From positions 1-39,311 of IMG/VR virus record IMGVR_UViG_3300025141_000268: 39,311 nucleotides of DNA, one strand, 5' to 3'. The stretch's first letter is position 1. The number at the start of each line of letters is the position of its first letter. The DNA is from a virus. The position numbers and the translations under genes are program-made. The notes below the pieces were generated by a model that saw nothing but the letters and a program-made list of their open reading frames with translations, was not told where the DNA came from and did no database searches. Below are positions 1-39,311 of the stretch, piece after piece.

Positions 1-743
1 TTTCTAATGTGCATATTAAATCTAATCGTATGCATATATTGGGTATTAACTTTTAAGGCACTGGAAAATAGATTAGGATGTTGGTACATTGTGGCAAATA
101 AATCATTTGCATCTTTTGCATGATGAGTACCAAAAGTATTATTTTTATGTTTCCCTACTTCCGGAGAAGCAATAAAACTTCCATTTTGACTAATATCGTT
201 AGCTCGCCTAATACAGGTAAAATCCCCATAATGAAGATCTGTTATTGTTGGACATAATGTTTTTACCAAAGATGCAATATTATGTGTATTACAACTCACT
301 ATTTGAATAAATTGAGGATTTTCCCTATTTAGAACTTCATCATTTATTCCGTATGCATAAGGAATTCCAAAACCTTTTTCGCTACCTTGTGCTATAAATA
401 ATTTTTTCTTATCTTTTTTTGAAAGTGGTAAATAGTGTGATTGCTTTGCCAAGTTTCCTGCAGGTGTACAGTCTATAATCACATCACATAATTCTAGTGC
501 TGATTCATAAACCATAGTAGGTTCATGTCCTAATTCTTGGAAATCTTTTATTTTATCTTTATCTACAACTAATTTAGCACCTCTTTTAATTAAACTGTTT
601 ACTTTAGCAGTTTCATCTATTAGAGGTGTACGTTTATGAAAATAAACAGTATCTATATCTAATTTTTTTCTAATATCAGCTAATAAACCAATTAATGGTT
701 CACCAATAGTACCAGTACCAATTATTAAAATAGATTTAGTCAT
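1..743 (-). CDS. Type II (archaeal-type) glyceraldehyde-3-phosphate dehydrogenase-like protein, 3' end cut by window
   Basis: The first 247 codons are visible and the C-terminus lies outside the window. A Rossmann P-loop (GTGTIGEP, residues 10-17) is followed by CDVIIDCTPAG (about 86-96) and the catalytic-cysteine motif SCNTH (Cys about 151), the signature of the phosphorylating GAPDH of archaea (type II) and its bacterial relatives. The ATG has AGGAAAC a few bases upstream. If active it would oxidise glyceraldehyde-3-phosphate with NAD(P) in the cytoplasm. In a phage this would be an auxiliary metabolic gene. Very AT-rich codon use matches the neighbours. It is divergent from the protease gene at 858. 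The family call is good; the substrate is inferred. Confidence 0.7.
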   Translation of the reverse strand, partial: MTKSILIIGTGTIGEPLIGLLADIRKKLDIDTVYFHKRTPLIDETAKVNSLIKRGAKLVVDKDKIKDFQELGHEPTMVYESALELCDVIIDCTPAGNLAKQSHYLPLSKKDKKKLFIAQGSEKGFGIPYAYGINDEVLNRENPQFIQIVSCNTHNIASLVKTLCPTITDLHYGDFTCIRRANDISQNGSFIASPEVGKHKNNTFGTHHAKDANDLFATMYQHPNLFSSALKVNTQYMHTIRFNMHIR

Positions 744-857
744 TTAGTTTCCTATTCTAGGTTTTATAGTTTAAATAATAATTTTCATATTAAGTTACTG
801 ATTCAGATAGTTATTACTATACACAAAAAAAATGTATACTAAAAAAATTATTATTTT

Positions 858-1616
858 ATGAAAACTTTATTAAACTATAAATTTATTTTATTATTAACCT
901 TCTTATGTTATAGTTCTGGCTGTTCACAATTAAATTTAAAAAATAATTCAATACATCCAACTCACCTGCCAAAAGAATCATTTATCTTTATAAATGCTTA
1001 TGTGAAATTAAAAGTATGTAAAGAATTTTCAAATGAAAAAATTTGTAATAGCACAACAATTGGTAGATATACTGGTTCTGGGATTACTGTATTTAATTAT
1101 ACAAATGGTAGTTCAATTCTAACAGCTGAACATGTATGTGGTAGAATAGGAATAGAAAGTAGATATAATTCTAACCCTAACCACATAATTTATTATGAAT
1201 ATGAAATTATAAATTATGATGGAGTGAAACATAAAAAAGTTTCGCTTTTAGCTAAAGATGTAGAAAACGATGTATGTCTTATGTTTGTTGGAGATTTAAA
1301 CTCGCCAGCAGTTAAAATAGCTGAAAATTTACCAGAACATGGGGAGAGAGTATTTAATCTTGCTGCACCATTAAGTATATTTTCACCTGGTAAAATGGTG
1401 TTAACATTTGAAGGTTTGTATTCTGGGTCTGATAGCAATAATAGGGTATTTTATACAATTCCAGTACAAGGTGGTAGTTCAGGTTCTGCAATTCTTAATT
1501 CAAAAAATGAAATTGTTGGTATGATACATTCAAGATTAGTAAGAATGGAATCAGTTGGAATATCTGCTTCACTTAAATCAATACAAGATCTAGTAAAAGA
1601 TTATACAGAAGATTAA
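858..1616 (+). CDS. Trypsin-like serine protease, predicted lipoprotein
   Basis: The protein has 252 residues. It opens with a signal peptide and lipobox (LCYSSGC, Cys22), so it should be exported and lipid-anchored. A chymotrypsin-fold triad can be read: His in LTAEHVCG (about 92), Asp in ENDVCLM (about 138) and Ser in GGSSGSAIL (about 208), closest in style to V8/HtrA-type peptidases. No PDZ domain follows. There is no clear Shine-Dalgarno sequence; the leader is nearly all A/T. It ends convergently with, and overlaps by 4 bp, the minus-strand gene at 1613. It could modify the host envelope or form part of a virion. Fold confidence is high; the target is unknown. Confidence 0.8.
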   Translation: MKTLLNYKFILLLTFLCYSSGCSQLNLKNNSIHPTHLPKESFIFINAYVKLKVCKEFSNEKICNSTTIGRYTGSGITVFNYTNGSSILTAEHVCGRIGIESRYNSNPNHIIYYEYEIINYDGVKHKKVSLLAKDVENDVCLMFVGDLNSPAVKIAENLPEHGERVFNLAAPLSIFSPGKMVLTFEGLYSGSDSNNRVFYTIPVQGGSSGSAILNSKNEIVGMIHSRLVRMESVGISASLKSIQDLVKDYTED

Positions 1617-2221
1617 ATAATATCAGAATAATTTGTATTTTTAACAATTTCTGATAATGCAAGTGTATATTCTTCCATTAAATCAGTTCTATGTCTATTT
1701 TTGGCATCTTCATATAATTTTTTTAATAAAATAACACTATATTCGGCATTAATATAGTGTTGAAATACTTTTACAATAATTTGTATTATTGCAGTGATTA
1801 TTGAATTTGATTCACATTTAAAACGTAGCACTTGTTTATTTGAATTTGTAACTAATATTTCTGTTATAATTGTACCATCTGTTCCATAATTACTGGATTT
1901 ATCAAGTTTTGTTTTAATGAAAAAACCACATAATTTTATATCTTTTAAAGTTTTAAATTCATCTTCTAATGCGCTTATAAAACCTGAAAATAATGAATCT
2001 ATTGGACCTAAGCCAATACTTGCTATTTGAATATTTTTTTTATATTTTTTATTTAGCGATTTTAAAAATATTTTACATGATATTTCACATTTATTATTAG
2101 AAATATTTTGTTGAATATTGAAATTATTAATTTCTAAATTTATATAATCTTTATTTAAGATATTTTTAACAAGTTTAATTTGTTTTTCTTGTTTTAATAT
2201 GTCTGTATATTCAATAGTCAT
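1613..2221 (-). CDS. Protein resembling the LeuA C-terminal allosteric (dimerisation) domain, stand-alone
   Basis: The product is about 202 aa. The central part reads GLGPIDSLFSGFISAL, then a helix and a GTDGTIITEILV strand, which resembles the regulatory domain of 2-isopropylmalate and citramalate synthases (GNGPVDA...GTDA). No catalytic TIM barrel is present here. It starts 4 nt after the PAP2 stop codon. An upstream in-frame ATG would overlap that gene by 20 nt, so the ATG at 2221 is preferred. A TATAAATA box lies about 40 bp upstream inside the PAP2 gene. If the match is right it could bind leucine-like ligands or pair with host LeuA; this is inference. Confidence 0.45.
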   Translation of the reverse strand: MTIEYTDILKQEKQIKLVKNILNKDYINLEINNFNIQQNISNNKCEISCKIFLKSLNKKYKKNIQIASIGLGPIDSLFSGFISALEDEFKTLKDIKLCGFFIKTKLDKSSNYGTDGTIITEILVTNSNKQVLRFKCESNSIITAIIQIIVKVFQHYINAEYSVILLKKLYEDAKNRHRTDLMEEYTLALSEIVKNTNYSDII

Positions 2222-2225
2222 TAAG

Positions 2226-2858
2226 TTACGTATTATTATTACCAATTATTGAAAGTTTCTTATTTATAAATATTTTAGAAACATAATAACATATAGTTGC
2301 AACTAGTACTCCTGAAAAGACGTCTATAATATAATGTTGTTTTATCATCAATGTAGATATTGATAATAATATGGCCCAAATTAAATACAAAAATTGTATA
2401 AATTTGAAATTTGTTGAGAGATCTGTATCTTTAATTGTATAATATAATATAAATGCATAGGTTACATGTCCAGACGGGAATGTACAATTTGGGCCATCGA
2501 TTAGGTATGTTAATTGTAATATTTGTTCCGATATTGAATTACCAATTATTATTGGCCTAGGATAATGGGAAGGGAATATTACATAAAATATTCCTAAAAT
2601 TAAGGTTGCAACAATACAGGCTAAAAATGATGTAAAAAATACACCAGGTTTTTTAACAATTATAACAGAAGTTATTAATAATATTGGAATTAAAGTATGA
2701 TATATCCAAATAAATTCCGGCATTATTGGTATTAATGTATCGAGATTAGTTAAAAAATCAAATCTACTCACTGTCATTATTTTTTGTAATGTGGTATAAA
2801 TTAAAAAAAATAAAGCTAAAAATAATGATACATACTTAGCTTTATTTTTAGTTGACAC
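2226..2858 (-). CDS. PAP2-family membrane phosphatase/phosphotransferase
   Basis: A 210-residue protein with about six hydrophobic helices. PAP2 signature elements are visible: HYPRP, FPSGHVTYAF (PSGH) and, near the C-terminus, STLMIKQHYIIDVF (the S-x6-H-x3-D motif with the usual Arg replaced). The STxxxxxHYxxDV form resembles the Aur1/inositolphosphotransferase branch. It likely acts on lipid phosphates in the host membrane. It starts at GTG, chosen because GGTGGAGC directly precedes it. It is upstream of and probably co-transcribed with the LeuA-domain-like gene. Confidence 0.75.
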   Translation of the reverse strand: MSTKNKAKYVSLFLALFFLIYTTLQKIMTVSRFDFLTNLDTLIPIMPEFIWIYHTLIPILLITSVIIVKKPGVFFTSFLACIVATLILGIFYVIFPSHYPRPIIIGNSISEQILQLTYLIDGPNCTFPSGHVTYAFILYYTIKDTDLSTNFKFIQFLYLIWAILLSISTLMIKQHYIIDVFSGVLVATICYYVSKIFINKKLSIIGNNNT

Positions 2859-3002
2859 GCTCCACCACCTCGTAATGAAAGCATTTTAATGCTTTAAAGA
2901 TCAAAATTTAAGAATTATTTTGAATTGCCTAACAATACATATTAAGTACACTTAGTAATTCTATATAATATTTATAATATTATAGACTTTTTTAGGTTAA
3001 CA
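2859..3002. promoter_or_regulatory. Divergent AT-rich promoter region
   Basis: This gap separates the leftward PAP2 gene from the rightward gene at 3003. It contains a short palindrome (AAAGCATT/AATGCTTT, around 2878-2896) and AT-rich TATAAT-like stretches (2960-2990). It does not contain the GTGAAA-type promoter used in the right half. The exact start sites cannot be fixed by eye. Confidence 0.35.
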
Positions 3003-3299
3003 ATGAATAAAATTACAAAAGATATACTAAATGAAATTATTTTAGAAGAAATTAATAATATATGTGATTACAAAAAAGCAATGTTAAATGAAGCTAAAAC
3101 ACTTACATTATTTGGATATGAAAATGATTTATTACAAACTGTACATTGGATTAAGTTAAATAAATTATTAAAATCTACAGGTAAAATATCAAAACATGAT
3201 GAAGGTGTTCATAAGGTTATAGTTAGAATTAAAGGTAAAAAGGAAATTGCAAAAGATTTAATTAATGCTAAATTTGGATCTTTTATAAAAATAAAATAA
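3003..3299 (+). CDS. Unknown small protein with capsid-targeting-like N-terminus
   Basis: The product has 98 aa. Its N-terminus (KDILNEIILEEINNI) is an amphipathic Leu/Ile-Glu helix like those at the start of several nearby proteins. The rest is Lys-rich with a basic C-terminus (VIVRIKGKKEIAKDLI). No family is recognised. It is the first gene of a rightward run (3003-5347). Confidence 0.6.
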   Translation: MNKITKDILNEIILEEINNICDYKKAMLNEAKTLTLFGYENDLLQTVHWIKLNKLLKSTGKISKHDEGVHKVIVRIKGKKEIAKDLINAKFGSFIKIK

Positions 3300-3310
3300 A
3301 AATGTTATTC

Positions 3311-3318
3311 TATAAATA
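3311..3318 (+). promoter_or_regulatory. T4-late-like TATAAATA box
   Basis: An exact TATAAATA lies 12 bp before the ATG of the HAD gene. This octamer is the late-promoter -10 of T4-like phages. Its use here is inferred from position. Confidence 0.4.
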
Positions 3319-3330
3319 GGAATATATTAA

Positions 3331-4029
3331 ATGTCATTAAATGAAAAAATTATTAGAAACTATGTAAGAAATTTAATTTTATTTGAACAAACTACTGGTA
3401 AATTAAGAATTTTTGATTTTGATGACACACTTGTACAAACATCTTGCAAAATATTAATAGTTGATAAATCAACAGGTGATATAGTAAGACAAATATCACC
3501 AGCAGAATATGGAAATGTTAATCAAAATCCACGTGCAGTATTAAAATCAAATGAAGAATATGACTATGTTCAATTTTCAGATGTACTAGATCCTCAAGAA
3601 ATAAATTGGACAATACAAATATTGAAAAAAGTCGTTGGTAGTGATACATCAAACGCAATAATATTAACAGCAAGAGGTGATGTTGCCAAGGAAAATATTA
3701 ATCAATTTCTTGAGAACATTGGAATATCTGGCGTTCCTGTAATAACATTAGGTAGTAGTGATCCAATGGACAAAGTTAAATTTATGTATGATAAACTTCT
3801 CGATGGTGTAACTGATATTAAATTTTTTGATGATTCCGAAGCAAATGTAACTGCTACAAAATTATTACATACTGAATTAAAAAAACCAGTTGGTTCAAGA
3901 AATCCAGATTTTTTTACAAAAGATATTAATAATGAGTATTATAATATTTTAAATAAACAAAACGCCCCTATAAACGCAAGAATTTATGCAACTAAAGTTA
4001 ATATACCAGAATTAACAAAGTTTTGTTAA
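3331..4029 (+). CDS. HAD-superfamily phosphatase
   Basis: The product has 232 aa. HAD motifs are in order: motif I IFDFDDTLV (residues 27-35), motif II ILTAR (111-115), a motif III lysine region (DKVKFMYDK, about 147-155) and motif IV IKFFDDSEAN (163-172). This is the small magnesium-dependent phosphatase form seen often in marine phages, for example 5'-nucleotidase or polynucleotide 3'-phosphatase types. The substrate cannot be told. The first 20 residues (EKIIRNYVRNLILFEQ) form an extra amphipathic helix before the HAD core, a possible virion-targeting peptide. A TATAAATA box and AGGAATA lie upstream. Confidence 0.8.
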   Translation: MSLNEKIIRNYVRNLILFEQTTGKLRIFDFDDTLVQTSCKILIVDKSTGDIVRQISPAEYGNVNQNPRAVLKSNEEYDYVQFSDVLDPQEINWTIQILKKVVGSDTSNAIILTARGDVAKENINQFLENIGISGVPVITLGSSDPMDKVKFMYDKLLDGVTDIKFFDDSEANVTATKLLHTELKKPVGSRNPDFFTKDINNEYYNILNKQNAPINARIYATKVNIPELTKFC

Positions 4030-4032
4030 TTA

Positions 4033-4040
4033 TATAAATA
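4033..4040 (+). promoter_or_regulatory. T4-late-like TATAAATA box
   Basis: An exact TATAAATA is followed by AGG, 10 bp before the ATG at 4051. It is the second such box in the rightward run; its function is inferred. Confidence 0.4.
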
Positions 4041-4050
4041 AGGTTTAATA

Positions 4051-4218
4051 ATGTGTATTATATGTATTGATTGCCAGAAAGGAAAATTAAAACTAGATGA
4101 AGCATGGAAAAATTTTAATGAAATGAATTCTATTCTAGATGATACTCATTTGCAGGAAGTTTTTGATATGTTATGGAAAAATACAGCTAAAATAACAAAT
4201 AATAAAAATGAAAAATAA
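4051..4218 (+). CDS. 55-aa protein with N-terminal Cys cluster
   Basis: The protein begins MCIICIDCQKGKLKLDEAW, giving three cysteines (C2, C5, C8) that could bind a metal, followed by a helical segment. The late-like box plus AAGG supports the start. Similar MCIIC-starting miniproteins occur in marine phages as far as I recall, with no known function. Confidence 0.6.
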   Translation: MCIICIDCQKGKLKLDEAWKNFNEMNSILDDTHLQEVFDMLWKNTAKITNNKNEK

Positions 4219-4252
4219 TTATTTGTTATTTTATTTTTAAAAGGTTTTTATA

Positions 4253-4576
4253 ATGTCACAACAAAAAAATCATACATATCAAACATTTTTTAAATTAAAA
4301 ATGAAAAAAATGTTATTAGAACGTGGTATTAAATCAATTAATGATTTAAATAAATCTGAAAAATCAAAATTTATGTCCGAAGTTCGTAAACAAGTTGATA
4401 AAACTTGGCAAATAGATAATGCTATAATTCTAAAAATAACTGCAAATATGCTTCGTGGAATGATAATGAGTGAAGTAAAAAATAAAATAACTGAAATTGA
4501 AAATAATAATAATTTAAATGAAGAAATATTACCTGCATTAATTGAACACTTTAATAATAAAAAAAATAATGATTAA
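4253..4576 (+). CDS. Unknown 107-aa helical protein
   Basis: A Lys-rich, helical protein with no recognised domain. The sequence includes KMKKMLLERGIKSINDLN and ends in an Asn/Lys-rich tail. AAAGG sits about 10 nt before the ATG. The 3' end overlaps the DUF192 gene by 8 bp, so the two are probably translated together. Confidence 0.55.
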   Translation: MSQQKNHTYQTFFKLKMKKMLLERGIKSINDLNKSEKSKFMSEVRKQVDKTWQIDNAIILKITANMLRGMIMSEVKNKITEIENNNNLNEEILPALIEHFNNKKNND

Positions 4577-5009
4577 AGAAATAAAATTATTAAGAGAATT
4601 TATACAAAATGAATTATATTTTCCACAAAATAATTTACCCAAAAAAGAACTAACAATACATTCCTACCCTGATAAGAAAAAAAAATTAATTGTTCAAGTA
4701 TGTACAACTAACAATGAAATATCTAAAGGTTTAATGTTTAGAAAAGATACATTAAATGATGATGAAGGTATGTTATTTTGTATGAAAAGTAGGGATAAAC
4801 ATTCATTTTGGATGAAAAATACCTATATTCCACTTGATATGATATTCATTGATTATAATGGGAAAATAGCAGGAATTATAAAAAATGTTGAACCTCATTC
4901 ATTAAATAACAGATCAATCAATGAACCTTCAGCATATGTGTTAGAAGTTAATGCAAATTTTTGTGATAAACATAATGTTAAAATTGGTGATATTATAAAC
5001 AATATATGA
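4569..5009 (+). CDS. DUF192 family protein
   Basis: A 146-aa protein. The DUF192 core is visible: EISKGLMFRKDTLNDDEGMLF, then KHSFWMKNTYIPLDMIFID and the closing YVLEVNANFCDKHNVKIGD. The function of this family is unknown. Bacterial members are usually exported, but this one lacks a signal peptide and instead starts IKEIKLLREFIQNEL, the amphipathic segment shared with neighbours. The ATG at 4569 is preferred over an upstream TTG because it matches family length. It overlaps its neighbours on both sides (8 bp and 4 bp). Confidence 0.8.
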   Translation: MIKEIKLLREFIQNELYFPQNNLPKKELTIHSYPDKKKKLIVQVCTTNNEISKGLMFRKDTLNDDEGMLFCMKSRDKHSFWMKNTYIPLDMIFIDYNGKIAGIIKNVEPHSLNNRSINEPSAYVLEVNANFCDKHNVKIGDIINNI

Positions 5010-5347
5010 TTAATAAAAATTTATTAATATGTTTATTGTTCGTAACCATAGCACAAATAATAGTTTGGTTTAGCGTTAATGCACAATTCTTAAATGAATG
5101 GTTTAAAAAAAATATTATTTTAATGTCAATTCTTGGTATGCCTGTAACATTTATGGTTATAAAGGCAAATGAATATGGATTCAATTATTTTAATAAATTA
5201 TGGCCATTAAGATTTTTAGGATTTTCAGTTGGTATTATAATATTTGCAATATTGACATTTCTTTATATGAAAGAAGGAATAAATGTTAAAACAATTATTA
5301 GTTTAATATTGGCAATGTGTATACTAATAATACAAATTAAATTTTAA
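5006..5347 (+). CDS. Small four-helix membrane protein
   Basis: A 113-aa protein with about four hydrophobic segments. The central WPLRFLGFSVGIIIFAILTF recalls small DMT/DUF486-like phage membrane proteins, but this is from memory and uncertain. Translation is coupled to the DUF192 gene by an ATGA overlap. It ends 4 bp from the convergent gene at 5352. Confidence 0.6.
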   Translation: MINKNLLICLLFVTIAQIIVWFSVNAQFLNEWFKKNIILMSILGMPVTFMVIKANEYGFNYFNKLWPLRFLGFSVGIIIFAILTFLYMKEGINVKTIISLILAMCILIIQIKF

Positions 5348-5351
5348 TTTC

Positions 5352-5609
5352 CTACATTCCAGATTGTAATCTCGCCGAGTCTCCACAAATACATAGTTCC
5401 TGTTTATTATTACACACAATTGTATTCAATCGTAAACCACCCAAGGTTTGACCATTACAAAAATTTGCAACCTTATTTTGACATTTGGTGAGGGTTTCCT
5501 TATGACCCAATAATTGGTTATCATAATTTTTATTTAAGGTTAAGTAAGTTATTCCAAAACCAATTATTGCACCTACTAATACAGCAAAGATAAAAAATTT
5601 TAAATTCAT
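5352..5609 (-). CDS. 85-aa membrane-anchored protein with Cys-rich tail
   Basis: One N-terminal helix (KFFIFAVLVGAIIGFGITYL) is followed by a soluble part with several cysteines (KCQNKVANFCNG, IVCNNKQELCICGD). AGAGGATAAT precedes the ATG. The shape (anchor plus short periplasmic domain) would suit an i-spanin-like or envelope protein, but no motif proves it. Confidence 0.5.
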   Translation of the reverse strand: MNLKFFIFAVLVGAIIGFGITYLTLNKNYDNQLLGHKETLTKCQNKVANFCNGQTLGGLRLNTIVCNNKQELCICGDSARLQSGM

Positions 5610-5625
5610 TTAATATTATCCTCTT

Positions 5626-5937
5626 TTATAAAAATACCATAAATGCTATTTTACAGTGTTTTATAAAAATATAAATATATAATAAAGTTACAGGTATTAA
5701 TAGGAATTGTAATAATTTTCTATTCCTTAAAATCCAAAATATATAACATACCATTAATGATATGAATAATTTTATAAAAATAAATAATTCCCAACCCTTT
5801 TGAATTAATACATCCATTAATGGATTGAGTTCAATAGCATATCCATGTGAAACAAAATATAGGGTTGAAAATGCATCAATAATATTTAATATAGCTAGCA
5901 ATATGATAATATGACCAATTATATTATTAATTTTCAT
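5626..5937 (-). CDS. DUF5658-like membrane protein
   Basis: A 103-aa protein with three to four hydrophobic segments. The pattern IIDAFSTLYFVSHGYAIELNP matches the DUF5658 family (D-x-x-x-T...G-x-A-x-E-x-N-P). Function is unknown. It lies 3 nt after the stop of the MopE/VWA lipoprotein gene in sequence, reading in the same direction. Confidence 0.6.
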   Translation of the reverse strand: MKINNIIGHIIILLAILNIIDAFSTLYFVSHGYAIELNPLMDVLIQKGWELFIFIKLFISLMVCYIFWILRNRKLLQFLLIPVTLLYIYIFIKHCKIAFMVFL

Positions 5938-5940
5938 ACA

Positions 5941-8181
5941 TTATGGACCTAAAGTTTTACCACCACACGCCGTTTCATTAAGAATTTCTAAAAGACTATT
6001 ATACATCTCAATTGCTTTCATTGTAAGAGGATAAACCTTACCACCCATACCTGCTAAAGCAAGAGCCTCGTAATTATCTGGTGATCCGAAATCTATTAAC
6101 CATTGTTGGGTAAAAGCATAAACTGATAATTCATCAGCCATGTTAATCATATTAACTAACATTGATTCTGTAATTTGGGGATTTAAATAACTTTGACCTT
6201 CTTCATCTGAAAATAAGATAATTACATGTTTTGCATCACTTCTCCAACTAATATTCCATAGATCTATAGGCGGTGTAGAAGAATTTGAACTCCCCCATGT
6301 GTCCGTCGCCCAACTTAAATCCGTTAATTGGTATGGTAACGATGCAGCCCCAATTAAATTATGTATTGCCAAATAAATAGCGTCATAATTTTGCTCAGAA
6401 CCACCACTTAAAGCAAAACCGGAACTTTGAAAAATTTTCATAAATGTTTCAAAATCTACAAGGTCTGTTTTTAATACAACATATTCTTGTCCGCCTAGAC
6501 CATAAGATGCAGTGAATACGAGTCCCCATTTTACAACCTCTGAATCGCTATAATGGGTTGCAAATTTGTTTAGTGCCACCATAACAGCATTAATTTCTTC
6601 ATACATTGAACCGGATAAATCAATAATTAAAAGAATATCAGTAGGTTCTAATTGTTTGTCTTCATCAATTACACCATCACAATTCGTATCAGTTCCATTG
6701 CATATATCTTCCGGTTCAGGAACAATTTCCCCTAAGCATAATTTTTTAACAAACACGGCATTATCATCATAGTTACCCCAACTACCTTCAACACATGTCA
6801 TTTCCCCTGGCAGGCATATACCAACATACATTGTTTCTGGTGGACCACTATAACAACCGGCAAAAAGATTTTCATCAATAAGACCATTACAATTATCGTC
6901 ATGATTATTACATTCTTCAGGTTTAATTTCACCTAAATATTTATCACATATAGTACCAGGTGCCGTTGTTTGTGGCAACCAATGACATACTGCCAGACAT
7001 TCTGATAATTGTAGTTCTGCACATGTTGGATCCGCTGGATCTACACATTCACATGTTTTATAACCTGCGCCACAAACAAGTGGGCTTTCTTGACATGGAA
7101 ATAAAACACCAACATCTTGTATTGTACATAAACAATCCAATCCTTCATCTGCCTTACCATCACAGTCATCATCCAACCCATTACATACTTCCGGTAAGGG
7201 TTGTTTTGCCGTACAAATCCAATTACCACCAACACAAATATTTAAATTTTCTTCACAGTCAGTAGAACACTTACCAACTAAATCTTCATCAATTAGGCCA
7301 TTACAATCATTATCTTTTCCGTCACATATTTCATCATCAACCGGTCCACACATCCCACAAGCATTTAATTGTCCTTCATCTATATCCCCATCGCAGTTAT
7401 CATCTAGACCATTACAAATCTCTTCTGGGACCTTACCACAATCACCGCATGCATTTGATACATCTTCATCTATTTCACCATCACAATCGTTATCGATGCC
7501 GTCACAAATCTCTTCTTCTGGTTCTGGCCCTTGACAGATTAATTGGCCGGCAATACATAAATTCTCCCCAACGCCACACAATTTTTCACATGTACCATAA
7601 TCTCCTTCATCAACTATACCATTACAATTATCATCAATATTATTGCATATTTCTTCTATGTCCGTAAAACCTTCATCAATCTCATCGTCACAATCATTAT
7701 CTTTACCATCACAAATTTCAGGCTCGCAATCTGTCTCACACTTTGTATAATAGATAATACCTTTATCACACGTCTTATCCTTCACACCCGGATATCCGTC
7801 GTCTGTAATACATGGAATATCAGCTTCTAAAATATGTGTAGTAGGATCACACTCAAGTTTTTCGATACATTCACTCTCTAATACAACCACAGGTGGATCT
7901 TTACAATAGTCAATGCAGATTTCTTTTTGCCAAATTTCATCTAAGGGTGGGCAAAAATAATAACCACATTTGATACAATCTTTTTCGTAAGTATCTGGTT
8001 CTGATGTATCGATATCCTCATATACATCTTCAAGTGAATCATTAGATGTGTCGGAATCATCTACCAACAATACATCATTAATATCATTATCATCTAAGAT
8101 TAATTTTTTGTTGCTTAAACCATCATCATTTGCACAAGATAAAATTAATAAAGATACTATATACAATTTGTAAATTCGCAT
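5941..8181 (-). CDS. Lipoprotein with MopE-type metal-binding repeats and a VWA domain
   Basis: About 746 aa. The ATG at 8181 is chosen because AGAGGATAAAATA precedes it and it exposes a clean lipoprotein signal (YIVSLLILSC). The middle holds about eight copies of a Cys/Asp repeat of the form ICNGxDDNCDGxIDEG, the putative metal-binding motif of Myxococcus/Stigmatella MopE-like proteins. The C-terminal third is a von Willebrand A domain with the MIDAS motif DLSGSM (after DILLII) and LFSDEEG. Such proteins are secreted, calcium-dependent adhesins. In this context it may be a host-derived surface protein or a virion adhesion factor. Family recognition is strong. Confidence 0.85.
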   Translation of the reverse strand: MRIYKLYIVSLLILSCANDDGLSNKKLILDDNDINDVLLVDDSDTSNDSLEDVYEDIDTSEPDTYEKDCIKCGYYFCPPLDEIWQKEICIDYCKDPPVVVLESECIEKLECDPTTHILEADIPCITDDGYPGVKDKTCDKGIIYYTKCETDCEPEICDGKDNDCDDEIDEGFTDIEEICNNIDDNCNGIVDEGDYGTCEKLCGVGENLCIAGQLICQGPEPEEEICDGIDNDCDGEIDEDVSNACGDCGKVPEEICNGLDDNCDGDIDEGQLNACGMCGPVDDEICDGKDNDCNGLIDEDLVGKCSTDCEENLNICVGGNWICTAKQPLPEVCNGLDDDCDGKADEGLDCLCTIQDVGVLFPCQESPLVCGAGYKTCECVDPADPTCAELQLSECLAVCHWLPQTTAPGTICDKYLGEIKPEECNNHDDNCNGLIDENLFAGCYSGPPETMYVGICLPGEMTCVEGSWGNYDDNAVFVKKLCLGEIVPEPEDICNGTDTNCDGVIDEDKQLEPTDILLIIDLSGSMYEEINAVMVALNKFATHYSDSEVVKWGLVFTASYGLGGQEYVVLKTDLVDFETFMKIFQSSGFALSGGSEQNYDAIYLAIHNLIGAASLPYQLTDLSWATDTWGSSNSSTPPIDLWNISWRSDAKHVIILFSDEEGQSYLNPQITESMLVNMINMADELSVYAFTQQWLIDFGSPDNYEALALAGMGGKVYPLTMKAIEMYNSLLEILNETACGGKTLGP

Positions 8182-8185
8182 TATT

Positions 8186-8683
8186 TTATCCTCTATATAC
8201 ATTATTATCATAAAACAATACATTTGTTATTCTCACAAGATTTTTAAAATCATTTGAAAGATTCAAATATAATTGATTAAGTGAATTATTATTTCTTCTT
8301 TTAATTAAATATGAAATACTTTGATATGCAGACATTCCCATATTGATATAATAATTTGAATCCATTATAGAATTATCAATTTGTTTTTTTAGTACACCAA
8401 CCCTAAATAAAGATATATCACCAATTTTTTTTAATTCTTTAATTTTACATGCATTATGATTACAATCTATTGATCGTGCTAAAATATCAAATAATGGTTC
8501 CATTATTTTTTTATCTTCAAATTCAATGAATAGATTTTCAGACTTTAAATATTTTAGTAATAAATTTGCTAGGTAGAGTGATGATTCAATTGAAACATGA
8601 ATGTTTTCTAAATTGATTATTTTAAAAATTTCATATTGAAAATAATTTAAAATATTATAATTTTTTGAGAATGTTATCAACAT
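8186..8683 (-). CDS. Unknown 165-aa helical protein
   Basis: A mostly helical protein of unknown function. The segment KKIGDISLFRVGVLKKQI followed by YYINMGMSAYQSISYL recalls an uncharacterised deltaproteobacterial family, from memory and unproven. It lies just upstream of the MopE/VWA gene on the same strand with a 4-nt gap, so it is probably co-transcribed. Confidence 0.55.
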   Translation of the reverse strand: MLITFSKNYNILNYFQYEIFKIINLENIHVSIESSLYLANLLLKYLKSENLFIEFEDKKIMEPLFDILARSIDCNHNACKIKELKKIGDISLFRVGVLKKQIDNSIMDSNYYINMGMSAYQSISYLIKRRNNNSLNQLYLNLSNDFKNLVRITNVLFYDNNVYRG

Positions 8684-8715
8684 TATATAAATAAATAAGC
8701 TATAAGCTAAATTTT

Positions 8716-9444
8716 TTACATATCAAATGAATCTCTAGAATAAAATTCCCATGTTAATAAATCTTGATTTTGTGCTCCAGCACCTGTCATCCCAATAAAT
8801 GTAATCCTAATATTAGGTCCACCCAAACGTTCTATTACATTTATTGGATATGCTAAAATTGGTACATTAGGTATTTCATTTTCAATTGGAATTAAATTAT
8901 TTTCTTCTTTATTAAGGTTTATAATCAATATATTATTTTTTGACTCTAAATGTAATTTAAAAACATTACCACTATTAAGTTTATGATCAACATAACCCTG
9001 TGATACAGTTTGACCATTAATTTCTAAATCAATATGATTTCCAGATTCATCTTCCCAATTGTGGTATGTATCAATAAAAATACCAATTTCACCCTTTTCA
9101 CCTTCTAATATAAATTTAATTCCATCAGCCCCTACACCATCAGCATCCCCAGCCCCTTTTGGATTTGATAATTTAAAATTAAATTCAGTACTGAATTCGC
9201 CACTTTCACCAATTTTGAAATCACTTAAACATGATAATTTACCAACTTGATTAAAATCATCTGTTAGCCTAATGCCTTGTTTACCATCAAATTCTGTTGT
9301 TATTACTTGTGCAGGGCCACTTAATTGAAATCCCAATAGATCATTAAAATCATCATATTTAATTGAATTAAGGGAACTTTTATTTGATAAAGAAGATTTT
9401 GAAAATTCATAAATAAAAGTTTTTATACTATCACGTAATTTCAT
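8716..9444 (-). CDS. L-type (legume-lectin-like) carbohydrate-binding protein
   Basis: A 242-aa protein. Lectin features include an ADGIKFILE strand, IGIFIDTYHNWEDESGNHIDLEI (the metal/sugar loop D-x-Y/F-x-N) and a terminal FIGMTGAGAQNQDLLTWEF like the GFSASTG...W-F ending of L-type lectins. No signal peptide; it starts LRDSIKTFIYEF, an amphipathic segment shared with neighbours, which suggests delivery into virions rather than secretion. It may bind host surface glycans. GGAT precedes the ATG. Confidence 0.75.
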   Translation of the reverse strand: MKLRDSIKTFIYEFSKSSLSNKSSLNSIKYDDFNDLLGFQLSGPAQVITTEFDGKQGIRLTDDFNQVGKLSCLSDFKIGESGEFSTEFNFKLSNPKGAGDADGVGADGIKFILEGEKGEIGIFIDTYHNWEDESGNHIDLEINGQTVSQGYVDHKLNSGNVFKLHLESKNNILIINLNKEENNLIPIENEIPNVPILAYPINVIERLGGPNIRITFIGMTGAGAQNQDLLTWEFYSRDSFDM

Positions 9445-9472
9445 AATTAATATCCATTATATTAATTAAATA

Positions 9473-10000
9473 TTAGTTTATGAAATTTAAAATTTCATTT
9501 AATTCACGTTCTATATTTTCATCTTCAACATTTAAACAAAATGTTTCACAATTTGAAATTTCTGTAAATTTAAAATATAAATCATTAATTTCCAACAATT
9601 TAGAAGGAATTAATAAATCAGGCCTATCAGGATCAATTAAACCATCATAATAATTTCTATAACAAATTATTATTTTTGCACCTAATTTAGAAAATTCTTT
9701 ATCTGATTTAAAAGTTGCAGTATTATCTGTTTCCCGACCAAATGCATGTGAATATACCCACTCACATGGAAAACCTCGATCCATAATTAGTGATAGACCT
9801 GTTTGTTTAATTATATCAATCATACGAGGATCTGCATATCGCATTTCATTTATAAAAAATTCCGGTGACTTTTTAAAATTATTTTTTTCAGTGGATGCCT
9901 TAAAATAAGGTATGTCAAGTTTTTTTGATAGTGCTTTTGATATTTCAGTCTTACCTGTCATATCTGCACCACAAAAAATAATAATTTTTTGTTCCTTCAT
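9473..10000 (-). CDS. P-loop nucleotide kinase (thymidylate/deoxynucleoside-kinase-like)
   Basis: A 175-aa protein. The Walker A motif GADMTGKTEIS (about 11-21) and the DRG motif (MDRGFPCEWVYS) are typical of nucleoside and nucleotide kinases, including phage dNMP kinases. The exact base cannot be assigned. It would supply nucleotides for DNA synthesis. Confidence 0.65.
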   Translation of the reverse strand: MKEQKIIIFCGADMTGKTEISKALSKKLDIPYFKASTEKNNFKKSPEFFINEMRYADPRMIDIIKQTGLSLIMDRGFPCEWVYSHAFGRETDNTATFKSDKEFSKLGAKIIICYRNYYDGLIDPDRPDLLIPSKLLEINDLYFKFTEISNCETFCLNVEDENIERELNEILNFIN

Positions 10001-10025
10001 AATTTTATTATTATAATATTTTTAT

Positions 10026-10211
10026 TTAATGTATTTTTATTGCTTGCTGGATTGCGTCATGTATTGATGGGGTATTATTTTCATTGATAATAAATGAATT
10101 TTGGTTTTTATGTTTTAATTTTCTATCTATATTAGAATAATAATTATCATTTTCTTTAAAAGCACTTATCTCAGATTCAATTGTAAATTTTTCATGTTCA
10201 TTCTTATACAT
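10026..10211 (-). CDS. Unknown 61-aa hydrophilic protein
   Basis: A polar, Asn/Lys-rich protein with no recognised motif. AAAGGAATTCTAT precedes the ATG and supports translation. Confidence 0.45.
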   Translation of the reverse strand: MYKNEHEKFTIESEISAFKENDNYYSNIDRKLKHKNQNSFIINENNTPSIHDAIQQAIKIH

Positions 10212-10278
10212 ATAGAATTCCTTTATAATGTTTGGATGTTATTTAAATATGGTTTATAAATTAAAAATTATTAATTAT

Positions 10279-12906
10279 TTACGCTATTTTTGATTCTAAT
10301 AGCTTAATAAAGTTTTTATAGTGTTTCTTTTGTTCTATCAGGTTCTTTTTTGCATAATCTAAGGCGATTATTGCATCAAACCATTCACGCATTGAATATT
10401 TTTCTGCAGCTTCTTTTGATTTAAAGTATCGTATCTTTTTAATGCCGGTTTTCGTACCTTTGGGTTTTGCTCCCCACACCTTACCTCTTAAGATTCTCTC
10501 TACTCCCCGGCCTTTCTCTTGTCCTTTTCGTTTCCAAGTTGTACCTGGGTCGCGTTTTACTCTTTTAGTTCTCTTTTTTATTTGAAGTGCCGTAGCCTGC
10601 TCACCCTTTGCTTTACGGATTTTCTTAAGTTTTACAATTAAATCATCCTTTTTCATCTTGCCATAGCCTTTAATCCCCCTGGCTTTAGCCATTTTTTTAA
10701 GGGTACCCATATCAAGGCCTTTATAAGAAGGAATTTTTGCAAGATTTGAAGTTTTAACTTTTTCAATCCTCTTACGCTTTTTCTTTTTTTCCTTTTCCGG
10801 TTCTTCTAATTCTTCTTCTTTCTCTTTTTCTTTTCTCTTATCAATAATTGTAATCTTTGTATTTGGATCATCTAAATCAACTTCTTCAAGTTGGTCATCA
10901 AGTTTGGTTTTTAATTTAGGAAAAATATCAAGTGTATCACCTTTAAGTTTCATTGGTGCAATATAATCAAGAGTAAATCGATATTCGCCACCTGCTGCTT
11001 CAATTTCTTCAGAACCAGATAAACCTTTAACAAAAATTTCGGTACGTTCATTAAGAATCATAGAATTATTGCGCAGCATATTAGAAAAAGATTCATTATA
11101 TAGTGTTATTTCTATTTCAATACCTTCTTGGTCGGGTGGAATTTCCGCAGGTGGCTTATCCACTAAATCTAATGCATCTTTTAATACACCTAAGGTTGCT
11201 GTTCTCGATGCCTTCTTAGACCTTGCACGTAATAAGCCTAAGGTTACCCCGGCTCCAACAAAACCAACGCCTAGACCGGCCAGTATGGGCCCCATAGCAG
11301 CCACAGCACCGGCAGCAGCTACTCCTTTTGCTGATTCCATTGAAACCTTTTTTATAATTTTTCTAGGAACCTGTTTTGAGGTTGTTGTTGTAATACCTGT
11401 CCAAATCTTTTCTTTTATTACCTTCAGCAGTTGTCCTTTTGGGTGTATTGCAAATGTGCCTGCCCTACCAGCTGCAGCCCCAAGACCACCAGAAGTCTTT
11501 GTACCAGCTTTAAATATCTTCCAGACGCTAGAGTCATCAGAAAGAGCATTATTGCCAGAGAGCATTTCAGTAAATGCCTCAGAAGCTGCACCAGGATTTC
11601 TACCCACCGCAGATACCTGTTCAATGCCTTTATCTAGGTCGCCACCACCTATATCCATTAATGCGTCTTTCCAATCGCCTACTGTATTAATTTTAGGGCC
11701 ATCATAAGCTCTATCTATAAATCTATATAATCCATCACCGGGTTTGACTGAATCACTGGGCACCAAATCTTCTATAGTACTTTCAATTTGTGAATTAATA
11801 GTTTCAGTTTGCGTTTCAAGTATTGTTGTGTCTGTTTCCATGGTTACTGAGTCTGCTTCACCAATAATTTCTTTTACCATGTCTGCCATGAATCTAGTTT
11901 GTGATAACCAAGCCAGTGCCCCAAGTGCAGCACCAATTCCGGCAAGAACAATAGGTGCCTTCATACTACCAAGTGTTGCCACAATAGGTGAAGCTTTACC
12001 GCGCATCAGTTTTTCAACTTCTTCATCAATAACAATTTTTACTTCTTCTTCTTTTTCTTCACCCTTCTTCTCATCCCCGCCTTCTTGTTCACTCAACTCG
12101 CCTTCAATGAATTCACCTTTTTTGGCAATACCTTTTTCTTTTGTAAAACCTTTGCCGCCTAATTCACCGCGTCCACCAAATAATTTATAAACACCACCCT
12201 TAAATGTTTCCGTATCCGCAATTAATTTTTCAGTGTATATTCTTAATTGTTCAATGATCTCATTTGCAATCTCAGGCATCATATGACCATCTTCGCCTGG
12301 ATCTTTTTTGGTTGCTTCAACTATACTGTCATAAAAAGCCGCAATTGAATTAACACCTGTTAGAAATGCCGTTCTATTTTTGTTTACAGGAAACTTTCCA
12401 CCACCGTCCAAGCCTGCCTCAATATCATTAATCTCATCATCAACAGTGCTGATTAATTCCTGAACTGCTTTATTACCTTCTTTTTCAATTCTAACTTTAA
12501 AAATATCATACATTGCCTGACGATCTTTAGGCAATTTTTTAATACCGGTCTTTCTAAGGAAATCATCAACCCCACCGGCCAATGAACCTACACCAAATTG
12601 CACGGCATCCCAAAAGCCTTCCCTTAAAAGTGCAACTTGTTCATCGGTTAAATTATATTTTTCCTGTAAATCCCTTGTTATACCCTCGATTAATCTAGAA
12701 TTTAGGTCTTGACCTTTGGCAACCAATAATCTGTGTTCAAACATTATTTGTTCATTTATAGAATCAATTTTTGATAGGTAATTTTTATCTTCAAATAAAG
12801 GATCTATCTTACCATAATCTTTATGAATAACCGTCAGGGATTTTTTTCTAAATGATTCTATTAATAATTTATCCATATGATTGTATTTTGTATGCTTATT
12901 AGACAT
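10279..12906 (-). CDS. Large virion-like protein with hydrophobic segments and a Rho-N/SAP-like C-terminal motif
   Basis: An 875-aa protein with no enzyme motif. It has an N-terminal segment HMDKLLIESFRKKSL, two glycine/alanine-rich hydrophobic stretches (APIVLAGIGAALGALAWL and GVAAAGAVAAMGPILAGLG) and long Lys/Glu tracts (EEEVKIVIDEEVEKL, EKEKEEELEEPEKEKKKK). Near the C-terminus, DMGTLKKMAKARGIKGYGKM followed by KKDDLIVKLKKI is a SAP/Rho-N-like helix-turn-helix for nucleic acid. This suits an internal or injected virion protein; that role is inferred. AAGGAAATTAA precedes the ATG. GC is visibly higher than in its AT-rich neighbours. Confidence 0.6.
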   Translation of the reverse strand: MSNKHTKYNHMDKLLIESFRKKSLTVIHKDYGKIDPLFEDKNYLSKIDSINEQIMFEHRLLVAKGQDLNSRLIEGITRDLQEKYNLTDEQVALLREGFWDAVQFGVGSLAGGVDDFLRKTGIKKLPKDRQAMYDIFKVRIEKEGNKAVQELISTVDDEINDIEAGLDGGGKFPVNKNRTAFLTGVNSIAAFYDSIVEATKKDPGEDGHMMPEIANEIIEQLRIYTEKLIADTETFKGGVYKLFGGRGELGGKGFTKEKGIAKKGEFIEGELSEQEGGDEKKGEEKEEEVKIVIDEEVEKLMRGKASPIVATLGSMKAPIVLAGIGAALGALAWLSQTRFMADMVKEIIGEADSVTMETDTTILETQTETINSQIESTIEDLVPSDSVKPGDGLYRFIDRAYDGPKINTVGDWKDALMDIGGGDLDKGIEQVSAVGRNPGAASEAFTEMLSGNNALSDDSSVWKIFKAGTKTSGGLGAAAGRAGTFAIHPKGQLLKVIKEKIWTGITTTTSKQVPRKIIKKVSMESAKGVAAAGAVAAMGPILAGLGVGFVGAGVTLGLLRARSKKASRTATLGVLKDALDLVDKPPAEIPPDQEGIEIEITLYNESFSNMLRNNSMILNERTEIFVKGLSGSEEIEAAGGEYRFTLDYIAPMKLKGDTLDIFPKLKTKLDDQLEEVDLDDPNTKITIIDKRKEKEKEEELEEPEKEKKKKRKRIEKVKTSNLAKIPSYKGLDMGTLKKMAKARGIKGYGKMKKDDLIVKLKKIRKAKGEQATALQIKKRTKRVKRDPGTTWKRKGQEKGRGVERILRGKVWGAKPKGTKTGIKKIRYFKSKEAAEKYSMREWFDAIIALDYAKKNLIEQKKHYKNFIKLLESKIA

Positions 12907-12955
12907 TTAATTTCCTTCTATCGACATAATAAATATTTTGTATGAAATAAAAAAA

Positions 12956-13072
12956 TTACCTATGATACCTTTTATATAATTTAAGTGACATATAAATTAA
13001 AAATATAGTTCCAAGTAATAGGCTTATTATTTTTGTTACCCCTACCGGATGCCATACAAATTGTAGATCCAT
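12956..13072 (-). CDS. 38-aa single-helix membrane peptide
   Basis: A short gene with AAAGGAT 9 nt before the ATG. After a polar start the peptide has one membrane helix (KIISLLLGTIFLIYMSL) and a basic tail (KLYKRYHR), predicting an N-out/C-in anchor. Function unknown. Confidence 0.55.
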   Translation of the reverse strand: MDLQFVWHPVGVTKIISLLLGTIFLIYMSLKLYKRYHR

Positions 13073-13085
13073 ATATTAAAATCCT

Positions 13086-13784
13086 TTAATCAATAATATT
13101 GTCAATATAATTTTTTATTAATTTTGTAAGTTGATTCTCTGTAATAATCAATGATTCACTTATCGGATTTTGATCCTGGGTATTTTTAGGATTAAACCAA
13201 CTAGGGTATTCTTGGCCGGAAATACGTTTTTTATATTCGTTTTTTACATTTAAACTATATCCAGAAACATCTTCCCCATCACTTATTTTTTTTCTTAATT
13301 CACCCATTTCAATTATTTTACCATTAATAAGATCGGAAACAAAATTTAATGTAATTGCATTAGCACCAATATCACCACATCGTGCCGTTACTATACCTTT
13401 AAGGTTATCAACTATAATACTATCACTTGCAGCATTAATAAATTGTAATAATGATTTTGGAACATGTTGTGTTACAGTTGAATAACAAAAATCACGGTGT
13501 GGGGCTGGGGATGCATGTGGTATGGATTCATCAATAACTGTTGTTTCATTAAACATTGAAATGCTATACCAGGTTAATCTATTTTTACTCATTTCATCTG
13601 GTGGTCCATATTGTTTAACAAGTGCCCGTGCATACGAGGCGGCATCCTGGTGGTCCCATGCTGATAATATACCCTCATGTTCACCACCAACTTCTATACT
13701 GTCGGTTTTTGCTGGAAAGATTTTATCTTCTGTAAATTCTTCCATTATAATATTTCTAAGTTTTTTTCTAGTTAATTTTATCAC
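13086..13784 (-). CDS. Conserved phage-type protein of unknown function with targeting-like ends
   Basis: About 232 aa from a GTG start, chosen because GAGGGTTTGC directly precedes it. An upstream ATG would add 11 residues. The N-terminus (IKLTRKKLRNIIMEEF) is the clearest example of the amphipathic K-L-R-I-I-EE segment; a related segment (ITENQLTKLIKNYID) closes the protein. The core (YARALVKQYGPPDEM, then SIPHASPAPHRDFCYS and VTARCGDIGANAITLNFV) resembles, from memory, an uncharacterised protein common in marine phages. Confidence 0.65.
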   Translation of the reverse strand: MIKLTRKKLRNIIMEEFTEDKIFPAKTDSIEVGGEHEGILSAWDHQDAASYARALVKQYGPPDEMSKNRLTWYSISMFNETTVIDESIPHASPAPHRDFCYSTVTQHVPKSLLQFINAASDSIIVDNLKGIVTARCGDIGANAITLNFVSDLINGKIIEMGELRKKISDGEDVSGYSLNVKNEYKKRISGQEYPSWFNPKNTQDQNPISESLIITENQLTKLIKNYIDNIID

Positions 13785-13817
13785 GCAAACCCTCGCCCCC
13801 ACCATTCGTTTTTTCAC

Positions 13818-13948
13818 ACATATTTTTATATAATTATATATTATTACAAATAATAAATGCTTTAAAAGGTTTTACACATTTAATCTCATGATGCATGAGA
13901 GGCCCTAAATCGTTTTAAAAATTTTTCGTGGGATTTTCACACACATAT
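13818..13948. other. Short intergenic region without recognised feature
   Basis: About 130 bp of AT-rich sequence. A small ATGATGCAT palindrome is visible near 13888. No promoter of the GTGAAA type is in the right place. Confidence 0.3.
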
Positions 13949-14134
13949 TTATTTTTTTATATGTGGACTTATGAATAATCTTACTTCTGATTCTTCGCAC
14001 CAATAACAACCAAGTTTTGACCAAAATACATGAATGGAATGTGGATCTTTATTGGTATTGATATCAATTACAACACCGATATCTTTGCTCCATTTTTGAA
14101 CTACAAGGTCACCTATTTGAATTGGTTTAAACAT
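13949..14134 (-). CDS. 61-aa SH3-like beta-barrel protein
   Basis: The sequence PIQIGDLVVQKWSKDIGVVID followed by HVFWSKLGCYWCEESEVRLF has the look of a small SH3/KOW-type barrel: G-D-L-V, G-V-V, then a C-terminal E-S-E-V. Function is unknown. A weak A/T-rich leader precedes the ATG. Confidence 0.5.
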   Translation of the reverse strand: MFKPIQIGDLVVQKWSKDIGVVIDINTNKDPHSIHVFWSKLGCYWCEESEVRLFISPHIKK

Positions 14135-14176
14135 TCTATTTTAAATAAGGCCTTATGATAAAAATACATCATATTT

Positions 14177-14527
14177 TTATTCATAAGCCCCTGCATAACC
14201 TAATCTAACAAGTTCACTATTAAGGCTCTCAGGGCCAGGTTGATCATTACCATTAGGTAACCATACCTCAACCAAATACCGTCCATACTTGCCCCGTCCG
14301 AGTGCCCTTAACCGTACCTTCTTACCGAGTATTCGTTGTTTTACATAATTCCTGCTACGTCTTCCGGCTTGTTTCGTTTCTTCAGTGCCTCCACGTATTT
14401 CAGGTGTATTCACATATGCAAGGCGTAACTTTGCACCGTCAATATGTATCTTGAATCCAAGATCTATTGTTGCAGTAAGTGTATCACCATCATATACGTG
14501 TGTAATTACAGCATCATATTCATACAT
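14177..14527 (-). CDS. SNase-fold (staphylococcal/thermonuclease-like) nuclease
   Basis: A 116-aa, single-domain protein. Motifs: VYDGDTLTA (calcium Asp), KLRLAYVNTPEIRG (active-site Arg and the TPE glutamate) and KYGRYLVEVWL (second active-site Arg). The usual second metal Asp (V-D-T-P-E) is Asn here, as in some phage members. There is no signal peptide, so it probably acts in the cytoplasm on DNA or RNA. Confidence 0.85.
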   Translation of the reverse strand: MYEYDAVITHVYDGDTLTATIDLGFKIHIDGAKLRLAYVNTPEIRGGTEETKQAGRRSRNYVKQRILGKKVRLRALGRGKYGRYLVEVWLPNGNDQPGPESLNSELVRLGYAGAYE

Positions 14528-14551
14528 TTAGCTTGGTATTTGAATTAAAGC

Positions 14552-14794
14552 TTAGCCTGTAGCGCTTGTTTCAGTATATTCGGTTGTTGGCGTAGTTGTG
14601 GTGTCTTCTGTAACGCTATCCTCAACGCTATCTTCGGCACCATCGCCTGTATTACTTGGAAATGAATTTGCAAGTGCCTGTAAGGCTGCTCCAATCACCG
14701 CCGATTCCTCAAGCGAAAAAGCCCCACGCTTGTGTGCAACTCGCACAGCATTAACAATGGTATTCACTACGGTTGTTTGTTCTTCAGTTAACAT
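14552..14794 (-). CDS. Unknown 80-aa protein with acidic Thr-rich tail
   Basis: An N-terminal helical part (EEQTTVVNTIVNAVRVAHKR) leads to a Thr/Glu/Asp-rich tail. AGGAGC abuts the ATG at 14800, so the second in-frame ATG at 14794 (7-nt spacing) is the better start. It is divergent from the nucleotidyltransferase-like gene. Confidence 0.55.
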   Translation of the reverse strand: MLTEEQTTVVNTIVNAVRVAHKRGAFSLEESAVIGAALQALANSFPSNTGDGAEDSVEDSVTEDTTTTPTTEYTETSATG

Positions 14795-14911
14795 AATCAT
14801 GCTCCTATCTAGATATTTGAATTATATATAACTTCAATTCTACGTAAAAATAAATTATAAAGTGAAATTATAACAATATAATTATATAATATATTATATG
14901 GGAAATAAATA

Positions 14912-16057
14912 ATGAATCTAGATGTATTAAAAAAATATATTAGCCTTACCATTAAATCAAGTAAACTACAAGAAGGTAAGGCAGCTGCTGTCCGGTTATT
15001 ACCAAAATTTGGTATGGAAGGCCTGGAATATAGTCCGCTTACAGATGAAGACATGAATAAAATTCTTCCTAGCTCTTATGGGGAATTCCCTGGGGAAGGT
15101 GATAGTAGTCTCATAGGCGAGTTACTATATACTTTAGGCGCACAAGGTCTTATTGATACAACGGTTGCTCCACGTATGAAGCTTGGGTCCACTCGCTTGG
15201 CTGCCATGAAAAAGTATAAAGATCCTGCCTTGCTAGAACCAGGTGAAACCCCAGAAACGGTTACCAAAGCAGGAAAGCGCAAAAAATCATACGGAGACAT
15301 CGATATCGATGTTACATTCCTTGCATCACCAAAACAGGTAGCCTCAGCAATAAATCAGATAGATCCAACAACATTTCAAACACTGGTAACCGCTGAGATT
15401 CACATTGCCGTCCGACTTGGGAATAAAGTATACCAGGTAGACCTTGTTGATCTTGGAAAATCGTCCAAAGGTGCTGAATTCCTACAATCAAGTAGCTTTA
15501 TTGATCTTAGTCAGGGGGTTAAGGGTGTATTCCAAACAGAACTTATACGTGCTGTTGTTGCAACGATGAAACCGGAACTTACAATCCAACACTTTCAGGA
15601 GTGGGTTGGCTCTAATCCTAATACTGATTTTTCAAACCAGTGGAATAAACTTATTCAATGTGCTTACACCCCTGCTAGTGTACGATTTTCGTTGACCAAG
15701 ATAGGTCTTCAGATACTTGTTGACTTTAAAAAGCCTGGACGTAAGGAAGGATCGGTTACTCGTAAGGGCGTGAAGTGTCCCGTTAAACCACTTGCATCAT
15801 TTGAAGATAAAGATGAACTTGCACAGGTGATACTAGGTGATCCGGGAGTGACATTTGCTACGATTTATTCAGCAATTGCTCTAGCACAGTTTATCGGTGA
15901 TAACTTTTCACAGGATAAGGTTGATACTATATGGGAAGCTATGCTATCACGCGCAACTACAGGTGCTTTAGCACGAGTTGATCAGGAGAATCTTGATACT
16001 GGCCTTGGTGTTATTGCTGGCATCTTTGACAAGACATATGAACCTATGAGTGACTAG
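14912..16057 (+). CDS. Nucleotidyltransferase-like protein
   Basis: A 381-aa protein. After a helical N-terminus (LDVLKKYISLTIKSSKLQEG) comes KRKKSYGDIDIDVTFLAS (G128-DIDID), the Pol-beta-type DxD metal motif, and a third acidic strand VYQVDLVDLG (about 174-182). This is the general layout of phage nucleotidyltransferase-like proteins. Whether it modifies tRNA, protein or DNA is unknown. Codon use is much less AT-rich than in the genes before it. It converges on the minus-strand array and its stop overlaps a small minus-strand ORF by 4 bp. Confidence 0.6.
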   Translation: MNLDVLKKYISLTIKSSKLQEGKAAAVRLLPKFGMEGLEYSPLTDEDMNKILPSSYGEFPGEGDSSLIGELLYTLGAQGLIDTTVAPRMKLGSTRLAAMKKYKDPALLEPGETPETVTKAGKRKKSYGDIDIDVTFLASPKQVASAINQIDPTTFQTLVTAEIHIAVRLGNKVYQVDLVDLGKSSKGAEFLQSSSFIDLSQGVKGVFQTELIRAVVATMKPELTIQHFQEWVGSNPNTDFSNQWNKLIQCAYTPASVRFSLTKIGLQILVDFKKPGRKEGSVTRKGVKCPVKPLASFEDKDELAQVILGDPGVTFATIYSAIALAQFIGDNFSQDKVDTIWEAMLSRATTGALARVDQENLDTGLGVIAGIFDKTYEPMSD

Positions 16058-16146
16058 AGACAAGCCTTATACACAAAAAATACGTGAAGCAGTATTATTC
16101 CAATCACCATTGAAACAATTAATATATCTTGTTTTTCTACCTTCAT
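16054..16146 (-). CDS. Possible 30-aa single-helix membrane peptide
   Basis: MKVEKQDILIVSMVIGIILL followed by HVFFVYKACL would form one membrane helix. A TGG-TATAAG -10 box lies 7 nt before the ATG with a GTGGAT-like -35, so the mRNA would be leaderless. There is no Shine-Dalgarno. The pattern fits the array genes to the right, but each signal is weaker. Confidence 0.35.
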   Translation of the reverse strand: MKVEKQDILIVSMVIGIILLHVFFVYKACL

Positions 16147-16157
16147 AGTATTACTTA

Positions 16158-16480
16158 TACCATCTAATTTTTAATATCCACCCACAGAGTTACATTAACT
16201 CTACTATATTTCTTATATTGTGTTACTTATCCTCTCTTGAATCAAGAGGGGGACTGATATAGTTTCCAAAAATCCCGTGATATAAAAATGTACTAAGCCT
16301 CCCCTCAGGCGGCCTCCAGGGCCCCACAAAAGTTGCATTTTAGGGGGCCCGAGGGGGCCCTTGTGGGGGCCCTATGATGGGGCCCTAAACCGTTTTTCAA
16401 TGGGGCCTTGATGGGGCTATGATGGGGGGTTGATGGGGCTGTTTTAGGGGGCCATTAGAGGGGGCTGATCAGCCAGGGAC
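16158..16480. repeat. Convergence-zone non-coding region with G-tracts and GGGCCC repeats
   Basis: About 320 bp without a convincing gene. A CCTCTCTTG/CAAGAGGGG hairpin lies near 16231-16251. From 16340 to 16465 there are about ten runs of four to six G on the plus strand, with several GGGCCC palindromes and the unit TGATGGGGCT repeated with variation. It sits where rightward and leftward transcription meet. Confidence 0.6.
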
Positions 16481-16510
16481 AAAAAAAGGGACCATGGTTT
16501 CCCATGGTCC
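16481..16510 (-). terminator. Rho-independent terminator
   Basis: On the minus strand GGACCATGG-GAAA-CCATGGTCC forms a 9-bp stem with a GAAA loop, followed by CTTTTTTTG. A longer AGCCAGG/CCTGGCT pairing flanks it. It closes the leftward array after the 20-aa peptide gene. Confidence 0.85.
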
Positions 16511-16525
16511 TGGCTGGGTCAGGCT

Positions 16526-16588
16526 TTACCAGCGTACCTTGCGGTTGCGGCGTGTGTAGCGATAGGCGTGGTTGTTATAGCGATACAT
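16526..16588 (-). CDS. 20-aa Arg/Tyr-rich peptide
   Basis: The peptide begins MYRYNNHAYRYTRRNRKV and ends RW, strongly basic and aromatic. CAGGAGAAAAC directly precedes the ATG, a full array promoter lies upstream and a terminator follows, so it is very probably expressed. Function unknown; a nucleic-acid- or membrane-binding peptide is possible. Confidence 0.6.
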   Translation of the reverse strand: MYRYNNHAYRYTRRNRKVRW

Positions 16589-16620
16589 GTTTTCTCCTGT
16601 TGTTGTTTCCTTATATCTCT

Positions 16621-16649
16621 ATTATACCACTACCGGGGAAAGATTTCAC
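16621..16649 (-). promoter_or_regulatory. Array promoter P1
   Basis: -35 GTGAAA, 17-nt spacer, TGG-TATAAT. Drives the 20-aa basic peptide gene. Confidence 0.8.
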
Positions 16650-16665
16650 CCCTCTGCCAGCAGAT

Positions 16666-16694
16666 AAAAAAAACCCCTGGTCAGAGACCAGGGG
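16666..16694 (-). terminator. Rho-independent terminator
   Basis: On the minus strand CCCCTGGTC-TCT-GACCAGGGG (9 bp) is followed by eight T. It ends the 22-aa membrane-peptide transcript just before P1. Confidence 0.9.
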
Positions 16695-16726
16695 TTGCGG
16701 ATCCGCAAATGCGGACCCGGGCTGTG

Positions 16727-16795
16727 TTAGCCAATGATGACTGCACCAGCGGTTTGGACAAGGGCGATAAGAGCGATGACGATCACGAAAGGCAT
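16727..16795 (-). CDS. 22-aa single-helix membrane peptide
   Basis: The peptide (MPFVIVIALIALVQTAGAVI...) is almost entirely hydrophobic. It shares the core IALVQT-x-x-AV with the 20-aa peptide at 17927-17989, so the two are likely paralogues. TTGGAGAGAAT precedes the ATG. It has its own promoter (P2) and terminator. Confidence 0.6.
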   Translation of the reverse strand: MPFVIVIALIALVQTAGAVIIG

Positions 16796-16833
16796 ATTCT
16801 CTCCAAGGGTTGTTGTTGTTTCCTTATATCTCT

Positions 16834-16862
16834 ATTATACCACGGGGTCAGCAGGTTTTCAC
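16834..16862 (-). promoter_or_regulatory. Array promoter P2
   Basis: -35 GTGAAA, 17-nt spacer, TGG-TATAAT. Drives the 22-aa membrane peptide. Confidence 0.8.
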
Positions 16863-16866
16863 CCGG

Positions 16867-17115
16867 CTACCACGCATCGTAGCCACTATCACCGCCACCA
16901 TAGTCTTCGTCGGTTCCCCATCCACAGCTGGCCAGTGCCGATTGGTGGTCACCGTCCATGCTATCGTCGTAGTCCTCACCGTCATCCTCCCCCGGCGCAA
17001 TATCATCAAAGAAGTCATAAAAGGTCGCGTTGGGAAGGAACCGAACAAGTTCATTCAGCAGTTCATCTGCTGACCAGGTCTCAAGCAATAGGTCAAGCTG
17101 TTTGAATCGAGTCAT
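16867..17115 (-). CDS. 82-aa acidic protein
   Basis: An N-terminal helical half (TRFKQLDLLLETWSADELLN) is followed by a very acidic Asp/Gly tail (GEDDGEDYDDSMDGD). The ATG at 17115 is chosen because TAGGAGAATTTTTA precedes it; a longer frame would overlap the peptide gene upstream. Strongly acidic early phage proteins often act as DNA mimics, which is only a possibility here. Confidence 0.65.
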   Translation of the reverse strand: MTRFKQLDLLLETWSADELLNELVRFLPNATFYDFFDDIAPGEDDGEDYDDSMDGDHQSALASCGWGTDEDYGGGDSGYDAW

Positions 17116-17126
17116 TAAAAATTCTC

Positions 17127-17198
17127 CTACTTGTAATAGATTGCCCACATACATGTGAAGCCGGCAACCATTGTGATGAAAGTAATCAGTGAATCCAA
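17127..17198 (-). CDS. 23-aa single-helix membrane peptide (TTG start)
   Basis: Starting at TTG with AGAGGAAC at good distance, the peptide reads MDSLITFITMVAGFTCMWAI and ends YYK: one membrane helix with a Lys tail. It sits between promoter P3 and the acidic protein gene, forming a two-gene unit. Confidence 0.5.
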   Translation of the reverse strand: MDSLITFITMVAGFTCMWAIYYK

Positions 17199-17225
17199 GT
17201 TATAGTTCCTCTAGCTACTGGTACT

Positions 17226-17255
17226 ATTATATACTGGCATGCGCTTCTTTTTCAC
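17226..17255 (-). promoter_or_regulatory. Array promoter P3 overlapping the end of a gene
   Basis: -35 GTGAAA, 18-nt spacer, TATAAT. The TATAAT overlaps the TAA stop of the 61-aa gene and the -35 is inside it. Drives the TTG-start peptide and acidic protein. Confidence 0.7.
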
Positions 17256-17412
17256 GGAGCATCCGGATAAGTCGGGTCATCTCCAATACCAATTCCGACC
17301 GCTCCTCATCCCCGCCGCCGCAACACCAATCGCAGCCTTCCAGGTTATTAGCCATCCAGTCAAGGCGTTCATCGATTTTGGCAAGACGGGCTTGAATTTC
17401 AGCGTTGGTCAT
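17227..17412 (-). CDS. 61-aa coiled-coil protein with CDWCC motif
   Basis: Heptad-like N-terminal and C-terminal helices (AEIQARLAKIDERLDWM, ELVLEMTRLIRMLREKE) flank EGCDWCCGGGDEE, which could bind a metal or form disulfides. GGGAGGAAAGAGA precedes the ATG; own promoter P4. Function unknown. Confidence 0.6.
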   Translation of the reverse strand: MTNAEIQARLAKIDERLDWMANNLEGCDWCCGGGDEERSELVLEMTRLIRMLREKEAHASI

Positions 17413-17437
17413 TCTCTTTCCTCCCTAACCAGATTCT

Positions 17438-17466
17438 ATTATACCATGCCACCCGCACTTTTTCAC
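17438..17466 (-). promoter_or_regulatory. Array promoter P4
   Basis: -35 GTGAAA, 17-nt spacer, TGG-TATAAT. Its -35 contains the TGA stop of the upstream 128-aa gene. Confidence 0.8.
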
Positions 17467-17849
17467 CCGACACGCCTTGTCCGCTCGTGGAAGACCCGAC
17501 GAAGCTTGTGATCAGGGACCAGCTTGCGGAGCTTGCGGAGCTGACGCTCCCGGACTTGGCACCGCCGTGCTTCGCTTGCTGGCTGCTCCTTTAGGGCCGT
17601 TAGCTTCGCCACGACCTCGGCCACCTCACTATTCTCCAGGAGCAGGGCATCGGCCTTGGCCTGCCTGGCCTCCTCCCTCTGCTTGGCTGCCTCGATTCTC
17701 GCCTCGGCGTTCTTCCGCCTACGTCGCTGCAAGGCAATCTCCCTCGGTAGGGTAGCAAGCGCCTTGAGTGCTCTGATGGCGATGACACCGAGTGCCAGTC
17801 CTGCGATGATTCCGAATCCCCATGCGATCGCTGTTAAGAAAGTGCTCAT
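17463..17849 (-). CDS. 128-aa membrane-anchored basic coiled-coil protein
   Basis: One N-terminal helix (AIAWGFGIIAGLALGVIAI) precedes a long Arg/Ala/Glu coiled coil (RRRRKNAEARIEAAKQREEA). Among the most GC-rich genes of the window. The shape (anchor plus soluble coil) resembles i-spanins, but an adjacent o-spanin is not seen. TAGGAGATTACA precedes the ATG. Confidence 0.6.
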   Translation of the reverse strand: MSTFLTAIAWGFGIIAGLALGVIAIRALKALATLPREIALQRRRRKNAEARIEAAKQREEARQAKADALLLENSEVAEVVAKLTALKEQPASEARRCQVRERQLRKLRKLVPDHKLRRVFHERTRRVG

Positions 17850-17876
17850 TGTAATCTCCTATTCGGCTATGATTCT

Positions 17877-17905
17877 ATTGTACCACACCGCCCGCAGATT
17901 TTCAC
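17877..17905 (-). promoter_or_regulatory. Array promoter P5 in a stem-loop
   Basis: -35 GTGAAA, 17-nt spacer, TGG-TACAAT. The -35 lies in the loop of a CCGCCCG/CGGGCGG hairpin (17887-17915). Confidence 0.75.
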
Positions 17906-17926
17906 CACGGGCGGGGCAGAATTTAT

Positions 17927-17989
17927 TTAGACAAGCACTGCGGCGAAAGTTTGAACAAGGGCGATGGTAGCGACGATGATTGCGAGCAT
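17927..17989 (-). CDS. 20-aa single-helix membrane peptide
   Basis: MLAIIVATIALVQTFAAVLV, entirely hydrophobic, with AAGGAGAG upstream and its own promoter P6. It shares IALVQT with the 22-aa peptide at 16727-16795. Confidence 0.6.
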   Translation of the reverse strand: MLAIIVATIALVQTFAAVLV

Positions 17990-18028
17990 GGTTTTTCTCT
18001 CCTTGAGAATTATTGTTTCCTTGATTCT

Positions 18029-18057
18029 ATTGTATCACACCTCTACTTGATTTTCAC
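18029..18057 (-). promoter_or_regulatory. Array promoter P6
   Basis: -35 GTGAAA, 17-nt spacer, TGA-TACAAT. The -35 includes the TGA stop of the 88-aa gene. Confidence 0.8.
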
Positions 18058-18320
18058 ACCAAGCCGAGGAATTTATTATTCGGCAGCAACCATTTCCACT
18101 GGCGCTCAACACGTTTCACCACGGTGCCAGTCGCATCAGTCACGGTGTGGCCGGTGTAAATCGGTGTGAATTTCCACAACCACTGTGGTAGAATACCTTC
18201 CAATAGCCATGTCGCCATTTTGAACGTTTTGGCATGGACGATATGGGTCAACGTACCGAGGTGTCCGTTAGGGCCAGGGTTATTGGGATTGTAATGAATT
18301 TTGAACTCGTACCTTTTCAC
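18054..18320 (-). CDS. Unknown 88-aa protein (GTG start)
   Basis: The sequence (KRYEFKIHYNPNNPGPNGHL, then TLTHIVHAKTFKMATWLLEG) looks like a compact alpha/beta protein with several Trp. GTG start with AAGGATATACA before it, directly after the stop of the upstream 22-aa peptide. No family recognised. Confidence 0.6.
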   Translation of the reverse strand: MKRYEFKIHYNPNNPGPNGHLGTLTHIVHAKTFKMATWLLEGILPQWLWKFTPIYTGHTVTDATGTVVKRVERQWKWLLPNNKFLGLV

Positions 18321-18331
18321 TGTATATCCTT

Positions 18332-18400
18332 TCAGACTGCGCTCATGCCAACGAGCGTAAGACCGGCAATTCCAAGAATGATAATCATTTCAATCAGCAT
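18332..18400 (-). CDS. 22-aa membrane peptide, predicted leaderless
   Basis: MLIEMIIILGIAGLTLVGMS plus AV, one membrane helix. The ATG lies 6 nt after the TATAAT of P7, so transcription should start at or next to the A of ATG. No Shine-Dalgarno exists. An internal ATG at 18388 is an alternative start but also lacks one. Confidence 0.5.
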   Translation of the reverse strand: MLIEMIIILGIAGLTLVGMSAV

Positions 18401-18406
18401 ATATCT

Positions 18407-18435
18407 ATTATACCATTCTTTATATAACATTACAC
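18407..18435 (-). promoter_or_regulatory. Array promoter P7
   Basis: -35 GTGTAA (variant), 17-nt spacer, TGG-TATAAT, 6 nt before the ATG. Confidence 0.7.
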
Positions 18436-18448
18436 ACTTAGGAGCAAT

Positions 18449-18478
18449 TCATTGGAGGGACCACTGGTCCCTCCAATG
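18449..18478 (-). terminator. Perfect stem-loop after the 215-aa gene
   Basis: A near-perfect inverted repeat (CATTGGAGGGACCA/TGGTCCCTCCAATG) follows the stop of the zinc-ribbon gene. There is no T-tract, so it may be an mRNA 3'-end stabiliser or a processing or protein site rather than a classic terminator. Confidence 0.5.
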
Positions 18479-18485
18479 TGTACTG

Positions 18486-19133
18486 TTAGACAGTGAAAGG
18501 AACCGGGTTGCCAAGCTGGCTCTCGTTGCAGAAGAAGGTGTTCTTCCAGTAACCCCGATCGTCCCGTTCCTCGCCAACGCGGAGTCCCACCCGGTTATCA
18601 CGTTGCCAGAAGACCCGACCTGTCATGCCCTTGAGGATGTGTTTCCACTTGCGGGTCACGACCATCTCCTTGTTATTGTCAGGAGAGTGGTGGTTTCGGA
18701 AGTCATCCCGGAGACCTTCAATTTCATTCCATGCAGCGGACGACACCCTAGCTGCATCATCCTCACGTTGGCGTTCACCATCGGTCCGCCACCGCTTAAT
18801 AGCGTCCTCGACCTGACGGGCTGTGCCACCGACACGATCGTACTTGCCTACATTATCCGGGGCTGCTCCGACCAATCGGGACTCGACTGTACACTCCCCA
18901 CAGGTCCCGAACTCTGCGTAGCACCCAGTCATGCTGTCAAGCGTGTCCCAGACGACGTACTTTCCACGACCGCGGCACTTCTGACATCCCCCTGCTTGCT
19001 TCCACCGATCCACACGGAGGTGCCGGTTCGCCTTGGCGATCTCCTGGAATTGGTCAGTCAGCGTACGTGCCTCGCCTTTGAGGGTATCGATGTATGCACT
19101 CAGCTCTTTTTTGGTGTTGATTTGCTTGGTCAT
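18486..19133 (-). CDS. 215-aa protein with DnaJ-like zinc-ribbon cysteines
   Basis: An N-terminal coiled coil (TKKELSAYIDTLKGEARTL) is followed by CQKCRGRGKYV and CGEC, a CxxCxGxG pair as in DnaJ zinc fingers, then a charged helical part. Probably zinc-binding; partner unknown. AAAGGAGCCAGCG precedes the ATG. Promoter P8 carries a palindrome over the -10. Confidence 0.65.
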   Translation of the reverse strand: MTKQINTKKELSAYIDTLKGEARTLTDQFQEIAKANRHLRVDRWKQAGGCQKCRGRGKYVVWDTLDSMTGCYAEFGTCGECTVESRLVGAAPDNVGKYDRVGGTARQVEDAIKRWRTDGERQREDDAARVSSAAWNEIEGLRDDFRNHHSPDNNKEMVVTRKWKHILKGMTGRVFWQRDNRVGLRVGEERDDRGYWKNTFFCNESQLGNPVPFTV

Positions 19134-19163
19134 CGCTGGCTCCTTTGTTTCCGTGGTATATCA

Positions 19164-19192
19164 ATTATACCATGTCTACCCACAGTTTTCAC
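19164..19192 (-). promoter_or_regulatory. Array promoter P8 with -10 palindrome
   Basis: -35 GTGAAA, 17-nt spacer, TGG-TATAAT. TGGTATA and TATACCA around ATTGA form a palindrome across the -10 and start site. The 5' upstream part resembles that of P12. Confidence 0.8.
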
Positions 19193-19233
19193 AGGTGGTA
19201 CTCAATTGTTGTGAAGGTATCTCAATTGTTACG

Positions 19234-19446
19234 CTAGTCACAGCTGTTGGCACGGTGGGCGAGGAAGGTCACCGTCCCGTCCGGGTGCTGCTTGTGAAGC
19301 CGGCAGTAGGTCCCGTAACCCGCGGGATGGTAATTGAGCAATAATCGTCCCAACCATGCCTGCACATCCGCCTCCGCACCGGTTACGTAGTAGTTGGTGC
19401 TCCAGCTTGTTCGGTTGGTCTCAACTTTCAAATTCAGGTTACTCAT
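19234..19446 (-). CDS. Unknown 70-aa protein
   Basis: A beta-rich looking protein (LNLKVETNRTSWSTNYYVTG, then ADVQAWLGRLLLNYHPAGYG). AAAGGAGTCGGCC precedes the ATG; own promoter P9. No family recognised. Confidence 0.6.
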   Translation of the reverse strand: MSNLNLKVETNRTSWSTNYYVTGAEADVQAWLGRLLLNYHPAGYGTYCRLHKQHPDGTVTFLAHRANSCD

Positions 19447-19476
19447 GGCCGACTCCTTTGTTGCCGTGGTATATCA

Positions 19477-19505
19477 ATTGTACCACCTGGTCTGAGGATT
19501 TTCAC
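19477..19505 (-). promoter_or_regulatory. Array promoter P9 with -10 palindrome inside a terminator-like stem
   Basis: -35 GTGAAA, 17-nt spacer, TGG-TACAAT. The -35 is in the loop of a 14-bp hairpin (CACCTGGTCTGAGG/CCTCAGACCAGGTG, 19485-19519). A GTGGTA/TATACCAC palindrome spans the -10. Confidence 0.8.
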
Positions 19506-19524
19506 CTCAGACCAGGTGATTTGT

Positions 19525-19728
19525 TTATTTCTTTTTGTCTTCGCAACTGCGCTTACACGCCCCACACGGATACTCGGTTCCGTGCGAGTAGACCCAGCCG
19601 TTGTTGCACCGGGAATTCCCACAGCCACCGTCGCGAGCGTAGTCCCAGATGTAACCGGTGCCATTGTTTTTCTTCGCGTTGCGTATCATGGCAATTTTCT
19701 CAAGCTGCTCTCGATAGGAATAGGCCAT
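19525..19728 (-). CDS. 67-aa Cys-rich zinc-ribbon-like protein
   Basis: Two cysteine pairs (GGCGNSRCNNG and YPCGACKRSC) suggest one zinc site. Basic C-terminus (EDKKK). AGGAGAGATTCTAA precedes the ATG; promoter P10. Confidence 0.6.
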   Translation of the reverse strand: MAYSYREQLEKIAMIRNAKKNNGTGYIWDYARDGGCGNSRCNNGWVYSHGTEYPCGACKRSCEDKKK

Positions 19729-19767
19729 TTAGAATCTCTCCTGGAGAATTGTTGTTTCCTTGATTCT

Positions 19768-19796
19768 ATTGTATCACAGTCTCATCAGGTTTTCAC
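19768..19796 (-). promoter_or_regulatory. Array promoter P10
   Basis: -35 GTGAAA, 17-nt spacer, TGA-TACAAT. The -35 lies within the last codons of the 93-aa gene. Confidence 0.8.
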
Positions 19797-20066
19797 TTCG
19801 ACCATTGCAAAGCCTTGTCTCCACTGCTCCTCCACCTTCGCCGCCATGAAACGGCCACAATTAGCAATCCGCTTATGGATGAGCTGGGCATTGGCCCCCT
19901 GTTTTCCTTTCAACGCCGCGGACGACATCCGGCGAAACTCGTCGCTGGCCTGCCACAGTGCGTTGATTACAGCCTCCTCGAGATGCTCAGTCATCAGCCC
20001 AAGCAACTCGTTTCCCTCTTTCGACTCGAAAAGCTCCTTCGGAAATTCGACCTTAAGCTCTACCAC
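19785..20066 (-). CDS. Unknown 93-aa helical protein (GTG start)
   Basis: A helical, acidic then basic protein (SKEGNELLGLMTEHLEEAVI, then IHKRIANCGRFMAAKVEEQW). The GTG start is supported by GGGAGACAGCTG upstream. Promoter P11. Confidence 0.6.
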   Translation of the reverse strand: MVELKVEFPKELFESKEGNELLGLMTEHLEEAVINALWQASDEFRRMSSAALKGKQGANAQLIHKRIANCGRFMAAKVEEQWRQGFAMVEVKT

Positions 20067-20110
20067 CAGCTGTCTCCCTGCGAAATGTTTTTGTTTCCTG
20101 TCCTATCTCT

Positions 20111-20139
20111 ATTATACCACCCCCACCCCGTAATTTCAC
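20111..20139 (-). promoter_or_regulatory. Array promoter P11
   Basis: -35 GTGAAA, 17-nt spacer, TGG-TATAAT. Confidence 0.8.
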
Positions 20140-20162
20140 AGGGCGGGTACAGTATTTATGGA

Positions 20163-20504
20163 CTACCAATCAAAGCCACTTTGGCGGCGTGCCGCAGCAC
20201 GATGGACCAGGTCCTGATTCTCGGCGGCCCAATCATAGGTATCATCCTCGTCATCCTCGTCATCAACGTCTTCCATGGACTCGGTGAGCTCATCGATCGT
20301 ATCCTGCATGGAGCACATACTGCCGCCGAGGTACCCATGGTCCTTGTCAAGCGCCATCACAATGTGAGCGTACCAATAACTCTCGGCACGCCGGAGTGCA
20401 ATGTGGTCTTCGCCGGAGCGAAGGATATCATGTGCCTCCCCGAGAAGCTCTTTCATTTCATCCTTGATCTCGAGAAGTCGTGCGATGTCGTGTCCGGTTG
20501 TCAT
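20163..20504 (-). CDS. Unknown 113-aa protein with acidic tract
   Basis: Helical N-terminal half (HDIARLLEIKDEMKELLGEA), then an Asp/Glu run (MEDVDDEDDEDDTYDW) before a basic end. AAAGGAAACAA precedes the ATG; promoter P12. Function unknown. Confidence 0.6.
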   Translation of the reverse strand: MTTGHDIARLLEIKDEMKELLGEAHDILRSGEDHIALRRAESYWYAHIVMALDKDHGYLGGSMCSMQDTIDELTESMEDVDDEDDEDDTYDWAAENQDLVHRAAARRQSGFDW

Positions 20505-20534
20505 GTTTGTTTCCTTTATCGTTTCCTTGATTCT

Positions 20535-20563
20535 ATTATACCACCCACTTGCTCAATTTTCAC
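20535..20563 (-). promoter_or_regulatory. Array promoter P12
   Basis: -35 GTGAAA, 17-nt spacer, TGG-TATAAT. TACCACC/GGTGGTA arms surround the -35. The upstream 40 bp match those of P8. Confidence 0.8.
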
Positions 20564-20599
20564 AGGTGGTACTCAATTGTTACGAAGGTAACTCGATTG

Positions 20600-20622
20600 T
20601 GCCACTGGGTAAACCCAGTGGC
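20600..20622 (-). terminator. Stem-loop after the 75-aa gene
   Basis: GCCACTGGG/CCCAGTGGC with a TAAA (minus TTTA) loop lies about 10 nt downstream of the stop. No T-tract follows, so termination is uncertain. Confidence 0.45.
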
Positions 20623-20632
20623 AGATACCAGG

Positions 20633-20860
20633 CTAGCTGGCCAACAATTCTTCCAACCGCTCAATCAGCAGATCACGATTTCGTGTCCGCAGGCCCAACC
20701 ATTCCTTGGCCATCTTTGTGCAATTGAAATGACGGGTAAGACGGAAACCTCGTTTCTCAGTCTCAACGCCTCGGCGACACATCATCACAGTAATTCGAGG
20801 AACATCCTTGCCATTTGGCATGGTAATAGTGTCTGCACCTGGGTTGATAATCATACTCAT
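20633..20860 (-). CDS. Unknown 75-aa basic protein
   Basis: The sequence PRITVMMCRRGVETEKRGFR followed by LGLRTRNRDLLIERLEELL is basic and may bind nucleic acid. AAAGGAGAAAGTTAA precedes the ATG; promoter P13. Confidence 0.6.
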   Translation of the reverse strand: MSMIINPGADTITMPNGKDVPRITVMMCRRGVETEKRGFRLTRHFNCTKMAKEWLGLRTRNRDLLIERLEELLAS

Positions 20861-20888
20861 TTAACTTTCTCCTTTATCCGTTGATTCT

Positions 20889-20917
20889 ATTATACCACAC
20901 TAAAGAACTATTTTCAC
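20889..20917 (-). promoter_or_regulatory. Array promoter P13
   Basis: -35 GTGAAA, 17-nt spacer, TGG-TATAAT. Confidence 0.8.
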
Positions 20918-20926
20918 AACGGCAGC

Positions 20927-21160
20927 TCAATGGACAGGACATACCCCCACCGCATTTTGACATTCTTTACATTTTTGTTGAGCGTTGATTCGATCCCTGT
21001 GGTAGTTCGCTTGTTGACGAGAACAACCCGCAAGAACCGGTCGGGCATCACCATAAAAAACAATACCACGGTGGCCCTTGGGGAGCTCATCCTTCCGGAA
21101 AACAGCCCAACTATAACAATCATCACCATCAAATTTTCTAGTTACATATTTTGTTGCCAT
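20927..21160 (-). CDS. 77-aa protein with Cys/His C-terminus
   Basis: Starts MATKYVTRKFDGDDCYSWAV; the C-terminus QQKCKECQNAVGVCPVH has a CxxC pair plus Cys and His. ATG at 21160 chosen because AAGGAGGAAATC precedes it. Promoter P14. Confidence 0.6.
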   Translation of the reverse strand: MATKYVTRKFDGDDCYSWAVFRKDELPKGHRGIVFYGDARPVLAGCSRQQANYHRDRINAQQKCKECQNAVGVCPVH

Positions 21161-21181
21161 GATTTCCTCCTTGGTAATTCT

Positions 21182-21210
21182 ATTATACCATACCACAACT
21201 GAGTTTTCAC
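21182..21210 (-). promoter_or_regulatory. Array promoter P14
   Basis: -35 GTGAAA, 17-nt spacer, TGG-TATAAT. Confidence 0.8.
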
Positions 21211-21214
21211 CAGG

Positions 21215-21457
21215 CTATAAAAACTTGCTTTGTTTGGCAACTTTGTTACAGCGAAACTTGCCTGGATATACTGGGGCACCCGCTGGTTTTTGTCGATAGC
21301 AAAACCACTTCTCCGTCTCTCTCCACTCGAAGTACATCTCTACATCAAACGGCTCCCCTTCTGCCTGAGCCCAATCCCACCGTGGGGTCACCGCCTCGGT
21401 GGTTGCACACCCGATAGACATACATGCAAAGACAATGATTAGAATAAATTTTTTCAT
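21215..21457 (-). CDS. 80-aa predicted lipoprotein
   Basis: A typical lipoprotein signal (KKFILIIVFACMSIGC, Cys17) and a short Trp/Cys-containing mature part (FEWRETEKWFCYRQKPAG). It follows the 114-aa gene without a gap (GAGG in that gene's last codons), so the two are co-translated. A small exported protein made early could act in superinfection exclusion; inference only. Confidence 0.65.
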   Translation of the reverse strand: MKKFILIIVFACMSIGCATTEAVTPRWDWAQAEGEPFDVEMYFEWRETEKWFCYRQKPAGAPVYPGKFRCNKVAKQSKFL

Positions 21458-21802
21458 CTATGCCGCCTCAATCTGTTCAATACGATCCCACCCACAACCA
21501 GCACACTTCCAAGCTTCGCCATTCCCAAGTACCACAACATCCCCTACCGAGGTAGAACGACATCCCTTTGCGGCATCACCGTGGGCGGTTACACCTGAAT
21601 TCTTCCACCACCCATAGTCAATGCTATTGGTGAGTACAAACGCATCTTCACGATCATCACTTTCTACGGTTGCAACGTGAACATAATCCTTTGGCCATTG
21701 GGCATTTTCTTGAGCATCAAACATTGCCCGGATACCTATCGTGTCCCGATCATGCTTTACCAGCTCGCGAAAGCTTTTCTTTTGATATACTTCTACTGCC
21801 AC
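21458..21802 (-). CDS. Unknown 114-aa protein (GTG start) with C-terminal CxxC
   Basis: The core resembles a small beta domain (DAFVLTNSIDYGWWKNSGVT, then TSVGDVVVLGNGEAWKCAGC). AAGGAGAATAAG precedes the GTG. First gene of a two-gene unit under P15. Confidence 0.6.
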   Translation of the reverse strand: MAVEVYQKKSFRELVKHDRDTIGIRAMFDAQENAQWPKDYVHVATVESDDREDAFVLTNSIDYGWWKNSGVTAHGDAAKGCRSTSVGDVVVLGNGEAWKCAGCGWDRIEQIEAA

Positions 21803-21832
21803 CTTATTCTCCTTTGTTACCGTGGTATATCA

Positions 21833-21861
21833 ATTGTACCACTACTTACTCAGTTTTTGCA
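21833..21861 (-). promoter_or_regulatory. Array promoter P15 with -10 palindrome
   Basis: -35 TGCAAA (variant), 17-nt spacer, TGG-TACAAT, with the GTGGTA/TATACCAC palindrome across the -10. Confidence 0.65.
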
Positions 21862-22158
21862 CTACTTGGCCAAGATTTTGAAGTTTACGCATGGACAATC
21901 AAATGTAAAATCGAAAGTATCATCCTCTTCCCAGTAGCTCCACCCGATGGATTCGTTACCGTGATACACTTGGCCGGCGCGATCGAAGCGAACGATGACA
22001 CCTGGCGCACGCTCTACCGTTATAACTGCAGGAGGAGTAGCACCAGAAGTCAATCCCAACCACGTCGCATCGATAACCAAATCACCATCCCCACGTTCAT
22101 TAGCTTCCCGTGAGCTGGTATCTGGAATGAATGTACAAGATTTATAAGCGACAAACAT
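21862..22158 (-). CDS. Unknown 98-aa acidic protein
   Basis: Sequence features: RGDGDLVIDATWLGLTSG, then VIVRFDRAGQVYHGN and an acidic WEEDDTFDFTFDCPC. ATG at 22158 chosen because AAAGGGGAGAAT precedes it. Promoter P16. Confidence 0.6.
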   Translation of the reverse strand: MFVAYKSCTFIPDTSSREANERGDGDLVIDATWLGLTSGATPPAVITVERAPGVIVRFDRAGQVYHGNESIGWSYWEEDDTFDFTFDCPCVNFKILAK

Positions 22159-22187
22159 ATTCTCCCCTTTGTTGCCGTGGTATATCA

Positions 22188-22216
22188 ATTATACCACTAG
22201 CCAATGAAGTATTCAC
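22188..22216 (-). promoter_or_regulatory. Array promoter P16 with -10 palindrome
   Basis: -35 GTGAAT, 17-nt spacer, TGG-TATAAT. Perfect 8-bp arms GTGGTATA/TATACCAC around ATTGA. The -35 lies inside the phosphoesterase gene. Confidence 0.75.
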
Positions 22217-22865
22217 CATTCAACCCACAACACTTGAATTCTGTACCATCAATTTTCCAGCTCTTGTATTGATGGTGGTGACCAAAGTACCATGTCTTTG
22301 GGCTGTAGGAACCTACCTTCAGGACATTTTCAAGATTCACAGGTGTTGGATTTCTATCCCTACCAGCTCTATAAAGTGGAACCCGTAACGGCGCATCATG
22401 TGTCACCACAACGTCCGGTTGCCTTTCATCAAGTGCCACTGCGAACTGTGTAAATTCCTCATAGGTCGGTGTTTCTTTAGCCCACCAATCTTGACCTTCA
22501 GTTCTCATATGACGATCGGTTGATTCAGCACCACCAAGAAATAGATGAAGCTTTCCATCTATATCAAGGACTTCACCTCGTGCCACAAAGAAACAATCCT
22601 TTGCCAGTTTTGTGGCTACAGGGGAAAAGGGCTTTGTTAGTTCAAACCACTTGTCCCAGTTTTCATGGTTGCCCCCACATGTGAACCACGTTGGTCCATC
22701 TTCACGGTTATCGAAATATTCCTTGACCGGACATTCATCGTTCCATCGGATTGCAAAATCACCAACCTGAATAACGAACTTAGCATTTTCTATTTTCGCT
22801 ATGGCATCAATGGTCTTTATGGCATCAACGTTTCCATGGATGTCGCCTGCATAGATGATTGTCAT
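22197..22865 (-). CDS. Calcineurin-like metallophosphoesterase
   Basis: About 222 aa. Metal-binding motifs in order: YAGDIHGN, VGDFAIRW, CGGNHENWDKW, VVVTHDAPL and FGHHHQYKS. These are the five blocks of the PP2A/Mre11-type phosphoesterase fold; small phage members often act on cyclic nucleotides or protein phosphates. GGGA abuts the first ATG, so the second (22865) is preferred. Promoter P17. Confidence 0.85.
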   Translation of the reverse strand: MTIIYAGDIHGNVDAIKTIDAIAKIENAKFVIQVGDFAIRWNDECPVKEYFDNREDGPTWFTCGGNHENWDKWFELTKPFSPVATKLAKDCFFVARGEVLDIDGKLHLFLGGAESTDRHMRTEGQDWWAKETPTYEEFTQFAVALDERQPDVVVTHDAPLRVPLYRAGRDRNPTPVNLENVLKVGSYSPKTWYFGHHHQYKSWKIDGTEFKCCGLNGEYFIG

Positions 22866-22891
22866 TGTCATTCCCTTTTGCCGTTGATTCT

Positions 22892-22920
22892 ATTATACCA
22901 TCTATCTTCTTGTTTTTCAC
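22892..22920 (-). promoter_or_regulatory. Array promoter P17
   Basis: -35 GTGAAA, 17-nt spacer, TGG-TATAAT; the -35 includes the TGA stop of the CCA-adding gene. Confidence 0.8.
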
Positions 22921-23684
22921 TTCTTCTCCATGGTCGGTTTCAACCAAATATCATTCTCTTCACCGAAGAGAGCCAGGATGATCTCGGGATGTACCCTAGC
23001 ATGTCTTCGGTTCACCCCACTGCGGCCAAAAATAAATTGCGATGCGTTGAATGTATCGAATGAAAACATCTTCAAAAGCTCTTCCCTGATTCGCTCCCGT
23101 GAAACAGACCCAAGCAGGTCTGAGACCGCGGACCACGTATGAGGCTCGCTCGGCGGTACCAACATATTCTCACGAAGCATCCTAGACAGCTCATCATCTA
23201 TGACCATTCCTTCCTTTGTCACAGAGAATCTCATGGCCCTGACAATTCGAAGAACGTCCTCCCTAATCCGATCGTTGGCATCCCCCACACACCGGATAAG
23301 GCCACCCTTGATATCACTAAATCCACCAAACGGATCGAACAACTTACCTGTCTCTACACATCGTGCAATGGCGTTCATGGTGAAATCCCTCCGGGCCAGG
23401 TCATCATCAAGAGTACCTGGTTCCACCTCATCCGGGTGGCGTCCATCAGAGTAGGCACCATCCTTACGGGCCAGAACAATATCAAATATTTCCTTGTTCT
23501 TTATTCCACGAATCGTAAAAAATTCTGGGGTTGTTAGAAATATTCTATCTAGGTTTTCATCAGCCCATTGTACCAGACCCTTCCACCCGGCGCTGCACAC
23601 AGCAACAAAGTCACGATCATTTGTTGGAACACCAAGAGCATCATCTCGAATGCTTCCACCAACTTCAAATATTTTTACCGTCAT
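22917..23684 (-). CDS. Class II tRNA nucleotidyltransferase (CCA-adding/poly(A) polymerase-like), short form
   Basis: A 255-aa protein with the class II nucleotidyltransferase motifs: EVGGSIRDDALG, TNDRDFVAV (DxD-type), ARRDFTMNAIA, DPFGGFSDIKGG, REDVLRIVRAMRF and SRERIREELLKMF. It lacks the long C-terminal region of bacterial Cca (about 400 aa). It would add CCA to tRNA 3' ends, matching the observation that four of five tRNA genes in this window do not encode CCA. Promoter P18; AGAGGTTGAACA precedes the ATG. Confidence 0.85.
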   Translation of the reverse strand: MTVKIFEVGGSIRDDALGVPTNDRDFVAVCSAGWKGLVQWADENLDRIFLTTPEFFTIRGIKNKEIFDIVLARKDGAYSDGRHPDEVEPGTLDDDLARRDFTMNAIARCVETGKLFDPFGGFSDIKGGLIRCVGDANDRIREDVLRIVRAMRFSVTKEGMVIDDELSRMLRENMLVPPSEPHTWSAVSDLLGSVSRERIREELLKMFSFDTFNASQFIFGRSGVNRRHARVHPEIILALFGEENDIWLKPTMEKK

Positions 23685-23715
23685 TGTTCAACCTCTTAGG
23701 TAAGTTCCTAATTCA

Positions 23716-23744
23716 ATTATACCATGTCTAATTCAAAATTTCAC
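23716..23744 (-). promoter_or_regulatory. Array promoter P18
   Basis: -35 GTGAAA, 17-nt spacer, TGG-TATAAT. Its -35 touches the TAG stop of the next gene upstream. Confidence 0.8.
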
Positions 23745-24169
23745 TATGCCACCCATTGATTTGTTTGTTTTGATCGTATCTTTTTAGTTCGCAACTTCCA
23801 TGCAACCGGAAGAACCACCAACACAAGCAGGCAACCAAAGGTTACACCGACGACACTAGACGTTGGATCACCCGCAGCCCCGATCCCATCAGTGCCTGTG
23901 TTCAATAGTGCATTTACAAAGACGACAAGAAACAGTGGGTGTCTCAACCAACCCATCCATTCATCACCAAGGTCCAATTTTTTGAACCACTTCATAACCG
24001 GACCCTCTGGGTCAAGGCCTAACAATCCAAAATAAATCAGTGGCCCATTATCCAACATACCAAGGCATGACTGTGAGAACCAACCTGGGCAAGCCATCGT
24101 GAGCTTATAACAGATTATGTAACATAGCGGGTAGATGGTTAGGAATGCTAAGTGTTGTTTCCAGTTCAT
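23744..24169 (-). CDS. 141-aa multi-pass membrane protein
   Basis: About three to four hydrophobic helices (LAFLTIYPLCYIICY, PLFLVVFVNALLNTG, VVGVTFGCLLVLVVLPVAW) and a basic C-terminal tail (RTKKIRSKQ). ACGGAGGAAACAAT precedes the ATG; promoter P19. Holin-like or transport roles are open. Confidence 0.6.
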   Translation of the reverse strand: MNWKQHLAFLTIYPLCYIICYKLTMACPGWFSQSCLGMLDNGPLIYFGLLGLDPEGPVMKWFKKLDLGDEWMGWLRHPLFLVVFVNALLNTGTDGIGAAGDPTSSVVGVTFGCLLVLVVLPVAWKLRTKKIRSKQTNQWVA

Positions 24170-24193
24170 ATTGTTTCCTCCGTGGCTGATACT

Positions 24194-24222
24194 ATTGTAT
24201 CACACCACGGGTTAGTTTTCAC
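24194..24222 (-). promoter_or_regulatory. Array promoter P19
   Basis: -35 GTGAAA, 17-nt spacer, TGA-TACAAT. Confidence 0.8.
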
Positions 24223-24231
24223 AATGGGACC

Positions 24232-24486
24232 TTAGCGACCTTCTGGCCATTCATCCGTTCTTGTCTGGTTAGATGAACACGTTGCAGAATCACCATCCTC
24301 GATCATTCGTTGTTGCACCACACCAAGGTCATCGAAGTTTACATACTTCCCTTCAGGTGTACCGACATCAGGATACAAATCGGTGTAAACTATCAACTGG
24401 CCAGCATTATCTTCACCCAATTGGGCAGATGGAAGAACAGACATAATTGCTTTGTAAATTTCATCAAACGTTAGTTTATTAGGCAT
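24232..24486 (-). CDS. Unknown 84-aa acidic protein
   Basis: Features: FDEIYKAIMSVLPSAQLGED, then GQLIVYTDLYPDVG and VNFDDLGVVQQRMIEDGDSA. A fold like small phage regulatory proteins is possible; no family recognised. AAAGGAATCAAC precedes the ATG. Confidence 0.6.
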   Translation of the reverse strand: MPNKLTFDEIYKAIMSVLPSAQLGEDNAGQLIVYTDLYPDVGTPEGKYVNFDDLGVVQQRMIEDGDSATCSSNQTRTDEWPEGR

Positions 24487-24496
24487 GTTGATTCCT

Positions 24497-24682
24497 TTAT
24501 CTTTTGTTCTTTTTTATTATACCACGGTTTCGTTGAGAATTCACACGTTCAAAACAAGAAAGACATTCATTCAACTCATGTTCCGTTTCTCGTCCACAGA
24601 TGGCGCAACGTTGATAGTTATAACCTTCGTCATTGTCGACCCACTCACCACCACGTTTCCATTTTATCCAATTGTATGACAT
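24497..24682 (-). CDS. 61-aa zinc-ribbon-like protein
   Basis: CAICG and CLSC pairs separated by about 12 residues form a likely zinc site; the C-terminus is basic (RNRGIIKKNKR). The whole promoter of the next gene (P20) is embedded in its last codons. AAGG precedes the ATG; promoter P21. Confidence 0.6.
   Translation of the reverse strand: MSYNWIKWKRGGEWVDNDEGYNYQRCAICGRETEHELNECLSCFERVNSQRNRGIIKKNKR
24516..24544 (-). promoter_or_regulatory. Array promoter P20 inside a coding region
   Basis: -35 GTGAAT, 17-nt spacer, TGG-TATAAT, all within the C-terminal codons of the 61-aa gene; drives the 84-aa gene. Confidence 0.75.
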
Positions 24683-24695
24683 CTATTTTGCCTTG

Positions 24696-24878
24696 TTACG
24701 TTTCTGTTTCCATTGTATCACATTTGGAATCATTTTTCACAGTAGGAATCATTTCTTTTTTTGCCTTGGCACAAGCATCAAACTGAGCCATGGCAATCAT
24801 CATCCCAAGTATATCACCACTACGTCTCGCATCGTCTAACCGGTGAACTGCTTCTTCATGGTCGGCACTAAAAAACAT
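24696..24878 (-). CDS. Unknown 60-aa helical protein
   Basis: Helix-rich (HEEAVHRLDDARRSGDILGM), last gene of a three-gene unit. Its ATG overlaps the stop of the gene before it (TGATG). The promoter P21 for the next unit lies in its 3' end. Confidence 0.55.
   Translation of the reverse strand: MFFSADHEEAVHRLDDARRSGDILGMMIAMAQFDACAKAKKEMIPTVKNDSKCDTMETET
24712..24740 (-). promoter_or_regulatory. Array promoter P21 inside a coding region
   Basis: -35 GTGAAA, 17-nt spacer, TGA-TACAAT, within the end of the 60-aa gene; drives the zinc-ribbon gene at 24497. Confidence 0.8.
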
Positions 24879-25054
24879 CAGATTTCTCCCCGCTTACGTT
24901 CATTCTTTACAATAATCGCCACGAAGTAAGCGGTCGCAGGATCCACACCGTCTGCCGCCAGAGCATCCATAACCTCTTGCCCGGTAGAACCATAGGCCAC
25001 AAGATTACGGGCCCTTAGAATTGATTTTACAAATTGTCCTTTTTCAACACTCAT
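24878..25054 (-). CDS. Unknown 58-aa helical protein
   Basis: The product begins MSVEKGQFVKSILRARNLVA and includes EVMDALAADGVDPATAYFVA. It overlaps its upstream neighbour by 11 bp and its downstream neighbour by one base, so translation is probably coupled. Confidence 0.55.
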   Translation of the reverse strand: MSVEKGQFVKSILRARNLVAYGSTGQEVMDALAADGVDPATAYFVAIIVKNERKRGEI

Positions 25055-25292
25055 AAACTTTCAAGCTCACATCATCGCATTCAAGATAATCTTTTCTAGC
25101 ATTTTCAAGCTGTGTTTCAGTTATGTCATCCCGTAAGGAAAACTTTGGTTCAACACCATCGTCACCAAATTCAATCTTCAACAACCCATTATCATACATA
25201 GATAATAGACACAAGGCAATATCTTCTTCCTCGGGTGTTGTAGCAGTAAATGCCTTGATTTCAATGAATGGTCTAAATAAATCAGTAATCAT
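25044..25292 (-). CDS. Unknown 82-aa acidic protein
   Basis: Features: PEEEDIALCLLSMYDNGLLK, then IEFGDDGVEPKFSLRDDI. First gene of a three-gene unit under P22; TAGGAGACGAA precedes the ATG. Confidence 0.6.
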   Translation of the reverse strand: MITDLFRPFIEIKAFTATTPEEEDIALCLLSMYDNGLLKIEFGDDGVEPKFSLRDDITETQLENARKDYLECDDVSLKVYEC

Positions 25293-25309
25293 TTCGTCTC
25301 CTAGAATCT

Positions 25310-25338
25310 ATTATAACAAATGATTCTTAAAATTTCAC
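25310..25338 (-). promoter_or_regulatory. Array promoter P22
   Basis: -35 GTGAAA, 17-nt spacer, TGT-TATAAT. Confidence 0.8.
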
Positions 25339-25345
25339 AATGTTC

Positions 25346-25444
25346 CTAACAATTCTGAATCAATGCAAAGATTGCAAGACCAAGCATAAGACCAACCGAC
25401 ACCAAAAAAATAATTTTGCCCTCTAAATCATCAAATAGTTTCAA
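25346..25444 (-). CDS. 32-aa single-helix membrane peptide (TTG start)
   Basis: A short polar start (KLFDDLEGK) then one helix (IIFLVSVGLMLGLAIFALI). The TTG is preceded by AAAGGTGGTTAAAA inside the end of the upstream gene, which it overlaps by 14 bp. Confidence 0.5.
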   Translation of the reverse strand: MKLFDDLEGKIIFLVSVGLMLGLAIFALIQNC

Positions 25445-25610
25445 TTTTAACCACCTTTAAATTTGACTCATATGACCACAGACACCGTCCACCGATGTTG
25501 TCCCATTTCACCATTACCTGATTAGGGTGGTTTTGTTTGGAACCTTTGAAAACAACCTGTCCAACACCCCAGCGAGGGTTGTCTTTGTGTATTACTTTTT
25601 TGCTTTCCAT
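25431..25610 (-). CDS. 59-aa SH3/KOW-like protein, predicted leaderless
   Basis: KDNPRWGVGQVVFKGSKQNH and NQVMVKWDNIGGRCLW suggest a small barrel. The ATG is 6 nt after TATAAT of P23 with no room for a ribosome-binding site. Confidence 0.6.
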   Translation of the reverse strand: MESKKVIHKDNPRWGVGQVVFKGSKQNHPNQVMVKWDNIGGRCLWSYESNLKVVKIETI

Positions 25611-25616
25611 ATTTCT

Positions 25617-25645
25617 ATTATACCATAAGATCGATAGGTTTTCAC
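25617..25645 (-). promoter_or_regulatory. Array promoter P23
   Basis: -35 GTGAAA (containing the TGA stop of the 114-aa gene), 17-nt spacer, TGG-TATAAT, 6 nt before ATG. Confidence 0.8.
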
Positions 25646-25986
25646 AGTGGAGAAATTCCGCCTGGTCCTTGAGACATTTGAACACATGAAGGACAGTTCT
25701 CACCGTATTCTTCGATCGACCATTGACCACACTTACAGGTTTCACCCGCTATCAAACCTGTGTGTTCGGATTCAAACTTATTATATGCTTCGTCGACGGT
25801 GCCATTATGAACCAAATCACCACCAACCTCAAAAACAAGAAATCGGACAGGAGATGCCGGGGCTGAAGCGTACATACGGAAACTATTAATGATTGCCTTC
25901 CAAGGATTACGAGCAAAGACTCGCCTAGGAACATCCGCGTAGTTTGCTGAATAGGTCCAAAAAACAATATATTCTTTCTTCTTCAT
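25642..25986 (-). CDS. 114-aa protein with C-terminal zinc-ribbon cysteines
   Basis: An N-terminal beta/alpha part (KKKEYIVFWTYSANYADVPR) and a C-terminal CKCG...CPSC pair. GGAGGGGCAAACAT precedes the ATG; promoter P24. Confidence 0.6.
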   Translation of the reverse strand: MKKKEYIVFWTYSANYADVPRRVFARNPWKAIINSFRMYASAPASPVRFLVFEVGGDLVHNGTVDEAYNKFESEHTGLIAGETCKCGQWSIEEYGENCPSCVQMSQGPGGISPL

Positions 25987-26015
25987 ATGTTTGCCCCTCC
26001 GGCCGTTATAGTTAT

Positions 26016-26044
26016 ATTATACCATTCCTGCAGGAACTTTTCAC
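26016..26044 (-). promoter_or_regulatory. Array promoter P24
   Basis: -35 GTGAAA (sharing the TGA stop of the 81-aa gene), 17-nt spacer, TGG-TATAAT. Confidence 0.8.
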
Positions 26045-26286
26045 ACGCCCTCAACACCACGAGCATCAAAGACCCAGATACAGTGTGAACCACCCATGTC
26101 CTCGTAGGGGTCATGGTCTGGCTCGCTATATTGTGCGAAGCCAACCTCCTTCAACAACATTTGGTCCATATAGTCCTTGGCTTTTTGTTCAGTCGTGAAT
26201 TGACCATAGCAACGTTTGGTGTATGCATTTAAGACCGAAATCTTTTCCAACTCACCCGCAAGAATTTGTTTTGTTTGATTTTCCAT
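26041..26286 (-). CDS. Unknown 81-aa protein, predicted leaderless
   Basis: Sequence features include KRCYGQFTTEQKAKDYMDQM and HCIWVFDARGVEGV. The ATG is exactly 6 nt after the TATAAT of P25 and there is no Shine-Dalgarno. Confidence 0.6.
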   Translation of the reverse strand: MENQTKQILAGELEKISVLNAYTKRCYGQFTTEQKAKDYMDQMLLKEVGFAQYSEPDHDPYEDMGGSHCIWVFDARGVEGV

Positions 26287-26292
26287 AATTCT

Positions 26293-26321
26293 ATTATACC
26301 ACCGTTACAGGAACTTTTCAC
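26293..26321 (-). promoter_or_regulatory. Array promoter P25
   Basis: -35 GTGAAA inside the last codons of the 66-aa gene, 17-nt spacer, TGG-TATAAT, 6 nt before ATG. Confidence 0.8.
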
Positions 26322-26505
26322 AAAGCGATGGAATGGGTGCAAGTGGATTCCTTTCAATAACGGTGCATTGAGTTTTACGTACATCTGTAAGCGTATTCCA
26401 TCCGTCTAGCACAACGTCTATCCACACTTCCCCGGCGGCAACAATTACGCCTGTTTCATTTTTGTTATAACCACCAGAAATGTAAACCGTATCACCCTTC
26501 TTCAT
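26305..26505 (-). CDS. 66-aa KOW/SH3-like protein
   Basis: KKGDTVYISGGYNKNETGVI followed by VWIDVVLDGW has the GDxVxI...G-x-I/V pattern of KOW-type barrels. GGAGGAACT precedes the ATG; promoter P26. Confidence 0.6.
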   Translation of the reverse strand: MKKGDTVYISGGYNKNETGVIVAAGEVWIDVVLDGWNTLTDVRKTQCTVIERNPLAPIPSLCEKFL

Positions 26506-26529
26506 AGTTCCTCCATGTTTCCTATAATC

Positions 26530-26558
26530 ATTATACCATCCCTACAGAAACTTTTCAC
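26530..26558 (-). promoter_or_regulatory. Array promoter P26
   Basis: -35 GTGAAA, 17-nt spacer, TGG-TATAAT. Confidence 0.8.
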
Positions 26559-26561
26559 AGA

Positions 26562-26627
26562 TTAGAGCCAGGGATCATCATCCTCATCTGGCTCACCAAA
26601 AACATTACGATATGCATCCTCAGCCAA
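26562..26627 (-). CDS. Possible 21-aa peptide (TTG start) or frameshift extension
   Basis: The frame reads AEDAYRNVFGEPDEDDDPWL after a TTG preceded by GGGGTTAGAAAA. It begins just after the zinc-ribbon stop in another frame. It could be a small acidic peptide or a +/-1 frameshift tail of that gene. Weak evidence. Confidence 0.3.
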   Translation of the reverse strand: MAEDAYRNVFGEPDEDDDPWL

Positions 26628-26631
26628 TTTT

Positions 26632-26853
26632 CTAACCCCAAATCTTATCCTGACAGGGTTGACACATACCAGAGATAGTATACTCCTTCTTGGAGGTTGC
26701 ATCTCGAAAGTCGTTAGCTTCACCGCTACAGGTGACGCAAGTATTTGTTTTGAACGCAATACTTCGAGGTGTACCGATTATCTTGGAAAATTCTTCAAGA
26801 AGATTCTCGATTACTTCGTTTTTTGCTTCATTGTCAATTGAGTTATTCATCAT
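26632..26853 (-). CDS. 73-aa phage-type zinc-ribbon protein
   Basis: CVTCSGEANDFRDATSKKEY, then GMCQPCQDKIWG. This C-x2-C...F-x-D...E-Y...C-x2-C-Q-D layout is common in small phage zinc proteins of unknown role. Start overlaps the 63-aa gene by 11 bp. Confidence 0.7.
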   Translation of the reverse strand: MMNNSIDNEAKNEVIENLLEEFSKIIGTPRSIAFKTNTCVTCSGEANDFRDATSKKEYTISGMCQPCQDKIWG

Positions 26854-27034
26854 CTACAAACAACACGTTTGGCGTATCCCACCCAAGAATCTTAGCACAA
26901 CCGTCCTTGGCAGGTGTGGTCTCCGCATCGAAGAGAATCCCATGTGCCCATTGGAACGCCCATTGCTCGGCATTCTCCTTAGACCTGTGCTCAGCAAGAA
27001 TCTCCCCAGTACTAATATTGACTACTTCAAACAT
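26843..27034 (-). CDS. Unknown 63-aa protein
   Basis: FEVVNISTGEILAEHRSKEN followed by AEQWAFQWAHGILF looks like a small alpha/beta protein. ATG at 27034 is chosen for GGAGGAATTTAATA upstream. Two-gene unit with the zinc-ribbon gene under P27. Confidence 0.6.
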   Translation of the reverse strand: MFEVVNISTGEILAEHRSKENAEQWAFQWAHGILFDAETTPAKDGCAKILGWDTPNVLFVDDE

Positions 27035-27061
27035 TATTAAATTCCTCCACAATCTACAATA

Positions 27062-27090
27062 ATTATATCATAGACTCAATGAGTTTTCAC
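27062..27090 (-). promoter_or_regulatory. Array promoter P27
   Basis: -35 GTGAAA inside the end of the 132-aa gene, 17-nt spacer, TGA-TATAAT. Confidence 0.8.
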
Positions 27091-27474
27091 ATAACAAGCA
27101 TGTCTTTCTTGATATGGTTCGTAACCACGATCTTTCAACATACGTTGTATGACATTATCAGCCCAATACTGCATGTCCCAAGTATGACCGTTGCTGGAAT
27201 CATCATCCCAACCTTCCCAATTACCCCAAATCGGAATGGTATCTGTTGTACGATATCCCCACCAGACCAACAACACTCCATCATCTTTTACTTCATGGAG
27301 GCGAATGGACACTGGGAATGCATGATAGGGGTTTTGTTTTCTTACTTCATCATCCATTCCTGTTTCAAGCTCACCAACAAATGATTCAACATCCTCCTTG
27401 GTGGGTAGACCTAAGGCTGTAAGAAAAAAACTACCATGCCTGTCTTTATGTCCATAGCTTACTTTCATGTTCAT
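27076..27474 (-). CDS. Unknown 132-aa protein
   Basis: Contains DGVLLVWWGYRTTDTIPIWG and many Trp/His. Start overlaps the stop of the 90-aa gene (TAATG). No family recognised. Confidence 0.6.
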   Translation of the reverse strand: MNMKVSYGHKDRHGSFFLTALGLPTKEDVESFVGELETGMDDEVRKQNPYHAFPVSIRLHEVKDDGVLLVWWGYRTTDTIPIWGNWEGWDDDSSNGHTWDMQYWADNVIQRMLKDRGYEPYQERHACYVKTH

Positions 27475-27746
27475 TAAAATTCATAGCCTCCAGGCATGAA
27501 TACCTGTTGACCCGCCTTCACAAGCTCTTCCCATGACAGCTTATCAAATGCTTTCTTCACCTCAGGGTCAACATCACAATGAAAGCCAGAGCCAACCGCA
27601 GCATCGATGGCTTCCGCCTGGGTACAGCGACCTTCACACATTTCAAGCATGTCATATGCAACGTAATCCCAGCTCGCCATCATGGCCCACTTGATTTTAG
27701 TCTGTAGCTCTTTATTCAAATCACTGAATTTCAATTCCGCGGGCAT
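27474..27746 (-). CDS. Unknown 90-aa helical protein
   Basis: Helical (LKFSDLNKELQTKIKWAMMA, then YDMLEMCEGRCTQAEAID). AAAGGAGAAATT precedes the ATG; first gene under P28. Confidence 0.6.
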   Translation of the reverse strand: MPAELKFSDLNKELQTKIKWAMMASWDYVAYDMLEMCEGRCTQAEAIDAAVGSGFHCDVDPEVKKAFDKLSWEELVKAGQQVFMPGGYEF

Positions 27747-27778
27747 AATTTCTCCTTTTTGAATTTGCCTCTATAATT

Positions 27779-27807
27779 ATTATACCATTCCTTTAGGAAC
27801 TTTTCAC
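27779..27807 (-). promoter_or_regulatory. Array promoter P28
   Basis: -35 GTGAAA, 17-nt spacer, TGG-TATAAT. Confidence 0.8.
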
Positions 27808-27808
27808 C

Positions 27809-28051
27809 CTAAAGTTCAATATAGATATCAACCTTCCCCAACTTGTTCATTTCAAATCTTACGGACCCACCGAATTCCTGAACTTCTTCCTTGACTTCTG
27901 GTACCATTGCAGGCTCAACCCCTACTATCGTATGAAAGGGTGGATGCCATGGTCCCCTATTCGTCACTGAGCTGATTACAATGGGTTTATGAATCCAACC
28001 ATTGATGAGGTTCTCAAGTTCCTTTGCTGACTTTTTTTGTTTTTCAGTCAT
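27809..28051 (-). CDS. Unknown 80-aa protein
   Basis: Helical start (EKQKKSAKELENLINGW) then beta-like segments (VSSVTNRGPWHPPFHTI excluded from any known motif). TAGGAATATAGACA precedes the ATG; promoter P29. Confidence 0.55.
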   Translation of the reverse strand: MTEKQKKSAKELENLINGWIHKPIVISSVTNRGPWHPPFHTIVGVEPAMVPEVKEEVQEFGGSVRFEMNKLGKVDIYIEL

Positions 28052-28083
28052 TGTCTATATTCCTATTGAAGTTTCTATAACTA

Positions 28084-28112
28084 TTGTACCATTCTTTTAT
28101 TTGATTTTCACC
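28084..28112 (-). promoter_or_regulatory. Array promoter P29
   Basis: -35 GTGAAA, 17-nt spacer, TGG-TACAAT. Confidence 0.8.
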
Positions 28113-28130
28113 CGCTGTCCAGAACAAAGA

Positions 28131-28361
28131 CTATTCTTCGTGCTCTGTGTACTGCTGCCGCAGAGATTCTTCTTCCTCTTTTGACAAATAAGATTTATAC
28201 GGTGTATATGCCAGACCTCCTGCCCTATAAGCTTCAGTCACGGCCTTTACAATTGATCCCACGTGTATATCATAAAAATCCAGGGAATCTGAATCTCGCG
28301 TTTCCAGTGTTTCAATACCAGGAAAGTGTTCCGCAATAATTTTTCGTATTTCTTCGTCCAT
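28131..28361 (-). CDS. DUF6900-like protein
   Basis: The 76-aa product contains GIETLETRDSDSLDFYDIHV, then VTEAYRAG, the core of DUF6900 (GIxTLxxRxSDSLDF...A-Y-x-A-G). The family has no assigned function and is common on mobile elements. ATG overlaps the stop of the 135-aa gene (TGATG), with GGTGGG upstream. Confidence 0.75.
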   Translation of the reverse strand: MDEEIRKIIAEHFPGIETLETRDSDSLDFYDIHVGSIVKAVTEAYRAGGLAYTPYKSYLSKEEEESLRQQYTEHEE

Positions 28362-28768
28362 CAATCCCACCAAAGTCGTAATTCACCGTTTGGTTCAAAC
28401 CCACATTCATCAGCGATCGATGAATTTACACACATCGATTGAAGGTCAAGAAGTACTTGGGCATCATTATTACGTTCTGAAATATAACACGCCACGCTTC
28501 CTTCCCGGGCGGGTCGAATCTCTAGATCACACTTCGCAAGACGTTCAAACCTTTCAAAAAATTCACCAATACTGGACGCTTGAAATGCGTTATATCGACC
28601 TTGATACTCCGCGCCAGGGTGCAACGATTCATTCATAATGTCGGTCCAAACTTCGACCGAAACGGTATCATCCGCTTTGAAATCTAGCTCGCGACCTGAA
28701 TAAGCACCCCATGGGTTGCAATCACTGTACGCTTGAATCGTAAAATCTCGAACACGATGAATACTCAT
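28361..28768 (-). CDS. Unknown 135-aa protein
   Basis: Acidic and Trp-containing (DDTVSVEVWTDIMNESLHPG; ends GELRLWWD). Located first under P30 and coupled to the DUF6900-like gene. AAGGAAAAG lies upstream at a rather long distance. Confidence 0.6.
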   Translation of the reverse strand: MSIHRVRDFTIQAYSDCNPWGAYSGRELDFKADDTVSVEVWTDIMNESLHPGAEYQGRYNAFQASSIGEFFERFERLAKCDLEIRPAREGSVACYISERNNDAQVLLDLQSMCVNSSIADECGFEPNGELRLWWD

Positions 28769-28802
28769 TTTGAATTCTTTTCCTTACGTTGTTCCTATAA
28801 CT

Positions 28803-28831
28803 ATTATACCACAGGCTCAATGGGTTTTCAC
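28803..28831 (-). promoter_or_regulatory. Array promoter P30
   Basis: -35 GTGAAA, 17-nt spacer, TGG-TATAAT. Confidence 0.8.
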
Positions 28832-28833
28832 TT

Positions 28834-29046
28834 TTAGATTTTAGGCTGGAAAGATTGGAAATGATGCAACAACATATCACAGTATGCTTCATGTTGCCCA
28901 CAAGGTGAACAGATATGCGTCTTGTTATCCCTACGGGATAATGCATTCAATGTTGCACGTTCACCAACCCACAAACGTTCTTCTCCGCACCTTGGGCATG
29001 TTCCACGTTGATCTTCGGGAGGATTGTTTATATCAATTTTAGGCAT
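28834..29046 (-). CDS. 70-aa phage-type zinc-ribbon protein
   Basis: GTCPRCGEERLWV, ALSRRDNKTHICSPCGQHEA. The CPRC...ALSRxDNxTxIC-x2-CG-x2-EA pattern is widespread in small phage proteins. AAAGGATAAACAA precedes the ATG. The mRNA has a long hairpin leader (29075-29147). Confidence 0.7.
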   Translation of the reverse strand: MPKIDINNPPEDQRGTCPRCGEERLWVGERATLNALSRRDNKTHICSPCGQHEAYCDMLLHHFQSFQPKI

Positions 29047-29074
29047 TTGTTTATCCTTTTCTATTAGGTTAGCA

Positions 29075-29147
29075 ATAGGAACCCAAGGCTACTCATACAC
29101 TTCCGTCGGCATCAGCGTGGCATCACAGAGATACCTTGGGTTCCTAT
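29075..29147 (-). ncRNA. Structured 5' leader of the zinc-ribbon gene
   Basis: A perfect 14-bp inverted repeat (ATAGGAACCCAAGG at 29075-29088 and its complement at 29134-29147) encloses 45 nt. The predicted transcription start of P31 lies at the outer edge, so the mRNA would begin with this stem. The loop has two GATGCC copies and a possible 7-codon ORF. It may be a 5'-stabilising or regulatory element. Confidence 0.55.
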
Positions 29148-29151
29148 AACT

Positions 29152-29180
29152 ATTATACCACAGCCTCAATACATTTTCAC
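29152..29180 (-). promoter_or_regulatory. Array promoter P31
   Basis: -35 GTGAAA, 17-nt spacer, TGG-TATAAT. Confidence 0.8.
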
Positions 29181-29576
29181 TTAAATGTACATACTTGTAT
29201 CTGCATTTTTCTCACGCTTCTCTTCAACGCTATAGCTAAAATTGCGCCAGCAGAAAGTATGTAGGTCAAGCCGGCGTTTACGAGGATTATGACTATTAGG
29301 ATAGTCAAGAATCGTTACGGTCTTGTTTGTGATTGCAATAATTTTACCAAGATAGTGTAGGTTCCAACTATCGTATTCAGCCCAATCACCAACGCGGAAC
29401 GTTCGTTCACCATTGAATCGATAATTTGGACGTGTACCAGGTTCCAATGGTTGGTTTCGCCGAATAGTGATTTCCTGCTGCGGAATAATTCTTACATCAT
29501 ATTCCGTCGGAGTGGCAGGATGAACTTTACCAAATCGCGTGTATTTTTTAGTTTGAACTGTTTTAAATCCTGACAT
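29181..29576 (-). CDS. 131-aa basic protein with barrel-like core
   Basis: FRVGDWAEYDSWNLHYLGKI and IAITNKTVTILDY suggest an SH3-like domain flanked by basic segments. AGGAGGAATGAAAC precedes the ATG; promoter P32. No family recognised. Confidence 0.6.
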   Translation of the reverse strand: MSGFKTVQTKKYTRFGKVHPATPTEYDVRIIPQQEITIRRNQPLEPGTRPNYRFNGERTFRVGDWAEYDSWNLHYLGKIIAITNKTVTILDYPNSHNPRKRRLDLHTFCWRNFSYSVEEKREKNADTSMYI

Positions 29577-29597
29577 GTTTCATTCCTCCTGAAATCT

Positions 29598-29626
29598 ATT
29601 ATACCATTCCCCTAGTATATTTTCAC
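29598..29626 (-). promoter_or_regulatory. Array promoter P32
   Basis: -35 GTGAAA, 17-nt spacer, TGG-TATAAT. Confidence 0.8.
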
Positions 29627-29632
29627 CTGGAT

Positions 29633-29875
29633 TTAGCTTAATACCCAGACTTGTACACTATGACCTCGGTTTTCGATTTGTGTATTCGCAATCAATTTAC
29701 CGTGTTTTCGTAGTAAGGTGGTAAGGTGCATTGACGTGTAATATGGGTTACCATTACACAATCCATCATACACAGCCTTGGCTTGTGGACGCGTCCACAC
29801 ACCACCGTGTTTCACCCACTCATCCAACCACATTTGTTTTATTGTTTTCTTTTGGCGCTTATGGAATAATTGCAT
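29633..29875 (-). CDS. 80-aa basic, winged-helix-like protein
   Basis: The pattern (KTIKQMWLDEWVKHGGVWTR, then YYTSMHLTTLLRKHGKLIAN and HSVQVWVL) suggests a small helix-turn-helix with a wing; a DNA-binding role is possible. AAGGATTTTGTAA precedes the ATG; promoter P33. Confidence 0.55.
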   Translation of the reverse strand: MQLFHKRQKKTIKQMWLDEWVKHGGVWTRPQAKAVYDGLCNGNPYYTSMHLTTLLRKHGKLIANTQIENRGHSVQVWVLS

Positions 29876-29905
29876 TTACAAAATCCTTATGTTGTTTCTA
29901 TAACC

Positions 29906-29934
29906 ATTATATCATTCTCAAATGATATTTTCAC
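29906..29934 (-). promoter_or_regulatory. Array promoter P33
   Basis: -35 GTGAAA, 17-nt spacer, TGA-TATAAT. Confidence 0.8.
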
Positions 29935-29938
29935 AATA

Positions 29939-30001
29939 TTATTTTTTGTCCTTGAACCAAATCAGGTAAACAAGGGCACCAATAACAAATAGTTCAAACA
30001 T
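29939..30001 (-). CDS. 20-aa single-helix membrane peptide
   Basis: MFELFVIGALVYLIWFKDKK: one helix and a Lys tail. It starts 3 nt after the 54-aa gene stop, with AAGGAATGG from that gene as ribosome site. Confidence 0.5.
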   Translation of the reverse strand: MFELFVIGALVYLIWFKDKK

Positions 30002-30004
30002 ATC

Positions 30005-30169
30005 TTACCATTCCTTTTTCCAACGACGTTTCTCGCTGGAACGATCATAGCGTTTTTTGCTACCAACAACACGTTTACGGAACCGTCCGTCACATCCACC
30101 TGCACTGATGAATGCCTTACGGCGAGCAGCCCGCTGAAACGTAAGAAGTTGTTTTTTAGAAATCTTCAT
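30005..30169 (-). CDS. 54-aa very basic protein, predicted leaderless
   Basis: MKISKKQLLTFQRAARRKAF, CDGRFRKRVVGSKKRYDRSS and a KRRWKKEW end; likely binds nucleic acid. The ATG is 6 nt after TATAAT of P34, with no ribosome site. Confidence 0.6.
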   Translation of the reverse strand: MKISKKQLLTFQRAARRKAFISAGGCDGRFRKRVVGSKKRYDRSSEKRRWKKEW

Positions 30170-30175
30170 GTTTCT

Positions 30176-30204
30176 ATTATAACTTGGTTATGTTAAATTT
30201 TCAC
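30176..30204 (-). promoter_or_regulatory. Array promoter P34
   Basis: -35 GTGAAA, 17-nt spacer, TATAAT, 6 nt before ATG. Confidence 0.8.
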
Positions 30205-30426
30205 TTAAAAAGTAGGAAAGGTTCGTTTTTTTGACCAGCTCTGTTCAACCTGTTCCAACAGGGACCCAGCTTCGTCATAGATTTGATTATCTCCGGCCCA
30301 TTCGGCATAGAGTTTGGCTTTCTTTGCCCAATAGATTGAGGTTGTTGCATCTACGGATACAGCACGATCCAAGGCTGTATTAGCCAAGGATTGATATTGC
30401 TGCTTGATTTGTAATAATTCATCCAT
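30205..30426 (-). CDS. Unknown 73-aa helical protein
   Basis: Two or three helices (DELLQIKQQYQSLANTALDR, YWAKKAKLYAEWAGDNQI) with a TPR-like feel. ATG at 30426 is chosen for GAGGACAATTTTT upstream. Second gene of the P35 unit. Confidence 0.6.
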   Translation of the reverse strand: MDELLQIKQQYQSLANTALDRAVSVDATTSIYWAKKAKLYAEWAGDNQIYDEAGSLLEQVEQSWSKKRTFPTF

Positions 30427-30458
30427 AAAAATTGTCCTCATAAATACTATATATTCAT

Positions 30459-30575
30459 TTACCATATAATAATGCCAACAATTACACCAAATAGTATACC
30501 TGATAGAAAAAGTGCGGCATATTGTCCATACACATAGTGTTTTTCAGCCTTACGAATATCGTCCAACAATGACAT
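30459..30575 (-). CDS. 38-aa single-helix membrane peptide, predicted leaderless
   Basis: A charged start (SLLDDIRKAEKHYVYGQY) then one helix (ALFLSGILFGVIVGIIIW). ATG exactly 6 nt after TATAAT of P35. Confidence 0.6.
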   Translation of the reverse strand: MSLLDDIRKAEKHYVYGQYAALFLSGILFGVIVGIIIW

Positions 30576-30581
30576 GCCTAT

Positions 30582-30610
30582 ATTATACCATAGTTTGCAA
30601 TAATTTATAC
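30582..30610 (-). promoter_or_regulatory. Array promoter P35
   Basis: Weak -35 GTATAA overlapping the stop of the exonuclease gene, 17-nt spacer, TGG-TATAAT, 6 nt before ATG. Confidence 0.6.
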
Positions 30611-31285
30611 CGCTAAGCGGTATTTATCCCACGGTCCAGGTGGAACGACATTGACAACCTTACCATCAATTTCTTCTGTTTCAAGTTCATTTGGTTCAAT
30701 ACCTGCCTCAACAAGCTCCCAAAATTCCCTGCCACGATGCATGAGTTCATTTATAAGCTCATCATCCCGTTGAAGTGTCCTTGAAATCAATTCATTACCG
30801 CCACAAAGGACACCATAGTGTATCGTATCAAGTCCAGTGAGGTGTAAATACCATTGACCTTGGATTACATAGTTTACAGGTACCTTTGGGTCTTCATCAG
30901 TTCCCCAATATCCTTTGGCAAACACACTTGTATTCTTAATTTCAAGTACGGAAACTGGCCCAAGATGTACTGAATCACCCTTGAATAACAAGAAATCCGG
31001 AGTACCTCTCATCCAGGATTCATCAGGATGAACAATCAACTTACCAGGAATCATTAGATAATTCCCGTGTCGTTTATTCCATTCCTTAGCAATTGATGTC
31101 TCAAGCAAGTTTCCCCAACGCATCTGTTCTGTCGGGGTAAACTTCTCACCTAAGCCAAGCTTATTTTGCCAGATATCGATTGGACCTGAAAATGGTGACA
31201 ATCCAATGATGGCAGCTAACTCGCTACCACCGATACCTTTTTTACGTTTCTTTAACCAACTATTTCTTTGGGATGCTGTAAGCAT
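30605..31285 (-). CDS. YqaJ-type viral recombinase exonuclease
   Basis: 226 aa. Lambda-exonuclease/YqaJ-fold motifs: GIGGSELAAIIGLSPF (17-32), E62 in GNLLETSIA, GTPDF (94-98), LEIKNT (114-119) and VIQGQWYLHLTGL. The D...ExK set gives the two-metal nuclease site. Such enzymes resect double-strand ends 5'-3' and feed single-strand annealing recombination. A RadA-like ATPase is 3 kb away. GGGAGGGAAAT precedes the ATG; promoter P36. Confidence 0.85.
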   Translation of the reverse strand: MLTASQRNSWLKKRKKGIGGSELAAIIGLSPFSGPIDIWQNKLGLGEKFTPTEQMRWGNLLETSIAKEWNKRHGNYLMIPGKLIVHPDESWMRGTPDFLLFKGDSVHLGPVSVLEIKNTSVFAKGYWGTDEDPKVPVNYVIQGQWYLHLTGLDTIHYGVLCGGNELISRTLQRDDELINELMHRGREFWELVEAGIEPNELETEEIDGKVVNVVPPGPWDKYRLAV

Positions 31286-31306
31286 ATTTCCCTCCCTGTT
31301 GATTCT

Positions 31307-31335
31307 ATTGTAACATACTCAAACGTTGTTTTCAC
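31307..31335 (-). promoter_or_regulatory. Array promoter P36
   Basis: -35 GTGAAA, 17-nt spacer, TGT-TACAAT; drives the YqaJ-type gene. Confidence 0.8.
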
Positions 31336-31354
31336 AATTGGGTGGGTGGGAAAC

Positions 31355-31387
31355 AAAAAATGTGATGGCAGAGCCTGCTACCATCAC
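31355..31387 (-). terminator. Rho-independent terminator of the tRNA-like transcript
   Basis: On the minus strand GTGATG...CATCAC, with inner GCAG/CTGC pairing, is followed by ATTTTTTG. It lies between the tRNA-like RNA and P36. Confidence 0.75.
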
Positions 31388-31676
31388 GTTATATCTGACT
31401 CGCTAGATATTCTTACAGGTGAATACCCAGCGAGTGAAAGTTAGAAACATTGTAATCAATTCCGTGGACCGCTTTACCAACTTAAGCTATGGCCCTGATC
31501 GGAGCCAGCGCGGTTCGAACACGCATTTAATATCTCCTGCTTCATGCAGGCGCCACCCACATTATGGTTATTTTTTAGTCTACTGATTACGCACCAACTC
31601 TCCCCCTCCATTTTAATCCTATTTTCACTCATTCATATTGGTTACTAAAAATTACCATTAAGTAATCTCCTTCACC
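31388..31676 (-). ncRNA. Candidate circularly permuted tRNA-like (tmRNA-like) RNA
   Basis: Read on the minus strand: a TGGGT strand (31559-31555), a variable-arm-like hairpin CCTGC/GCAGG (31550-31536), a 5-bp T-arm with TTCGAAC loop (31524-31508), TGGCTCC (31507-31501), a GATC turn, AGGGCCA (31496-31490), TA, a D-arm GCTT-AAGTTGGTA-AAGC (31487-31471), G, then GTCCA (31469-31465). TGGCTCC pairs with AGGGCCA at 6 of 7 positions and GTCCA pairs with TGGGT, so all tRNA helices except the anticodon loop form in permuted order. A long hairpin (31387-31434) and a terminator follow. P37 drives it. A 45-codon ORF also crosses it. Confidence 0.5.
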
Positions 31677-31682
31677 TACTTA

Positions 31683-31712
31683 TATTATAATCAATTTTAA
31701 TCCTATTTTCAC
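31683..31712 (-). promoter_or_regulatory. Array promoter P37
   Basis: -35 GTGAAA, 18-nt spacer, TATAAT. A second copy of its -35 and spacer without a -10 occurs at about 31609-31628. Confidence 0.75.
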
Positions 31713-31864
31713 TATCTAGTTTTCTTTGCAGCGTTTAAATAATTAGTTTGTGTTTCCGAAATCTTTCGTTCCATTTCTTGTAATCGTTGTTCATGTTTAT
31801 ATAATCCATAAACAAAAAATCCGACCGCAGTTACCAACATGGCAATTGAGAAAAACAAATTCAT
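31712..31864 (-). CDS. 50-aa membrane-anchored coiled-coil protein
   Basis: One helix (LFFSIAMLVTAVGFFVYGLY) followed by a charged coil (KHEQRLQEMERKISETQ). A consensus AAGGAGGTTGATT precedes the ATG. It lies downstream of three tRNA genes in the P38 transcript. Confidence 0.65.
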   Translation of the reverse strand: MNLFFSIAMLVTAVGFFVYGLYKHEQRLQEMERKISETQTNYLNAAKKTR

Positions 31865-31887
31865 AATCAACCTCCTTTATTTTTAGG

Positions 31888-31960
31888 TGCACCCACCAGG
31901 ACTCGAACCTGGGACCTGGCGGTTATGAGCCGCTTGCTCTACCAACTGAGCTACAGGTGC
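31888..31960 (-). tRNA. tRNA with CAT anticodon (Met or Ile2)
   Basis: All four arms form: acceptor GCACCTG/TGGGTGC, D-arm GCTC/GAGC with AGTTGGTA, anticodon loop CTCATAA, T-arm CCAGG-TTCGAGT-CCTGG. CCA is not encoded (CCT follows the discriminator). Confidence 0.92.
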
Positions 31961-31973
31961 AAACTATCTGTAG

Positions 31974-32046
31974 TGAATCGGGTGGGGATCGAACCCACGA
32001 CCTTCAGATTAAAAGTCTGCTACTCTTCCAACTGAGTTACCGATCC
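31974..32046 (-). tRNA. tRNA-Lys (TTT)
   Basis: Acceptor GGATCGG/CCGATTC, anticodon loop CTTTTAA, T-arm GTGGG-TTCGATC-CCCAC. CCA not encoded (CTA). Confidence 0.93.
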
Positions 32047-32053
32047 ATTTGTG

Positions 32054-32127
32054 TACGCCCACCAGGACTTGAACCTGGGCCAACCACCTTATAAGAGTGG
32101 CACTCTAACCTACTGAGTTACAGGCGC
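32054..32127 (-). tRNA. tRNA-Ile (TAT)
   Basis: Acceptor GCGCCTG/TGGGCGT with G-U pairs, anticodon loop CTTATAA reading AUA, T-arm CCAGG-TTCAAGT-CCTGG. CCA not encoded. Useful for AT-rich late genes with many ATA codons. Confidence 0.9.
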
Positions 32128-32154
32128 ATAATTTTCAATGAACCAATCAGCACG

Positions 32155-32328
32155 TTATTTCCAAAGTGCTGCTTCTTGGGTTGTAAAAACAGTGTGACCT
32201 TTCTGTGTAGATTCCCCACACTTATCACAGTATCTCCAACCTCTTACCCTACTAGAATTATACCAAACCTTGCCTTGTTTTACACAACCCATGTGATTAC
32301 CTAACAATTTTTTATTCTTTTTGGTCAT
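32155..32328 (-). CDS. 57-aa zinc-ribbon-like protein
   Basis: Starts MTKKNKKLLGNHMGCVKQGK; YCDKCGE gives a CxxC pair. GGGGGACC precedes the ATG. It overlaps the Bfd-like gene by 17 bp. Confidence 0.55.
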   Translation of the reverse strand: MTKKNKKLLGNHMGCVKQGKVWYNSSRVRGWRYCDKCGESTQKGHTVFTTQEAALWK

Positions 32329-32494
32329 GGTCCCCCGCTAATTTTTTATATAATTTTTTGATATCATGAACGCATATTCCACAATCAGTTGTTATGCCTG
32401 TATCATGAATAAAATCACTTAGGCTTAGGTTCTTATGTTGGATTGCATATTTTATATCCCCATCCGTCACAGCTTTACAGGCACATACAATCAT
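32312..32494 (-). CDS. Bfd-like [2Fe-2S] ferredoxin
   Basis: The 60-aa product MIVCACKAVTDGDI...TTDCGICVHDIKKL carries the CxC...CxxC cysteine set of the BFD-like [2Fe-2S] domain (bacterioferritin-associated ferredoxin, NifU/NirB middle domains). The longer in-frame extension upstream overlaps the membrane gene, so the ATG at 32494 is chosen. A role in iron mobilisation or electron transfer is inferred. An A-type Fe-S carrier is encoded at 38232. Confidence 0.8.
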   Translation of the reverse strand: MIVCACKAVTDGDIKYAIQHKNLSLSDFIHDTGITTDCGICVHDIKKLYKKLAGDHDQKE

Positions 32495-32495
32495 T

Positions 32496-32774
32496 TTAGA
32501 ACAATGAATAAATTCCGACCGTTGCCAATACCAGCACGACAAGGCCAAAGAAATCTTTCCATGATGATAGTGATAATACAATCGCCCCAACAAACGCATA
32601 TCCAACGTATGCCCAGGTGAATGTTCCTGCCACAACCCATAATGTAAGCAGAATAACAAAGAAAAATAGTGTTGAACGATCACCAAGATCCGCAACTGCT
32701 TGCCCACCTCTGCGTCGTGATGGACGCTGACGAGGTCTCGGTGAAGGTCGTCTTCTGTTTGTTTGTCTCTTCAT
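32496..32774 (-). CDS. 92-aa membrane protein with Arg-rich start, predicted leaderless
   Basis: An Arg/Pro-rich N-terminus (QTNRRRPSPRPRQRPSRRRG) precedes two or three helices (TLFFFVILLTLWVVAGTFTW, FFGLVVLVLATVGIYSLF). ATG exactly 6 nt after TATAAT of P38. First gene of the Bfd-tRNA transcript. Confidence 0.65.
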   Translation of the reverse strand: MKRQTNRRRPSPRPRQRPSRRRGGQAVADLGDRSTLFFFVILLTLWVVAGTFTWAYVGYAFVGAIVLSLSSWKDFFGLVVLVLATVGIYSLF

Positions 32775-32780
32775 ATTTAT

Positions 32781-32810
32781 ATTATACCATTGCTAAAGTT
32801 ATAATTTCAC
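32781..32810 (-). promoter_or_regulatory. Array promoter P38
   Basis: -35 GTGAAA, 18-nt spacer, TGG-TATAAT, 6 nt before ATG. Confidence 0.78.
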
Positions 32811-32827
32811 ATATCAAAAACTTTAAG

Positions 32828-32911
32828 TACCACGGGAGGGACTTGAACCCTCACGACCATACGGTCAACGGATTTTAAGTCCGTTGTGTCTACCTATTCC
32901 ACCACCGTGGC
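32828..32911 (-). tRNA. tRNA-Leu (TAA)
   Basis: Class II tRNA: acceptor GCCACGG/CCGTGGT, anticodon loop CTTAAAA, long variable arm (TGACCGTATGGTCGT), T-arm GAGGG-TTCAAGT-CCCTC. CCA not encoded (CTT). Confidence 0.93.
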
Positions 32912-32915
32912 ATGG

Positions 32916-32989
32916 TACCCCCGACAGGATTCGAACCTGTGACACCCGGCTTAGGAGGCCGGTGCTCTATCCTGCTGAGCTACGGAGGC
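32916..32989 (-). tRNA. tRNA-Arg (CCT)
   Basis: Acceptor GCCTCCG/CGGGGGT, anticodon loop CTCCTAA, T-arm ACAGG-TTCGAAT-CCTGT. Unlike the others, CCA follows the discriminator (32913-32915). Confidence 0.92.
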
Positions 32990-32993
32990 ATAT

Positions 32994-33019
32994 GCCGGGG
33001 TGGCAGTTGCCACCCCGGC
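32994..33019 (-). repeat. Perfect 12-bp stem-loop between a gene and tRNA-Arg
   Basis: GCCGGGGTGGCA/TGCCACCCCGGC with a 2-nt spacer, 8 nt after the 168-aa gene stop and 4 nt before tRNA-Arg. No T-tract, so read-through into the tRNAs is expected; it may protect the mRNA 3' end after RNase P cleavage. Confidence 0.6.
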
Positions 33020-33027
33020 AATTGACT

Positions 33028-33534
33028 TTATGCAGCCTTGATATTTACAAGCTCACCATCATCACTGGCACTGGTTTCCTTGACCTTTGGCTTGCCTTTG
33101 GATTTGACAGGCTCCTTTACGGGCTTCTTGAGTTCACGCTTTACATCACACGTAAGCCCAAATTCACTATTCATCCATGCATATGCATCAAAATCCTTCG
33201 CGTTAGCATCGAATTCAAGGTTCTTTGCATGCTGAGGAAGCTTTGCAACCCTGAATGGTGATACCTCAACAAACACAGCCGGATTCCAGAACTTATCTCG
33301 AAGTTCCTTGGCATCGGCCTTGCTATCGCACCCGACCAGGACAGCCCATCCTGGGACCTTCACAGGCTTGCCTTTTACAACAGTTTCACCGACCTGCTTG
33401 TTATTTGAAATGTGAACACTTTTTCCCAATGCATCACCCAAGGCTATAGCTAGACGCCTCATAGCACGCTTACCATCAAGATCATCCGACGTACCGAAAA
33501 CATTGAAAAGGCGTGGAAAAGTTTGCTTAGACAT
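33028..33534 (-). CDS. Unknown 168-aa protein with Lys-rich tail
   Basis: A globular N-terminal 120 residues (FNVFGTSDDLDGKRAMRRLA, then PGWAVLVGCDSKADAKELRD) and a Lys/Pro/Glu tail ending DDGELVNIKAA. The layout recalls phage single-strand DNA-binding or DNA-replication accessory proteins, without a diagnostic motif. GAAGGAGATAAA precedes the ATG; promoter P39. tRNA-Arg and tRNA-Leu follow on the same transcript. Confidence 0.6.
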   Translation of the reverse strand: MSKQTFPRLFNVFGTSDDLDGKRAMRRLAIALGDALGKSVHISNNKQVGETVVKGKPVKVPGWAVLVGCDSKADAKELRDKFWNPAVFVEVSPFRVAKLPQHAKNLEFDANAKDFDAYAWMNSEFGLTCDVKRELKKPVKEPVKSKGKPKVKETSASDDGELVNIKAA

Positions 33535-33573
33535 TTTATCTCCTTCGATAAATTAAATTTTTAAGTCAATTTT

Positions 33574-33602
33574 ATTATAACACATTAATCGTGACTTTTC
33601 AC
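33574..33602 (-). promoter_or_regulatory. Array promoter P39
   Basis: -35 GTGAAA in the end of the 96-aa gene, 17-nt spacer, TGT-TATAAT. Confidence 0.8.
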
Positions 33603-33875
33603 GGCAACTCGCTTATTTTCTTCATTAGCACCCCAATTTTCTTGAAATGCTGGATATGTCTTCAAACAATCAACAAGTGCTTGTACTTGTAGGTCATAAA
33701 ATAGCATATCAAACGTTCGACGAGTCAGAACTTTATGGGTTGCATAACTTACTAGCTTTGCAACTTCCTCTAGCTTTATTTCACCTTTCTGAAATTTATC
33801 AACCAAATCACGATCATTTCTTGCAATATATTCTGCCTCTTGAATAAGACACTTATCAACGGACGAATTGTTCAT
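33585..33875 (-). CDS. Unknown 96-aa helical protein
   Basis: Helical (LIQEAEYIARNDRDLVDKFQ, LEEVAKLVSYATHKVLTRRT). GGAGATAAGGT precedes the ATG; promoter P40. Confidence 0.6.
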   Translation of the reverse strand: MNNSSVDKCLIQEAEYIARNDRDLVDKFQKGEIKLEEVAKLVSYATHKVLTRRTFDMLFYDLQVQALVDCLKTYPAFQENWGANEENKRVAVKSHD

Positions 33876-33927
33876 ACCTTATCTCCATTCTATTCAACAC
33901 ACCTTTCTATGCGTTGTCCATATTGAT

Positions 33928-33956
33928 ATTATACACCATGGGTGGAGAGGTTTACA
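33928..33956 (-). promoter_or_regulatory. Array promoter P40 in a perfect stem-loop
   Basis: -35 TGTAAA, 17-nt spacer, TATAAT. The -35 covers the TTAC loop of a 14-bp perfect hairpin (33938-33969) that also follows the RadA-like gene. Confidence 0.7.
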
Positions 33957-33969
33957 CCTCTCCACCCAT
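33938..33969 (-). terminator. Stem-loop after the RadA-like gene
   Basis: ATGGGTGGAGAGGT/ACCTCTCCACCCAT, 14 bp, 4-nt loop, 10 nt after the stop. No T-tract; overlaps promoter P40. Confidence 0.5.
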
Positions 33970-33979
33970 ATATTTGCAT

Positions 33980-34714
33980 TTATTCTATCACCGGTCCTCG
34001 GCCATTGAACTCTCGCAATCCCTTCTCTCGCATATCTAGAACGAATGTCTTACCACCCGGGCCAAACCGGTACTTCTGAAGTTCCAGCAGCCTCAGCCCA
34101 TATGTGTCTGATTTTTCCTGAACATCAAGACACAGGTGCATATGTGCATCAACAATATGTTTTAGAGTCATATCACCCTTAAACTGACCAGATTTACTAA
34201 CCTGACCAATGACAAATGCACACTTTTGACGATCCTTGGCCCAATTTGTAATTATTTCCAAACAACGTGTGGGTGTCTTACCATTGGTATGTTGCCCATA
34301 CTTACCATCATTCATGCACTGAAGTGAATCAATCATGAGAAAATCGGCATTTACCTCATCGGCATGATTTATCAACTTTTCCATTTCTGAATCCTGGCCT
34401 GCAACAAAACCATGGCGTAATTTCAGGCGTTCAACGACCATCTTGATTTGATACAACGATTCCTCGGCAGTGTTGAACATGACTGTATGACCAGAACCTG
34501 TCAATGCATTCGCAAGCTGCAACATCAATGTTGTTTTACCGGCACCAGGTGTGCCTGTAAACAATGTAGTCGTAGTACGAATGAACCCACCATTGAACAA
34601 ATCATCAATCCATGGCAATTTTGATTTTACACGTTGTCGTAGGATGTCAGGAACTTGAATATCCATGATGTTAGTTCCGTTTTCGACATCATTTATTCCA
34701 ACATTTAATTGCAT
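33980..34714 (-). CDS. RadA/Sms-like recombination ATPase core
   Basis: 244 aa. Walker A GTPGAGKTT (54-62), the sensor NTAEESLYQIK (81-91), Walker B FLMIDSLQ (125-132), IGQVSKSGQFKG (169-180) and QKYRFGPGG (213-221), the counterpart of the RadA KNRFG motif. The N-terminal zinc finger and C-terminal Lon-like domain of bacterial RadA are absent. It would act in branch migration or recombination, likely with the YqaJ-type exonuclease. GAGGGTAAATAT precedes the ATG; promoter P41. Confidence 0.8.
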   Translation of the reverse strand: MQLNVGINDVENGTNIMDIQVPDILRQRVKSKLPWIDDLFNGGFIRTTTTLFTGTPGAGKTTLMLQLANALTGSGHTVMFNTAEESLYQIKMVVERLKLRHGFVAGQDSEMEKLINHADEVNADFLMIDSLQCMNDGKYGQHTNGKTPTRCLEIITNWAKDRQKCAFVIGQVSKSGQFKGDMTLKHIVDAHMHLCLDVQEKSDTYGLRLLELQKYRFGPGGKTFVLDMREKGLREFNGRGPVIE

Positions 34715-34750
34715 ATATTTACCCTCTAACTAAGTTATCAATACAATATT

Positions 34751-34779
34751 ATTATACCAAACACAAGCTAGGTTTTCAC
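34751..34779 (-). promoter_or_regulatory. Array promoter P41
   Basis: -35 GTGAAA, 17-nt spacer, TGG-TATAAT; drives the RadA-like gene. Confidence 0.8.
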
Positions 34780-34787
34780 ACCCCGCC

Positions 34788-35039
34788 TCACTGTTGAAAT
34801 TTATTTTTATTTGGATCGTTTTTACACAAAGTTCGGTGTGCTTCATCTAGAATTTTATTTGCACTCCTCAAATACGAATCTGCCCTTTCAAGCAGCTTGT
34901 GGCGGTGGACATCATTATATGTCTGCGAGGCGCGAAACTGTAACCACGCAATCTTTTCGTGACATGTTTTCCATTGGGCCAACCTCTTTTTACCCAAACC
35001 ATACCGAATTACAAGAACCTGTTCATGAAGGTTATTCAT
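34788..35039 (-). CDS. Unknown 83-aa basic helical protein
   Basis: YGLGKKRLAQWKTCHEKIAW then RHKLLERADSYLRSANKILD. ATG at 35039 is chosen for AAAAAAGGGGAAGTG upstream rather than a GTG at 35093 that is the -35 box. Confidence 0.6.
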   Translation of the reverse strand: MNNLHEQVLVIRYGLGKKRLAQWKTCHEKIAWLQFRASQTYNDVHRHKLLERADSYLRSANKILDEAHRTLCKNDPNKNKFQQ

Positions 35040-35066
35040 CACTTCCCCTTTTTTGTAATTTCTACT

Positions 35067-35093
35067 ATTATATACATGCATATTAGTTTTCAC
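35067..35093 (-). promoter_or_regulatory. Array promoter P42 (short spacer)
   Basis: -35 GTGAAA, only 15 nt, TATAAT. The -35 lies in the last codons of the 92-aa gene. Unusual spacing. Confidence 0.5.
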
Positions 35094-35361
35094 CTTTATT
35101 CAAAAGTGTTGGTGTTACACGCCACCTCATTCCGGTCGTTGCCTCAATAAGGATATTTTTCCTTAACCGACGTACCACCCTACCAGTGACACGGCAACCC
35201 TTACTTGATGTAAACCATACAGCATCACCAGGCATAAACTGGTGGAATGCATTTCGCTGTTCATTCTTCCGACGGTTGTTCCATACCTCACGTAAAGTAG
35301 TCAATCCCTTCTCGTCCAAAGAATCTACAAAATCAGTAATTTGTTGTCTATTAATACTCAT
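35083..35361 (-). CDS. 92-aa SH3-like phage protein
   Basis: After a helical start (QQITDFVDSLDEKGLTTLRE) comes FMPGDAVWFTSSKGCRVTGR, then VVRRLRKNILIEATTGMRWR and VTPTLL, a barrel pattern common in phage proteins of unknown role. AGAGGTTAATAAAT precedes the ATG, 5 nt after the 83-aa gene stop. Confidence 0.65.
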   Translation of the reverse strand: MSINRQQITDFVDSLDEKGLTTLREVWNNRRKNEQRNAFHQFMPGDAVWFTSSKGCRVTGRVVRRLRKNILIEATTGMRWRVTPTLLNKGEN

Positions 35362-35366
35362 ATTTA

Positions 35367-35618
35367 TTAACCTCTTTTTTCAATTACATTTACAACATTA
35401 TACCAGCCATAACCTGTACTTTCAAGTACCATGGTATTTTGGCCTATAGCATGCAACAACATGACATGGGATGCATCATAACCCTTATGTGGGGCTCGAG
35501 AATTTAACACTGCATCAGCAGCAACAATTAGATCCTCACCCTTTTCTTCATAGGAAACCCCAAAGTACTCGCACTGTTCCCTATCTAAATAAATGCGACC
35601 GCCCAAATGATATGCCAT
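35367..35618 (-). CDS. Unknown 83-aa protein
   Basis: YHLGGRIYLDREQCEYFGVS then HVMLLHAIGQNTMVLESTGY; alpha/beta, no family recognised. GGAGGAAAT precedes the ATG; promoter P43. Confidence 0.6.
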   Translation of the reverse strand: MAYHLGGRIYLDREQCEYFGVSYEEKGEDLIVAADAVLNSRAPHKGYDASHVMLLHAIGQNTMVLESTGYGWYNVVNVIEKRG

Positions 35619-35643
35619 ATTTCCTCCATCAACCGATATATCT

Positions 35644-35672
35644 ATTATAACATTTCTTTATTAAGTTTTCAC
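35644..35672 (-). promoter_or_regulatory. Array promoter P43
   Basis: -35 GTGAAA (sharing the TGA stop of the nuclease gene), 17-nt spacer, TGT-TATAAT. Confidence 0.8.
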
Positions 35673-36361
35673 ACTGCTCGTAACTTATATGATTTATTTA
35701 CTGGTAAGATTGATTCTAATTCGAACCGGAATGAACGCGACCTTGTTTTCCATGCCGCAATCTGTGATTCTATCTTCGCACGTGTTCGCACAGCCTTATC
35801 GCTGGTGTCCAACAAACGTGCGGTGCAACGATCTATGGTTTCATCATTTATGTTTATTGCCTTACCCCACAAGACAGTACACTTATCCATTGCACGATCC
35901 TTATTCATACGTGCCTTCCCGCGACTGCCGGATGCTGGAAAAAAGAAATCCCCTACATCTAGGTCTTTAAAGTGCAAAACACAGAACTGTTCAAATGCAG
36001 GATTGGCAATTACATACAAGTAATCCAGCGTCCCTTTATTCATAAGGGTTACGTAATCTGTCTGAAGGCTGACACCACCGGATTTTTTAGGTGATGTTAA
36101 TTTACACTCAAGTTCGCACCCCAATCCTTCAAGGATGATATCAGGCTCTCCGGTTCGCCCATCGTTGCGTACGTTCCCGTGTTCATTTTCTAATTCATCC
36201 GCAAAGAACTTTTCTTGTGATGCAGACATGAGGTTATTCCGCCGGCACTGGTCATCAAGTAGTGATATATCATATTTTATATATAGTTTTTTTAGCTCAT
36301 CAAAGAACGTGTTCATACTCACTAGTGCACGATATGTTGTTTCGGAACTTAAGTAACTCAT
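35669..36361 (-). CDS. PD-(D/E)XK nuclease-like protein
   Basis: 230 aa. GEPDIILEGLGCELECKLTS contains the D...ExK core of restriction-type nucleases; a helix before it (FADELENEHG) and QTDYVTLMN after it fit the fold. It may cut host or phage DNA. Translation is coupled to the Cys-rich gene upstream (TAATG). Confidence 0.65.
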   Translation of the reverse strand: MSYLSSETTYRALVSMNTFFDELKKLYIKYDISLLDDQCRRNNLMSASQEKFFADELENEHGNVRNDGRTGEPDIILEGLGCELECKLTSPKKSGGVSLQTDYVTLMNKGTLDYLYVIANPAFEQFCVLHFKDLDVGDFFFPASGSRGKARMNKDRAMDKCTVLWGKAININDETIDRCTARLLDTSDKAVRTRAKIESQIAAWKTRSRSFRFELESILPVNKSYKLRAV

Positions 36362-36612
36362 TATACACCCCACTTACCCAACGGGCACTGTTTATTCGGC
36401 GCAAAGATTAGAGCTGGAAATACACACTTACACTTTTGACACATACCCTTAATAATCTCCAGGTCTATTGGTATAGTATATAGTTCTGGACAATCTTTGC
36501 ATATATTAGCACGTTTTTCTACTTCCTTAAGGAACTCAGGCGAGATGGCTCTTTTGTTGAATCCCATCTTTAAGTAGTTATACCACCCTTCCCTGATATC
36601 CTTAATACTCAT
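36361..36612 (-). CDS. 83-aa Cys-rich phage protein
   Basis: ANICKDCPELY, GMCQKCKCVFPALIF and CPLGKWGV give six or seven cysteines; the closing CPLGKW is typical of a small phage family with likely zinc binding and unknown role. First in the P44 unit. Confidence 0.7.
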   Translation of the reverse strand: MSIKDIREGWYNYLKMGFNKRAISPEFLKEVEKRANICKDCPELYTIPIDLEIIKGMCQKCKCVFPALIFAPNKQCPLGKWGV

Positions 36613-36649
36613 TTTTCCATATCCAACGTGTTATATTTAATATGGTCTA

Positions 36650-36679
36650 ATAATAACCTATGTTACAGGGCTTTTTCAC
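36650..36679 (-). promoter_or_regulatory. Array promoter P44 (variant)
   Basis: -35 GTGAAA, 18-nt spacer, TATTAT. Confidence 0.6.
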
Positions 36680-36682
36680 ATA

Positions 36683-36898
36683 TTATCTACTCTTTCTTAC
36701 CGGTTTGTCTTTTGTGTTTGTTCGTCTGCCCCTCTTCTTTTTTCTAGCTATGTATTGTTCAATACTTTTAACACGTAAATCAAGCTGTTCATAATTTTTA
36801 TTTTCTTTTTTCACCTTTGTTTTCAACCCAGCTACAACCATTCCAACAAAAAATAGGGCAACAACAACGCCCAAAATTACACTTACTGTAAATTCCAT
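36683..36898 (-). CDS. 71-aa membrane-anchored basic coiled-coil protein
   Basis: One helix (VSVILGVVVALFFVGMVVAG), a coil (NYEQLDLRVKSIEQYIARKK) and a basic tail. Stop lies 3 nt before the P44 -35. AAGGAGAATAGTGAA precedes the ATG. Confidence 0.6.
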   Translation of the reverse strand: MEFTVSVILGVVVALFFVGMVVAGLKTKVKKENKNYEQLDLRVKSIEQYIARKKKRGRRTNTKDKPVRKSR

Positions 36899-36924
36899 TT
36901 CACTATTCTCCTTAGATATTCACT

Positions 36925-37044
36925 TTAAAATCTTTTTCTTTTATCTTTCCAAAGCAACCACCCTATGAATAGCCCTCCAAAAAAACTTACCAAATTTGAA
37001 CCAATCATTAGCGAATACGCATACCATAGACTCTCATTTACCAT
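36925..37044 (-). CDS. 39-aa single-helix membrane peptide
   Basis: VNESLWYAYSLMIGSNLVSF then FGGLFIGWLLWKDKRKRF: one or two helices and a basic tail. ATG at 37044 has GTGAGGAAAAT upstream. No array promoter was found just upstream. Confidence 0.5.
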   Translation of the reverse strand: MVNESLWYAYSLMIGSNLVSFFGGLFIGWLLWKDKRKRF

Positions 37045-37110
37045 ATTTTCCTCACTATTCACATCTCGATTTAACTGCCCCGAGGCTGATCGCATGATGA
37101 CAAATTTCAC

Positions 37111-37332
37111 TTTTATCCTGCATCACACCGGGCCATTTTACCCGTGCATCATGATGCGTTCTTTCATTTCAACCTCATTTTAGGCCAATTTCATTACACC
37201 GTTTGGCGTGGATTTTCCTTCCAACCCATCACCTGATTTAACTACACCGGGGTAGAATAAAATGGCACCGACCAACACTTAGTCAGCCGGTGCCAGGAAA
37301 CAACGTCTACCCCCATAGGAGCTAAAAACTCT
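37111..37332. other. Intergenic region with stem-loops
   Basis: No gene seen. A GGCACCG/CGGTGCC stem (37264-37294) followed on the minus strand by ATTTTATT may terminate transcription. Short ATCATGATG and CTAC/GTAG palindromes also occur. Confidence 0.4.
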
Positions 37333-37346
37333 GCCCAAATTTGGGC
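37325..37346 (-). terminator. Probable terminator
   Basis: GCCCAAATTTGGGC palindrome directly after the 79-aa gene stop, followed on the minus strand by AGAGTTTTTAG. Confidence 0.6.
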
Positions 37347-37586
37347 CTATTCAGTATAATGCTTTCGTAGTACATTATACAACGATCGTACCATACGCCC
37401 ATTTGTTAACATAAAACTCTGTCCACCTACCGATACCTGTAGGCTTGTCCCGCCATTACGGCCGGCCTCAGTACATACCCTGACAGTTCCACTGTTATTA
37501 CCATGTGTGTACGTTTGTCGGACATCCCCGAACTCTTCTTTTACAATCCTTGCATTGGACCTAGTTCCATCAGCTCTAAAACTCAT
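37347..37586 (-). CDS. Unknown 79-aa protein
   Basis: Beta-rich (TYTHGNNSGTVRVCTEAGRN, TSLQVSVGGQSFMLTNGRMV) with a helical end. ATG at 37586 chosen for AAGGAGGCCAA upstream. Rightmost gene of the array. Confidence 0.6.
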   Translation of the reverse strand: MSFRADGTRSNARIVKEEFGDVRQTYTHGNNSGTVRVCTEAGRNGGTSLQVSVGGQSFMLTNGRMVRSLYNVLRKHYTE

Positions 37587-37618
37587 TTGGCCTCCTTCTA
37601 TAACCAATCTATAGTTAC

Positions 37619-37647
37619 ATTATAACACATGAGGGGGAAATGTTCAA
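37619..37647 (-). promoter_or_regulatory. Promoter P45 (sigma70-type)
   Basis: -35 TTGAAC, 17-nt spacer, TGT-TATAAT. Closer to the bacterial consensus than the others. Confidence 0.7.
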
Positions 37648-38231
37648 TACAAAACGCAATAAAAGTGAATGGTAGTGGCCGACCTTGGAACGACTGTGGG
37701 CCTAGTCTATCCCTTTGTGCACAAGGGCAAGTTTTATCACAGTGTCTCAAGACAAGGAATTTGGGTGGGGTGGTATGGTTTTGTTTTTAATATCCTTTAG
37801 TTACCGTATCTATAACACGTATCCACTCTCGAGTGTTCATGAATAGCTATATGCTGTTAGTTATACATAGTGTTTCATAGTATGGATATCAAGCAGTTTT
37901 TAATGCAACAATTGAGCGCAACAACTGCGATGCAACAAACGAGCACAACAATCGAGTATGACAATCGAGCACAACAATTAACGCAACAAACGTTATGAAT
38001 GTGACAACTATGATGCAACAATCGAGCACAACAATTGACAGATACGCAGCACAACAAACGAGTATATGCATCAAGGTAGGGCCAGGCTTTTGTGTACTAC
38101 TTGTTTACTGGATATTTTATATTGTCTGTATACTAGCTTGCTTTAGTAGTTTTTTTAAGACTGTTATTTTATTTTGTACTATTTGAGCGCATATGCTGCA
38201 TCGCTTGACGCAACAATTGATGTAATTATTA
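37648..38231. repeat. Non-coding region with CAACAA-type direct repeats
   Basis: About 580 bp without a convincing gene. Between 37905 and 38062 a 12-15-bp unit of the form CAACAATCGAGCA recurs about ten times with variation, and once more at 38200-38222. The stretch resembles iterons or a cluster of protein sites. Confidence 0.55.
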
Positions 38232-38552
38232 TCATGCATTAAATGATGATCCACACCCACAGGTACTTTTTGCATTGGGATTTTCGAATTGAAAACCTGA
38301 AAACTTAAAGGATTCCACATAATCAATGTTCGTTCCCTCTAGGTAACAATAACTCATTGGATCAACATAAACACGTAACCCATGGAAGTCTTGAATCATG
38401 TCCCCAAGTTGTTCTGCACGAGAAAAATCAAGATCGTATGTAAAGCCAGAACAACCACCACCGACAACAGAAATACGTAATGCATAATCATTTAGCCGTT
38501 GTTGACCTGCCAATTCATTAACCTTTTGTACTGCGATGGTTGTCATGTTCAT
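38232..38552 (-). CDS. A-type iron-sulfur cluster carrier (IscA/ErpA/HesB family)
   Basis: 106 aa. The three conserved cysteines are present: GGGCSGFTYDL and the C-terminal CGCGSSF. LRISVVGGGCSGFTY and the LEGTNIDYVES strand match the family. It carries or delivers Fe-S clusters in the cytoplasm. AGGATTATAATGAAATT precedes the ATG. HesB-like genes are known in some phages. Confidence 0.92.
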   Translation of the reverse strand: MNMTTIAVQKVNELAGQQRLNDYALRISVVGGGCSGFTYDLDFSRAEQLGDMIQDFHGLRVYVDPMSYCYLEGTNIDYVESFKFSGFQFENPNAKSTCGCGSSFNA

Positions 38553-38567
38553 AATTTCATTATAATC

Positions 38568-38843
38568 CTAGTAATTTCTTCGTATGACCCTTCTTTTTAA
38601 TTTTCCATTGTTATAATAACGTTTTACTACAACCTTAGGCTTCTTCACATAATGGCGATGGTGTCTGTGATACTTGTGACTGTGATAATGGTGCCTATGG
38701 TGTCTATGGGTATGTGTTCTTGGTGTATGCACATGGGTTGTATATATTACACTATGCGGTCGGACAACACCATAGGTTCCAAAGCAACCTGGCAATACTA
38801 ACATGCCAAGGCCTACAATGATATATAAAATAGATTTTTTCAT
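38568..38843 (-). CDS. His-rich predicted lipoprotein
   Basis: 91 aa from the ATG at 38843 (TAGGAGTAAAATT upstream). A lipoprotein signal (YIIVGLGMLVLPGC, Cys about 19) is followed by a His-rich run with about 20 His (HVHTPRTHTHRHHRHHYHSH) and a basic end. A periplasmic metal-binding or adhesive role is possible. It precedes the Fe-S carrier gene on the same strand. Confidence 0.65.
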   Translation of the reverse strand: MKKSILYIIVGLGMLVLPGCFGTYGVVRPHSVIYTTHVHTPRTHTHRHHRHHYHSHKYHRHHRHYVKKPKVVVKRYYNNGKLKRRVIRRNY

Positions 38844-38945
38844 AATTTTACTCCTATATCTATTATATATCATTTCTACTTATTGTATTTTGCCTGATTT
38901 TTGTATGTATCTCACATATGTTAATAACATATACTTATTAATAAC

Positions 38946-39311
38946 ATGTCAATCATTTATAGATGTTTAATTGAATTATTGATAATATTTCTTACAGCAT
39001 TATTATTTTTGGCATGCACAAGTGTTCAAACGAATAAATTCATTAACAACCCTCAAGAATTATCAATCTGTGATGATTCTAGATCGTTTCCACAATTAAT
39101 CAAGATACCAGGGTTCAAAAATGCATGGCAGATGGTTTATGATTGTGAGGTATATCATTCTAATAAATCATCAATCGCACTACAGGTGTTTTATAAACAC
39201 TGGTCCTTAAAATTTGGTGACACAAACGGTGTATTACAAAGTGCGTTGGATAACATCATGATAGAATGGAAAAACAAACCAACGATTGGTAGTGGATACT
39301 CTTTACAAGGA
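38946..39311 (+). CDS. Predicted lipoprotein, 3' end cut by window
   Basis: 122 codons visible. Signal and lipobox (IIFLTALLFLACTS, Cys24), then a mature part (LIKIPGFKNAWQMVYDCEVY, SIALQVFYKHWSLKFGD) not recognised. No clear Shine-Dalgarno. A palindrome (ATATGTTA-ATAACATAT type, about 38918-38934) upstream may be an operator. Confidence 0.55.
   Translation, partial: MSIIYRCLIELLIIFLTALLFLACTSVQTNKFINNPQELSICDDSRSFPQLIKIPGFKNAWQMVYDCEVYHSNKSSIALQVFYKHWSLKFGDTNGVLQSALDNIMIEWKNKPTIGSGYSLQG

What the first reader, a model, noticed from the sequence alone, without database searches (positions are those of the whole stretch)
31465..31559. Circularly permuted tRNA-like domain
T-arm, acceptor 3' strand, a 4-nt GATC turn, acceptor 5' strand, TA and a canonical D-arm follow one another, with the two acceptor strands pairing 6 of 7 and flanking strands able to form an anticodon-type stem. 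Permuted order is known for two-piece tmRNAs and a few archaeal/algal tRNAs. There is no T33 and no obvious ALAA-type tag, so it is neither a normal tRNA nor a standard tmRNA. It has its own promoter and a terminator, and lies beside a tRNA cluster and a CCA-adding enzyme gene upstream in the array.
Basis: partly seen in the sequence, partly recalled or inferred. Interest (0 to 1): 0.75.

Follow-up and report, generated by a model that had tools for sequence, protein, structure and literature searches.

The report
Phage-encoded bacterial Y RNA (YrlA-type)
This phage fragment carries a gene for a Y RNA, a small RNA with a rearranged tRNA-like head and a long stem of the kind that binds the ring protein Ro60/Rsr; such RNAs were already known from bacteria and some phages, so it is a divergent new member of a known kind, not a permuted tRNA or tmRNA.

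Summary
The permuted tRNA-like domain is real. It lies on the minus strand: T-arm, acceptor 3' strand, GATC turn, acceptor 5' strand, UA, D-arm (31524-31471). It is the head of a 167-nt RNA (31602-31436) whose two ends pair in a two-part basal stem: 9 bp, then UGCG facing a U-rich strand, then 8 bp. That is the layout of bacterial Y RNAs of the YrlA type. Rfam's only sensible hit is YrlA (28.3 bits, below its cut-off of 69), but Y RNAs beside annotated Ro-like genes in named phages also score only 32-43. I found about 100 other permuted domains free of tRNA overlap. Rsr/Ro60-like genes lie in the same locus in 31 of 57 viral and 22 of 32 genome loci, against 11 of 159 and 1 of 86 tandem-tRNA controls. 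Searches for tRNA or tmRNA, including permuted tmRNA, find nothing at the site. No Rsr gene lies on this 39-kb contig, but phages of 180 kb with a related CCA-adding enzyme carry one. Most likely role: scaffold or gate for an Rsr ring (phage- or host-encoded), with the tRNA-like head engaging an exonuclease or other tRNA-binding partner. Phage Y RNAs are already reported: a divergent new member of a known kind.

The parts
31436..31602 (-). whole Y RNA module, 167 nt
   Evidence: 5' and 3' ends pair into a two-part stem enclosing the permuted tRNA-like domain
31594..31602 (-). outer basal helix, 5' strand GAGAGUUGG (pairs with 31436-31444 CUAACUUUC)
   Evidence: 9 bp, mean pair probability 0.99; matches outer helix of Rsr-linked Y RNAs
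31590..31593 (-). UGCG of the Y RNA motif (UGCGUA in full), opposite 31445-31452 CAAUGUUU
   Evidence: same place and nearly same letters (UGCGCA, UGCCGUA, UGGCGUA) as in Rsr-linked Y RNAs
31582..31589 (-). inner basal helix, 5' strand UAAUCAGU (pairs with 31453-31460 AUUGAUUA)
   Evidence: 8 bp, probability 0.96
31555..31560 (-). possible third helix GUGGGU (pairs with 31464-31469 GUCCAC), equivalent to a tRNA anticodon stem
   Evidence: 6 bp possible, mean probability 0.30
31536..31550 (-). extra hairpin CCUGC-AUGAA-GCAGG
   Evidence: probability 0.99; not seen in the related Y RNAs aligned here
31508..31524 (-). T-arm mimic with UUCGAAC loop
   Evidence: sequence; model R1 positions 52-68; Rfam YrlA alignment
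31490..31507 (-). acceptor-stem mimic closed by loop CGAUCA (6 bp; A.C mismatch at the tip)
   Evidence: sequence; YrlA and R1 alignments
31471..31489 (-). UA linker and D-arm mimic GCUU-AAGUUGGUA-AAGC
   Evidence: sequence; YrlA and R1 alignments
31436..31469 (-). 3' strand of the basal stem (third helix, inner helix, U-rich internal strand, outer helix)
31398..31435 (-). long hairpin (15 bp in the MFE) directly 3' of the Y RNA
   Evidence: MFE fold
31362..31387 (-). intrinsic terminator, followed by a T run
   Evidence: pattern scan
31684..31712 (-). promoter-like site GTGAAA-17-TATAAT
   Evidence: pattern scan, 10 of 12 matches; consensus match only

Best explanation
A phage-encoded bacterial Y RNA of the YrlA type. 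Shown: a long basal stem with the Y RNA motif, and a head that folds as a circularly permuted tRNA core (T-arm, closed acceptor hairpin, D-arm). Inferred from the studied family: the basal stem is held by a Ro60/Rsr-type ring protein, encoded elsewhere on the phage genome or by the host. The tRNA-like head lies by the ring's opening, where it engages a tRNA-binding partner (in bacteria the exoribonuclease PNPase, and the modifying enzymes TruB and DusA) and gates which RNAs the ring handles. In a phage this would steer RNA decay or tRNA repair during infection.
For: Rfam YrlA (RF02553) is the top hit, 28.3 bits, E 3.7e-4 for 421 bases. Genuine phage Y RNAs beside Ro-like genes (BRock, Quantum, Lolly9) score only 32-43 bits in the same library. 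The basal stem with UGCGUA matches Rsr-linked Y RNAs such as L161, L171, L245 and L268; no shuffle (0/1000) and no tandem-tRNA control (0/235) reaches the window's score. Identity of the class: of 57 viral and 32 genome loci with a permuted domain free of tRNA overlap, 31 and 22 hold an Rsr/Ro-like ORF, against 11/159 and 1/86 controls (p = 3e-13 and 3e-15); every such ORF lies on the same strand as the RNA. A model built without the window finds untrained Y RNAs beside TROVE or Ro-like genes in other phages. Published function: Rsr-Y RNA-PNPase complex, tRNA mimicry, TruB/DusA modification (PMC8394870, PMC7790460); Y RNAs known in mycobacteriophages (PMC12282133 citing Chen 2014).
Against: Rfam score is below the family's gathering cut-off (69). 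No TROVE or DUF2828 gene on the contig, and neither in-house Ro-like profile hits it. The conserved UACUUC 3' of the inner helix is absent, and an extra hairpin sits in that part of the RNA. The model's hit covers only the core (25 bits), a score that adjacent tRNAs also reach. The basal-stem descriptor was written after seeing the window. No close relative of this RNA was found for covariation. No expression data.
Confidence: 0.82

Rival explanations
1. A Y RNA used without an Rsr partner, as a tRNA decoy: the tRNA-like head occupies host anticodon nucleases, tRNA-modifying enzymes or PNPase during infection.
For: No Rsr/TROVE or DUF2828 gene on the contig; a tRNA-like head without an anticodon would resist anticodon nucleases; Salmonella YrlA is not cut by the DNA-damage-induced tRNA nuclease and a decoy role was proposed there (PMC7790460). 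The gene sits beside phage tRNAs.
Against: The basal Rsr-type stem is well kept, which a pure decoy would not need. The contig is a fragment, and phages of 180 kb with the nearest CCA-adding enzyme do carry TROVE genes.
Confidence: 0.1
2. Remnant of two adjacent tRNA genes: the 3' half of one followed by the 5' half of the next, with chance pairing of the two acceptor strands.
For: Tandem tRNAs imitate this order; the Lys/Met pair in the same window scores 33.6 bits with the Y RNA model, and 6 of 123 tandem pairs show 6-7 of 7 acceptor pairs.
Against: Neither ARAGORN nor Rfam at E<=10 sees any tRNA at the site. There is no discriminator-CCA. T- and D-arms are intact although the outer halves are gone. 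The basal stem with motif would be unexplained (0/1000 shuffles, 0/235 controls).
Confidence: 0.05
3. A true circularly permuted tRNA gene or a two-piece (permuted) tmRNA, cut at the GATC turn and charged after CCA addition.
For: Permuted order; a G.U pair at the position of tRNA 3-70; a CCA-adding-type enzyme is encoded in the window.
Against: No permuted tmRNA by ARAGORN and no tmRNA family hit in Rfam; no tag, no anticodon loop between the halves; the tip is an A.C mismatch. In the relatives the turn is mostly a short closed loop, often GNRA or UUCG (22 of 51), with CCA in only 1 of 51.
Confidence: 0.03

Closest known systems
YrlA / bacterial Y RNAs (Rfam RF02553; Salmonella YrlA, Deinococcus Y RNA)
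   Same: Long stem from paired 5' and 3' ends; head with T-arm, closed acceptor-like hairpin and D-arm in permuted order; size in the known range or slightly above.
   Different: Below Rfam's cut-off; no rsr gene next to it; extra hairpin CCUGC-AUGAA-GCAGG; lacks the UACUUC that follows the inner helix in relatives; own terminator and an extra 3' hairpin.
Phage Y RNAs beside Ro-like genes (found here in Streptomyces phages BRock and Quantum and Mycobacterium phage Lolly9; reported for mycobacteriophages)
   Same: Same architecture; phage tRNA genes nearby in BRock, Quantum and Lolly9; similarly low Rfam score (32-43 bits against 28).
   Different: Those lie within about 0.6 kb of an annotated Ro-like gene; none is on this contig.
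Two-piece (permuted) tmRNA and circularly permuted tRNA genes
   Same: Order of T-arm, acceptor strands and D-arm.
   Different: No tag, no anticodon, no CCA, closed acceptor loop, a basal protein-binding-type stem instead of an mRNA-like part.

Membership tests
Bacterial Y RNA (YrlA type) | Permuted tRNA-like core: T-arm, acceptor-like hairpin, UA, D-arm | tested here: met
Bacterial Y RNA (YrlA type) | Basal stem from paired 5' and 3' ends with interrupted helix and conserved motif (Rsr-binding region) | tested here: met
   9 bp + UGCGUA + 7-8 bp; 0/1000 shuffles, 0/235 controls
Bacterial Y RNA (YrlA type) | Score above the Rfam RF02553 gathering threshold | tested here: not met
   28.3 against 69 bits; Rsr-linked phage Y RNAs fail it too, 32-43 bits, so the threshold does not define the wider class
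Bacterial Y RNA (YrlA type) | Full-length match to a Y RNA model built from Rsr-linked relatives | tested here: inconclusive
   core only, 25 bits, and not specific against tandem tRNAs
Bacterial Y RNA (YrlA type) | rsr (TROVE) gene nearby | tested here: inconclusive
   none on this fragment; present in related phages of 180 kb and in 53 of 89 loci of the class
Bacterial Y RNA (YrlA type) | Bound and stabilised by Rsr | not testable with these tools
   needs biochemistry
tmRNA (one- or two-piece) | tmRNA fold and tag reading frame recognised by models | tested here: not met
   ARAGORN and Rfam negative; small ORFs give no ALAA-type tag
tRNA (normal or permuted) | Complete cloverleaf with anticodon arm and CCA-ready 3' end | tested here: not met
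   no tRNA hit; acceptor turn has no CCA

The most novel reading that the evidence does not exclude
A phage Y RNA that has been freed from a phage Rsr and works as a tRNA-mimicking decoy or gate aimed at host tRNA-cleaving or RNA-decay enzymes, with the extra hairpin as a new contact.
Probability: 0.12. Interest if true: 0.6.

Novelty: new member of a known kind. Interest (0 to 1): 0.38.

Why it matters
It shows that what looks like a permuted tRNA in raw phage sequence is a Y RNA, a class that Rfam's threshold misses in phages. A simple pattern search uncovers many more in viral contigs. It makes testable what Ro-type RNPs do during infection, and whether some phages run Y RNAs without their own Rsr.

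Tried and rejected
DNA similarity in named phages: no match. The nearest contig by the neighbouring YqaJ recombinase (L122, 84% identity) lacks the RNA beside that gene, and the Y RNA model finds only tRNA-type fragments in the record, so close-relative covariation could not be tested. A scan for window-like D-arms gave no close relative. The R1 model as a stand-alone identifier was rejected, because adjacent tRNAs score 22-42 bits. First full-length alignments (A1, A2) misaligned the 3' stem and were replaced by one padded with N (A3); its pair counts lean towards the structure because it was laid out by hand. Significance of the 6/7 acceptor pairing alone was rejected (5% of tandem tRNAs do as well). 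A window-wide phage promoter from the 23-nt repeat was rejected: only two local copies.

Full report
WHAT WAS CHECKED. The window is a 39,311-base viral contig without end repeats, so probably a fragment. The finding lies in the gap between the tRNA cluster (31886-32127, 32827-32989) and a YqaJ-type recombinase gene (30605-31285, minus strand). No ORF of 80 aa or more lies in the stretch; ORFs of 20 aa or more there are short and unremarkable. The invariant tRNA core letters (U8, A14, G18G19, A21, UUCRA in the T-loop) are all present.

WHAT IT IS. Rfam at a permissive setting gives one sensible hit, YrlA, 'Y RNA-like' (RF02553), on exactly this stretch, with the T-arm, acceptor hairpin and D-arm aligned column by column (28.3 bits, E 3.7e-4 for 421 bases). 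It is below the gathering score of 69. The minimum-energy fold of the surrounding 256 bases, made without any family knowledge, pairs the two ends of the RNA into a long stem that encloses the permuted domain. Measured on its own (31602-31436, 167 nt), the outer helix has pair probability 0.99, the inner helix 0.96, the T-arm 0.71 and the acceptor hairpin 0.68. Published accounts describe YrlA as a modular RNA with a large stem made by the 5' and 3' ends, held by Rsr, and a tRNA-like domain with D, T and acceptor arms (PMC8394870).

CALIBRATION WITH RELATIVES. A pattern for the permuted core was run over viral and genome contigs. Matches overlapping real tRNAs were removed with ARAGORN. That left 106 permuted domains with proper T-stems and acceptor hairpins, some loci being overlapping fetches of the same record. 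In 63 of them a Ro60/Rsr-like ORF lies in the same locus, always on the same strand and mostly within 1 kb. Against control loci fetched by the same patterns but containing ordinary tandem tRNAs, the enrichment is 31/57 against 11/159 in viruses and 22/32 against 1/86 in genomes. TROVE was confirmed with Pfam directly for a sample. So a permuted tRNA-like domain outside tRNA genes marks a Y RNA.

THE WINDOW'S OWN MEMBERSHIP. Rsr-linked relatives share an outer helix, then UGC(C/G)(U/C)A or similar, an inner helix and a U-rich 3' internal strand. The window has GAGAGUUGG-UGCG-UAAUCAGU ... AUUGAUUA-CAAUGUUU-CUAACUUUC, the same layout. A descriptor of this stem reaches the window's score in 0 of 1000 shuffles and in 0 of 235 tandem-tRNA controls. 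The descriptor was written with the window in view, so these numbers are somewhat optimistic. A covariance model built from 15 relatives without the window recovers untrained Y RNAs beside TROVE genes (L432 three times, L433) and beside annotated Ro-like genes of Streptomyces phages BRock and Quantum and Mycobacterium phage Lolly9 (45-60 bits). In the window it aligns only the core (25 bits, E 2e-5). That score does not discriminate, because the neighbouring tRNA-Lys/tRNA-Met pair scores 33.6. Rfam's YrlA scores for the named phages' Y RNAs are 32-43 bits, so the window's 28.3 is only slightly lower than real phage members.

WHAT DIFFERS. The window's RNA has an extra hairpin (CCUGC-AUGAA-GCAGG) and lacks the UACUUC that follows the inner helix in relatives. 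It is longer (167 nt against about 120-150) and is followed by a long hairpin and a terminator. No Rsr, TROVE or DUF2828 gene is on the contig. But phages of 180 kb with the closest CCA-adding enzyme (55-60% identity; one also shares the window's MopE-like protein) encode TROVE proteins. In one of them (L436) the TROVE gene has several UGCCG-type stem sequences upstream (by eye). The partner gene may therefore lie off this fragment.

MECHANISM. Shown here: anatomy, family membership of the permuted core, and gene association of the class. Inferred: binding of the basal stem by an Rsr ring; the tRNA-like head engaging PNPase or another tRNA-binding enzyme; effect on RNA decay or tRNA repair in the infected cell. 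These rest on work in Deinococcus and Salmonella as summarised in PMC8394870 and PMC7790460. Because the acceptor hairpin is closed, and is often a stable tetraloop in relatives (22 of 51), charging or cleavage at the turn is not expected.

NOVELTY. Y RNAs have been reported in mycobacteriophages (Chen 2014, cited in PMC12282133), one prophage annotation lists YrlA (PMC8190616), and TROVE proteins are known in jumbo phages (PMC7824862). The case is a divergent new member of a known kind.

Noticed in passing
L035, L066, L092, L096, L180 (and L036, L165, L177 records): Permuted Y RNA domains, most with a UNACAGCAA-type motif in the 5' stem, lie in phage contigs that carry DUF2828/DUF7788 proteins instead of TROVE. 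A modest-confidence model of one (pLDDT 69) has the TROVE domain (9kop) and Deinococcus Rsr (2nvo) as its two best PDB fold matches. A second Ro60-like family partnered with Y RNAs; 682 named phages carry such proteins, some annotated as Ro-like.
   Followed up: partly
L568 (Bacteroides phage crAss001) 4080-4360: Weak Y RNA model hits (22-23 bits) in the unannotated gap just downstream of the TROVE gene of crAss001; an Rfam tRNA hit at 4163-4306 overlaps, so this may be an intron-containing tRNA instead.
   Followed up: no
L436 and L437 upstream of the TROVE ORF: Several short stem sequences with AAUGCCG...ACAU...CUUGU(C/U) motifs upstream of the TROVE gene, looking like Y RNAs without a tRNA-like head.
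   Followed up: no
L149, L287, L115 and others, just 5' of the T-arm: Some Y RNAs carry CUGUUAA or CUGCUAA loops that look like a tRNA anticodon loop (GUU, GCU) immediately before the T-arm.
   Followed up: no
window 31607-31629 and 31691-31713: A 23-nt direct repeat (96% identical, 84 bp apart) upstream of the Y RNA, one copy ending about 5 nt before its outer helix and the other overlapping the promoter-like site.
   Followed up: partly
window 1-15000 against 16500-39311: Base composition changes from mostly 23-39% GC to 36-53% GC; both halves have homologs in the same 148-180 kb phage contigs (MopE-like protein and CCA-adding enzyme), so a chimeric contig is not required.
   Followed up: partly
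window 5941-8223 (-): 760-aa protein with MopE metal-binding repeats (Pfam) and, by eye, a vWA-like C-terminal stretch in a phage contig.
   Followed up: no
L177 (IMGVR_UViG_3300031993_000179): DUF2828 reading frame broken by in-frame TGA codons, suggesting TGA recoding in that phage.
   Followed up: no
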